From: Apostichopus japonicus | Taxonomy: Eukaryota > Echinodermata > Holothuroidea > Aspidochirotida > Stichopodidae | Length of the DNA stretch: 64,000 bases | NCBI RefSeq assembly: GCF_037975245.1 | Contig: NC_092571.1 | Location: 4,267,501-4,331,500, forward strand | Reading direction: 5' to 3' | Shown: positions 1 through 64,000 of the stretch, in pieces | Position numbering within the stretch: position 1 is the stretch's first letter | Layout: every line of letters starts with the position of its first letter | The notes under the pieces: generated by a model | Told to the model about the DNA's origin: nothing | Database searches by the model: none | What the model saw: only the letters and a program-made list of their open reading frames with translations | Made by a program: the position numbers and the translations under genes

Positions 1-898
1 TTTATCAATCAAAACGGCAAGTCGTTCACAAGTACCGCACGTACACACACATACACACACTTGCACGCACCCGTACATGTACGTGTTTTCATTTGAATAG
101 TGAATGTGTGGGTCCAAAATGAAAATGGTCAGGATGACAAGGAAGTGAAGTTTGTATGGTTACGTCACAATGAAATTCAATCTTAGTTGTAGTTTCCGGA
201 GAAGGTAGTCTGCTGATGTCTGCAGTTATGTCATAACCTTCCACTGATTGAAGTATTGGATATATGGTAGATGATATAGCAGTGATGATTTTATTTTATA
301 CATGCAGTTCAAACATTTTCATTTGTCTGGATTTTGTAAGAAATCATAATCTGTAAAGCGTTAAAAGTATACAGTTGATTGTCAAGTGATTTTTACATCA
401 ATACAATCGAAATCAACCGGATTCAAAACGGATGGAGTTCTTATATCTATCAACCAAACCATGTCTTTGGGCTAAATGAAGATCTCTTTGAAGCCCGTTT
501 AAATTTCAAAAACTTAACCAAATCTACCGATTATTACTGAAACTGAGGCAGCTTTATAGAATTTGGACGTAATCTTTAATAGGTTATTAAGAATATTATA
601 TGTGATTTTCCAATATGTTTGGCATATTCTCAATGAACTAAAAAGCGACCACTTGGATGCATATGTTTTTAATAATTCAATATTCCAGCCAACTGACCCA
701 ACAACGATTTGGAGTGCATCCCGTGCTAGAGATGTGGAGGGTGGGAAACTACTCCTGTCGCGAATAATTAATAGAATACATCGAGTTTGATTCAAAGTGA
801 AGATGTATTAGTTCAAGTCCTTAGCATTTTTATTTCTTATTGTCCTCAAATGGCATAGTTCCATGTAAGCTTTGGCATTCATAGGGCATATAACTTAC

Positions 899-1349
899 CA
901 ACTATACGGTATGTGTGGTGTAAGAGAATCGGACCGTTATTTCCGTCGTAATAGTCTATCTCCCTTAGATTGACGTGATAACTCCCAGCATCTCCTGGTC
1001 GTATATCTCGGATTCGGAACGAAAAGTTGTAAAACTCCCCCGATGAATTCCTGAACAGGTGTTCAACTTGGAATATATAACGATCGTAAGTACGATCCTA
1101 TTACCACCGGAACATTCTGGAGTAAAGAAAGGGAGTTCGATGATCAGCATCATCGGTAGCCAGCTCGGTGAAGTTCAAATCTAATCTACAAATATTTGGA
1201 AACGATAAGTCACAACTTACAACCACATAGCAGTCAATAGAATTTACTGTAGGTCCATCTTGACAGTGATAATTACACTCAATAGCCTCAGAAAGTGACA
1301 ACGTGATAAGAAAAATGAAAGAATAAGGTAAAGCAGACGAAAATCCCAC
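899..1349 (-). pseudogene. Ig-V-like first exon, copy A, two in-frame stops
   Basis: Relative of the intact exon at 48217-48706. It starts with ATG and a signal-peptide-like segment (MGFSSALPYSFIFLITLSLS), then the Cys-rich stretch YHCQD...CYVVVSCDLSFPN and the NFTEL glycosylation motif. After MFRW come two consecutive in-frame stops (TAA, TAG), where the intact copy has codons for YYK or similar. The same frame then continues with a normal Ig F-strand block (FSFRIRDIRPGDAGSYHVNL) and a good donor (GTTG/GTAAGT, exon end at 899). Copy B has the same stops, so inactivation predates the A/B duplication. Read-through or an unseen alternative splice cannot be excluded. Confidence 0.75.
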
Positions 1350-1913
1350 ATCGATAGATTACGGTAAAATTACTATTATTTACCGTAAGTCGATGTATGT
1401 AGTAACCGCAGTTAATGCAACACTGTTCGCAATATGTCGGCAAGGCGATTAGCGTTTTTTATCAATCAAAACAGAGTATTGCTTGCATACCTGCCTGCAA
1501 ATTCTTACACTTGTGTGGGTTTTCATTTGAATAAATAATAAAACTGATCAGGATAATATGAAATTATATATTTGGCTGTGACAGGTCACCAGTGATGACT
1601 GCCAAAAAGGTACATGAAAACCTCTTTTTAGATATTTTTTTTATAAAATAGGATATGGTATTTTATGACGTGTATGATGAATACTCATGTCTGCCATAAC
1701 GATCGGGGCATTTAAGGTTTTCAACTTTAGTTTTCATACTGATTAAGCTATCAAGCTTTCTGTGGTGATATAACGAATACGTGTAATAATCAAACTATAA
1801 TACCTACATAGTTTCCCCAATATCCTTTTAAATATCCTTTTGTTGGACCACAGCACCCGTCAGGCGTTCTAGGCATCCATTTGTAGCCATATTGAAACAT
1901 TTAAGTGACGATA

Positions 1914-2120
1914 TTTCATGTGTTTTATCGATTTGTTTGTTCTCCAAGTTACTAAATCGTGATGATCGAGGTATATGATACTAAAATTCGACCATGTTGT
2001 TTGTCCCTTCACACTTTAAAAACAGGAATATATCTCTCCCTCCCATTTCCCCTCCCGAACACCCCTCCCATTTTAAACCCCTGTTATGGCAATGTGATAA
2101 TGAAGTCATCCGAAATATAA
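1914..2120 (+). repeat. Left arm of inverted repeat (copy A)
   Basis: About 205 bp that reappears reverse-complemented at about 5305-5510, enclosing a ~3.2-kb loop. Copy B has the same pair (50763-50979 and about 53868-54070); copy C keeps only the right-hand arm (about 33007-33210). The arm contains a pyrimidine-rich stretch of repeated CCTCCC blocks. Confidence 0.85.
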
Positions 2121-2164
2121 CATTGTGAACGTTGGCAATAGGATTTTCAACATATTGATTGTAA

Positions 2165-3320
2165 TAGCCCAGTCACATCTCACCGGATTGCACGAACGGA
2201 CAAGAGTCCGCGCGAAAAACTGTCATCCGGTTATTTCCGTTGGCAAAAGTTGTCGTGCATGCATCTGGGGATTGCAACGTACCGGAAGTTCAATGGTGAA
2301 AACGGATTACAAACGTACAAGGGACGCCCAGCAACGGACGAACAACGGAAGAACAACGAACGTACTAACGAACATCAACGGATAGTAACGAAATCACAAC
2401 GGGCAATTAACATACAAAACGTAGGAGTACCGGAAAAGTAACGGACATACCGGACTAGTAACGGAGAAGAAACGGTCTAAAACCTGGGCCTCCGGAGTGC
2501 CTTGAAATCAGGGGGCATCCTCATGCAGTTGATGAAAGATTTTTGGTCTTCCATTCGCAGCTCCTGCGTTAGTTGGTCATAAAGACTAAACTGCCGTCTT
2601 CTCTGTGGACCAAGCCAGGCCCTAGACCAGCATTAACGCCGAGCACGTCTCTTCCTTCTCTTTTTGACTTGTTCATAGTTGTTGATGTTGGCCTCAATGA
2701 TAAGCATCTGTGCTTGTAAAACTGACACTGTGGTGCGAAGCTTAATCTTTCTGAAGGGTCCATGATGTAGGTGTTGACGGTAGAGGTAATAGGAGCAGAA
2801 TGAGGCGTGGAAGGCTTGGAGTAGACAAGGTGGAAGTACGCTGCATCTCCGTTCTATGTCCGTCTGTTATACTTTTCTGGCCTGAGTTCTTCCGTTTTTC
2901 CGTGTAACGTACGTTACCTATCTGTTCATTGTCAGTTCTATTCCTTTACACTTCCGTTATTTCTACGTTAGCGTCCGTCGAATATACGGTATTGGTACTG
3001 TACTTCTACGTTTCATCCGTTCTTTGTCCGTTAATGATCCGGTGAGCAATACCAATAAACAGAGACGAACGGAGAAATACAGTATGCCAAACGCATACAG
3101 AACGAACAAAACGCATGAGAAACTGATAAAACGGAAGCTTAACGGATTAGTAACGAATGAATAACGGAGACATTTTTCGGTGGATGTCCGTTCCAAGTTT
3201 TGTGCATGTTCAAAATCGACGCCGGACAAACCGGACCTCGCCGTTAATGAAACGTAGACGGACGGAGGAGAACCGCAGACTAAACGGATACTAACGTACA
3301 TCAACGGAGTGCCATTTTTT
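2165..3320. mobile_element. ACGGA-rich insertion present only in copy A
   Basis: The block is absent from copy B, which has an unrelated ~100 bp (51025-51126) at that place. Both outer thirds are dense in short degenerate AACGGA-type motifs in the same sense, and the middle (about 2840-2960) carries the motif in the opposite sense (TCCGTT). No transposase-like frame, clear terminal inverted repeat or target duplication is visible. A non-autonomous DNA transposon is the likeliest explanation, but the class is unknown. Confidence 0.55.
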
Positions 3321-3668
3321 GTGTGTTTGAATTTTGTTAGTCTCTTTGATCAGTAAAAAACATGCGTCAACAAAGCCTCTGAATATTGTAATATTTTTTA
3401 ATAATAATTCCGATGCTGTCATAGAAAACAAGGAAATGAATATTAAGCACCATAGTACAGACGATCAAGTGAAGACCATGCATGTATAAATTATACATCA
3501 GACGAACGATTCACATAGTCATACATATTGTAGGCCATACACTTTGACTCTATAATTATACTTTTATAGGCCTACAAGTATGCTTAATAATTGTAAATGA
3601 TGTAAAAAAAATTGAGTTTTGTAAACTTTGACGGAAATGAAATGAAATTTGTCCTACACGGTATTTAA

Positions 3669-3887
3669 ATGAAAAAAGGAGGAGTTTTTCGTCTATCCAT
3701 TCTTGCATATCTTCCTATAGTAACTTTTAATAAACCTGTCCTAAAACTACGTTTGATACATAAACGATTATTGAATTTATTCAGTAAAACCCTGTTAGGT
3801 CACATTAATTACAAGAGACAACGTGTAATAATGACAGCTGAAGCTGTGTACGAAAAAATAAAAACCAATAGTCACCTGAATTTATAA
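3669..3887 (+). other. Small ORF kept open in both copies A and B
   Basis: A 72-codon frame rich in basic and hydrophobic residues. In copy B (51958-52179) it is 73 codons, with one in-frame 3-nt insertion and one substitution. I recognise no domain. The surrounding non-coding DNA is equally similar between copies, so conservation of the frame is weak evidence for a gene. It may be chance or an exon remnant. Confidence 0.15.
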
Positions 3888-5304
3888 TCATTTAATCGAC
3901 TATAAATAATGGAAAACTGCAACTCTGCTGAACGACATTATTCAACTGTTTAATGATATTTAATGGAAACCAGCACTTCAAAATTAAGTATATAACATGA
4001 CAAGATAATCACAGGAGGGAAAATGATAGCATTTATTATAATTACACCTTTAAAAACAGATTCAAATGGTAGAATAATACACTTGACGATAACAGGTGTT
4101 TTTGTTTTTGTTAATTGTGGCTGTATTTTCCTATATAATAGTTAAGGGTTTGTAAATGTTTTCATGGTTCTGGAAATATCATTTTTAATATTTCAGTAGG
4201 CTCTTTAGATAATCGTTTGGTGTTTCAATACTTTTTCGTTGTTATATAATCATATTTTGCTTTAAGGGACGTTTCTTGGTTTCGTCTGGCTAGCCATTAA
4301 CTTAAAAGAGACTTGAAATGATTGATCTTTCCTTAGGATAGTATGTACTCTGAGTATACTTAACGATACCAGATGTGCTATTACTTCTCCTCTCGTTCCT
4401 ATTGGTGTTTGGGATAATGTGATGTCGTGTTTTAGAGGTACTTTGTATACGGTTACAGTTGTCTCAAGCAAGTCTAAACAAAATTGTTTTTAGCTTTAGT
4501 TAGTCATAATTAGATATTTGGGTTTCATTTCATCACATTGCTTTGAACGGTTCTGGATGTAACGTTGCGGTATTTGTGTTTCAAAATTCTAATTCAAGTA
4601 GTGTATAAGCGGTCTGGATATATTGCTTGGTATTTTTCAATTTACATGCAATGCATCACAATGGTATTTAAATTAGATAATCTAATTGGAATACTTCATT
4701 TTAACACCCTTTTTACACAATTCTTGATTTACTGCATTGTGCAAAAGTCTAATTAAGTTTTCCAGTCACGGACTACTTTTTTTCAGATGATCAGTATGCA
4801 ATTGGATAGGTGTTCAGGTTACTCGGCGCAAGTCTCATCTGATATCCGCCAAATAGCACTTATTTGAAACATCTAAGAACACTCCGCTTTTCGCTTAACG
4901 AAAACATCCATAGTTTTTCCTGGAATAGTTACGGTGTTAAAGTAAACGTACGGTGCTTGGCATTCTTAATTTCAAATTCTGTGCGAAGATCTTCAGGATA
5001 TAAGCCAGACTACAACACCGTGATCGATTAATATACAAATAACAAGCATTCTGCTTGCTTTTGTTTTGTTACATATGATTTCATTGATCTGAAATTCACA
5101 AGTCATATTTCATAATTTTTACCAGGAATGCAACAATTTCAAGCAGGCACGTTTTTTTCAAAGTTCTACGCACTGTGTTTCGTCCATTGCAAGATAGTAA
5201 AAGAGACTAATAAATATAATGATTGAACTTGCTTCGTAATGAGTTATTTGACATTTAGGAAACCTCGACTTTAAGCCAGGTAATATAATTTACACAGAAT
5301 TGTT

Positions 5305-5510
5305 TCGGATGACTTCATTATCACATTGCCATAACAGGGGTTTAAAATGGGAGGGGTGTTCGGGAGGGGAAATGGGAGGTAGAGATATATTTCTGTTTTT
5401 AAAGTGTGAAGGGACAAACAACATGGTCGAATTTTAGTATCATATACCTCGATCATTACGATTTAGTAACTTGGAGAACAAACAAATCGATAAAACACAT
5501 AAAACGTTTA
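5305..5510 (-). repeat. Right arm of inverted repeat (copy A)
   Basis: Reverse complement of 1914-2120. At two spots (TGTTC in the G-rich block, and GTGTGAAGGG) it matches the left arm, whereas the right arms of copies B and C read ACTTC and GTAAGAATGG. Between those spots it keeps the right-arm-type sequence TTTCTG. Confidence 0.8.
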
Positions 5511-6860
5511 TCACTCGCAATGCAACATATTGTAAGTGGTCTCCAGACTTGTTCCGTTAGAGGGTATTGTATCCGGCAAAATGTTTGGTCAATGAGTCAC
5601 TCGACTGAATCTGTCATAGAACTTGGTTTGTTGCGTGGGTTGGTCTCTCTTGATCAACAGTCCTTCGACATGGTGGATTACGACTTTTTAATGAAAGTTC
5701 TCGAAAAGTTTGGACTTAACCCAAATGTTTGCATTGGATTTCTAGTTTATACACCAAAAGTTTGAGTTCTTTTTCTGTGGAGAAGGGGAACGTCAAGGAT
5801 GCCCTTTATCTCCACTGCTTTGTTTTATTTAGAGAGGCAATGTCATATGATTCATGAAGATGTTCGTTTCGTTCCTTTGGTGTTGCCGGGTAGTAAGAGT
5901 GTCCAATGAGTTCAATACGCAGATGATGTTACATGTATATCAAGTCGGCCCTCTTGCAAAGCCCTGTCTGAGAACCTGGTGGTGATTCAGAAAGTTACTT
6001 GGGCAAAGTTAAATCCTCTGAGGACAAACGGTCTTCGTCTTGATAGCTGGCGATTCAAGACTCTGTCTTTCAGTGCGTCATGGTCGGATCATGATATCCA
6101 AATCAATGTTATATGGTTTGGCTGTGACGCACCTGGTAATGTCACGTGGAAAGGGATGGCAAGCTTGTTTGAGCGCAGACTTGATAGCTTTTCTGAGCGC
6201 TGGTTGTCTCTTCTTGGAATGGTGATGGTCGTAAACCGTTTCGCGGCACCTGTTTCGTGGTACCCGAGCACGGCTTATGCCATCCATCGCAACGTATTAA
6301 CTAGACTTGAGAGGGTAATGTTTTACTTCATTTGGTCTGGTAAAACAGAACTTGTTAAAAGAATGGTTTTATATAAGATTTTCGTCACTGGGGATTCGGA
6401 TGTTGTTTATTTGCCCAGCAAACTATCTACTAAGGCTACTGTTCTTAGCAGTAGAAAATGAAAATTTGCCATATTTTTATTTTTTGCAGCTTTTGGGGTG
6501 GCTTACATGTGCGTCGTTTGGTTGCAAATATGTTACAGAACTCGGAACCACAACGTAGTACTCCATATCATGTTATTGTTAGCATTATTGAAACATTGTG
6601 TTACCAGAGTCTTCTGTGGATTTGTCTCGGCCTTCTAATATTCAGGAGATCATATTAGTAAAAGCTGTTTGACCGAGCTGTCCTCACAGAATCGTCATCT
6701 GCACATTGTAGCTTACATAATACAAGGCTTTTTCGGACATGATTACTGGTGACCGATCATTGTCAGTAGGGCAGAGTTTTGTATTTTACTGGGTTGATTC
6801 CTTGCTGATAGTTTACTTACTCTGTGTAGGGTTTGGTTTTGGATTCCGCTTAGCGCATTA
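5500..6860 (+). mobile_element. Decayed Tx1/L1-like LINE reverse transcriptase, copy A
   Basis: Remnant of a non-LTR retrotransposon pol gene. In order on the plus strand, through several frameshifts, it shows LQTCSVRGYCIRQN (about 5540), an RT motif A relic LDQQSFDMVDYDFL (about 5650), motif B RQGCPLSPLL (about 5790), motif C QYADDVT (about 5918) and the post-RT segment FYFIWSGKTELVKRM (about 6330). The GCPLSPLL and QYADD forms fit the Tx1/L1 side of LINEs. It shares a 3' tail with copies B and C (GGGTTTGGTTTTGGATTCCGCT near 6830). No intact ORF remains. In copy B the BEL element lies inside it. Confidence 0.8.
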
Positions 6861-7295
6861 CTTAAAAGCACCTGCAACAACATAGCAAAATGTTGACTTG
6901 TTTGTATCCGGGCCGTCAAATCAACGATATAACCGACGATGTCTGGTTAAAGAAAATAAAATACATAACAATTGTTGCATTTAGAAATAAATGGCAAACC
7001 GAGAGTTGAAAAGTTTAATAACATACGTGAATTCGTTTGTTGTTATGATTTTTAATGATGTACGTTGGAGAAACGGATACGCTGCACAAACGATGACCAC
7101 GTAAAAGAGCTAGCTTTGAAATGATGGCTTTCTACCTGGAATGTGTTGAAAAGAACCTCTTCAAAGAAAAATCCCTTTTTGTCCGATACAATTGTCAATC
7201 ACTTAATTGATCATAAAAAGAAGATAAAAACATAGTGTGCTTTGTTTCAATATTTAACATTGTTTGACCTTGTAGTAATAAGAAACAATCAGTGA

Positions 7296-7857
7296 ATGAG
7301 TTACCCTTTATAACTCTTATTGCATTATCATATTTGTGTATACACATCACTCCATCAACGCCCCCCCCCCCCTCCTAAAGGAAAATATGCATACTAGCAC
7401 TGCAATATCCAATGCTCAAATTGGGAAACCAAGAACAAGTTTTCTTTTGAGACAAAATGAGGTGAAATCATGCTAGTTGCTAATGTAGAAATCTTCCGAA
7501 TAAGAGTTTTCTTTCTTGTTAATATCTTAACAATTTTTTCCATTCGAAATAGCTTTGAGTTTGCCCCACAGAAATTCATTAAAAGTCACGGGCTTAGCCA
7601 GGATTTGCAAAGTTGTATGCACGACTATCTGATCGGAGCGCCACCATCGGTTGGCGCGGAGCGAACTAAAAAATTTTTGGTTTTACAAACCCCTCAGATA
7701 GCCGGAAACGGCCCTTCCCGAGTGTTCATTCTGGTTCCCTGGCCTCTTGCTAACTTGAGGCACCTCAATTTTTATGTAGAAAAAAGGCACATTTTTAACC
7801 TGAGGCAAAGTGGGGGGCACGTGCCCCCTGTGCCCCCCGGTTCCGCCACCCTTTGTC
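7296..7857. mobile_element. Right part of a GC-ended inverted-repeat element, copy A
   Basis: Corresponds to 60590-61140 of copy B, where the left terminus also survives. The right end reads GTGCCCCCCGGTTCCGCCACCC. The left end was removed by the deletion that joins 7292 to 7296. An internal short hairpin GCGCCACC...GGTTGGCGC lies at about 7638-7660. Confidence 0.5.
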
Positions 7858-8032
7858 CAGGTAAACAATTGACTAGTTAGAAAAACATTGATCGTGCAAA
7901 AAGCGTGGTAGCCCAGATGAACTGCGCTTACAGTGTTGTTACACGGAAATATTCGGGCACCATGATGCTAAATAAAGAAAATCATAGAATTGTCAGGCAA
8001 AAATTTGAAAAAGATTCGGACAAGCTACTGCA

Positions 8033-8033
<1 letters not shown>

Positions 8034-8079
<46 letters not shown>

Positions 8080-8303
8080 CCAGAGGACAAGAAATTCGGG
8101 CAAAAGTCCTGAAAAATTCGGGCAGCCTAAGAGGAGAAATTTTTTTTTATATATATATATTTTTTTCAAGAAATTCGGGCAAAAGTCATGAAAAATTCGG
8201 GCAGCCTAAGAGGAGAAAAAAAAAGATATATATATATTTTCTCCTCTTAGGCTGCCCGCATTTTTCAGGACTACTGCCCGAGTTTCTTGTCCTCTGGAAA
8301 TTT
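8034..8303. repeat. TA microsatellite and foldback repeat, copy A
   Basis: A (TA)n tract is followed by a ~63-bp unit starting TTTCCAGAGGACAAGAAATT (8077-8139), a second partial direct copy (8168-8219) and an inverted copy (8237-8303), all separated by short AT-rich tracts. The unit and its inverse can form a long hairpin. Copy B has one direct and one inverted unit around a longer (TA)n. Confidence 0.85.
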
Positions 8304-9619
8304 GGGGGGGCAGTGTGCCCCCTGCCCCCCCCCCCGCCTCGTACGCCGTTAAATAATGAATATGGCAGAATTGTAGTCTTGATATGTGATAATACAAAGA
8401 GAACAGACAAATTTGAGTCCAGTACTGTTTCTGTAGCTATTCCAGTATTTTTCAAGATATTAATCGTTAAATATACTTAATTTCTGGAATATTCGTTTAG
8501 GCTAACTTGATGGTGACGTCGGCCCCTCATTGCAGTTTTTATAGTTCATGTCGATCCGTTGTATTTGAGGTCAATCAAAATATGTTCGTTAAACTTCATA
8601 TTAGCAACAGAGCACCCTTGGATGGCATTCAACACCATTTGTCCCTAACAAATTTGTAAAAAATTATAAACATGTCATTTCAGACCATATATTCTTAATT
8701 TTTCCTATTAAGTTTTGTTCTAGTGCAACTGAGAAACTAGTCTGATGGGCTGTGTACTAAACAAAAAGGTTCAGTCACGTTAACAAATGAACCTCAACTG
8801 TTTAAAGGGTCATTCCACAAAACGAACAAAAAATAAGTAAATTTGCTATAGGAATACAAGCCTAGCAAGACTGAGAGCAGTGGTTTTTAACGGTCCACGG
8901 CATAGCAAAGTTTAAAAAAATCCTGGTTTATCAAAACACAATACGGGGTATTTTTTGTGAATCTTAAACAAAGTTCTTAAGAATCACTCAGTTTCCGAAA
9001 CTACCTACTATCCGGTATGATCATTTGCTACAACACTGTGGCTAAGAATGGGAACATATTGACACTGGTCTACTTTGGTTTTCCTGCAAAAGTGATATAG
9101 ATTGAATTCTTTGTATATTAAAATGTTATCTCATGGTCTTGCTGGCTTGTTTGTCTCTGGCATTGCAACGAATATCATTATTGTTTCAGTGATATAGGTT
9201 GTGTAAATCTTTGCCAACACATTTATGTCAAACAATGAGTTTAATTAAGTTCATGCAAACCCTTGTGAACCGCATGACTGTTTAAATATTTTGCTTGGCT
9301 AACCACAAATAACCCATTACAACAAAATTGATTCCACCTTCAGAGTGACAAGTGACAAAAAAAGCGGCTTTTAAGGAATTCGATGGCGCTAGTTTGAAAC
9401 AGGGTGTTTTAAATATAACATAAATATATGGCTCTTAAAGGCATCCGTAAATTCACTTTTAGGAGAATAGCGCCTCATCAGGCCACGTATTTAGTGGACG
9501 GTGGCTGCAAACATGCCGGTCGCAGAGAGTGTCTCCACCTCTGGCCAAAGGCAAGGATTCACGCACGCCACCTAGTACGCTTCTGGTCGATTTGACCGAC
9601 ACTCTGCGCATCCTCCCGG

Positions 9620-9623
<4 letters not shown>

Positions 9624-9654
<31 letters not shown>

Positions 9655-10451
9655 TTTCACTTTATTCAACCAAAATCAAAATGTACAGATAAAACAAGTG
9701 CACTTAGTGCACTTTTTGACAAGTACTAAACAGAATTTAGTAAAATAATAATCCAAACAGTTAATGCAGAACAAAGGAAGTATATATTAAGACTTTAGAA
9801 ATGAAAAACAAAACCTTAAGAGACATTTGTCTTGAGATTAATATGAAGTTTGTCTTTTTTAATTTTAACAAAAGACGTTCCGGACGTCCAAAGTTTACTG
9901 AACTGATGTTTTGTAAGACGACTGAAGTCTGCTTCTACTCGGGTTTTAATTTCCTTTGCAATAATCGAGAGAAGAGCAGTCCCAGTTTGGGCTTGGTCTT
10001 CAAAAATATGAAGGCACCTTGACTTCCAAATAGCAAATTTCGTAATACAAAAGATAAACCAAATTCTGTTGAAAACTATCTGTGGAAAGTCGACACAAGG
10101 GAATCCAAACAAATACAGTTTCATGTTAAATGAGCTGTTATCACCAGCTAATCTGTGAAAAATTTTCTCTACCCAAATCAAAACTGTCTTGGCTTTTGGG
10201 CATTCCCAGAAAATGTGAGAAATGGTCTCAATTTCGTTACACTGCTCGCAAGGACAAATACCGTCACCCATTCCCCAGTCCTTTATCCTTTTACCGGTGT
10301 ACAAAATGTGATGTGCTAGACGCCATTGAAAATCCATTAATTTGTTGCCTAGCATGTTACTAAAGGCCAGCTTCCAGATGGTCTCCCAAGGGAAAGCTGG
10401 GTAATCTCTAACAGCAATTAAGTTGGCACCACTGGGTTGAAGGGATTTAGT
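9624..10451 (-). mobile_element. 5'-truncated LINE insertion with zf-RVT C-terminus
   Basis: A minus-strand LINE 3' end with a poly(A) tail (27 T on the plus strand, 9624-9650). The frame is open from about 10445 to the stop at 9816. It shows FQWRLAHHILYTGKRI, WGMGDG and CPCEQCNEIETISHIFWECP, which is the zinc-binding RT C-terminal domain (zf-RVT) of Tx1/L1-like elements, then a tryptophan-rich tail. The 14-bp target ATCCTCCCGGGTTC flanks it (9610-9623 and 10452-10465). The uninterrupted site is seen in copy B at about 62850-62872. No upstream RT is present, so this is a dead-on-arrival insertion. Confidence 0.93.
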
Positions 10452-10504
10452 ATCCTCCCGGGTTCCGGGTTAGAATCCTCCCGGGTTAGAATCCTCCCGG
10501 GTTC
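10452..10504 (+). repeat. Triplicated target sequence beside LINE insertion
   Basis: The target ATCCTCCCGGGTT occurs three times in tandem (10452, 10475, 10491), linked by short TAGA-containing spacers. Copy B has it once. The expansion is therefore tied to the LINE insertion or to slippage afterwards. Confidence 0.85.
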
Positions 10505-10762
10505 TTTTGCGACAACAAGTGAGACATGGTACGGGATCCTAGGCCACAAAAAAGCACCATGCCACAGCCAGAGGTATTATCGCCAGAGGCCTGTCTTGAA
10601 CCCTAGCCACGATTTACACGACCGACGAGGAATGAGTCTTTCGTCACCCTCTTAACAGCATCGGCCATCACATCAGCTAAGAAATCATATGGTTGAATTA
10701 ATATATCAAGACTTCAGCGTCGACTACTGAAAGAGAAAAAGAAATTTTGAACATGTATAACC

Positions 10763-10835
10763 AACCATTGATGGAGACGAACTCAGTTCACCAGGTTACC
10801 AGTCCACTGCTGTACCCTCTGAGCCATTTGACAGG
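10763..10835 (-). mobile_element. tRNA-derived SINE-like head, copy A
   Basis: On the minus strand it reads as a degenerate tRNA 5' region: an A-box-like TGGCTCAGAGGGTACAGCAG and a B-box-like GAGTTCGTCTCC about 35 nt later. Acceptor and T stems do not pair properly, so it is not a working tRNA gene. Copy B holds the same at 63118-63189. Confidence 0.45.
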
Positions 10836-11372
10836 TTAAGTTTTAGCGAGCTTAAATTGGTATTATTGGTTGGATACAATCATTTGGTAACAGTGAATAA
10901 CACTGCCTTCAACCAAAATCTCTATTCATCCTGTCTTACTCCAATTTAGAACAACGGATCTGAATATCTTTATTAACAAGAAGCTCACGCTTCAATGTCT
11001 TTGTCTACGTTGCAGCAAGCAGTAAGAATGTCGCTTCCTTCAAGACGTAAATATACAATAGGCTTATGCCCCGATACTATCGATGACTTCGAAGCAAGCA
11101 TGTGAAAGAAAAACGTATTCCGTGAAATCTTCTTATTCACAAAAGGTTGCTCAAGATTATGCTCGCAAGAGAGGTCTTGCTGTAAGTTGTCTCCCTTTAC
11201 AACTATATTCTATGCATGCGATCGTGAACTGGGATTAAGCCTGATATTTCGACAAACAATACGTATTCATATTTTAAGACCTTTTTGAATTAGGAAGGGA
11301 CAATACTTATTAAGTCAAACACGTTAAGTACATGTGACTAATCTTATTTAGGGATCTGAATGGCTGGAAATA

Positions 11373-12340
11373 GCCCAGTAATTCGAAACCTGAAACAGGA
11401 TTCATAGGGTTTTGAGTTTATGCCAGTAGATTTGGGAAACACGGAGATCGGTAACTCGTCAACTACAAGACTTTGTTAAGTCCGCAGTGACTTGATGTGT
11501 TTATCGATCCTCTGAACTGCGTGTAAAGCCCCCCCCCCCGCCCCCAATGACTGTGTCCCACACATATACTTTTTAAAACTAGTCGCCCAGGAAAATACTT
11601 GGGCACGAAAACAAACTACCGAACGACTGATCCGCTCCACTTTTATCGGGACTGTGTGATCATCGTCGGGTGTGCATCACATTCCCCACACAAATGTATA
11701 TACAGAAGTGTGTATTTAGTGTAATACAAAATATTAAAATCATCTTTATAAATATCAAAAATTATCTATTGTCAGCCAACTTGATCACGTTGTTAACAAT
11801 TGTTGAATTTTGAAAGAATGAATGGTAATGAGGAAGGGACGGTGACGAGGACGGGGTTTGAATGTTTGATAGCTTTTATATGTGCAAAACATTTTGTCAA
11901 CACTAACATGGTCGACTCTATCAGCAGCTAAAATCTCTATAAAGCATACGTTATAGGAGGCAATAGCATCCCTTTCAAAGTCATAGCTACTCTCCCTTCA
12001 CCGCCGCCTCTCCTTCTCATTTCATTTGCCGATACGTTACTAAACCATGAAAATTGTATCTAAGATCTCTATAACAAAGAAATAAACGAACGGAATACAA
12101 ATTAAGTTTCCTCCTATTTATTTGAAAAGAGGTATTTGAGTCGCCTCTCATAGAGTGTGGATTTGAAATAATTGAACATAGAACAAAATATTATTGTCTT
12201 TCATCCAGAACTCTGGTTTTCTCTGTTTAACAAAAGATGTTGTGTCATTGAAATAGGCGTGACATGACAAAAATCAGGTATAAGCATGAAAGGTATAACG
12301 TAGCTCGGTAAATTGGGTGACCTATATGTACGTAACCATG
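11373..12340. other. No gene recognised
   Basis: Sequence between the end of duplication copy A and the satellite array. It contains a C-rich run (about 11528-11545), but I see no convincing ORF, splice pattern or repeat family. Confidence 0.5.
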
Positions 12341-12344
12341 GTAT

Positions 12345-13299
12345 CATGTTACGTCATAGATAGGGTAGTTGCGCTTACTTTCGTTGGATAGACAAAGCTG
12401 TATGTTATAGTTTAAATGTATAGATATAAATACAAAGTACACATTATATACATATATCAGTGCAAAGCGTAAAGATATTGACGTTGGGTAATAGCTAAGG
12501 TCGTTGCGCTTACTTTTCGTTGAACAGACAACGCTCTGTGTCTAATAGTTTTAATGTATACATATTAATGCACGTAAACAGTGTATAAACTTACATCCGT
12601 GCATTAAAGCGTTATACAAAAGCGCATAGATACTTTGGTTGCGTCATAGATAGGGTAGTTGCGCTTACTTTTTGTTGAACAAACAACGCTGTATGATATA
12701 GTTTAAATGTATAGATAGAAATGCATGGCAAACAGTGTATACATACATCCGGGCATTTAAGCGTTATACCAAAGCGCCTAGATACTTTGATAGCGTCATA
12801 AATAAGGTAGATACGCTTACTTTTCGTTGGATAGACAAAGCTGTGTATGTTATAGTTTAAATGTATAGATATAAATACAAAGTACACATTATATACATAT
12901 ATCCGTGCAAAGCGTAAAGATATTGACGTTGCGTAATAGCTAAGGTCGTTGCGCTTACTTTTCGTTGAAGGAGACAACGCTCTGTGTCTTATAGTTTTAA
13001 TGTATACATATTAATGCACGTAAACAGTGTATATACTTACATCCGTGCATTAAAGCGTTATACAAAAACGCATATAGATACTTTGGTTGCGTCATAGATA
13101 GGGTAATTGCGCTTACTTTTTGTTGGATAGACAAAGCTGTATGTTATAGTTTACAGATATAGATATAAATACAAAGTATACACATTGTATACATATATCC
13201 GTGCAAAGCGCATATATATTTTGTTTGCGTCATAGCTAAGGTCGTCGCTCTTACTTTTCGTTAGACAAACAACGCTGTATGTTATAGTTAAAATGTATA
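12345..13299 (+). repeat. Tandem satellite, left block
   Basis: Array of ~150-bp monomers. Each contains a version of TAGATACTTTGGTTGCGTCA, then GGTAGTTGCGCTTACTTTT, GACAAAGCTGTATGTTATAG, AACAGTGTATACATACATCC and GCGTTATAC. Monomers vary by substitution and small indels. The block ends abruptly at the left terminus of the CACTG element and resumes at 20986. Confidence 0.93.
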
Positions 13300-13769
13300 C
13301 ACTGTAAAAAAAAATCGTAAACGTTTCCTTGAAAATGGTTTAAAGTTGCTGCAACCAAAAGTCGGGTTTCCTCAGATTAATCCATAAGATGTTAACCGTA
13401 TCTTGGTCAAACGTTCATCCTGTTTTGCGTGTTTCATCATTATTGAGTTGCTGCAACCGAAAACGATGTTTTCTCCTTAAAAACGCAAGTGTTTCCTGAA
13501 ATATTACCACTTTTGGAGTTACCTTCAACGGATTCAGTTTTAGTCTTCCTAATTTAGAATTTAGAGATTATCTTTCAATTATCTGTTCAGAATACTATTG
13601 ACACAGTACATATATTTGCTTGGAACATTATGTATATGTATAGATGGAATTATCTGCCTTTTAAGATTGATGTACAGAATAATAACAATGAAAAGTAAGA
13701 GCTGTGAGACTGAAAATGATACAAACTTGATTTTAAAGTAAGAAATATTTATTAAAACCCAATAAATAA

Positions 13770-14830
13770 TACCATGCAAAGATAATTAATGAAAATTTAA
13801 AAATGTACAGTTAAGTATTGTATATGTATCACTAAAGATAACAACACATGAAACAAGCACCTATATGTGGTGAAGGATGGGCTGCTTTTACAAGTGAAAC
13901 TTTGAGAGTGAGTTTGAAACTGACAAAATTGGTCTCCAATACTTTTCTCCTTATTTTAACTCCGACCACCTTTAGCTCTAACACCCATCTTATTTACATG
14001 ACTGAGTAAAATCGTTCCAATGACATCATTTCATGCCTTGGCAGTGTCAGAATAAAGGGACTGTTAGCATTACACCTCTCACCCATAAAGAACAAAACGA
14101 ATTCAAACAAGTTAAAAATAATCAACTACAAATTATAAAGATAAGAAGAGATAAATCAATTTCAATTTAATAATATACAAACATTCATGTCTAGTATTAT
14201 TTAAAATAAAAATACAACATGAAAAATCCCTTAAAATGAGGTGTAGGATGCGGTGACCGTACAATCAAGAATTTTAAAAGAGCTTCTTGATTATAACATT
14301 GATTCATCTCAGGTCACCTTATCACAACCAAATCTCACATCTTAACACCTACTATAGCACGTCATGCCTAACCAACAATTTTTTTCTTATTCACCCAAGA
14401 CTACATGTATACAAACAGTATCATTTGAAGCAAGAACAAACAATCAATTACAATTAATACATTCACAAAGATTATGTGTTAAGCATTATTTAAATTAATA
14501 CACAAAATGATAAAGCTCCATATAGGGTGGAGGGTGGGAATGACAATACCACCGAACACCTTCTAAATACCACCTGTCTACTCGCAACAATTTTCCTAGT
14601 TTAACCAAGAGTATACCTTCTCCCCATAGACAAAATAGGTGTATATAACAAAGTTTCAAATGAAGCAAGAACAATCAATTACAATTTAAATATATACAAA
14701 TATTATATGTTACCATTATTTGAAATAATTAATCTCAACACCACATAGCATCCCATGTGTACCGTCAGTCGAACGATATTCCTAGTGATCCAAGAGTGAA
14801 ACCCCTGCCCCAGATTTAAAAGAATAGATG
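13770..14830. repeat. Degenerate internal tandem repeats of the CACTG element
   Basis: AT-rich blocks recur with a spacing of roughly 230-330 bp. Shared pieces include CAATTACAATT followed by ATACAAA, then TTATTT with flanking A/T, and, between them, a stretch like CTCACATCTTAACACC. No coding potential is seen. It lies downstream of the element's gene, so it could include 3' UTR; a TTTATT (minus-strand AATAAA) occurs at 14857-14862. Confidence 0.5.
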
Positions 14831-15256
14831 TTGATCATGTCACCCTACCTAAAAGGTTTATTAAACCACAGTGCAGTAAATTCTTGTTTTCTCATCAACT
14901 ATTATAATTAAATTATTATATGATAACTTTGCAATTAAAGGGCTTTTCCCATGGAGAAATATATTTTCAACAAAATACAAAATTGCTACCCTCTCCCCCC
15001 TCAAAAAATGTTTTAAAATTTCATTTTCAATGCATTACTTTTTTATCAGTAACTCCCAACCTAATGAACGATGCTGAATCTACACCAGGCCTAGCAAAGA
15101 ATTCCAAATCTTTAAAACAACATGCGGTTAGATTGTGCTTCCAAGCTTTCGTATAGTCGCTTTTACATGCTAATTTTCTTTCCTGCTATCGTATAGTAGC
15201 TGTGCCGGATTCGCTTAATGTTGCATGTCCATGTGAGACCGCTTGGGGTTAATCAT

Positions 15257-18200
15257 CTATTGGCTAGCGACTTTTGTTACAAAGGTTACCAACTTAGCTG
15301 GTACCTTTTTATTGTCAGTGATTTCAAATATCTCCTTTTGTACATATGTAAATGTACAGTTACATGATCTCGGGTATTCAATATTGACACAATAAAACAT
15401 ACTGATGAGATGAATGAGACTGTCCACAGAATCACCTTCCTTGACCACTTGGGACTCAGCAGCAATGGCACATGTACTTTCACTGATTATAGTTTTTGGG
15501 GTTGACACTGACTCTGCAATCTTTTGAAATTCGTTTGAAGTCTGAAATGAGTAAAAAACAATACATACAAAATGTCATAATGCAACGGGTTTATAATGAC
15601 AGGATAAGACATATCTTTCTCTTTGCAGTGCATTACATTTGGTCCATGCGTGGACAATTGTCCTTCCCATACCCTATATGTGGGCATCCCTATATGACTT
15701 GGTGCTTCTATGGTACGTTTTACCCATAGTAAGAGGATATACAAGCAACTAAATTTAATCATAAAATGGTATGTAGTTCTTGTTGTCATGCTGGAAGACT
15801 ATAAATAAAGAATACACAAGAAAGGTTATGTTTTACACACAAGCGCTTTAAGTCCTTGAGGAGTTGACTACAATGGATGCAATAAGTATATTGTAATCTT
15901 TGATAACAACAGGAGCAACACATTGGCTACAGTTGCAAAACATAAATCTCTGAAATATTACCTGCTAACTCATCTCACTGTAAGGAATATGATGAGAGAC
16001 TGTAAATTCAATTCTGAATCCATTAATGCATTATACTTAATTTCACTGTATAACTACAAGCATGACATGACACTTGACATGACACACGTCAGAGGCAGGT
16101 TCTGTAGAAAGTGGTGGGTGGCCAAAAGAGCACCGAAGACTTGCCTGTTATCTATGTCCTGTGAGTCTTCTGCCAGAATTTTGAAAGTAAAGAAGCCCAT
16201 GTTACATGCAATTTCCTGGATACTGACTCATAATCATAATCAGGATAATGAAATTTAAGGATTTTCATCAGCATGTGAAGGTGGAAGGGGCTTCAGATGG
16301 TTAATCCTACCTTGAATCTACACCTGCATAAGATATGCTATTTTACTCAGAACATGAAAACAGGTGATACCAAACATGCCATGATCACAAATATTTTTTT
16401 CCAACTTTGATCTTACATTTGTGTAGGAAACAAAGTCTTCTTCATTTTCTCGTAGCAGCAGTGGTAGCAACTGTAATCCTGCTTTATTCTGTTCCTCTGT
16501 TCTGTCTTCCTCAGAGCTTCTAATATTCCTGGAATAATAACAATGGTGAAGAACACAATATGATAGTTTGCATCATGCATAGTTTTACGTTTGATACACG
16601 ATTCATGATTTTAAGAAGGGTAAAAAATGTCATAAGTAGATGCAATGAACATAGCAGCAGGTAGGCCCACGAAATAAAAAAATGTGGTCTTTGCCTTTGT
16701 AACGTTTTGGATTTCCTCAATCGCAACAAAAAAGGACATTTTTGCACCCTTAGGGGACTAATATTTCATGTAAGGGATGATAGGTTTTTTGAAAGGTACT
16801 AGATCTGTTTGTGATTTAGAAGATAAAAATGAACGCAAAAGAACACTCTATTACGCATTCCTATTTATTTACCTTTGAACGGTTTCTGTGGCGGGTATAG
16901 TCTGTCCACACTGGAGTGGGGATCGTTGGGAGCGTAAAGCTTTTGAAGGGGCGTAAGGCTTAACACCCAAGCCTCCTGTTAGGTCTACAACACTGGTAGA
17001 GATTAAACTGACTGAAATTCAAGTTGAAGACTTACCTGTCACACCTGTGTAGAATTTCTTTGATCTTGTCATGTTTAGGACCACTCTTGACACTCTTGAG
17101 GTAGCATCTTCCCAGTAAGGTGATACTTTTGGCCAATCTAGGAAACTTTGATACTTTCTTGGTACAATCAATGTTCACCAAACGAGTCATCTCATTGCTA
17201 ATTTCTTCTGTTAGCAGAAGAGCAGGATACTCTTGGAGTAAGTCTTTAACAAGTGGTTTATTGGTTAAATATGCCCTTCGTTGTGGATATGTTTTATCCA
17301 TAAGTTTCTAGATCAAAATCAAGTTTTTGGCCCCTTTCTTAGACATCTCCTTTTTCATGGTTTCTTTATGTCTTTTCAGAGAGGTATCATCTTCAGTGGA
17401 TGGTATCACTGGCAGGAAATTTAATTTCCCTTTGCAGGGCCTCTTGAAAACATCCTTTTGTAGAATGCTCTCTTTTCTTTTAAGAGGCGCATATTTTAAT
17501 GAGAGACTTGAATCTTTCATCCTCAGTGATTTCAATTTATTGTTAAGGGCCGCAGTCCAAGCATCATAACCTGAGCCAATGCGCTCCCTTAAGTAAGGAT
17601 ATTTTGTTATTAGCTGTTTACCTATTCTCCTTTTCATGTGCATATCTGGGTACTTGTTTTTTTTGGTACAGAAAGTCTCCAAGATGATTGAGTAGTTCAT
17701 GTTTTTGGGCCCACTGTAGTTGTTCTTCATTTTCAAGCTTGTTCTGCAAAGTCATGCTAAACTTGATACAAAGTAACTGAATGTCCCAACTATTATCATC
17801 AGAACTGCCAACTTTTTCAGTTACACTAATCATTTTGTTTGATTCTTCAGTGGTCTCTTGTTTGGTATTTGGAACATCTTCAATCACACCTGCACAAAGT
17901 TCTGGTGGAGTCATATCTATTCCAAAATCAAGTGATCCAACTGTAAGCTCAATGGAAGCTTTATCACTCTCATCATCAGACACACAAGAACTAGATGCAC
18001 TAGTTGCAGAACAATTAAATTTGAGTTTGTCAGTTCCTATCAAGGGCTCTAAAGGTTGAAGAGTGCTAAGTTTAATCTTGCTCTTGTCTAAAATTTTGGT
18101 TCCAAGCTCAAGGTCAACCCATGACTTAAAATCCTCATCAAAGTACTGGAAAAATGTTTCTTCTGATGAAAATGGAACACTCATCATTATGCAGAGAGTA

Positions 18201-18340
18201 TTGTATAATGACTCAGTGAACAGTGTATCTTCATTTTCTAGTTCAATTACTTTCCTAGAATGACCATACTCAACAAGAATTTTCATGGTGGTGGGTAATG
18301 TTGATAACACTTAAAATGGTGGTAGTTTGAGCTTCAACAC
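15257..18340 (-). pseudogene. PB1-like / SAMD3-like spliced gene carried by the CACTG element
   Basis: Three coding exons fit GT-AG rules and reading phase: 18340-17036 (ATG at 18284-18286, context CCACCATG), 16528-16417 and 15541-15257 (stop). The start MKILVEYGHSRKVIELENED and FFQYFDEDFKSWVDL resemble a PB1-type domain. An acidic/serine-rich linker follows, then a YP....G.....W...L region, then MDKTYPQRRAYL, and finally a C-terminal block SLIHLISMFYCVNIEYPR. This order resembles multi-copy animal proteins often labelled sterile-alpha-motif-3-like, a family I place from memory. It is broken by a frameshift in an 8-A run (17657-17664) and an in-frame TAG (17308-17310), while all splice junctions remain in phase. 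Biochemical role unknown. Confidence 0.7.
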
Positions 18341-19435
18341 CTGTTTTGGGAAACAAAATAAAACACCAAATTTTGAAATATACCTTGGCAAACTGACACC
18401 TCATGAAAGAAATACCAGCAGAAAGTCAATTCTATGATAAACATCAGCATTCCCCTATCAAGTTATTGCTTATTGTTACAAAATTATTTGAAGCCACACC
18501 CCCTCATTAATTAATATGCTAATATATCAAATTTAACAGACATCATCACACTAACATGTTTACTTAACTACACGATACCAACTTTCACTAGAATGGGACC
18601 TGTGGTTTTCGAGTAGGCTAATAAAATGTATAGTTTTCAGGTTTGACCCAGTGACCTCATTAATATTCATGATATAACTACCAAAACAATAATGTTCTTG
18701 CACTCACTAAACATAATGCATGTACATAGTGAATGTGATGAACATCAGGCATTCCCTAGTTGAGTAATCCTGACCCTTAGCTAGGCGTCACAAGGGTACA
18801 TATACATTTATCCAAACACCCACAAATCTGGAAGCATAGTTTCCTTTTGCTTTCAGCAGCAAGGAACCCCAAAGTTGTAATCATAAGCCTTATTTACTTT
18901 TAAGCCTCCATCCACATTTTCTAAATTTTGAAAACAGGAGGACCTGCTTTCTTTGTACATTTTCATTACAGTACTAGCCTTGACCTAGTTATATATGCAC
19001 AACTACCTTTTGTTCACAAAAGTCTAACCATATAACACCAAAATTAAGAGGGAGTATGTGTTTACTCTAACGTGATATTTAAGTGATATTAAAGGCTACA
19101 CTTAGGCCTGCTTTATTTTAGGAATAGATTGATTAGCCTAACGTTTGTAATTGTATTATAATGTACTCTCATCGTAGTAAGCTAGCTACAGTATACGTTT
19201 CATTGTGTCGCATATATCCTAACAAATAACATAGGGGGTTAGTATACGGGCTAAGATACTACAGATGCTGTACGCTCCTGCAAGCCTAACCATCTCCACC
19301 GCATCAGCGAACCCGACGTGACGAAGTCTACCACGAAAATACAGAATTTATCAAATACTTTGAAAGAAATGCGATTCCCTTTTGTTGAGCATATCCTACT
19401 GTATCATGAAAGAGCTAGGTTACTTGTTTTAATCG
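18341..19435. other. Upstream part of the CACTG element; no ORF
   Basis: Probably an intron in the 5' UTR of the element's gene: a good acceptor (pyrimidine tract then AAACAG) lies at 18341, and a possible donor (ACGAG/GTAAAT on the minus strand) near 20567, beyond the nested hAT. A CpG-richer patch (about 20580-20625) may be the first, non-coding exon or promoter. This is inference from splice-site-like sequence. Confidence 0.35.
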
Positions 19436-19443
19436 GTGCACAC

Positions 19444-20537
19444 CAGGCTTGGGGTAATCGTAATCAGTAATCGTTATCGATTACAATCGATTACATTTTT
19501 TGAAGTAATCGTAATCGTAATCGATTACTTTTGTGAAAATTACCAAGTAATCGTAATCGTAATCGATTACAAGGGCAAAGTAATCGTAATCGTATTACAT
19601 TTATGATTACAGTGAAATTTGAATGAGAAGGGCAAAATTAGTAGAAATGATTAAAACTAATTCTTACTATTGGCTTTTAGTGTGACCAAAGAAGTGTTCC
19701 TGCTTCTAGAATTCTCTGGCACAATAGACATTTCAATGTTCATTAGTAAAACGTTAATTGTACTCATCTCATGTTGTGGGGAAAAAAGTTATTCAGAAAT
19801 TTGCCTACATTCCATTGTCCAATAACCCATCCAACTTTGCACCATTTACACCTCTTTAATTTATGTAATTAACCTTGTTGCTGAAAAAATCACTGCAAAT
19901 TAAGTATTTTGGTGGATCAGAATTTGCTTTACCAGAGTTGACCACTTTTTGATGAAAATAATTTACTTTTACTTTGGCCTTCCATGTCCCATGTACTGTG
20001 GAATGCCCCATTTCAAAGCTGTTTAGTTTTATTTTGGTGTTATACTGTAATGTAAAAGAGTTTTTAGTGTTGCTGCTATGCAGAAATTATTAGTTTACAA
20101 AATATAGTGTTGCATGAAAATCTTCATTTGTTTTACTTTAGTATTTGTCTGTTTACTCTTTGTCTGTTTAAATTGTATTTTGTACTGGACTTATGGGTTA
20201 CACATCTTAAACGTGTTAAGGCATAAATGTGTAATGCCTGGTAGGAATTGTAGATATACTTCCACAATTTTGTCCATATATACTGTAAATGCCCTTCCTT
20301 TGCCCTATTTCATTGCCCAATTTCCCGGCAGAGAGTTATATTAAACAGATTTGCAGAGGATTGTGCAAGTAACCACAATGTAATCATGATTGTAATCACG
20401 ATTACATTACAATGTAATCGTAATCGTAATCGATTACTCCAACTTTAGGCTGTAATCGTAATCGCAATCGTAATCATACATTCTCAAGTAATCGTAATCG
20501 TAATCGATTACATTCAGATGTAATCGCCCCAAGCCTG
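19444..20537. mobile_element. Non-autonomous hAT element nested in the CACTG element
   Basis: Perfect ends CAGGCTTGGGG...CCCCAAGCCTG and an 8-bp target duplication GTGCACAC (19436-19443, 20538-20545), which matches the hAT preference nTnnnnAn. Both subterminal regions are packed with GTAATCGTAATCGATTAC units in both orientations, as expected for transposase-binding clusters. The 1,094-bp interior has no transposase frame. Confidence 0.93.
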
Positions 20538-20987
20538 GTGCACACTGTTTAAAATTCAAGAAATTTACCTCGTTGGTAACCAAGTTTGGTGCGAATGTGG
20601 CCGTTGGCGTGTATGTCGCGATCGATGGGTTAACGAAAACCGGGTTTACGTATTCTAGCGTGTGTTAACATTAATCGTATGTGCGCTTTTGTCAACACCA
20701 AAAAAAGCTTGCAGAGATAAACATTACCTGTTGGACAGAGTAACAGTAACTTTCCGGATAATCCGGTAAAACGTTTATCCGTATATTCAGTAATAGAAAA
20801 GCGTTCTGATAGATTTTCGTTCAACCAGCTGAAGTTTTCCTTTCTTACCCGTAAAAAAGAGCAAACCTTGCGCTCGACGGTGGTTTTAGAATAATCGAAT
20901 TGTGATCTAAACTGAGAAAAATCCTCTCCCTCTGTAAACAATAATCCAAATCAAGACAAACGTTAACGATTTTTTTTTTACAGTGTA

Positions 20988-21709
20988 GATATACTTGCAT
21001 GTAAGCAGTGTATACATACATCCGTGCACTAAACCGTTATACAAAAATGTATAGATATAAATGCACGCAAACAGTGTAAATACTTACATCCGTGCGTTCA
21101 AGCGTTATACAAAAGCGCATAGATACTTTGGTTGCGTCATAGATAGGGTAGTTGCCCTTACTTTTTGTTGGACAGACAACACTGTATGTTATAGTTTAAA
21201 TGTATAGATATAAATACACGTTAAACTGTGTATACATACATCCGGGCATTTAAGCGATATACCAAAGCGCCTAGATACTTTGATTGCGTCATAAATAAGG
21301 TAGTTGCACTTACTTTTTGTTGGATAGACAAAGCTGTATGTTATAGTTTAAATTTATAGATATAAAAACAAAGTACACAGTGTATACATATATCAGTGCA
21401 AAGCGCATATATATTTTGTTTGCGTCATAGCTAAGGTCGTCGCGCTTACTTTTCGTTGGACAGACAACGCTGTGTGTTAATGTTTAAATGTATAGATATA
21501 AATGCACGTTACCAGTGTTTACATACATCCGTGATATAAAGCGTTATACAAAAACGCCTAGATACTTTGGTTGCGTCATAGATAGGGTAGTTGCGCTTAC
21601 TTTTTGTTGAACAAACAACGCTGTATGATATAGTTTTAATGTATAGATAGAAATGCACGGTAAACAGTGTATACATGCATCCGGACATTAAAGCGTAATA
21701 CCAAAGCGC
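20988..21709 (+). repeat. Tandem satellite, middle block
   Basis: Same ~150-bp monomer family as 12345-13299, running from the right end of the CACTG element to the RTE insertion. Monomers include GCGTCATAGATAGGGTAGTT and GTCATAGCTAAGGTCGTCGC subtypes. Confidence 0.93.
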
Positions 21710-21718
21710 ATAGATACT

Positions 21719-24700
21719 CGGAAGACATCAGTGGCGTGTTGTCAGCATCATCTTTCTTCGGAAATTTGCTTGTTTTTTGCTCATTTTAGTGAACACATCC
21801 TGTCACGTTTACTCTATTATCAAGATTTATTGTTTCTGTCAACGGATCTAGTGTTTAAAACAGTTTGGATTTATTATTTGTAGTGATTTAGTCGTGTGCA
21901 TTTTTCAAATTTCAACTTTTCTGACCTATCAGTCATATTTTAGCAGCCTATACGATAGCCTACCACAGGAGTGAATATTTCTTGTCTATTTTGGATTCAT
22001 TCTCTTTATTGGAATGCGTAAAAACGAACAGATTATTAAAGTCGGTACTCTTAACTGTCGTGGGATTTCCAAAGAAGAAAAACAACTTGAATTAATTGAA
22101 GACATCACAAGATACAACCTTGACATCACCGCTGTGCAAGAAACAAAGATTAGAGGTCCAGAAGAGGTCAAACTACCAAGGTCAGATCAATCCAATTCAT
22201 ATACATTTTTTAAAGCAGCTTGTAGCAATACATATCACGGTGTAGGTTTCTTTGTTAAGAGAAGAATTGATTGTGTTTTTAAAACCATATCTGATCGCCT
22301 TGCTCTGTTGACCATTTATAGAACTTATAATAATAAAGTCCACCCACTACATATTATTAATGCTTATGCCCCTACATCAGCAATAACTTATAAGAATCCA
22401 GTAGAAACCGAACAATTTTACCAAAATCTTGAAGATCTACTAAATAGTGTCAATAAAAAGGAAGTCATTATATGTGGTGATTTCAATGCAAAAGTTGGCT
22501 CATCAAATCCTTTCTTTCCTAAACATATTGGAAAATACACCACTGGAAATACTAATACTAATGGTGATTTCTTAACAGACCTAATTGTACGTAACGATCT
22601 ATACTTATGTAATACTTTCTACAAACACAAACTTGAGCATATCAACACTTATACGAGTAACTTTATACCCAATAATCACAGAAACCCTATCAGGAGCCAA
22701 ATTGACTATATCATAGCCCCATTAAACTTCAAAATTATTAATATTGATGCTCGAGCTTATAATGGCCTTCATATTAACACTGATCACAAAATCATTATAA
22801 GTAGTTTTACCCTGAATAGCTCAACAAGAAGACAAATTTATCCAGTCAATAAGACTGTTGAAAGTAGTAATTCCTGCCATCTTCAATCAAACAAAATTGA
22901 CTATAATGAAAACGTATTTAACACATTAAACGAAACCAATTTTTCCCAATCCCCAGCTACGTATTGGAAGGAACTGTCAACAGTTTGTTTAAACAATGCC
23001 CGAAACTTAAATCCACCAACAAAAAAAGTACGTTTTAATAATACTAAAATAGCAAGCTTATCCAAGAAACAAAAAGACCTAAGACTACAGATTGACAACT
23101 GTAAAGATATTGATCAGAAGAGAAATTTAAAAACTAAAAGGAACAAAATAATTAAACAACAACATTTTCTAGTCAAAACTGCCCATGAACAAAAATTAAT
23201 TGACGAAATTTCCGAAATTGAAAATTGTAAGGATGACTCCCATCGTTTCTTTAAAGCAATAAGAGTAGTACAACAAAAGAGTAAGAGAGACCCTATTACA
23301 ATTAAAATTGGCGATAAACATATAGGAGATACCGACGCAAAAAAAAAAAAAAAAAAAATTAAAGAAATCAGCAAACATTTCGAAAAGACTTTTAACTGCA
23401 ATATTCCAGACCCCAAACCAAACGTGTTTCCAGAGAAACTAAACACGCCCTTTGATGAAGATGAAATTGCACAAGCAGTCTCCTCCTTAAAAAATAATAA
23501 AACCCCAGGTTGTGACAAGGTCACAGCCGAACATCTCAAATATGCCCCATGCACACACAAACACATAGCAAATATCTTAAATAGTATAGCCGAATCAGGA
23601 GATTTCCCAATTGAAATTAAACAAGGAATCCTAACTCCTATCCAAAAACCGGGAAAGACTAAAGGTCCACCAGAAAACTTAAGACCAGTAATTTTATTAT
23701 CAACACTGAGGAAAATTCTTGCGGTTTGTGTGGCCAGGAGGATTCGTCCGTCAATTGATGAGCATATCCTCCCCATTACCCAAACTGCCTACACTTCAGG
23801 ACGTTGCACAGCTGAACTTGTCTTCGCTTTTAAAGTGCTAGCAGAAAAAGCTATAACATCCATAGGTTACACTATAAATCTATTGATGCTAGATATGAGC
23901 AAGGCGTTCGACACAATTCAAAGAGGATCCTTGCTAACTGACCTAGAACAGGTTCTTGACAACGACGAACTTCACCTGATATCACTACTAATCGATAACG
24001 TCTCCTACACCGTCAAATTAGAGGGCAAACTAGGACTTCCTTTTAACACTAACATTGGTTCACCACAAGGAGATAGTGCAAGTGCACTATTTTTTATAAC
24101 TTATCTAGCCAACTCTATGAAATCAGATGATAATGATATCGATGCAGTTATCCTGCCATCGCAGTTAGTTGATCATGATTACAGCACTACCACCACTAAT
24201 TCTTTTTTCACAGTAGACCAACAATACGCTGATGATATCTCTTGGGCATCAACTGGTCAGCATATACTGCAAGACATCGAAAAACGAGTCTCTGACAAAC
24301 TGGCAGTAAGAAATCTGAAAATCAATTGCACAAAAACTGAGAAATTTACAATCACAAGAAAAGGAAATGACAGTTGGAAAAAATGTAAATATGTTGGAAG
24401 CTTGCTGGGGACCGAAGAAGACATTAACAGAAGAATTGGTATAACCAACGGTGCTTTCAACACACTGTCAAGCATTTTTAAAAGCAAAAACATCAGCCGG
24501 AAAATTAAGCTTAGGATCTTTGAGACTTTATTAAAGAGTATTTTTTTGTACAATTGCGAACTGTGGGGCACAACGAAGGATCTTGATCGCAAAATTGACA
24601 CTTTTCAAAGGAGACTACTTCGAAATATTCTCAACATTAGATGGACCAATAATAATTGGTTATCAAATGATGAGCTCTACAACGAAACCAACCAAACACC

Positions 24701-24979
24701 TTGGTCATCGATAGTCGCACATAGAAGATTGAGATTTTTCGGTCATGTAGCAAGACTCCAAGAGGACGCTCCAGCAAAGGTTGCTTTAAGAGAAGCACTG
24801 AGACATACTGCTAAACCAGTTGGAAGGCCCGTGACTACATTGCTTGGAAAAATAAAATCGCAATTCAAGGACATTAATATTAACAATTTCGAAGAAGCAA
24901 TAAACCTTGCGCAAGATCGTGATACGTGGCGGAGGTTAATCACTGAGCATGTCGGATAGACGAGACTCAACTTACTACT
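21719..24979 (+). mobile_element. Full-length RTE-like non-LTR retrotransposon
   Basis: A 3,261-bp insertion inside a satellite monomer, flanked by the 9-bp duplication ATAGATACT (21710-21718 and 24980-24988). It has a ~295-nt 5' UTR, one 981-codon ORF (22014-24959) and a 3' UTR of only 20 nt ending CTTACTACT. One ORF, endonuclease plus RT, length near 3.3 kb, a minimal 3' UTR and a short repetitive rather than poly(A) tail are typical of RTE-type LINEs; the exact clade is not proven. There is no visible 5' truncation. Confidence 0.9.
22014..24959 (+). CDS. Endonuclease-reverse transcriptase of RTE-like LINE, intact
   Basis: A single 981-aa frame. The N-terminus is an apurinic-type endonuclease: TLNCRG with Asn14, QETKI with Glu43, NAYAP, GDFNAKVG (about residue 154), SQIDYI and NTDHK. 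The RT core follows: LRPVILLSTLRKIL, motif A LDMSKAFD (about 626), motif B GSPQGDSAS, motif C QYADDISW (about 738). The C-terminal part has YNCELWGTT, FQRRLLRNILNIRW and LRFFGHVARLQ, a typical post-RT region of such elements, with no RNase H. All expected catalytic residues are present, so it could encode active enzyme for target-primed integration. A 20-A run (23339-23358, coding for six Lys) is a likely slippage site. The chosen ATG is the first of the frame. Confidence 0.95.
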   Translation: MRKNEQIIKVGTLNCRGISKEEKQLELIEDITRYNLDITAVQETKIRGPEEVKLPRSDQSNSYTFFKAACSNTYHGVGFFVKRRIDCVFKTISDRLALLTIYRTYNNKVHPLHIINAYAPTSAITYKNPVETEQFYQNLEDLLNSVNKKEVIICGDFNAKVGSSNPFFPKHIGKYTTGNTNTNGDFLTDLIVRNDLYLCNTFYKHKLEHINTYTSNFIPNNHRNPIRSQIDYIIAPLNFKIINIDARAYNGLHINTDHKIIISSFTLNSSTRRQIYPVNKTVESSNSCHLQSNKIDYNENVFNTLNETNFSQSPATYWKELSTVCLNNARNLNPPTKKVRFNNTKIASLSKKQKDLRLQIDNCKDIDQKRNLKTKRNKIIKQQHFLVKTAHEQKLIDEISEIENCKDDSHRFFKAIRVVQQKSKRDPITIKIGDKHIGDTDAKKKKKKIKEISKHFEKTFNCNIPDPKPNVFPEKLNTPFDEDEIAQAVSSLKNNKTPGCDKVTAEHLKYAPCTHKHIANILNSIAESGDFPIEIKQGILTPIQKPGKTKGPPENLRPVILLSTLRKILAVCVARRIRPSIDEHILPITQTAYTSGRCTAELVFAFKVLAEKAITSIGYTINLLMLDMSKAFDTIQRGSLLTDLEQVLDNDELHLISLLIDNVSYTVKLEGKLGLPFNTNIGSPQGDSASALFFITYLANSMKSDDNDIDAVILPSQLVDHDYSTTTTNSFFTVDQQYADDISWASTGQHILQDIEKRVSDKLAVRNLKINCTKTEKFTITRKGNDSWKKCKYVGSLLGTEEDINRRIGITNGAFNTLSSIFKSKNISRKIKLRIFETLLKSIFLYNCELWGTTKDLDRKIDTFQRRLLRNILNIRWTNNNWLSNDELYNETNQTPWSSIVAHRRLRFFGHVARLQEDAPAKVALREALRHTAKPVGRPVTTLLGKIKSQFKDININNFEEAINLAQDRDTWRRLITEHVG

Positions 24980-27726
24980 ATAGATACTTTGGGTGCGTCA
25001 TAGTTGGGGTAGTTGCGCTTACTTTTCGTTAGATAGACAAAGCTGTATGTTATAGTTTACAGATATAGATATAAATACAAAGTATACACATTGTATACAT
25101 ATATCCGTGCAAAGCGCATATATATTTTGTTTGCATCATAGCTAAGGTCGTCGCTCTTACTTTTCGTTGGACAGACAACGCTGTGTGTCTAATAGTTTAA
25201 ATGTATACCTTAAAATGCATGGTAAACAGTGCATACATACATCCGGGCGTTCAAGCGTTATACCAAAGCGCATAGATACTTTGGTTGCGTCATAGCTAAG
25301 ATCGTCAGGCTTACTTTTCGTTGGACAGACAACGCTGTGTGTTAGAGTTTAAATGTATAGATATAAATGCACGGTAAACAGTGTTTACATGTATCCGGAC
25401 ATTAAAGCGTTATACCAAAGCGCCTAGATACTTTGGTTGAGTCATAGTTAGGGTATAGTTGCGCTTACTTTTAATTAGATAGCCAAAGCTGTACGTTATA
25501 TAAATACACGTTAAACAGTGTATACATACATCCGGGCATTTAGGCGTTATACCAAAGCGCCTAGATACTTTGATTGCGTCATAAATAAGGTCGTCGCGCT
25601 TACTTTTCGTTGGACAGACAAAGCTGTATGTTACAGTTTCAATGTATAGATATACATGCACGTAAACAGTGTATACATACATCCGTGCATCAAAGCGTTA
25701 TTCAAAAAGGCATAGATACTTTGGTTGCGTCATAGATAGGGTAGTTGCGCTTACTTTTTGTTGGATAGACAAAGCTGTATGATATAGTTTTAATGTATAG
25801 ATAGAAATGCACGGTAAACAGTGTATACATGCATCCGGACATTAAAGCGTTATACCAAAGCGCATAGATACTTTGATTGCGTCATAGTTGGGGTAGTTGC
25901 GCTTACTTTTCGTTAGATAGACAAAGCTGTATGTTATTGTTTAAAGATATAGATATATACAAAGTATACACATTGTATACATATATCCGTGCAAAGCGCA
26001 TATATATTTTGTTTGCATCATAGCTAAGGTCGTCGCGCTTACTTTTCGTTGGACAAACAACGCTGAATGTTATAGTTTAAATGTATAGATATACTTGCAT
26101 GTAAACAGTATATACATACAGCCGTGCACTAAGCCGTTATACAAAAATGTATAGATATAAATGCACGCAAACAGTGTAAATACTTACATCCGTGCGTTCA
26201 AGCTTTATACAAAAGCGCATAGATACTTTGGTTGTATCATATATAGGGTAGTTGCCCTTACTTTTTGTTGGACAGACAAAACTCTATGTTATAGTTTAAA
26301 TGTATAGATATAAATGAACGTTAAACAGTGTTTACATGCATCCGGACGTTAAAGAGTTATACCAAAGCGCATAGATACTTTGGTTGAGTCATAGTTAGGG
26401 TATAGTTGCGCTTACTTTTAATTAGATAGCCAAAGCTGTACGTTATATAAATACACGTTAAACAGTGTATACATACATCCGGGCATTTAGGCGTTATACC
26501 AAAGCGCGATACTTTGATTGCGTCATAAATAAGGTCGTCGCGCTTACTTTTCGTTGGACAGACAAAGCTGTATGTTACAGTTTCAATGTATAGATATACA
26601 TGCACGTAAACAGTGTATACATACATCCGTGCATCAAAGCGTTATTCAAAAAGGCATAGATACTTTGGTTGCGTCATAGATAGGGTAGTTGCGCTTACTT
26701 TTTGTTGGATAGACAAGCTGTATGATATAGTTTTAATGTATAGATAGAAATGCACGGTAAACAGTGTATACATGCATCCGGACATTAAAGCGTTATACCA
26801 AAGCGCATAGATACTTTGATTGCGTCATAGTTGGGGTAGTTGCGCTTACTTTTCGTTAGATAGACAAAGCTGTATGTTATTGTTTAAAGATATAGATATA
26901 TACAAAGTATACACATTGTATACATATATCCGTGCAAAGCGCATATATATTTTGTTTGCATCATAGCTAAGGTCGTCGCGCTTACTTTTCGTTGGACAAA
27001 CAACGCTGAATGTTATAGTTTAAATGTATAGATATACTTGCATGTAAACAGTATATACATACAGCCGTGCACTAAGCCGTTATACAAAAATGTATAGATA
27101 TAAATGCACGCAAACAGTGTAAATACTTACATCCGTGCGTTCAAGCTTCATACAAAAGCGCATAGATACTTTGGTTGTATCATATATAGGGTAGTTGCCC
27201 TTACTTTTTGTTGGACAGACAAAACTCTATGTTATAGTTTAAATGTATAGATATAAATGAACGTTAAACAGTGTTTACATGCATCCGGACGTTAAAGAGT
27301 TATACCAAAGCGCATAGATACTTTGGATGTGTCATTGTTGGGGTAGTTGCGCTTACTTTTCGTTAGATAGGCAAAGCTGTATGTTATAGTTTAAAGGTAT
27401 AGATATAAATACAAAGTATACACATTGTATACATATGTCCGTGCAAAGCGCATATATATTTGTATGCGTCATAGCTTAGGTCGTCACGCTTACTTTTCGT
27501 TGGACAGACAACGCTGTGTGTTAATGTTTAAATGTATAGATATAAATGCCCGTTAACAGTGTTTACATACAGCCGTGATATAAAGCGTTATACAAAAAGG
27601 CATAGATACTTTGATTGCGTCATAGATAGGGTAGTTGCGCTTACTTTTTGTTGGATAGACAACGCTGTATGTTATAGTAAAAATGTATAGATATACATGC
27701 ACGGTAAACAGTGAATATAGTAAACA

Positions 27727-27735
<9 letters not shown>
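24980..27735 (+). repeat. Tandem satellite, right block with higher-order repeat
   Basis: Same ~150-bp monomers. From about 25422 to 27311 two ~945-bp multi-monomer blocks follow one another with near identity; for example the TTGGGGTAGTTGCGC monomer at 25863 recurs at 26806. This is a higher-order repeat of about six monomers. The block ends in a (TA)n tract (27728-27768) next to a Tx1-like fragment. Confidence 0.93.
25422..27311 (+). repeat. Two copies of a ~945-bp higher-order satellite repeat
   Basis: Block 1 is about 25422-26366 and block 2 about 26367-27311. They differ by a few substitutions and small deletions, such as 3 nt missing at about 26507, whereas monomers within a block differ far more. 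This indicates recent unequal exchange or amplification of a six-monomer unit. Confidence 0.85.
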
Positions 27736-27769
<34 letters not shown>

Positions 27770-27770
<1 letters not shown>

Positions 27771-29945
27771 GCGGGCGACAGACGCGTCCCATCTGTGCGC
27801 GATACTGATGGGACCGTGGTTAGCGACCCTCAAGGCATTGCCTGGGCATAGTCTGGGCATGGTAACTTTGCTGCCCAAGTCCGGGGACCCCTTGGATCCT
27901 CGTAATAAGCGCCCGATTACCTTGTTAAATGTGGACAACAAGTTGCTGGCTAAGGTTTGTGCAACCGTCTTGCACTGGCTATGCCGCATCTTGTGGGTGA
28001 TCTCCAGACTTGTGCAGTGAAGGGTCATTGCATCCAACAGAACTTGTGATTGGTGCGCGACTTGACTGACTTTATTATTGAGCGTGATCTGCCATGTGCA
28101 TTTGTCTCTCTTAACCAGCAGAAGGCCTTTGACGCGGTGTTTTAATGAATGTATTGGAGACGTTTCAGTTGCACCCAAATTTTCGTTAATGGATTTCTGT
28201 TTTGTATCAGGAAAGTTTAAGTTCTGTGATTGTAAATGGGTTTGTTCAGAGGATTTTAACGTAGATATGGGGTGCGCCAGGGGTGCCCTCTGTCTCCATT
28301 ACTTTGTGTTTTGTTTAGCGAGTCTCTCTCCCGTCTTTCGTTGTTCCAGGGGGTGTCAAAGTGAAATACGTTCAATATGCAGATGACGTCACGTGTTTGG
28401 TTTCGAATCTGGGCTCCTTTCGTGCCCTCTCGGAGGATTTATATATCTTTGAGAGAGCTACCGGGCCTAAGTTGAATCCGAACAAGACAAAGGGCCTTCG
28501 CCTTGGGAGCTGGAGATACAGAGACTTACCAGTGGGTGGATCGTGGTCGGATCAGAATATCAAAATTAATGGTATGGTTCGGCTACGGGGCACCTTGTGA
28601 TGTCACCTGGAACGAGAGGGCTGAGGTATTTGAGAGCAGACTCAAAACCTTGGCAACCGCTGGCTTTCGATCTTGGGTAAAGTCATTGTTATGAATCGTT
28701 TCGTTTCGCCCATCTTGTGGTACCCGGGCGCGGTGTACCCAATTCCGCGTCGCGTCCTGGTGCGGTTGGAGAGAGCGCCATTTTCATTCTTTGGTCGGGT
28801 GGCACAGAGCTTATTTAAGCAATTGTTTGTAGTGGTAACTGACCCAGGGTTGCCTTGTCCAGATTTTGTACGATTTTGGGGCATGTTGCACTTGCGTCGA
28901 TGGGTCCGTCGCTGTTTAGCAACAGAGAACCACATAGTAGTATTCCGAGCAGGGTGGTGCGTGTCATTTGTTCCGCTCTTTTTGAGTTACCCCATGTTGA
29001 CCTGTCACGGCCGGCCCTTGTACACAGTTCATTGCGGGAAAGGGCCTTAAATGCATTATTAGTACAGGGACGTCATCCTGCCAAAGTATGGCGTTCGGTG
29101 CATTCAAGGCTGAATAATTGCAGGCATTGTTTCTTTGTTTCAAGATTTGTGGGAGAGGTTTCAGACCTGGACCGACCGTGTAACGGGAGACCGTTCATGG
29201 TCGGTAGGACAGGGCTTTGTTTTATATGGGGTAGATCCTCCAGTTTGTTCTGTTGCTGTGTTACACCGTATTATTTGTGTTTTTTTTTCTATTTTGAAAA
29301 TTACTTATTTAGAGGAATAGATGTCATATAGTTTTTAGGGGAATATTTGCTTGTTGGCAGGCTGTCCTGGAGGCGGTGAAGTCTGACATTCGCTATCAGG
29401 TTGCAGGCGATTTTCGCCGTTTATCTGGGGCTGCCTTTTTTGGACGCTGATGTGCTGGGGAGGGATGTTTTGTTTTGCTGCGTACTGGTCGTCCTTTTTT
29501 AGTTTGTTGAATGTTCCAGTGGGTGGTGGTGGGGGGGTCTTTCTCTGCTGGTCGGAGGGCGTACTTACTCTTTCTTTCGGCTCGCTTGACTTGAGGTTTC
29601 TTTGTCAGAGTGGGCTGGTTTGGTAGTGCCGTTTGGCCGTGTCGTTTAGATCCCCGCAGCGCGGGTCACGTAAAATGTAGTCCTGAAATAGCCTTGAAAG
29701 CATTGCACGTTTGTTTTTTTGACTGTGACATTGTTTTTCGGCTATGGGAGTGGCTTCAAGCTTATTTTCGGAAGGAATTACTGGTCATCGTTTATGGTCG
29801 AGGCATAGATTTTTATTATACGTTGTTGATCCCGCGAATTATCCCGGGGGTGTTTTGGGTATTCTGTTGTATGTATCCTGTCAGGGGGTCTATCAAAATA
29901 ACACTCTTAGTTGTACTACTTAAGGAATCTCTACTTATGTAACTG
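27770..29945 (+). mobile_element. Decayed Tx1/L1-like LINE pol, copy C
   Basis: The longest Tx1-like remnant in the window. With frameshifts it shows LPKSGDPLDPRNKRPITLLN (about 27870), LNQQKAFDAV-like motif A (about 28115), a GVRQGCPLSPLL-like motif B (about 28268), VQYADDVTCLV (about 28365), LNPNKTKGLRLGSW, and a zf-RVT-like end SPEIALKALHVCFFDCDIVF (about 29680) near the C-terminus. No intact frame remains. It starts directly against the satellite's TA tract, so its 5' end is lost. It is homologous to 5500-6860 and the copy B fragment. Confidence 0.85.
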
Positions 29946-30690
29946 CAGTACCGTATCTCATTTGCATAAATGTGTGTGTAACAATAGACTTAATACTAGT
30001 AGTCGTACCTTTAAATTCCTTGAGCGGTTTTTGGAATGTTGCCTCTGTGGAAAATTAGGCATAGAGATTCTCACTTCGCTCACTGACGTCCTGCTGTAGA
30101 GATTGGGAGACGATTTGGTCGGGGACCAGCACAGTGAAAAAATAATAATTTTTGAAAGTGAAGTCAACGTATTGTGAAATTCAACGTATTTTGAAAGTCA
30201 ACGTATTGTGAAAGTCAACGTAATTGCGTGAACCAGGTTTTGGATTGGAGCCGTGACCTGGTGGTAGCTTGTGACCTGAGAATTAGGTCAGACATTGGCT
30301 GAGAGGTGACATGCGATGTTCCTTTCGACTGCTTGAGAGGCAGAGATAGAGTCTTTATCCTGGAACTGGAGAGAAAGCCGTGTCGAGCCTAACCTGCATT
30401 ATTCGTATTATTATTATTATTATTATTATTATTCATTTGTATTTCTAAGTTTTATTGTAGGAGGCCTCAAGTAACTTATGGTTTCATATAATAAAGTAAA
30501 TTTTTGTGTTTAAACCTCGTATCGCTTCTTTTATCGAGTCTATGTGTCAGACCTGCACCTGTTCCAAGGACCTTGTTTAGGGGTACCTTGTGACATATCC
30601 CTTTTAACTTAAGAAACATGTATGGCTCAATATATGTCATGCAGTGTTTCATGGGAGGGTCGATCCGTTGGAGCTGGTTCTTGTAGCGTT
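29946..30690. other. Tail of copy C with short tandem repeats
   Basis: Contains four imperfect ~18-bp repeats of the type AAAGTCAACGTATTGTG (about 30153-30224) and an (ATT)n tract (about 30407-30434). No ORF is recognised. It may be 3' sequence of the Tx1-like element or later insertions. Confidence 0.5.
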
Positions 30691-31240
30691 GAAAAGTGAC
30701 CTCAGGATCCAAATCAAGGACGATATTAACGCTTTTCGAGACCTGTTTTCTCGGGCCGCTGGTGTTCAAGATTAGGGGAATGGTAGGCCTACGGGCCGGC
30801 CGACCGTTTGCACTTTTGTGGAGGTTTCATATTGAGTTCGCTGTTAGGGGTTGTAGGGTTCAAGTGGGTGTGTGTGGTAATTTTGTGTTGCTGAGTTTGG
30901 TTGGGACCGTTAGGGTTTGGTTTTGAGCGCCTTTTAGACGGTGACGTTTTGGATTCCGCTAGATAATTAGCATACAAGCTCCGATGAGGACTGCTTTAAC
31001 TCCCGGGTACTCGCATTCCGACTTCAGAAGCAGTCTTAATATATATAACGGTTATTTTTATATGAATACAACAGCTTTCATATCTCGGCATATCTTGTCA
31101 CGTAAAACACGTACTTTTGAATTGCTAGCTGGAATGTGTTGAAAAGACTCCCTATACAAAGAAAATCTCTGTTTATCTGAGACAGCTGTCAATCACTTAA
31201 CTGATTAATAAGAGCAGAATAACATAGCTGCTTTTTTCTT
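30690..31240 (+). repeat. Copy C direct repeat, first unit
   Basis: Repeated at about 32180-32740. Shared landmarks are GATCCAAATCAAGG, CTTTTCGAGACCTGTTTTCT, TTTTGAGCGCCTTTTAGACG, GATTCCGCTAGA and GCTCCGATGAGGACTGCTTT. The end also matches 6830-7260 and 57340-57760, so it is the LINE 3' tail plus flank. After it, 31285-31460 matches B-only sequence 57805-57990. Confidence 0.85.
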
Positions 31241-31460
31241 TCTTGAGCATTGTTACACCTTGTAGGATTCAGAAACAATCAACAAATGAAGTGGACTCAT
31301 CCATGAATTAAAGCAACTCTTCGACTTGTTTGCCTGTATGTAGGAAAAACAGAAGAGAAATTACACTTCCGGGTTTTACTTTCACAATTCAAAGCAACAT
31401 CTGTTTCCATAAGTTGGAATTAAATTTTCTCACGAATGTCATTTATAAAGAGTCTTTATA

Positions 31461-32179
31461 ATAACTTTAATTAGAAGTGTTAACAACTTAATCAGTTATG
31501 AATAATCGACGTAAGATTCCACAATGTGACGTTGCAGTGTAGACACCTATACCTCGTGAATCACGACTAAGTTAACCATTCTTCCAGCTGAAGTATTAAG
31601 CAAAAAGTATTAATATTAGTTCTCTCAGTAGAACACTTTAGAATCATTGCTAGAGATTCTAGATAGAATTCCTGTTTATGTTAGAAATCAATATCATATT
31701 TATCTAGTGTTTGACGTTCCAAAAAAAAACGAGATTAGAACACACAGAAGCATCCGTTATCTAATGTATTTCAACAAAGATTGTTAAATCACTTTATGCG
31801 TAAATTTATCTAATACTTGAGTCTGTGAAGGTAAAAACATTGAACTTACTGCAACGTTGTAACACAAGACAAGATTGGCATTACAATACTTTACAATGTA
31901 AAAGCTCGACCTCCTTGTAGTAATTGTAGTGTAGAGATACGCATTGATGGTTTCCGTCATCGGTAAATGTATACTCAAAATTGTGATTCGATCAAGGCGG
32001 TTCATCATTAATTTATATAATATAGTACTCGAGGACCCGCGCCACTTTAAAGTAGCTCGCCATGTAGGACTTTGTCATGTCGAAAATTATCCATGCTGGT
32101 TGAGTTTCAATATAATAATAGTACAATACAGAGGGTTTTACTCCAATAAGGTGAGAGTAACCTACGGATCAACTGCCAA
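31461..32179. other. No gene recognised
   Basis: AT-rich sequence between the two direct repeats of copy C. Short frames only; no splice or repeat structure noticed. Confidence 0.5.
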
Positions 32180-32740
32180 CAAGTGACCTACGGATCCAAA
32201 TCAAGGCCAATATTATCGCTTTTCGAGACCTGTTTTCTCGGGCCGCTTGTACTCACGATTGAGTACAAGGCTACGGGCGTGCCGACCCATTTGCACTTTT
32301 GAAAAAGGTAACCTATTTAGCTCAGTGTCGGGGGTTGGGGGATTAGGTGGGTGTGTGTGGTAATTTATGCTGCTGATTTTAGTTACAATACGATTAGGGT
32401 TTGGTTTTGAGCGCCTTTTAGACGGTGACGATTTCGATTCCGCTAGACAGTTTCACATGAAAGCTCCGATGAGGACTGCTTTGATTCCCAGGTTCTGGCA
32501 CTCCGACTTAAGAAGCAGTCTTTATATAGATATGATTGTTTTCACATGAATAAAACAGCTTTCATTTCTCGACATATCTTGTCACGTAAAACATGTAGTT
32601 TTTACATGCTTGCTTGCTAGCTGGAATGTGTTGAAAGAATCCATATACAGAGAAAATATATGTTTATCCGAGAAAGCTGTCAATCACTTAACTGATAAAT
32701 GAAAGCAGAATAAGATAGTGTGCTTGTTTCCTTCGTGATC
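32180..32740 (+). repeat. Copy C direct repeat, second unit
   Basis: Diverged partner of 30690-31240. Near 32735 the sequence switches to the block homologous to 5021-5647 and 53576-54209, so this is the junction of two overlapping segment copies. Confidence 0.85.
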
Positions 32741-33350
32741 GATTAATACACAAATAACAAGCATTCTGCTTGCTTTTGTTTTGTTACATATGATTTCATT
32801 GATCTGAAATTCACAGGTCATATTTCATAATTTTTACCAGGAATGCAACGTTTTTTTTTCTCCAAGTTCTACGCACTGTGTTTCGTCCATTGCAAGATAG
32901 TAAAAGAGACTAATAAATATAATGACTGAACTTGCTTCGTAATGAGTTATTTGACATTTAGGAAACCTCGACTTTAAGCCAGGTAAAATAATTTACACAG
33001 AATTGTTTCGGATGACTTCATTATCACATTGCCATAACAGGGGTTTAAAATGGGAGGGGACTTCGGGAGGGGAAATGGGAGGGAGAGGTATATTTCTGTT
33101 TTTAAAGTAAGAATGAACAAACATAATGGTCGAATTTTAGTATCATATACCTCGATCATCACGATTTAGTAACTTGGAGAACAAACAAATCGATGAAACA
33201 CATAAAACGTTTATCACTCGCAATGCAACATATTGTAAGTGATCTCCAGACTTGTTCCGTTAGAGGGTATTGTATCCGGCAAAATGTTTGGTCAATGAGT
33301 CACTCGACTGAATCTGTCATAGAACTTGGTTTGTTGTGTGGGTTGGTCTC
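32736..33350 (+). repeat. Copy C of the pre-LINE flank
   Basis: Collinear with A 5021-5647 and B 53576-54209, including the right inverted-repeat arm and the start of the Tx1-like RT. It ends in GGTCTC exactly where the BEL remnant begins. It shares variants with B rather than A, for example TTGTTGTGTGG and ACTTC in the G-rich block. Confidence 0.9.
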
Positions 33351-34142
33351 TGTCACCAAGACGACGCTCAATGAAGCTGAACAAGGTGGTTGTATGTTTT
33401 AGCCCATTTATTCACACGCGTGGTTTGAACAAGACCACGCGTGTGAATAAATGGGCTAAAACATACAACCACCTTGTTCAGCTTCATTGATCGTTGTCTT
33501 GGTGACAGTGAAAAAATCGTTACCGGGGATCTCTTGTTTACCAAACCTTAACTCGCGTATTAAACGCTCTGTGACTAGGTGCGAGTTCCCAAACCGGTTT
33601 TCTAATATGGACCTAGCTTTAGCATAACCGCTACTACCTCCAACTAACTGGCAACTCCTAATGGCCTCTTTAGCAGAGCCCGATGTATACTGCATTAACC
33701 TATAGACAACTTTAAATCGTTGTCGTCACATACCTTATCAACATTGGCCTCGAAAGCCCTGATGAATTGATGATAATATAATGAGTTGCCATGAAATATT
33801 TGCAGCTCTACCTTAGGTAAATTCAATAAATGTAGAAATTCTTTACGAGATAAATCTGCATTTGGATTATCCTTAAGGGATTGATCCTCACGTTTTACTT
33901 CAGAAGAATTCAATGCATCTTTAACTAGATTTAAAGCGGAAATGTAATCTTTCTGCTTGTCACAGAAAAAGTCGTCGCTCTCGTCAACATCCTCCTCATC
34001 AGTAAGCGTCTCGTGGTACTTGTCGTGGGCCAACGTAAACACTTTGAAAAGATCTTTCAATAAAATTACATGACTGTTAATGTCCACGTTACCTTCCTCG
34101 ATATACTGCCTGACACGATTAATCTGCGTCGTAACAGCCCTC
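33351..34142 (-). mobile_element. BEL/Pao remnant with palindromic end, copy C
   Basis: 33351-33427 is an LTR head beginning TGTCACCAAG. After a 6-nt spacer, its reverse complement runs 33434-33507 and continues into the gag gene in reverse (33508-34142). The minus-strand gag frame reads through LNLPKVELQIFHGN and SGSAKEAIRSCQLVGG, then ERLIRELRFG. It lacks pol and LTR bodies. It starts at the same target base as copy B, so both descend from one insertion. Homology to gag stops at about 34142 without a matching target duplication, so the far side has been deleted or rearranged. Confidence 0.85.
33456..34087 (-). pseudogene. BEL/Pao gag fragment, copy C
   Basis: Two minus-strand frames (34087-33695 and 33695-33456) cover the same gag region as 54567-55286. 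They are separated by a frame break at about 33695-33700, near LKLS/RLMQ. The preserved core, LPKVELQIFHGN through RFGNSHLVTERLIREL, is the DUF1759-type region of BEL/Pao Gag, which is expected to form particles with element RNA. The start used in B is lost here. Confidence 0.8.
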
Positions 34143-35820
34143 TCCTGGGTTCTCTCCTGGGTGACTTCTCTTTAAAAGTGTTTTGTTTGCAAGACGCTTT
34201 TCCAGGTTAAAGTGATAGCGTCTTGTCGATCCGACGAGGGGTGTACACACATTAAAAAACTAAAAAAACAACTTTTAACAGCCCTACCAACGGAGAAATA
34301 ATCCAAACCATGATACCAAAAATATAATTCAAGCACGAGATAGAATTTAAGTAATGGGTATGAAATGTATTCGATTCGATACAAACAATTTCGCTATAAG
34401 TTTTCTTCATAATTTGAGCTTTTCAGCATAATTTGAACGGTAAATATCAAGCATTGAAATATGGTACGATATAACATGGTTTACAATATAACTACATGTC
34501 ATCTCATAAAGCTGTTATAAACAGTTCAACGTGTTTTATGACTGTTATCTATCTTCTGGTGGTCCGGTCTGTTACAGAATCTTACTACGCCGATTTCTCC
34601 GGTATTGTCCCCTGCATGTCACCCCTCCCTGTGCTTGTAAATCAATTGTTGTGCCACCACAACCATGCAACGTTGAAAAAAAAAACAGATATCAGAGTAC
34701 AAACTATCTTATCTGCCTTTGGAATTGTAATTTGTAATGGACATTAAGTCCAACTGTCCCTGAGTAGCAACACAAACAACCGTTGCATTGTCTCCACACG
34801 AGGTACATGTTAACTTTATCAATGAGGGAATACTTTTGATCAAAGTTACACTCATAACGTTCAAGTCTATACCTGGATATGCGTCTAGAATTGAACATTT
34901 TTATTCTGAACTAAAGAAGGACTTTTCATTTCACAGACGAGTATTGAAGGATGATAATAAATGGTAAACAGATGATAAGTATGCTGTAAAAGGAGAAGAT
35001 CATTCCCGGAAAAGTAATTACGAAACAGATGATGGTAGGTTCCAACATCTCCTTCTTGAAGGTTTAGAATTTAAAACCAAAATCATATAAGTACGATGGA
35101 TAATCTCCGTGTGAGTATTCTACTTGAACTAGATTTTCGATATAACTGACTAAGCGCAGAATTGAAACTTTATAACAATATATATAAAGCCTACTTTTAA
35201 TATAAGAAATCCAATTATTCATTTAACGAAGAGCTTTGCATAATTACCACAAAAAGAACAACTATTTTTACAGCTATATAGCAATAGGCTGACAAACAAT
35301 GCAAGATCAGATAACACGCATTGAACAAAAACATATTTCAAATTAATGACTTGAATATTTAAAACTTCCTTTGGCTTAATGGTTTTCACACAAAAGGAAT
35401 CATTAGCGTAATAATAATAACCCTCATTCATTTACCAAACAGTTGGTTGCTTAACAAACCATTATTTACATCATTTCTTTTTCGTTTTTGTTAAATTTCG
35501 AAGAAATTGTTATATGCACCAAGTTTTGCTATGGGAAAAATTAATTTTCAGATATGAGTCGTATATGTGAACTAACATTATTGCATAAACTGAAATAGAA
35601 AAAAAAGACTACATGTAAAGTCCCCATAATTGAGTTTCGTTTCGTTTATTTCTGCCATTATATCACAAAGATGTACATTCGTTAATACATAGTTATGGCA
35701 ATGAGGCAGCGGGACTAGAAGTACAGTAATTCCATGTGCTGTGAACGTAAGTACACATATGACATATATTAGAGAAACCAGAAAAATGAGATGTGACTCA
35801 ATATTGACAAATGATGTGTA
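34143..35820. other. No gene recognised
   Basis: AT-rich, with short frames on both strands and no homology to other parts of the window that I can see. Confidence 0.5.
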
Positions 35821-35822
35821 TT

Positions 35823-35825
<3 letters not shown>

Positions 35826-35878
<53 letters not shown>

Positions 35879-35924
35879 CAATATATATATATATATATAT
35901 CAATATATAAATATATATATATAT

Positions 35925-35959
<35 letters not shown>

Positions 35960-35967
35960 TATATATA
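35826..35967. repeat. Long TA-type microsatellite
   Basis: About 140 bp of (TA)n, interrupted by ATCAATAT and ATAAATAT variants. Confidence 0.95.
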
Positions 35968-36526
35968 ACCCTAAAGTGTACAGTACCAGGACACCGTCAA
36001 AAAACCCACCTTGGATGGACTTTCCATTTAAAGCCACATATAAGTCTTAATGCAAATGCGTCGTAAAGGCTAAATTCACCGCAGACTGGAGGGACTGATA
36101 GCAGTGCATTCAACTTGGATCGCATCTTTCATGCATCTCATTGACAGATATATCAGAAAAGCGATAGTAACTGTGTCTTCTTTACGTACTTCAAACAATT
36201 TTTAGTACGATAGAGGGACACTTGCATATGTCCCTCTATTCACAGTTAAGAGTACAGTACATATGTTCACATAATGTGTGCATTTATACAACTCTCCGAT
36301 CGGTATACGGTTTAAGTGTGTGTGTCATTCATTCATTGCATGTCATAGGAAAGAATCTTATATTAAAAAGTTGACTGCTTTATCGGCAATTTTAAGCAAT
36401 AAATTTGCTCAAAATATAACCAGCTAATGTAGAACTTTTAATTGTCAGTATACACATTTTATTAGATTATAACAACACTATTTTCCAATGTTACGGTGTG
36501 ACAAAAACCCAAATTATGGTAAAGAT
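35968..36526. other. No gene recognised
   Basis: Contains a short inverted repeat around 36209-36242 (GATAGAGGGACA...TGTCCCTCTATT). Otherwise featureless. Confidence 0.4.
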
Positions 36527-36534
36527 TTCTTGAT

Positions 36535-37692
36535 TAGAGTTCGACCTATTAAATGATAATCAGCTTTACCGAGTACCGATTAGTTTCTGTGACAATCGGG
36601 CCGATGCCTATTACCTTTAGTGGATAAGCAGTTTTATTTTAATATTTTATTGAAAAAGATAACACAATCCCGAACGTTTGCTTCAAGTTTTGCCATATGC
36701 AAGGAAAACCTTCCGATGGAACGTTGTTTAAACGATCATACACAGTAAGTCAATGGCGCTTCTCTATTGACATTACTACACGTGGGAAAACCGCACATTA
36801 AAGTCCCATTGACGTTGTCGTTGGAAATCAGACATGCTTTAGTCGGTGAGTATAATTACTGCAAAGGTGATATTTTAGCACGTATAGTACATTAGGTCAG
36901 GGGAAAAAAGTTGCTTCGGGTTTTTCGCAAAAATATGCGTAAGAATATTTGCCTAATCAGTGATTAGTAATCACAAATGGCAATGCAGTAGAACTACCGA
37001 GGACTGTCGCCAAACATTTCTAGGGAATTTTAGGAGTATTTGGCACCTTGATTGCATAATTTTATGGCATTTGTAGAAAATTGGGCGTATTTTCAAACTA
37101 AACAGTTATTAAGCTGCACATGTTCTCTAGTCAGACTAGCCTAATGTAGGCCTACGTAGAACTCACAATGAACAAAGCGTAATGTCACGCTCACTTTCCA
37201 GTTTCACCTGCGGTGAAATGGCCAAAGTGGTTTAAAAGTATATTGATTTGGTTTTACATTTACTCGAAACAAATAATCATTCATATCAATCGTTAAACCT
37301 GATAACAGGAGGTTTCGTTAGATGCAAGAAACGAAGTGAAAAAAATAATAATGACGTCGTCCCTCTAAGCTTATCACGAGTATACTGTACGATGTTAACT
37401 GCTAAAACTGGATATTATATCGAACAGCATTAGTACAAACTCGTGTGAGGGACTTGCGATACCGCTTCACGGTAGATTAGCGCACCTTCCCCGGCTATGA
37501 ATAGCGCTGAATCGAACTTCTCCCGTTGTAGTTGTGGTGAATCAAAAACGCGTAAAAATACAATCCTTGATGTGGAACTTAATAATCGGTTCCAAATAAT
37601 CGGTAGCGCAATGGATTTTGCCGATGCCGGTTACCGATTGTCTGATAATCGGCCCGATGCCGATTATCTAACCTATTATCGGACGAACACTA
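36535..37692. mobile_element. Non-autonomous hAT element
   Basis: Ends TAGAGTTCGACC and GGACGAACACTA, flanked by the perfect 8-bp duplication TTCTTGAT (36527-36534, 37693-37700), which fits the hAT pattern nTnnnnAn. Subterminal regions are rich in ATAATCGG and CCGATGCC-type motifs in both orientations. No transposase frame lies in the 1,158-bp interior. Confidence 0.92.
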
Positions 37693-37700
37693 TTCTTGAT

Positions 37701-40234
37701 CAGAAAATGCTGTCAATGTATAATTAGCAAAAGTTGGTCAGATTCCCTCGGAGTAGCTATTTTGATAAGTACGGTGCTTTCCTTCTCGTCTTTTACGAAG
37801 TTCTAGTCTTAGCAATCTGTTTGTAGTGTTCATGGCACACTTCTACCTCTCTTATCTGTGTAGATTTAACCTCAAACATAGCTTGCTGAGATTTTTCCAC
37901 CGAGGAAAACCTAATAAGCTTGGTCTTTTAAAGCCAGTATACTTCAGGCATACTGTGGTCACCACATGACATTAAATTAGGGTACAAGTTGCATTATAAG
38001 AGGCATTCTTTTGTTGGTGGGGAAGGGGGTGGGGTGGGGTGGCTGTATTTATGGGTGTGAAGGTGTTTTTGCTACGGATTTTATTCAGTAAACTCTTGGC
38101 TCTATTGTTGAACCACTAGCGTGCATAGGGAGTAAAATGTTGGGGTTGTGTGAGTGGGGTTGGGGGGCAGACTTGTGACTATCTTGACGGATATGGCTTT
38201 AATCCATTTGGCTAGATGGAAGATCCATGTCTAGTATATTCAATGACATTGGTCAGCAATTCATCAATCATACATCCTTTCCCTTCCCCATCACAGCCTA
38301 TGTTCCCTAAGCCTTTTTCAATGTTACCAGAAACACAATACATATGAACACAGTACTTCACAAGCCAAGCCAGAAAGCATTAAATACTAAGAAAGGAAAC
38401 ATTCAAGCACAGATATTTTTAATTTAATTTTAATAAAATCCTTATGGCACGTGAACAACAAAAATAAATGAAAATCAGCAGCTTTGAAATTACTGTAGAT
38501 TAAAACTGATCATTGGGTGTAGAGTATACTATGCAATTGACACTATCTCCATAGTATGAACCATTCCAAAGGTCATCAATTACTCATACACTCTCTTGAA
38601 AATACAAGTTAAATGCATATGTTGTGTTGTTTACAGGAGTACAATATACTAGTCAACTTGTGAACATTTGGAATGAGAACATAATACAAAAGTACACCAC
38701 AAGAGAAGTGTGGATCCCTTTCTGTTAACATTGCTGGTTATTAAATGAAGGAAACATAAGGCTTTGAAATCTTGAATAAAACATACATAGTAAACTAGAT
38801 TTTAGCAGTAGTGTTGACAAGAGTCATAGTATATCAAAGTATTCATATCTTATGTGAATTCTTTGTGAGTGCTCCGTGAGAAGTTTCAATGACCAATAAA
38901 ATTACATAGTATTTTTGAAAAACAAAACACAATACAATAAGCTTGAAAATCTGCTGAATTGAAAAAAAAAAGTTTCTGTGATTACGTAATCGATTGTCAA
39001 TTGTGGTATAATAATTACTTGCTGGAACTACACCTGCTTGCTTGCATCTTGTTGAGAGCTTTGTGTACAGGTTCTCACAAGCAATGTATCTTTGTCTGCA
39101 TGTGTGTTGGTTTATACCAATGATTGACTTAAAGCAGATCAGTGAGTGATCTTTAGTATTAGCATGCTTTATCAGGATGAGATAAAAAAAAGAATAGAAT
39201 AGAATAGACAAGTGACCAGAAATGCTTTTAATATACAGCAAAAGAAAAGGTACAACTACCTCAACATCTCTCAAATATTTAAACAGTGAACTAACATTTA
39301 ATAATCACATGAACAGATCTATAGTAGGAAAACTTGACCTATCTTGATGAAAAAAAAAGAAAATTAGCCATGTCATAAATATGAGGCAACAGATACTGGG
39401 CTGTCAATACTGATTAAGCTGCAGTGAAAATGCAAATTACATACAGCTTTTAAACATGTTGACCTCTGCATTCACTTCTAAGAGGTTCCCTTTGCGAAAC
39501 AAGGTACTGTTCATTTAAAAAATGAATCGTTTTCATATTGAAACCTCTGCTTGAAGTTTGTTGTCTACCGTGTGTCCTTATGTACTACACAGGCAAACAG
39601 AAAGAAAATACAATTCTGTACAAGATTTGGTAAACATAAAACTGGAACAAACTCTTAATTTGCAGCCTCTTCTCACTTCTGTCTTTGTTTCAACACACTT
39701 GAACAGCTGAACATTGATACCACTCAATATAAACTTGAGCAGGTTAATATTCATATCACTCATAAAAAGTTAAAAACATACATATAGAGGTATGCTTGAT
39801 CTCTATGGAAAGTGTCTTACCATCAAAGAATATTCCTTCAATGGATCAGATTACCTTTATTATGCTATATAACAATCATTTATCTTATATAGTACATGAT
39901 TTGACTTAAAAAAAACCCCAAATAATCAAGGACTTTATCCCTTTAATATCTGAAGCTCCTTCAGTTTGTTATTCTTGTTTACAACTTTCTAAGTATCTTT
40001 TCTTTTACCATTACGTTGTGTTTCAATAATGCAAATAACATACGCATCAATTGTAAACACTTCAAGTTAAAATTAGAACACTTTCAGTAGCCTAGCTACC
40101 CGAGTTATGAGAAAATAGAGAAAATGAGATCAAGTTTGAACACAGAAGCTCTTCATTAGCAGGTTTCTCTTCCTTCTCTGTACTTTTTTTTATAACACTT
40201 GAACAGCTAAACATATGTGCCCACATTGCAATGG
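37701..40234. other. No gene recognised
   Basis: AT-rich, with G-rich runs at about 38020-38042. Frames are short and lack motif or splice support. It lies downstream of the 41-47 kb gene. Confidence 0.4.
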
Positions 40235-41034
40235 CAGGGACCTTGCTAGAGCGGGGGTGTGGGAGTGTCTCAACCCCCCCCCAATCTTGGTAAAATTGAC
40301 ATTGGAAAATTTGAGTGCGACAATCAGAATTTCTGACTGTCGCACTCCAATTTACCTAGGCCTATTCATATATTCTTGTGATTGTGAATTACCTTAATAT
40401 TTCGGTTAAAACTGACCTTTAATCAGTCATATTTAGCACATTTTCCTTGCCACTTTGAGAAAATGTATCTCGCGATCCTTATACTCCACCGTACAAAACT
40501 ATGTATGATTTAGTCTCTATGGGATACAATAAAACACTCAAATGATAATCTACAGAGGCTTAAAAGTGCCATCAACATAAGAAAAAGTTTGCCCCATAAG
40601 TTGGCATTTTTAGTAAACTGTTTAGATAACAAGATAAAATCTTATATAAAATCAGGACAATGTTGGATTGCTCAGTTGCATTAACTGAGCAATTGAACAA
40701 TTTTCTGCAAAATGTTTAATTGACAACTTATCATATCTCGTCAATTGGACATTTTTCTGCAAATTGTTTCATTGACAACTTATCATATCTTGTCAATTGG
40801 ACATTTGCTGCAAAATGTTCAATTGTTCACTTCATTCCATCAGAGCAATTGAAAAATGTTCTGCAAAATGTTTAATTGACAACTTATTGTATCTGGTCAG
40901 CTCAACATCTTTCTGCAAAATGTTTAATTGTTCACTTCATTCCAAATATTCAGTTGGAATAAAGTGAACAATTGAAAAATTGTTCATGTGAGTAGCCCCC
41001 CCCCCCCTAATCATCAGGCCTTAGCTACGTCCCT
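40235..41034. mobile_element. Possible inverted-repeat element with internal tandem repeats
   Basis: The left edge CAGGGACCTTGCTAGAGCGG resembles the reverse complement of the right edge, CAGGGACGTAGCTAAGG. Both are followed inward by a G-rich run. Such ends occur in hAT-like elements, but no 8-bp target duplication is visible. Inside are a perfect-looking hairpin (40311-40350) and a ~60-bp tandem repeat (40675-40990). Confidence 0.4.
40675..40990. repeat. Degenerate ~60-bp tandem repeat ending in a hairpin
   Basis: About five units built from CTGCAAAATGTTTAATTG, ACAACTTATCATATCT and GTCAATTGGACATTT. The last part forms an inverted repeat, TGTTCACTTCATTCCA and TGGAATAAAGTGAACA, around 10 nt. 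Confidence 0.8.
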
Positions 41035-41042
41035 GGTCAGTG

Positions 41043-41048
41043 TTTATT
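41043..41048 (-). terminator. Polyadenylation signal AATAAA
   Basis: Minus-strand AATAAA 44 nt downstream of the stop codon at 41092. It gives the 118-aa gene a short 3' UTR. Confidence 0.6.
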
Positions 41049-41091
41049 ATATCCATTACAGTCAACACAGTAAAATTAGAACACACTTATT

Positions 41092-44000
41092 CTATAACAT
41101 CTTCATCTCTACTGATCTCACCCTTTCCCTAAATCTATGTTTATTAGTCTCGTTGAAAATTTTTGTTCTGACGGTCCACCAATCAAACATATGGTCTATT
41201 GCTCCTTCCTCCAGAAAATCTTCAATCTCATTGCGACCTAGTTGGAAAAAAAAAATAACTCTACAAATTAGAAATGAATTTTTTTGCTTATAAAATATTA
41301 TGAGGGTTAGGATCATGAAAGGTAACTCCAGTGGTACTTTTTGATAGGAACACAACTAGAATGAAAACACAGTTCCTTGCTAATGTTCACTGATTACTTT
41401 CATAGGGATTTTTTTAAAAAGCTCTATGGAAACAAGAGCAAAAATTTGTGTTTGCAAATAATGCTAAGACTTGTCCCTCGTGCTTGATATAAGTTGTACA
41501 GCACATATCAGCAGGTTTCCAAATATCTGCCAATGTCAACATATCAAAGTTTGAAGAACCTCCAACATTTGGTAGCTGTACTTTTGCAATTGGAATATGT
41601 TTGAAGAAATCACACCTTACAGTTGCCTGATTTCCCAATTTAAAGATATTAACATTAAGTGTTTGGATCTCATTAATATTCATGAGATAAAGCAAATATG
41701 TATTATATAATTTAATCAGGCCTTAACTTAGGCATGCATACTTACTTGGGAGCTTCTTTCCTGCAAGTCCTTTGATGTAACTTTCAAAATTTTCCACCAC
41801 ACACTTTGAAGCACTTTCACTCCATTTAATGTATTTCCTACCTGAAACAAATGAGGAAAATAAAAAGTGAAATCCATGTTAATTGAGCTAGAACATGACT
41901 TCAAAAATTAGAAAGAACTTTATATGAAATCATGTTTGATGATACAGTTATACACCATGGAAGGTACCTGATGCCTGACATAAAACACTAGGTAAAGCAA
42001 CCAGAGGAAGTGTTGTCTTGCGAATGCTCATTAATATTCAGCAGATTTGAAACTAATGCAGTCATAATGTCTGAATATTTATGTACAATAAACATCTATA
42101 CCCAATTTGTCTGGTGTTGGAAATGATTGCTGCAACAGCTAGTTGTAGAGGCAATTGGGAAACTTGGAAATCCTCCACATGTAATATTACCTGATTCTGG
42201 TCAGGGTATGTGAAGTTGTATAACTTTTTAATAGGATTAAACCTTTTCTTCATTATATAAAGGTGCACCAGTAATAACAACCTTCCTTTCATCACATACG
42301 AATTGATAAAAACAAGGTACTGGAAGAGTGTCACCAGTCCTTACATAAAACTTTACTCTGTCATTTCAAATCCAGAAAAGAGCAAACTAAATTTAGCCTG
42401 CTTTCTTACTAAGGTGCATCATGATGCTCAATATTTATACAAGCAAAGCCTAAAATCATCTGTGTAGACAAAGCATAAAAACATCTTCTTTATTATGGGA
42501 GCACTTCTGCAAACTTTTCCTTGGTTGAGTTGATTCCCACAAAGAATTGTACACATTTTTTGTTTTACTTTTTTTCAAATAAACTCCAGCTGTTTGCATG
42601 CCAAAGGAGCTCATCTAATGGTGTTTCTTTCAAAATAGCTGTCCTTCCTTGCTTTGACTCATTTGCCAGATTTCCACATGATTTGATTATTGCATTTACC
42701 CAAAATAAAAACTAAAAAACTAAAGCATAAACAATATTATTGTTTTAACAGATTTCCATAGCACAATAAGAGCAGTTGCCACCTTTAACTGCAACTGATT
42801 AATTCTTGCCCAAAAGTATACTAATGGAGCATATATAACCAAGTGAGTCCTGTCTACTGAAATCAGTTTACCATAGCTGCTTCCTACATCCATGTGAGTA
42901 TGCAAGGAGGATCTGATCCCACGCACAAGGGCGATCAAATTGTATTGTGAAGAAAAGTAAATATTAATTCTTATTTGATCAGCATTTTGTCAGCCTTCCA
43001 ATACTGCAGTGATTGGTATATTCCTTTTTGCCTGAATGCAGGCCAAATTGACATGCTCAGTGAAGAATACGACATAACAGCCGATGAAAAAACTTGAATC
43101 AAATTTGATGGTTACAAGGCAATCATGTTAACATGATGCAAGAAAAACCTCTCCCTAGTGAAAGTGTGACAAATTGAGCCTCCCATTATCCTAGTCGCTT
43201 TATTTTAATAAACTTGTTACTCTTAAAGATTTTGTAACATTTTGTAAACACACTTTTTGACATTCCGTCATAAAGATCTTCGCACACTGTCATACTTACA
43301 TACAGGTGACTTGTTGGTCATGGATTGGGATTCTCCTCTTGCTCTTTTTCTTCTCTGTTGTACATCAGCCCTCTGCACTGCTGGACACAGCAAGAAATTA
43401 AATGAACACCGTTAAAACAATTGAGTTTGATGAGGATACACAAATCAATACAAATAAGATAATAACAGCATGTATTTAGTTTAAGGGTGTCAAGACTCGC
43501 TCAAAAAGAAAGTCTAATGCCGGTAATCTGACCTAGTTTCGAATGAGGTGTAACAAAAGTGTTAGACATTACCATCGATCCCAGAAAATACACACACACA
43601 GCTTGCTACCATCGGTATTTAGACACTAGTGTACAGTCAGTTCATGCTGCGGTCAATACCCACAGCATAGTGTAAAAACCAATGCAGCGATGGACATCTC
43701 AGGTCCAGCTAAAGATAACAAAGTATCGCATTTCATTACTGTACTATCTGCACTTTGTAGTGACACGAAAAAAAGGTCACTCACAAGCAACAGAAAGTTA
43801 ACTTTTTCAGATGGCCGCACGCGGTTTGGGGCGAGTGTTCAATGCCATTAAAATTTCTATGCTTCAAGACTAATTGATAATTCCGGTAGCTGCATAGTCA
43901 TCTTGAAGCAAATGTCACAGATTTTTCATCTCTCCTAAAACATGCAACTACTTTATCTTATTCAACCAAATGATAACAGACACCAGGAAATAACTAGAAC

Positions 44001-47000
44001 TTATGGCACCAAATTATATCCATCCCTTGACTCAACTAGAAATTACATGTAAAATTACAGTATATTAATGTAGTTTATTAAATTTAGTTGCCCAATTGCT
44101 CTAATAATGATAATTCATATCAATTGAATGATCCATCCAACCAAATTTACAAAACACAAGCATTATGGGGTCACAAAGTCTGAAGGCTTTCTTCCTTCTG
44201 TTACTGTGTAAAGGTTGTTAACCATTGCATGTGTCAGGGAGATTAAGGCTGACAATATAATTCATTTGGAATGCAATTACAATTGCCTGAGAAAGAAAAG
44301 GAACTGGAATTAGGGAAAACATAGTTCTGACTTGTATGTCACATGCATATGAGAGTCCTTCTGTACAAGAAATAAATATTTGGGGTATATTTATTATTTA
44401 TTAAGGATCACTCTATATTCTTCAATTTGATTGCTGATTTATAGTATTGGTAAGACTGCATGACAAAAGTCAAACAGCCAGTTGGTACTATTAACTAATA
44501 CCTCTTTTGATATAGAGTAGGTCAATGATGTAGCATAGGTATTTTATTACAGGGTCTGGTAAGTTTACTACAGTTCTGTAGTTCTTTGTTTCGAGGTAGG
44601 AAATGTATTTCATAAAGGATATAATGCAGATGTTTGAGTCTTGAGAGCAATGAACAGCTAAAGCAGATACAAAATACAAAAGTTTTAATACAATGTCAAG
44701 CTGATAACTGTTTCTCACATGGAACATCACTTACAGTATGTAGCTTTCAAAATCTACAGCATAGCTAGAGGAATATAAGCCTCACCAGTTATTACATTAA
44801 TACATCTAGTTCTACCATGTTCTACTTCAGTATATTATAGGTCAGTGCAGGTAATTGTCTCAGTTAAGATTAAAAACTTTTTCTGTGTCCCTCTAATATC
44901 TAATTTTTTAATGACAAAATTAGTTATGTAATGTTTAAACTGACTTGATAAAAAACTTCAATAACATCACTTTATTTATTAGGCAATGATCTAGCCTGCA
45001 AAATGTAAAGGAGCTGATTGACTTCCCTCATTTAAGTCTCACTTTATCCTCAATTTGCTGAAGATTAATCCAATAACATTTTATATTTTTCGACATCATT
45101 CTTGCCATTTATCCCTCTTCCCATAATTCTTGGTGCCTCTACATATCCAGTATCATAAACTGTCATACTTACATACAGGTGACCTGTTGTTCATGGATGG
45201 GGATTCTCCTCTTGCTCTTTTTTTTTCTCTGTTGAACATCAGCCTCCTGTTCTGCTGGACACAGCAAGAAATGAACTAACAACATTAATTCATGAGTCAC
45301 CATATTAGAACTACTGACTGGCTGGGAGAAACGTCTATGAAATTTGAAATATGCAAAGAAACTGAGGCTTAGATAGGATATTCGAACCATCACCCCCCCC
45401 CCCCCCCCGAGGACTACCAGTCCTCCACTCTATGGTGGTCAATGGTACATCCAAACACTAATAATATTTTAGGTGGTTACAACTTCGCTGGGGTTGTTTT
45501 CCATGTGGAATACATTTCAGTGAAGGTTGTCTACCATTGCATGCATGTGCCCAGAGGAAAACATGGGAGGAATAATCGCAAAATCCACATGAAAAGTTGT
45601 GTGATTGCACATTCCTTACATACCTAGCTATTAAGGACACCACATAGTATATCCACAAAACAAACACTTGCGGCTGAGCCTCTAAAATTTCTTACATGAA
45701 ATTTTTCAATTGCGCCATTGCTGGATTGTTTTGTTTCCATCATTCAAGTGACAAAGCTTTTATCCAAAACACAATGAAATGGTTTCCTTTCTCTTACAAG
45801 TATAATTTTGATCTTACCCATTGCCTCTTCTCGGTCTTCATTCGCAACCTGCCCTGTAAAATGTTTGAAAGAAGTATGTTCCATGATCTGTTTAATAAAG
45901 TTATCACCACCTTAATACCAAACTCTCACAAGGAGCTAAAATATTTGTCACTTTTTGTGTTGTGACTTTATTATCTCATCCTTGTATACATTTAGAGACA
46001 GGGAGATGTTTTATTCCATTGGGTCACCTGTTTTAGAACAAACCAATGGTCTGTAAACAGACAAGTAGCCTAATTTCCATCCCTTGTGGTATAGAACTGT
46101 AAGCTGGGGGGCTAGTGGGCACTTAATGGGGTACCTTATGATAACCTTATGTCATTGGCTGGCAAGTACCAACTTGGGTGGGGGAATAAAAAAATGTTTG
46201 ATGTCTGTGTATGTGTGGGGGTCAATTTTGACTTCACAATATAGCATATATGTGAAGTAGCCTATATAAGACAGAAAACTTTTATGTTGTCATAAGTTAG
46301 CTATCTTTAACCAAATATTAGCCTAACAACCACACTAAGTCAATGGGAAATGTAGCCTAACCATCAGTTTGCAAAATCAAAACAAAAACATCATAGCTTT
46401 GTTTACAACTTTAAATTTGCTGGAAATTGGCAGTTGTTTGGAAGGTAGGTGATTTTATCCACACACAAAAACATACATGCCTTAGGAAAAGTCACCAGCG
46501 GAAGTAAACCTGTGTTTTCTATTTCAGTTGATGGGATATTGGTTTTCGTCATATATTCGCTGGATTGACATAAGTTGCTAAATGCTCGCAAATTTTTGCT
46601 ATCAAACTTTTAATGAACTTGCTATACAGTAAATTGCAACACTAGTAATAGGGCAATTGTGCTGACTTTATCTTGTTGAATGCTTACAATTCATTTCCGT
46701 AAACAGCATATATTGAACTTTGGAAAAGAGCCCCCCTAAACCTTAAAAAAAACCCTCCTAAATACATTAAGGGGCATTTCAACTTTTCTATCCAAACTAG
46801 TCCCCCAAAGCCAAATATGAATTCCTACCCTGGTTAAGGCTAGCTGTTATAAATTAAATTTTTGGGCAGAATTGAAAATTGGCTTTGTATTTTAAGTTAA
46901 TTGTGGGCAAAAAAATCACAATAGCGTACAATAAGGCATTTTACTAATGTAGGCTAAGCATTGTCCAGCCTTGCCTGTCTTCAGCAATAGGCTACTGTTG

Positions 47001-47419
47001 GCTAAGGCTTAACTTAGGCCTAGGCCTAGGGTATATTTACTGTATCATTTGTATCAAAAAACGGTGCTATGTAAGCATCATTCATCACTATTTATGTTTT
47101 TGTAGAGTTTTTGGGACAAAGATCATGTAATTAAAATGAAGTTTAGCCTATCTAGGGCAAAACTAACATTACTGTAACTTAGGCTAGATCTTGTTAATGT
47201 TAGGCTTACACTGAGTGAGACAAGTGAGAGCTGAGCTATAATTTGCACAAATTGTGATTGGTAATCAGGCAGCTGCACAGGGAACTGAGGCGTACTTTAT
47301 ACTATTACTAATCCTAGGCTAGTCAATAGAGCATTTAGTAAAGGAATTAATATCTAGCAGTTGCAAGAAAGTATTACGGTATTACCTAGGCTTCCAAAGT
47401 CAATCTCGACGGCTCTCAT
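41092..47419 (-). CDS. Four-exon gene for a 118-aa basic protein, unknown function
   Basis: Exons: 47419-47386 (ATG, 34 nt), 43380-43300 (81 nt), 41841-41746 (96 nt) and 41237-41092 (146 nt with TAG). They total 357 nt; every junction has GT-AG, three donors are GTAAGT or GTAATA, and every phase (1) agrees. The protein begins MRAVEIDFGSL, has a basic patch QQRRKRARGE, then RKYIKWSESASKCVVENFES and a C-terminal block EIEDFLEEGAIDH and WWTVRTKIFNETN. The WSE...VVENF...I helix pattern recalls SANT/Myb-like DNA-binding segments at the ends of some repeat-encoded animal proteins; this is weak. The start has A at -3 and lies beside CpG-richer sequence. A decayed exon-2 duplicate sits at 45173-45254. 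Confidence 0.6.
41842..43299 (-). other. Intron 2 of the 118-aa gene
   Basis: No further exon recognised. Two longer minus-strand frames here and in intron 3 (42062-42334 and 41414-41695) lack fitting splice sites or motifs. Confidence 0.5.
43381..47385 (-). other. Intron 1 of the 118-aa gene
   Basis: Holds the duplicate exon (45173-45254), a poly-C run (about 45391-45409) and an AGGCCTAGGCCTAGG stretch (about 47016-47030). No other gene is seen. Confidence 0.5.
45173..45254 (-). pseudogene. Duplicate of exon 2 with +1 frameshift
   Basis: About 85-90% identical to exon 2 (43300-43380), with acceptor (GTGTCCAG) and donor (TGTAT/GTAAGT) both kept and similarity extending only a few bases into introns. 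One extra A in the A-run makes it 82 nt. Used instead of exon 2, it would run into a stop at the start of exon 3; used together with exon 2, it would hit a stop in exon 2. It is either dead or a poison exon. Confidence 0.7.
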
Positions 47420-47580
47420 TTTGATAGTGCAACATGGATACCGCGCCGATTCGCGAACATAAGTTAGGTTTACCGATCTTGCTTGCATACAGTGTGAACA
47501 CTTGCGGCCATACGGACAACACGTTTACCACACTGTACATACGTCCATATGAGCTCTACATTACACTTAGCGACATTGCG
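47420..47580 (-). promoter_or_regulatory. Likely promoter/5' UTR region of the 118-aa gene
   Basis: CpG-containing stretch (GCGCCGATTCGCGAAC, GCGGCCATACGG, GACGTCACA) immediately upstream of the first coding exon, in otherwise CpG-poor AT-rich DNA. A short upstream ATG lies out of frame. There is no TATA box that I would defend. Confidence 0.35.
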
Positions 47581-48072
47581 CGGTGATGACGTCACAAGGT
47601 TTGTATACCAAATGAAAATGCGTCAATATGAACATGGATATCAGTATATGTATCACCGAAAGGGAAAGGGATCGAAATTGGGACTTTCAAGGTCACAGTT
47701 CCATTGGTCAGTTTTACCAGCATTAAAAGAGCATCGATAGTAAAACATATACCGATAGGACGATAAAATAAACGAGATATATCTTGATGGGTCCCTAATA
47801 GCTAAATTTTGCACAGGTCACATATACTACTACAAAAATTGCCAAGCTATAAAAATCCATTCAGATGTATAATCGTCCAATCAAAATAAAGGGGTGTAGA
47901 GGGCAGCATCCACGATCAATGGGTACTAATTACCTGTACACCGAAGCCCTCATAACAGAATGAACATACCCTTAAACATTAGGGGAACACGAATATGTTC
48001 CCCTAACGTTACTGTCCCTCTAAGGTAGCATTTTTCAATATGCAATGGGCACCTAATGTGCACTTTATATAA

Positions 48073-48104
<32 letters not shown>

Positions 48105-48190
48105 GTATATTTATATAAAACAATACCCATCATTTATGAGTGAAGATAAAATAGCCATTAACCACAAATAACCTAGTTCCATATAAGATA
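47581..48190. other. No gene recognised
   Basis: Intergenic. It includes an inverted repeat around AGGGGAACA...TGTTCCCCT (about 47980-48005) and a (TA)n tract (48068-48115). Confidence 0.45.
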
Positions 48191-48216
48191 TGATATTCAT
48201 GGGGCATCTAACTTAC

Positions 48217-48706
48217 CAAACAGACGGTATATGTGTTGAAAGAGAATCGGAGAGGCAGCCTCTTTGTAGAAAGCTATCTGTTTTAGGTTGACGTGATAAG
48301 TTCCAGCATCTCCTGGTTGGATATCTCGGATTCGGAACGAAAATTGGTCAAAGTACCCTGACGAGTTCTCGAAGTTTAGGGTTTCAACGTGGAAAAAATA
48401 ACGATCATAGATATGATCTTTATAATACCTGAACATATCAGAGTAGAGAAATGCAGCTCGAGGAACAGTACCATTGGTAGCCAGCTCGGTGAAGTTCAAA
48501 TCTATTCTCAGTTCATATATATGTATATAGGCTATATAAGAAAATAGAATATTTGGAAACGATAAGTCACAGCCTACAACCACGTAACAGTCTGTTGAAT
48601 TTGCTGTTAGTGCATCTTGACAGTGATAATCACAATCAATATCTTCGGAAAAAGACCAAGTGATTAGACAAAGGAACAAATAAGGTAAAACAGGTAAAAA
48701 TTCCAT
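48217..48706 (-). CDS. Secreted/receptor Ig-V-like first exon, intact
   Basis: 163 codons from ATG to a phase-1 donor (TTTG/GTAAGT). The exon joins a signal peptide (about residues 1-21, hydrophobic PVLPYLFLCLITWSFS) to a V-type Ig-like domain: Cys25, Cys29, Cys40 and Cys46 in a CDYHCQD...CYVVVGCDLSFPN stretch, N-glycosylation sites at Asn71, Asn78 and Asn114, and the V-set signature FRIRDIQPGDAGTYHV (about 124-139). The usual F-strand Cys after DAGTY is His138, so the canonical disulfide is absent and the extra N-terminal cysteines must pair otherwise. A 12-residue AT-rich insertion (residues 53-66) is missing from its relatives. Downstream exons are not identified in the window, so transmembrane or tail parts are unknown. 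Confidence 0.6.
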
Positions 48707-49697
48707 ATTGATGGATAACGATAATTTGACAATAATTCGCAGGAATTATGATGTATGTAGTACTTCAGTAAATGCAATACAGACTTAAAATTTGTCTGAA
48801 AAGCGTAGATCGTCGTTTATCAATCAAAACGGCAAGTCGTCCACAAGTACCGCACGTAAACGCACGCACACGCACACACCCGTACATGTACATGTTTTCA
48901 TTTGAATAGTGAATGTGCGGGTCCAAAATGAAAATGGTCAGGATGACAAGGAAGTGAAGTTTGTATGGTTACGTCACAATGAAATTCAATCTAAGTTGTA
49001 GTTTCCGGAGAAGGTAGTCTGCTGATGTCTGCAGTTATGTTACAACCTTTCACTGATTGAAGTATTGGATATATGGTAGATGATATAGCATTGATGATTT
49101 TATTTTATACATGCAGTTCAAACATTTTCATGTGTCTGTATTCTGTAAAGCGTTAAAAGTATACATTTGATTGTCAAGTAATTTTTACATCAATACAATC
49201 GAACCCAACCGGATTCAAAACGGATGGAGTTCTTATATCTATCAATCAAACCATGTCTTTGGGCTAAATGAAGATCTCTATAATTGAAGCCCGTTTATAT
49301 TCCAAAAACTTTACCAAATCTGCCGATTATTACTGAAACTGAGGCTGCAGCTTTATAGAATTTGGACGTAATCTTTAATAGGTTATTAAGAATATTTCAT
49401 GTGATTTTCCAATATGTTTGGCATGTTCTCAATGACCTAAAAAACGACCACTTGGATGTTTATGTTTTTAATAATTCAATATTCCAGCCAACTGACCCAA
49501 CAACGATTTGGAGTGCATCCCGTGCTAGAGATGTGGAGGATGGGAAACTACTCCTGTCGCGAATAATTAATAGAATACATCGAGTTTGATTCAAAGTGAA
49601 GATGTATTAGTTCAAGTCCTTGGCATTTTTATTTCTTATTGTCCTCAAATGGCCTAGTTCCATGTAAGCTATGGCATTCATAGGGCATATAACTTAC

Positions 49698-50148
49698 CAA
49701 CTATACGGTATGTGTGGTGTAAGAGAATCGGACCGTTATTTCCGTCGTAATAGTCTATCTCTCTTAGATTGACGTGGTAACTCCCAGCATCTCCTGGTCG
49801 TATATCTTGGATTCGGAACGAAAAGTTGTAAAACACCCCCGATGAATTCCTGAACAGGTGTTCAACTTGGAATATATAACGATCGTAAGTATGATCCTAT
49901 TACCACCGGAACGTACCAGAGTGAAGAATGGGAGTTCGATGATCAGCATCATCGGTAGCCAGCTCGGTGAAGTTCAAATCTAATCTACAAATATTTGGAA
50001 ACGATAAGTCACAACTTACAACCACATAGCAGTCAATAGAATTTACTGTAGGTCCATCTTGACAGTGATAATCACACTCAATAGCCTCAGAAAGTGACAA
50101 CGTGATAAGAAAAATGAAAGAATAAGGTAAAGCAGACGAAAATCCCAC
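49698..50148 (-). pseudogene. Ig-V-like first exon, copy B, two in-frame stops
   Basis: Counterpart of 899-1349 in the B duplication. It has the same signal peptide, Cys-rich block and TAA-TAG pair after the FRW residues. It differs by a few substitutions (IECDYH, HSGTFRW). The donor GTTG/GTAAGT is kept. It lies about 1 kb upstream (minus-strand sense) of the intact relative, and both are followed by a shared TTTATCAATCAAAAC motif, so the exons form a tandem family. Confidence 0.75.
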
Positions 50149-50762
50149 ATCGATAGATTACGGTAAAATTACTATTATTAACCGTAAGTCGATGTATGTA
50201 GTAACCGCAGTTAATGCAACACTGTTCGCAAAACGTCTGCAAGGCGATTAGCGTTTTTTATCAATCAAAACAGAGTATTGCTTGCATACCTGCCTGCAAA
50301 TTCTTACACTTGTGTGGGTTTTCATTTGAATAAATAATAAAACTGATCAGGATAATAATGAAATTATATATTTGGCTGTGACAGGTCACCAGTGATGACT
50401 GCCAAAAAGGTACATGAAAACATCTCTTTAGATAATTTATCAAATAGGATATGGTATTTTATGACGTGTATGATGAATACTCATGTCTGCCATAACGATC
50501 GGGGCATTTAAGATTTTCAACTTTAGTTTTCGTACTGATTAAGCTATTTTTTCTGTGGTGATATAACAAAATTGACATCGCTTCGAATTTTTGGCATTTT
50601 ATTTTAACATCCAATTCACGCATAAGTCTACCGCTTATTAATAAAAATAAAGACTGTAAAAATCAAACTAAGATACCTTCATAGTTTCCCAATATCCTTT
50701 TGTTGGACCACAGCACCCGTCAGGCGTTCTAGGCATCCATTTGTAGCCATATTGAAACATTT

Positions 50763-50979
50763 AAGTGACGATATTTCATGTGTTTTATCGATTTGTTTGT
50801 TCTCCAAGTTATAAAATCGTGATGATCGAGGTATATGATACTAAAATTCGACCATGTTGTTTGTCCCTTCACACTTTAAAAACAGGAATATATCTCTCCC
50901 TCCCATTTCCCCTCCCGAACACCCCTCCCATTTTAAACCCCTGTTATGGCAATGTGATAATGAAGTCATCCGAAATATA
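50763..50979 (+). repeat. Left arm of inverted repeat (copy B)
   Basis: Pairs with the reverse-complement arm at about 53868-54070, as in copy A. Confidence 0.85.
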
Positions 50980-51198
50980 ACATTGTGAACGTTGGCAATA
51001 GGATTTTCAACATATTGATTGTAAAGTGGTATAAAGTGGATCGTGTCTTGCCTTATAGGATTTCATATTTAAGGTTCCCGTAGACTGCTATACCAGATGA
51101 AACAGTGAACCCGTATCAAATGATACGTGTGTTTGAATTTTGTTAGTCTCTTTGATCAGTAAAAAACATGCGTCAATAAAGCCTCTGAATATTGTTCA

Positions 51199-51690
51199 CA
51201 TACTGATTTCGATTGAAACTTGGGTGTATTGAAGACCTCTCTCTGATGTCATTTTTAAAGGACTTTAGATCTGTTTGAAGAGAAGAAGCATTTAAGACTA
51301 TGTAAAACCATGTTAACGAACGTCAGTGTCATGTACTCTGCCAGGTCATTTACATATGAGTGTACTATTAACTTGAATATGAGAGATAGAGAGAAAAACA
51401 GACAACATTGATCATTTATAAACAGAGGGGAAAGTAAACACTACTTAGTGTGAAGTGTCTATTGTTACCCGGGAAAGTGAAAGTATAAAGTGATTCTCTG
51501 TCATATTCGTTAATCGAAACCACCTATTCATGAGAGTTTATATAAAGCTGGTTTGAACAATGTTTCTATTTATACGCAACTGGCATTGTGTGGGTATTTC
51601 TATTCTTTTATAAATTAATACTTGTATGATTGCAATTGTATTACAACGCTTAATCGTTCGGAGAAGTTTTTTAATTAAACCTTATTGCAA
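51199..51690. other. B-only segment, no gene
   Basis: Absent from copy A at about 3393-3400. No repeat termini are visible, so it could be a deletion in A or an insertion in B. Confidence 0.5.
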
Positions 51691-51957
51691 TATCAATTCC
51701 GATGCTGTCATAGAAAACAAGGAAATGAATATTAAGCACCATAGTACAGACGATCAAGTGAAGACCATGCATGTATAAATTATACATCAGACGAACGATT
51801 CACATAGTCATACATATTGTAGGCCACACACTTTGACTCTATAATTATACTTTTATAGGCCTACAAGTATGCTTAATAATTGTAAATGATGTAAAAAGAA
51901 TTGAGTTTTGTAAGCTTTGACGGAAATGAAAGGAAATTTGTCCTACACGGTATTTAA

Positions 51958-52179
51958 ATGAAAAAAGGAGGAGTTTTTCGTCTATCCATTCTTGCATATC
52001 TTCCTATAGTAACTTTTAATAAACCTGTCCTAAAACTACGTTTGATACATATTAAACGATTATTGAATTTATTCAGTAAAACCCTGTTAGGTCACATTAA
52101 TTACAAGAGACAACGTGTAATAATGACAACTGAAGCTGTGTACGAAAAAATAAAAACCAATAGTCACCTGAATTTATAA
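51958..52179 (+). other. Small ORF, copy B counterpart of 3669-3887
   Basis: A 73-codon frame, differing from copy A by an added Ile codon and one Ala-to-Thr change. Function unknown, coding status doubtful. Confidence 0.15.
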
Positions 52180-53069
52180 TCATTTAATCGACTATAAATA
52201 ATGGAAAACTCTGCTGAACGACATTATTCAACTGTTTAATGATATTTAATGGAAACCAGCACTTCAAAATTAAGTATATAACATGACAAGATAATCACAG
52301 AAGGGAAAATGATAGCATTTATTATAATTACACCTTTAAAAACAGATTCAAATGGTAGAATAATACACTTGACGATAACAGGTGTTTTTGTTTTTGTTAA
52401 TTGTGGCTGTATTTTCCTATATTATAGTTAAGGGTTTGTAAATGTTTTCATGGTTCTGGAAATATCATTTTTAATATTTCAGTAGGCTCTATAGATAATC
52501 GTTTGGTGTTTCAAATTTTTTTTTTATATAGTCATATTTTGCTTTAAGGGACGTTTCTTGGTTTCGTCTGGCTAGCCATTAGCTTAAAAGAGACTTGAAA
52601 TGATTGATCTTTCCTTAGGATAGAATGTACTCTGAGTATACTTAACGATACCAGATGTGCTATTACTTCTCCTCTCGTTCCTATTGGTGTTTGGGATAAT
52701 GTGATGTCGTGTTTTAGAGGTACTTCTTACACGGTTACAGTTGTCTCAAGCAAGTCTAAACAAAATTGTTTTTAGCTTTAGTTAGTCATAATTAGATATT
52801 TGGGTTTCATTTCATCACATTGCTTTGAACGATTCTGGATGTAACGTTGCGGTATTTGTGTTTCAAAATTCTAATTCATGTAGTGTATAAGCGGTCTGGA
52901 TATATTGCTTGGTATTTTTCAATTTTCAATTTTTAAATTAGATAATCTAATTTGAATACTTCATTTTAACACCCTTTTTGCACAATTCTTGATTTACTGC
53001 ATTGTGCAAAAGTCTAATTAACTTTTCCAGTCACGGACTACTTTTTTTCAGATGATCATTTTGCAATTG

Positions 53070-53357
53070 GCATGTTAATTTACAGATATGCTGTGTAACG
53101 CAGGATCACCTATCAGCAACTTTCCAAAGGATGACTCGAGTTCCATCATTAATGCACATCTTATATCAGTAGTGGCGCTCACCTGGTACTTACTGGTGTT
53201 CTAATTTGGACTCTCCATACCAACCGTACCCTTACCTCTGGGTTCTTATCTCATCGATCACTTCTCGGGACCCGCATGAAACTACCCTCGAGACACTCGT
53301 TTGGTACTTTCAAAACTTCTCATTTTATGGAATTTATAATTAACAAAAGCATTTCAT
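53070..53357. other. ~290-bp indel between copies A and B
   Basis: Present in B only, bounded by ATTGG on both sides. It is either an insertion with a 5-bp duplication or sequence lost from A by recombination between the short repeats. No recognisable element structure. Confidence 0.5.
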
Positions 53358-53867
53358 TGGATAGGTGTTCAGGTTACTCGGCGCAAGTCTCATCTGATAT
53401 CCGCCAAATAGCACTTATTTGAAACATCTAAGAACACTCCGCTTTTCGCTTAACGAAAACATCCATAGTTTTTCCTGGAATAGTTACGGCGTTAAAGTAA
53501 AGTAAACGTACGGTGCTTGGCATTCTTAATTTCAAATTCTGTGCGGGGATCTTCAGGATATAAGCCAGACTACAACACCGTGATCGATTAATACACAAAT
53601 AACAAGCATTCTGCTTGCTTTTGTTTTGTTACATATGATTTCATTGATCTGAAATTCACAGGTCATATTTCATAATTTTTACCAGGAATGCAACAATTTC
53701 AAGTAAGCACGTTTTTTTCTCAAAGTTCTACGCACTGTGTTTCGTCCATTGCAAGATAGTAAAAGAGACTAATAAATATAATGACTGAACTTGCTTCGTA
53801 ATGAGTTATTTGACATTTAGGAAACCTCGACTTTAAGCCAGGTAATATAATTTACACAGAATTGTTT

Positions 53868-54070
53868 CGGATGACTTCATTATCACATTGCCATAACAGG
53901 GGTTTAAAATGGGAGGGGACTTCGGGAGGGGAAATGGGAGGGAGAGATATATTTCTGTTTTTAAAGTAAGAATGGACAAACAACATGGTCGAATTTTAGT
54001 ATCATATACCTCGATCATCACGATTTAGTAACTTGGAGAACAAACAAATCGATAAAACACATAAAACGTT
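53868..54070 (-). repeat. Right arm of inverted repeat (copy B)
   Basis: Reverse complement of 50763-50979, with the variants ACTTC and GTAAGAATGG that it shares with copy C but not with copy A. Confidence 0.8.
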
Positions 54071-54566
54071 TATCACTCGCAATGCAACATATTGTAAGTG
54101 ATCTCCAGACTTGTTCCGTTAGAGGGTATTGTATCCGGCAAAATGTTTGGTCAATGAGTCACTCGACTGAATCTGTCATAGAACTTGGTTTGTTGTGTGG
54201 GTTGGTCTCTGTCACCAAGACGACGCTCAATGAAGCTGAACAAGGTGGTTGTATGTTTTAGCCCATTTATTCACACGCGTGGTTTGAGCAAGACCACGCG
54301 TGTGAATAAATGGGCTAAAACATACAACCACCTTGTTCAGCTTCGTTCAGCTTCGAAAAAATCGTTGGGTATCGACAACCGGAAGTCCTGCATATCCTCC
54401 GTTGTCCGGTATCTGGCCGTCGCTTCTTATTCACCTATTCCTGTCGTCTATAAGCCTACCAATTCCTGTCGTATAAAAGCTCACCATCGTATTCCAGTGA
54501 CAGAAATAGTGTACCACGTGCCTGATTCACGTAGCACCAATGTACTCGTCGTCAGCCTGCTGACTC

Positions 54567-55286
54567 ATGGAAGACCTGAAGACTGCCAGGACTTCTGCAA
54601 AGAGGGCTGTTACGACGCAGATTAATCGTGTCAGGCAGTATATCGCGGAAGGTAACGTGGACATTAACATTCATGTAATTTTATTGAAAGATCTTTTCAA
54701 AGTGTTTACGTTGGCCCACGACAAGTACCACGAGACGCTTACTGATGAGGAGGATGTTGACGAGAGCGACGACTATTTCTGTGACAAGCAGAAAGATTAC
54801 ATTTCCGCTTTAAATCTAGTTAAAGATGCATTGAATTCTTCTGAAGTAAAACGTGAGGATCAATCCCTTAAGGATAATCCAAATGCAGATTTATCTCGTA
54901 AAGAATTTCTACATTTATTGAATTTACCTAAGGTAGAGCTGCAAATATTTCATGGCAACCCATTACATTATCATCATTTCATCAGGGCTTTCGAGGCCAA
55001 TGTTGATAAGGTATGTGACGACAACGATTTAAAGTTGTCTAGGTTAATGCAGTATACATCGGGCTCTGCTAAAGAGGCCATTAGGAGTTGCCAGTTAGTT
55101 GGAGGTAGTAGCGGTTATGCTAAAACTAGGTCCATATTAGAAAACCGGTTTGGGAACTCGCACCTAGTCACTGAGCGTTTAATACGCGAGTTAAGGTTTG
55201 GTAAACAAGAGATCCCCGGTAACGATTTTTTCACTGTCACCAAGACGACGCTCAGTGAAGCTGAACAAGGTGGTTGTATGTTTTAG
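54567..55286 (+). CDS. BEL/Pao Gag fragment (DUF1759-type)
   Basis: A 239-aa frame with N-terminal basic/helical MEDLKTARTSAKRAVTTQIN, an acidic linker (TDEEDVDESDD), the core LPKVELQIFHGNPLHYHHF, FEANVDKVC, SGSAKEAIRSCQLVGG and RSILENRFGNSHLVTERLI. This order matches the DUF1759 part of BEL/Pao Gag. The last ~17 codons run into the 3' LTR (from 55235), so the natural C-terminus, including any zinc knuckles, and all of pol are deleted. It cannot support replication alone, but the frame is open. Confidence 0.8.
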   Translation: MEDLKTARTSAKRAVTTQINRVRQYIAEGNVDINIHVILLKDLFKVFTLAHDKYHETLTDEEDVDESDDYFCDKQKDYISALNLVKDALNSSEVKREDQSLKDNPNADLSRKEFLHLLNLPKVELQIFHGNPLHYHHFIRAFEANVDKVCDDNDLKLSRLMQYTSGSAKEAIRSCQLVGGSSGYAKTRSILENRFGNSHLVTERLIRELRFGKQEIPGNDFFTVTKTTLSEAEQGGCMF

Positions 55287-56144
55287 CCCATTTATTCACA
55301 CGCGTGGTTTGAACAAGACCACGGTGAAAACTAGAAAGTAAAGATATCAATACATCAATATACAAACATTGGTGAAATAAACACATGAATTGAACAAATC
55401 AATAATAACATAATAATGCATTATATTTCTTCTTATAAAACAATGCACAAAAAGGAAGAAGTATAACAAATAACATTTGGTAACATGAAACAAGACATAG
55501 AGAAAGATTGGCGACAATTACATTCTTGATAATTAACTTACAATCGTTACCGGGCAAAACCAACAGCACGACAAACTGCGGTGTACAGGGGTTTACAGGG
55601 ATTAACGGCGGCTTTCTGGGGTTAATGGCGGCTTTCTGGGATTAACGGCGGCTTTCTGGAGAATGTACAGAACACCAACAAAGTAATAACCTCTGGCGAT
55701 ATATTCTACTCCAGATACTCTTACAAATAAGCGAACAACAAATACACAGTAAAAAGGCAATAATAAATAACAGGCACGAGCATGCAGCAACATCAAATTA
55801 AAGGCAAATATCTATAATGCGATATTAAAAGAGATATACAATTACAATATTAAGCCCCTTAATAGTTATATAAAACAATTAGAATACTTACATACTAAGG
55901 AACAGTGCTACAGGAACACATGCGACGCCTCTCTGAGCCAGGAGAGGAATGAAGCATGTGCACTTCAAAATACGCAAGTATACATCGATTACGTAATTGT
56001 GCATCGATTACATAAGCATGCAAATCGAGGTGGATATGAAAGGCAACTAGTAAATGGGCAGTATTGACCTCTGCCCGACCTCGACCAAGCGGAAATTTCC
56101 ATTTGGTCACGCTAAGCAAATAGCACACATCGGCAACGATGACA
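55235..56144 (+). repeat. 3' LTR of the BEL/Pao remnant
   Basis: Starts TGTCACCAAGACGACGCTC, like the element's 5' end, and ends GATGACA. It contains tandem GGATTAACGGCGGCTTTCTG-like units (about 55590-55660). Confidence 0.8.
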
Positions 56145-56149
56145 GTCTC

Positions 56150-57360
56150 TTTTGATCAACAGTCCTTCGATATGGTGGATTACGACTTTTTAATGAAAGT
56201 TCTCAGAAAGTTTGGACTTAACCCAAATGTTTGCATTGGATTTCTAGTTTATACACCAAAAGTTTGAGTTCTGTTTCTGTGGAGAAGGGGAACGTCAAGG
56301 ATGCCCTTTATCTCCACTGCTTTGTTTTATTTAGAGAGGCAATGTCATATGATTCATGAAGATGTTCGTTTCGTTCCTTTGGTGTTGCCGGGTGGTAAGA
56401 GTGTCCAATAAGTTCAATACGCAGATGATATTACATGTATATCAAGTCGGCCCTCTTGCAAAGCCCTGTCTGAGAACCTGGTGGTGATTCAGAAAGTTAC
56501 TTGGGCAAAGTTAAATCCTCTGAGGACAAACGGTCTTCGTCTTGATAGCTGGCGATTCAAGACTCTGTCTTTCAGTGCGTCATGGTCGGATCATGATATC
56601 CAAATCAATGTTATATGGTTTGGCTGTGACGCACCTGGTAATGTCACGTGGAAAGGGATGGCAAGCTTGTTTGAGCGCAGACTTGATAGCTTTTTTGAGC
56701 GCTGGTTGTCTCTTCTTGGAATGGTGATGGTCGTAAACCGTTTCGCGGCACCTGTTTCGTGGTACCCGAGCACGGCTTATGCCATCCATCGCAACGTATT
56801 AACTTGACTTGAGAGGGTAATGTTTTACTTCATTTGGTCTGGTAAAACAGAACTTGTTAAACGAATGATTTTATATAAGATTTTCGTCACTGGGGATTCG
56901 GGTGTTGTTTATTTGCCCAGCAAACAGCAAACTATCTAATGAGGCTACTGTTCTTAGCAGTAGAAAATGAAAATTTGCCATATTTTTATTTTTTTGCAGC
57001 TTTTGGGGTGGCTTACATGTGCGTCGTTTGGTTCCAAATATGTTACAGAACTCGGAACCACAACGTAGTACTCCATATAATGTTATTGTTAGCATTATTG
57101 AAACATTGCGTTACCAGAGTCTTCTGTGGATTTGTCTCGGCCTTCTAATATTCAGGAGATCATATTAGTAAAAGCTGTTTGACCGAGCTGTCCGCACAGA
57201 ATCGTTATCTGTACATTATAGATTACATAATACAAGGCTTTTTCGGACATGATTACTGGTGACCGATCATTGTCAGTAGGGCAGAGTTTTGTGTTTTACT
57301 GGGTTGATCCGTTGCTGATAGTTTACTTACTCTGTGTAGGGTTTGGTTTTGGATTCCGCT
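56150..57360 (+). mobile_element. Decayed Tx1-like LINE pol, copy B
   Basis: Continuation of the LINE fragment interrupted by the BEL element (its upstream piece is about 54050-54204). It carries the same motifs and frameshifts as 5648-6860: QQSFDMVDYDFL, RQGCPLSPLL, QYADDIT and IWSGKTELVKRM. Confidence 0.8.
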
Positions 57361-57804
57361 TAGCGCATTACTTAAAAGCACCTGCAACAACATAGCAAAA
57401 TGTTGACTTGTTTGTATCCGGGCCGTCAAATCAACGATATAACCGACGATGTCTGGTTAAAGAAAATAAAATACATAACAATTGTTGCATTTAGAAATAA
57501 ATGGCAAACCGAGAGTTGAAAAGTTTAATAACATACGTGAATTTGTTTGTTGTTATGATTTTTAATGATGTATGTTGGAGAAACGGATACGCTGCACAAA
57601 CGATGACCACGTAAAAGAGCTAGCTTTGAAATGATGGCTTTCTACCTGGAATGTGTTGAAAAGAACCTCTTCAAAGAAAAATCCCTGTTTGTCCGATACA
57701 ATTGTCAATCACTTAATTGATCATAAAAAGAAGATAAAAATATAGTGTGCTTTGTTTCAATATTTAACATTGTTTGACCTTTTAGTAATAAGAAACAATC
57801 AATG

Positions 57805-59561
57805 AATGAAGTAATTTCCTCATCGAATCAAAACAAATTATTCAACTTGTTTGCCTGTATGAAGGATAAACAGAGAAATTAGAAAGATAGAAAGAAATTA
57901 CACTTCCGGATTTTACTTTCAAAATTCAAAGCATAACAAGCTTCAAGACGTTGGAATTAAATTTACTGACAAATGGCATTAACAAAGATTCTTTAAGTAA
58001 AAGTATAGTGGATTGACTTGTGTTTAAATGCTTTTAGAAGTTATGACAAATGAATCCGTCTAATCGATACACTACACTTTGAAAACTTTCTTTGGATTTT
58101 GTTGGACCTTATAGTGTTCAATAAGAATATTAATGTGGTGATTGTATTCATTGATCGGTTAGCATTAAACTTAATTTCGTGAAAAAAATTATTAGTTATA
58201 GGAAAAATGGCTAGCAATAATTTTTTTTTTGCGAAAATTTGATGAAAAACACAACATTTCTTACTATAATATGGTAAAATTTGCCTACTTCCTCTAAACG
58301 CATTAAAAAATGAAAAATCAGCGTCCGAATGAGTGTTTTGAGTGAAAATGAGATACAAAATCTTATTTCTTTTAAATAGTACTCGCGTTTTTAATAAAAT
58401 GAATTATTATTACACCAAATCACGTTCCTGACTTTCCCTTCGATTGGAAAGGTAGCTAAATGGGGTTATTTCTCTTTGAGAACATCAAAATCATGGCTCT
58501 CTCTGTCTAAATCACTTCAAAATGATATTAAACAAAATATGCCTTGTTAGGATAAATAAAATTAAACCCTGTCTCTTCTTTTCTGATGATCCTATGTAAG
58601 CTAGATCAACGAAATAGTAGACTAAAACTTTGATCATCATCCAGGCAAGATAAGAGCGTGTTGCATAGTTACATAATGATAAGGTTACGTGAGATGTAGT
58701 GTCCTAACACTGCATTGCTAAAGACATCGTTAGATGTGCTGCAGTGATAGTGCTTGAGATGACAGTGCCATGGATTCAGTTGTAAGTATTTTGGATTATA
58801 AACGTCCTACACAAACACTGACATAAAACAAAACATAATGTACAGCTTCTTTTAGTAAATAGTTGTGACAAAAGCACCAAACAGTTTCTTCTCTCGTCCA
58901 TCTCACAACAAACCCATGAGATCATTACGTCTTGCCTCATCCCCCCCCCCCCCTCACAGGAACTGTTAGTTGAGAATTATGAGAATTACCATCAAGCTTA
59001 AGTATTCTAAAAGCTTGTCAAGGGTATCTTCTATACAGGCTCATATTGTAAATCCAGCTCTGAATCCTGGGATGCAGCCTTTCATTACAATTTTGTGGTT
59101 AGCAATGACACCATACTGAAAAAAAAATAGTTCTCCAGATTATGCAATTTGTAACATTGGAATACCAACAATTTGCTTAGATTTTGTTCCCCTAAAATTT
59201 CACAGTATTTAATATTATTACGGAGGGGGGGAGGGGGGGGGGAGGTATATCGTTAGATGGTATATCGTAGAGAGGAAGGGTCTATAGGGACTGGTGGGGT
59301 TGCCCCTGTGAGAAATTTTGGTATATTGGAAAGCGAAATTGTCTCAATATTTCGCAACTTTTGATACAATCTAGAATAATTTTCGACTATTTATACTTTG
59401 CACAGCACATTAATATTTTAAATTTAGGAACTGTACTACAAGATTTTGTAAAAGGTCATCTCTGTCTGTCATAAGCTGAATGATCAACCCCGACCCCCCC
59501 CCCCCCGCCATCACCCCCTCGCCATTGGAAACAACTCTGTTACTGGACAACATTCATTAAT
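57805..59561. other. Ancestral segment lost from copy A; no gene
   Basis: The first ~190 bp match copy C (31285-31460). The rest has poly-C/poly-G runs (about 58938, 59222-59242, 59495) and short frames only. Confidence 0.5.
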
Positions 59562-59562
59562 C

Positions 59563-59631
59563 TCGGAGTGACTCGAACCGGGGACCTTGTGATATGAAGG
59601 CACCGGCGTTAACCACTGAGCTAAACTCCTG
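59563..59631 (-). mobile_element. tRNA-derived SINE-like head
   Basis: The minus strand reads GGAGTTTAGCTCAGTGGTTA (A-box-like) and, downstream, CCGGTTCGAGTC (B box), with a 5-bp GGAGT/ACTCC acceptor-like pairing. The T stem does not pair, so a SINE or tRNA pseudogene is more likely than a functional tRNA. A body continuing GTTGTCCAGTAACAGAGTTG follows at lower coordinates. Confidence 0.55.
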
Positions 59632-60492
59632 ATAATAATGGATGCAAATGAGCCTCACTACGTACCTCAAGTGAGAGGATATTAATGTCCATGTGCTCAA
59701 TGTCTTTTCGTCGATATAGTCATCAATTGAATGCACGATACGTGTTATTGGTAGCCTATTTAAACGATCATATGTAGTATCTGTTCCCTTTCGAGGAGAA
59801 TGGTGATACACACCTGACGATGATCACACAGTCACAGTCTCTATGCAATATGACTGGGGTTGAGAGCGGATCAGACGTTCGGTAGTTTGTTTCTCGTGCC
59901 CATGTAGGTTCTTTCCTGGGTGTCTTTTCTTAAAAAGTATCCCCGGCATAGGCGTACGGGACCATTTCAGTTTTGGGGGGCAGAACTTTTTGTGTCCGAA
60001 AGTTCCCATGACACTATCTAAGCGGAGCGCCACCATCGGTTGGCGCGTAGCGTACAAGAAAATTATTGGCAAACAATGCCTCTCAGATTGCCGGAAACGG
60101 CACTTCTGAGGCCTTGCAAGTTGCATCTAAACATTCTTTTTTTTATAATCTCACGTTTTAGAAATTTACCCTTCCCCAAAAATTTGGTAAATTAGAAGAA
60201 GAAAAACAGGTAACATCACTTTGAAGGGGAAAAATGGGACAGTATCTTTTTTAAGCTCCTATTTAGTTACCTTATACTGGAGGTAGCAGTACTCAGCTAC
60301 CTCCAGGAAAACATACATTGTTCAACGACAGGTAGGCGCGATAATGTCGCTGTGTCGGATGAGACTGCAATTTGTCTCACAAAAAAGTATAAAATATAAC
60401 AAAGAATATGATAAACCTGCACTCCCCCCCCCCCACCATCCATGAAAAAGAAAATGTTTCTTATAAACACTCATGTTGGGGATGTCCAGGTC

Positions 60493-61140
60493 AAGGGCGG
60501 CGGAAGCACTTTTAATCTGGGGGGGGGGCACCGACATCAAAGGGCACTTTGCAGAAATTCGATTGGACTGATGCAGCCTTATATTAAGTACCCTTTATAA
60601 CTCTTATTGCATTATCATATTTGTGTACACACATCACTCCATCAACGCCCCCCCCCCCCTCCTAAAGGAAAATATGCATACTAGCACTGCAATATCCAAT
60701 GCGCAAATTGGGAAACCAAGAACAAGTTTTCTTTTGAGACAAAATGAGGTGAAATCATGCTAGTTGCTAATGTAGGAATCTTCCGAATAAGAGTTTTCTT
60801 TCTTGTTAATATCTTAACAAATTTTCTCCATTCGAAATAGCTTTGAGTTTGCCCCACAGAAATTCATTAAAAGTCACGGGCTTAGCCAGGATTTGCAAAG
60901 TTGTATGCACGACTATCTGAGCGGAGCGCCACCATCGGTTGGCGCGGAGCGTACTAGAAAATTTTTGGTTTTACAAACCCCTCAGATGGCCGGAAACGGC
61001 CCTTCCCGAGTGTTCATTCTGGTTCCCTGGCCTCTTGCTAACTTGAGGCACCTCAATTTTTATGTAGAAAAAAGGCACATTTTTAACCTGAGGCAAAGTG
61101 GGGGGCACGTGCCCCTGTGCCCCCGGTTCCGCCACCCTTT
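60493..61140. mobile_element. GC-ended inverted-repeat element, copy B
   Basis: The left end AAGGGCGGCGGAAGCAC and the reverse-complemented right end AAAGGGTGGCGGAACCGG form an imperfect terminal inverted repeat, each followed inward by a G-run and GCAC. No coding frame is recognised. Target duplication unclear. Confidence 0.5.
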
Positions 61141-61319
61141 GTCCAGATAAACAATTGACTAGTTAGAAAAACATTGATCGTGCAAAAAGCGTGGTAGCCC
61201 AGATGAACTGCGCTTACAGTGTTGTTACACGGAAATATTCGGGCATCATGATGCTAAATAAAGAAAATCATAGAATTGTCGGGCAAAAATTAGAAAAAGA
61301 TTCGGACAAGCTACTGCAT

Positions 61320-61320
<1 letters not shown>

Positions 61321-61370
<50 letters not shown>

Positions 61371-61446
61371 ATATATACCGTATATATTTCCAGAGGACAA
61401 GAAATTCGGGCAAAAGTCCTGAAAAATTCGGGCAGCCTAAGAGGGA

Positions 61447-61487
<41 letters not shown>

Positions 61488-61551
61488 TTCTCCTCTTAGG
61501 CTGCTCGAATTTTTCAGGACTTTTGCCCGAGTTTCTTGTCCTCTGGAAATT
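61321..61551. repeat. TA microsatellites and foldback repeat, copy B
   Basis: (TA)n, then the unit TTTCCAGAGGACAAGAAATT... (61387-61445), a second (TA)n (about 61453-61485) and the inverted unit (about 61486-61551). The arms are about 63 bp. Copy A has an extra partial unit and a shorter core. Confidence 0.85.
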
Positions 61552-63117
61552 GGGGGGGCAGTCTGCCCCCCTGCCCCCGCCTCGTACGCCGTTAAATAAT
61601 GAATATGGCAGGATTTTAGTCTTGATTTGTGATAATACAAAGAGAACAGACAAATTTGAGTCCAGTACTGTTTCTGTAGCTATTCCAGTATTTTTCAAGA
61701 TATTAATCGTTAAATATACTTAATTTCTGGAATATTCGTTTAGGCTAACTTGATGGTGACGTCGGCCCCTCATTGCAGTTTTTATAGTTCATGTCGATCC
61801 GTTGTATATGAGGTCAATCAAAATATGTTCGTTAAACTTCATATAAGCAACAGAGCACCCTTGGATGGCATTCAACACCATTTGTCCCTAACAAATTTGT
61901 AAAAAAATATAAACATGTCATTTGAGGCCATATATTCTTAATTTTTCCTATTAAGTTTTGTTCAAGTGCAACTGAGAAACTAGTCTGATGGGCTGTGTAC
62001 TAAACAAAAAGGTTCAGTCACGTTAACAAGTAAACCTCAACTATTTAAAGGGTCATTCCACAAAACAAACAAGAAATAAGTAAATGTGCTTTAGGAATAC
62101 AACCCTAGCAAGACTGAGAGCAGTGGTTTTTAACGGTCCACGGCATAACAAAGTTAAAAAAAAATCCTGATTTATCAAAACACAATACGGGTATTTTTTG
62201 TGAATCTTAAACAAAGTTCTTAAGAATCACTCAGTTTCCGAAACTACCTTCTATCCGGTATGATAATTTGCTACAACACTGTCGCTAAGAATGGGACCAT
62301 ATTGACACTGGTTTACTTTGGTTTTCTCGCAAACGTGATATAGATTGAATTCTTCGTATATTAAAATGTTATCTCATGGTCTTGCTGGCTTGTATGTCTC
62401 TCGCATTGCAACGAATATAATGATTGTTTCAGTGATATAGGTTGTGTAAATCTTTGCCAACACATTTATGTCAAACAATGAGTGTAATTAAGTTCATGCA
62501 AACCCTTGTGAATCGCATGACTGTTTAAATATTTTGCTTGGCTAACCACAAATAACCCATTACAATAAAATTGATTCCACCGTCAGAGTGACAAGAAAAA
62601 TAAGGGCTTTTAAGGAAATCGATGGCGCTAGTTTGAAACAGGGTGGTTTTAAATATAACACAACTATATGGCTCTTAAAGGGATCCGTAGATTCCCTTTT
62701 AGGAGATTAGCGCCTCATCAGGCCACGTATTTAGTGGACGGTGGCTGCAAGCAGAGAGTGTCGCAGAGAGTGTCTCTACCTCTGGCCAAAGGCAAGGATT
62801 CACGCACGCCACCTAGTACGCTTCTGGTCGATTTGACCGACCCTCTGCGCATCCTCCCGGGTTCTTTTGCGACAACAAGGGAGACATGGTACGGGATCCT
62901 AGGCCACAAACAAGCACCATGCCACAGGTATTATCGCCAGAGGCCTGTCTTGAACCCTAGCCACGATTTACACGACCGACGAGGAATGAGTCTTTCGTCA
63001 CCCTCTTAACGGCATCGGCCATCACATCAGCTAGTAAATCATATGGTTGAATTAATATATCAAGACTTTAGCGTCGACTACTGAAAGAGAAAAAGAAATT
63101 TTGAACATGTATAACCA

Positions 63118-63189
63118 ACTATTGATGGAGTCGAACTCAGTTCATCAGGTTACCAGTCCACTGCTCTACCCTCTGAGCCATTTGACAGG
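63118..63189 (-). mobile_element. tRNA-derived SINE-like head, copy B
   Basis: Same as 10763-10835: the minus strand reads GGCTCAGAGGGTAGAGCAGTGG, with a good D-arm, and GAGTTCGACTCC. Confidence 0.45.
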
Positions 63190-63722
63190 TTAACTTTTAG
63201 CGAGCTTAAATTGGTATTATTGTTGGATACAATCATTTGGTAACAGTGAATGACACTGCCTTCAACCGAAATCTCTATTCATCCTGTCTTACTCTAATTT
63301 AGAACAACGGATCTGAATATCTTTATTAACAAGAAGCTCACGCTTCAATGTCTTTGTTTACGTTGCAGCAAGCAGTAAGAATGTCGCTTCCTTTTAAGAC
63401 GTAAATGTACAATAGGCTTATGCCCCGATACTATCGATGACTTCGAAGCAAGCATGTGAAAGAAAAACGTATTCCGTGAAATCTTCTTATTCACAAAAGG
63501 TTGCTTAAGATTATGCTCGCAAGAGAGGTCTTGCTGTAAGTTGTCTCCCTTTACAACTTTATTCTATGCAGACGATCGTGAACTGGGATTAAGCCTGAAA
63601 TTTCAACAAACAATGCGTATTCATATTTGAAGACCTTTTTGAATGAGGAAGGGACAATACTTATTAAGTCAAACACATTAAGTACATGTGACTAATCTTA
63701 TTTAGGGATCTGAATGGCTGGA

Positions 63723-63724
<2 letters not shown>

Positions 63725-63786
<62 letters not shown>

Positions 63787-64000
63787 TGGATTTATACAGC
63801 GCACAAATCCACCTTAAGTAAACAAGGCGCTCAAGGCGCATCACAAAACCAAAATCTTAAAATTACAACTTAACTTACAAAACAACTTAATCTACACATG
63901 AAAACATGAAATGCTAAACAATAAGTTAAGCAAAGGCTCCATTGAACAAGTGGGTTTCAGCAATGTTTTGAACTGTGCCAATGAAGTGCAAGATCTGATT
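63725..64000. mobile_element. Dispersed repeat with AAT tail at the end of copy B
   Basis: An (AAT)n tract (to about 63784) followed by GTGGATTTATACAGCGCAC and AAGGCGCTCAAGGCGC, running off the window. It begins exactly where similarity to copy A stops, so it is an insertion in B. A microsatellite tail suggests a LINE or SINE on the minus strand; the class is not determined. Confidence 0.5.

Follow-up and report, generated by a model that had tools for sequence, protein, structure and literature searches.

A CACTG-ended element in Apostichopus japonicus as a probable deletion derivative of a two-gene, CMC-like transposon carrying a putative transposase and a SAMD3-like gene

Is a host-like gene found inside a DNA element a passenger, or is it part of the machinery of the element? 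A locus on contig NC_092571.1 of Apostichopus japonicus (assembly GCF_037975245.1, positions 4,267,501 to 4,331,500) raises this question. Within the window, by which we mean the whole 64,000-nucleotide stretch analyzed here, an earlier sequence-only reading had delimited an element at 13300..20985 with CACTG ends, TA flanks, and a restored satellite junction. It had seen no recognizable transposase there and, as the only visible gene, a multi-exon gene with a PB1-like N terminus and a SAMD3-like C-terminal region, which it took to be either mobilized cargo or a component of a DNA transposon.

The exact boundaries held up. The element is a precise insertion of ~7.7 kb with CACTGT inverted ends in a satellite of ~152 bp, and two paralogous empty sites in the same satellite show that TA was duplicated at the insertion (Table 1). 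With the TA counted once, the joined flanks matched the first empty site at 94.7% and the second at 94.4% over 320 bp. For a 120-bp core, a 2-bp duplication scored best (208, against 197, 203, and 201 for 0, 3, and 4 bp) and gave a gapless alignment to the empty sites. Aligned to each other, the left and right ends show one mismatch and a single 1-base gap, both reading inward as CACTGTAAAAAAAAA(A)TCGT[A/T]AACGTTT. An 18-base end pattern, allowing up to 3 mismatches, occurred at 2 places in the window, which were the two element ends only (shuffle control: mean 0.09, n = 100, with one shuffle reaching 2). No further CACTG/TA element was found within the 64-kb window, and Rfam and tRNA scans of the window returned no matches. 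CACTA elements are expected to carry subterminal repeats; the best repeated motif in the element was present in 4 copies, within the range of 3 to 6 seen in 30 shuffles, which gives such repeats no support here. Intron 1 of the gene holds a nested insertion, which we take to be hAT-like and nonautonomous from the length of its duplication and its ends.

Table 1. Positions in the window of the element, its gene, and the related satellite sites
Feature	Position	Strand	Basis or remark
TA target-site duplication, left copy	13298..13299		Empty-site comparison and family flanks
Left terminal inverted repeat, CACTGT..., CACTGTAAAAAAAAATCGTAAACGTTT	13300..13326	+	End alignment, genome-wide end pattern
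SAMD3-like gene, coding exon 3 and stop	15257..15541	-	Splice consensus; other copies 78-96% identical, some interrupted by stops or shifts
SAMD3-like gene, coding exon 2	16417..16528	-	Splice consensus; matched in other copies
SAMD3-like gene, exon 1 (ATG 18286)	17036..18340	-	Splice consensus; open in L012
Site of the ~3.3 kb that holds the transposase frame in L012 and L018 and is missing from the window copy	~18433..18434		Breakpoint read by eye
Nested insertion	19444-20537, in intron 1		8-bp duplication GTGCACAC at 19436-19443 and 20538-20545
Probable 5' UTR exon	20728..20957	-	Donor CAACAG|GTAATG after 20728; sequence inference
Right terminal inverted repeat, CACTGTAAAAAAAAAATCGTTAACGTTT as reverse complement	20958..20985	-	End alignment, genome-wide end pattern
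TA target-site duplication, right copy	20986..20987		Empty-site comparison and family flanks
Paralogous empty site in satellite	25929..26246		Match to joined flanks
Second paralogous empty site in satellite	26872..27189		Match to joined flanks

A search of the 671.6-Mb assembly (35 contigs) for matching ends, which had been proposed as a check, revealed a multicopy family: the end pattern had 23 genomic matches and its reversed control had 0. The left 1,001 bp of the element gave 40 match rows, of which 15 were nearly complete at 89-100% identity, and the right 426 bp gave 32, of which 14 were complete. We read through 17 copies, the window copy included, and copy lengths in the family ranged from 2.2 to 14.5 kb. 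Both ends were present in 15 of the 17, with flanks TA/TA in 14 and TG/TG in 1 (L009); in L025 and L027, one end was damaged in each. L010 is situated in a TA repeat, where the length of the duplication is ambiguous. The family copies thus carry the CACTG ends and 2-bp duplications anticipated for them, and the pairing of the termini in 15 of 17 copies argues against their belonging to different elements. Seven short copies (L010 and six others that match it at ~99% over ~6 kb) are distinguished mainly by a repeated unit of 324 bp in four of them and an 8.1-kb insertion in one, and because of this near identity we consider that the short form spread recently.

The gene travels with these ends. 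Of the 34 genomic match rows to its N-terminal half, 33 lay inside copies that retain one or both element ends, and the remaining row, C15:4303791, comes from a 710-base piece read without its flanks. In the read-through copies that retain the gene, it lies between the paired termini. Copies of the gene in host loci without such ends, which would have spoken for an ordinary host gene, were therefore not what we found for the window family.

On the minus strand of the window copy, splice consensus signals suggest a likely 5' UTR exon by the right end, followed by three coding exons. This agrees with the multi-exon structure of the sequence-only reading, but the gene is broken here by a frameshift near the T run at 17656-17663 and an in-frame stop at 17308-17310. 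The longest open frame in the element has 230 codons, compared with a mean of 107 and a maximum of 224 in 300 dinucleotide-Markov sequences. The proposed PB1-like and SAMD3-like identity did not find support in profile searches: no PB1, SAM, or other Pfam family reached the cut-off for the predicted protein, and the best matches below it for pieces of the gene, Dynamin_M (E 0.0058) and XRN1_D1 (E 0.03), seem to be chance hits. A PDB sequence search with the N-terminal half returned chance-level matches only. Viral contigs searched with three gene pieces, the end pattern, and the transposase described below gave no match, nor did prokaryote genomes queried with the end pattern and a single piece of the gene. 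The two labels reflect a resemblance in motifs, and L043 and L045, both divergent copies, show what we read as the SAMD3-like pattern (a DSYG stretch, WP-LF, and HF--L-GI). Because of this origin, "SAMD3-like" serves as a name only.

Six-frame Pfam scans of 13300-20985 found no transposase, in agreement with the sequence-only reading as far as the window copy is concerned. The full-length relatives differ in this respect. Two copies of ~10.5 kb, L012+L013 (C2:8080357-8090836) and L018+L019 (C17:28775071-28785851), have an extra ~3.3 kb in L012 and L018, 99.2% alike between the two copies, in which an 885-codon frame is open (883 codons from the first Met, 99.3% alike). It lies on the same strand as the SAMD3-like gene and just upstream of it. 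With residues counted from L012:2369, the putative transposase shows four C2H2-like fingers between residues 5 and ~135 and, by pattern and inspection, the layout D360, D453, C475-x2-C478, H681-x3-H685, and E705; in this layout, D360, D453, and E705 would be its catalytic DDE residues. The order D-D-C(2)C-H(3)H-E is reported for CMCT transposases and RAG1 in the available part of PMC12730594. No Pfam family reached the cut-off for the 885-codon protein, with a match to DUF4218 falling below it (E 0.014, 15.7 bits versus 27), and a PDB sequence search with this protein gave chance-level matches only. All three SAMD3-like exons are stop-free in L012, and L018 has one stop, in exon 1. Full-length relatives encoding both a transposase and the gene, which had been suggested as something to look for, therefore exist, complete in L012 and with that single exon 1 stop in L018.

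Traces of the same pair are found further afield. Six copies (L029-L034) keep 3' transposase remnants beside SAMD3-like gene remnants, so the absence of the transposase elsewhere is attributed to loss. An older family of ~70% DNA identity (L038 and L039) has the left end, a SAMD3-like fragment, and a degenerate transposase in the same order; as the two loci are 96.7% alike including their flanks, they represent one insertion that was later duplicated. Because the transposase or its remnants occur in the full-length copies, in L029-L034, and in the older family, we ascribe its absence from the window copy to deletion, and this copy is best read as an internal-deletion derivative of a two-gene element. 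The seven recent short copies are also without the transposase and have the SAMD3-like gene frameshifted; therefore, neither product is needed in cis.

We then compared the positions of the two genes across the genome. The full transposase query gave 78 rows, with the best 51 of 496 candidates scored, and dropping 27 short second-fragment rows left 51 loci: the 2 intact copies, one 82% fragment, and 48 divergent transposases that are 30-36% identical. The SAMD3-like search used the C-terminal half of exon 1 and yielded 135 matches with E up to 1. Among the matches listed, 33 of the 48 divergent transposases had a SAMD3-like match downstream, on the same strand, and within 12 kb, and none (0/48) had one upstream or on the opposite strand. 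Random placement of the matches, with 14 contigs at their known size and the others set to 30 Mb, linked 0.09 on average and never more than 2 over 2,000 trials. Many of the linked SAMD3-like matches have E values between 0.01 and 1, too weak to be counted in isolation, and are credible because of their position. Spacing hardly varied within groups (13 cases at 4089-4094 bp; 5004/5006; 3192 twice; 3824/3828), and the linked loci form roughly ten groups by spacing and identity, with copies inside one group not being independent. A shorter transposase query gave 150 rows (the best 150 of 314 candidates) at loci that overlap those of the full query; after both intact copies and another seven rows that fall in copies of the window family were set aside, 50 of 141 divergent transposases were linked likewise and 0 otherwise, again among the matches listed. 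Because elements that are only distantly related repeatedly hold this pair of genes, the SAMD3-like gene appears to be part of the transposon itself.

There were also unpaired loci on both sides. Among the matches listed, 15/48 and 91/141 divergent transposases had no SAMD3-like match within 12 kb, which may stem from the use of one divergent query and the scoring of the best 51 of 496 and 150 of 314 candidates, or the gene may be absent there. Outside the window family, 50 of 101 SAMD3-like loci had an upstream transposase and 51 did not, among the matches listed; two of the 51 are L038 and L039, where a transposase was seen separately, which makes 49 if they are counted so. Some of the loci with no listed upstream transposase could therefore be host-locus copies. 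A coarser tally, now superseded, had divided 118 SAMD3-like loci into 19 in the family, 33 downstream of a listed transposase, and 66 remaining.

Substitution patterns in the SAMD3-like gene varied with the copies compared. For exon 1, long (transposase-bearing) versus short forms gave a dN/dS of 0.27 (Sd 13, Nd 14, p 0.0011). Single long/short pairs ranged from 0.25 to 0.49 and short/short pairs from 0.17 to 3.0, many of the latter on few changes. Within the short forms, measured against their majority, there were 19.5 synonymous and 48.5 other changes, whereas a ratio of ~1 to 3.9 would be expected in the absence of selection. As the short forms too fall below this neutral ratio, they cannot be called clearly neutral, and long and short forms do not contrast sharply. 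No pair was significant over the first 205 codons, where L042 had dN/dS values of 1.1-4.6. Overall, the values fit constraint on the SAMD3-like gene in the mobile lineage, the numbers being small and the copies sharing history.

How, then, did the gene come to be in the element? The alternatives left by the sequence-only reading were cargo or transposon component, and the transposase and gene found together in full-length relatives, along with the recurrent linkage, favor the component. Capture by a CMC-like element of a whole host SAMD3-like gene with no transposition role, as in Pack-type elements, would suit a gene that is spliced and host-like, that is carried broken by ~99% identical recent copies, and whose first 205 codons lack significant constraint. 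However, a single recent capture would not give the same order and strand beside transposases that are 30-36% identical, other arrangements numbered 0/48 and 0/141 among the matches listed, and the exon 1 dN/dS of 0.27 between long and short forms also speaks against it. We thus regard cargo as improbable, and we did not assign the family to Pack-type gene capture, as the association recurs across divergent transposases. More improbable still is that the gene belongs to an ordinary host family into or around which a transposon inserted repeatedly. This would accommodate the 51 of 101 outside loci with no upstream transposase among the matches listed, but it is refuted for the window family by the 33 of 34 N-terminal-half rows in element copies and by the position of the gene between paired termini wherever it is retained.

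The classification of the element could also be questioned, since TA flanks in 14 of the 15 copies with both ends are what Tc1/mariner or another TA-targeting superfamily would leave, with the CACTG ends being coincidental. L009, however, duplicates TG, a departure from the strict TA target of Tc1/mariner, for which that assignment was rejected; we give it hardly any credence. The main rival to a TnpA-like accessory role concerns function: the SAMD3-like gene might be a conserved accessory gene whose target is the host rather than the transposition reaction, countering silencing or DNA methylation for instance, as fungal TET/JBP genes may do. TET/JBP dioxygenase genes are carried by fungal DNA transposons of many lineages, EnSpm and ESTA among them (PMC12730594), and our linkage data fit such a role equally. 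Against it, no Pfam domain was found in the SAMD3-like protein. We hold a host-directed role to be possible, if somewhat unlikely.

Taken together, the window element is very probably a nonautonomous internal-deletion derivative, and its full-length form a two-gene, CMC(T)-type cut-and-paste transposon with a transposase and a SAMD3-like gene. Within the A. japonicus genome, the latter looks like a second gene conserved across a group of CMC (EnSpm/Mirage/Chapaev)-like transposons. In the scheme we propose, the putative transposase would excise and insert the element, mostly at TA. Both genes may be transcribed from a promoter near the right end, and a shared 5' UTR exon may be spliced to the transposase or to the SAMD3-like gene, as in En/Spm. 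In L012, neither AATAAA nor ATTAAA occurs in the 176 bases between the two frames and the SAMD3-like exon retains its upstream acceptor, so the 5' UTR exon could splice to either gene. Judging from TnpA in En/Spm, the most likely role of the SAMD3-like product is that of an accessory protein, which might serve in end binding, synapsis, oligomerization, or relief from silencing. The window copy and the recent ~6-kb copies were presumably moved in trans by proteins of full-length copies.

SAMD3-like proteins are multicopy in animals and are annotated as host genes. We lean, if only a little, toward the view that the animal SAMD3-like family with a PB1-like N terminus is at root a set of CMC-like transposon accessory genes, the counterpart of TnpA, and that many of the "host" genes are transposon genes or domesticated remnants. 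If true, the family would be numerous because it spreads as part of a transposon, and a transposon accessory family left unmasked by repeat libraries may be counted among the genes of animal genomes. A second conserved protein in animal CMC-like elements would, if true, also change how their transposition machinery is viewed. Transib, the lineage from which RAG1 arose, is placed in one grouping with the CMC transposons (PMC12730594).

Among known systems, the window family shares with CMC/CMCT elements the CA..TG inverted-repeat termini, a target-site duplication within 2-5 bp (here 2 bp), and, in full-length copies only and by pattern and inspection, a putative DDE transposase whose C(2)C and H(3-4)H pairs fall between the second D and E. 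The nearest described element is CNEST of Cryptococcus neoformans (CMC supergroup), compared here by anatomy and not by sequence. Like the window element, it has 2-bp TA duplications and short inverted ends and is ~7.2 kb long, and its CMC-type DDE transposase falls in a clade with unclassified animal transposases; unlike it, CNEST has 33-bp ends that begin CACGG rather than CACTG, and the available part of the source describes no SAMD3-like second gene (PMC12810828). CNIRT6, a CACTA-type element of C. neoformans, is similar in its length of ~7.5 kb, its 24-bp CACTG ends, and its CMC-type transposase but has 3-bp duplications, with no second gene described in the same portion of that source (PMC12810828). 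ESTA, of the CMCT group (Kojima 2025), is related and has TA duplications, but it is fungal, and the accessory gene discussed in the available text is a TET/JBP dioxygenase; a role against host silencing is proposed there for the TET/JBP genes of fungal elements (PMC12730594). Animal CACTA-related TRC elements, such as SmTRC1, also have a 2-bp target duplication, but their ends begin CCC and no SAMD3-like gene is reported for them in the available parts of the sources (PMC1636069, PMC4298943). The literature searched, mostly outside subscription journals and Repbase reports, contained no paper tying a SAMD3-like gene to a DNA transposon, and an earlier description is possible.

The closest parallel for a two-gene organization is En/Spm, the CACTA element of maize, which makes a 3-bp duplication, has internal-deletion derivatives, and encodes TnpA as a second protein with a role in transposition. 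TnpA is not known to be SAMD3-like. TnpA and TnpD arise from one transcription unit by alternative splicing (PMC1636069, available part), and our side of the comparison is the shared strand and order of the two genes seen in the sequence. The distinctive result here is that this two-gene arrangement recurs across divergent CMC-like transposases in one genome.

A 324-bp unit near the left end of the element formed tandem arrays of 2 to 4 copies at the loci L020, L021, L024, and L022, and was single in L010, a member of the same ~99% identical group of recent copies. Twelve loci of the host genome assembly had in common ~70 bp of the right subterminal region and nothing more of the element. These loci are perhaps another non-autonomous family.

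The satellite that hosts the element also holds an inserted non-LTR retrotransposon with an open 994-aa frame, in which endonuclease and reverse transcriptase were found. The regions flanking the satellite are a large segmental duplication: their blocks are collinear, and insertions differ between the two sides. We also noted an open frame which we take to resemble an exon of an immunoglobulin-like secreted/membrane protein, as well as two related open frames that presumably resemble BEL/Pao gag.

Positions of features in the window and of matching genomic loci
Feature	Position	Strand	DNA identity
Duplicated flanks	1-11372; 48816-63726		mostly 93-98%
Non-LTR frame	21975-24959		
Gag-like frames	33695-34171; 54564-55286	-; +	~98%
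Immunoglobulin-like frame	48197-48745	-	
Right subterminal matches	C8:31917287; C16:7062799; C1:718731; nine others		86-92%
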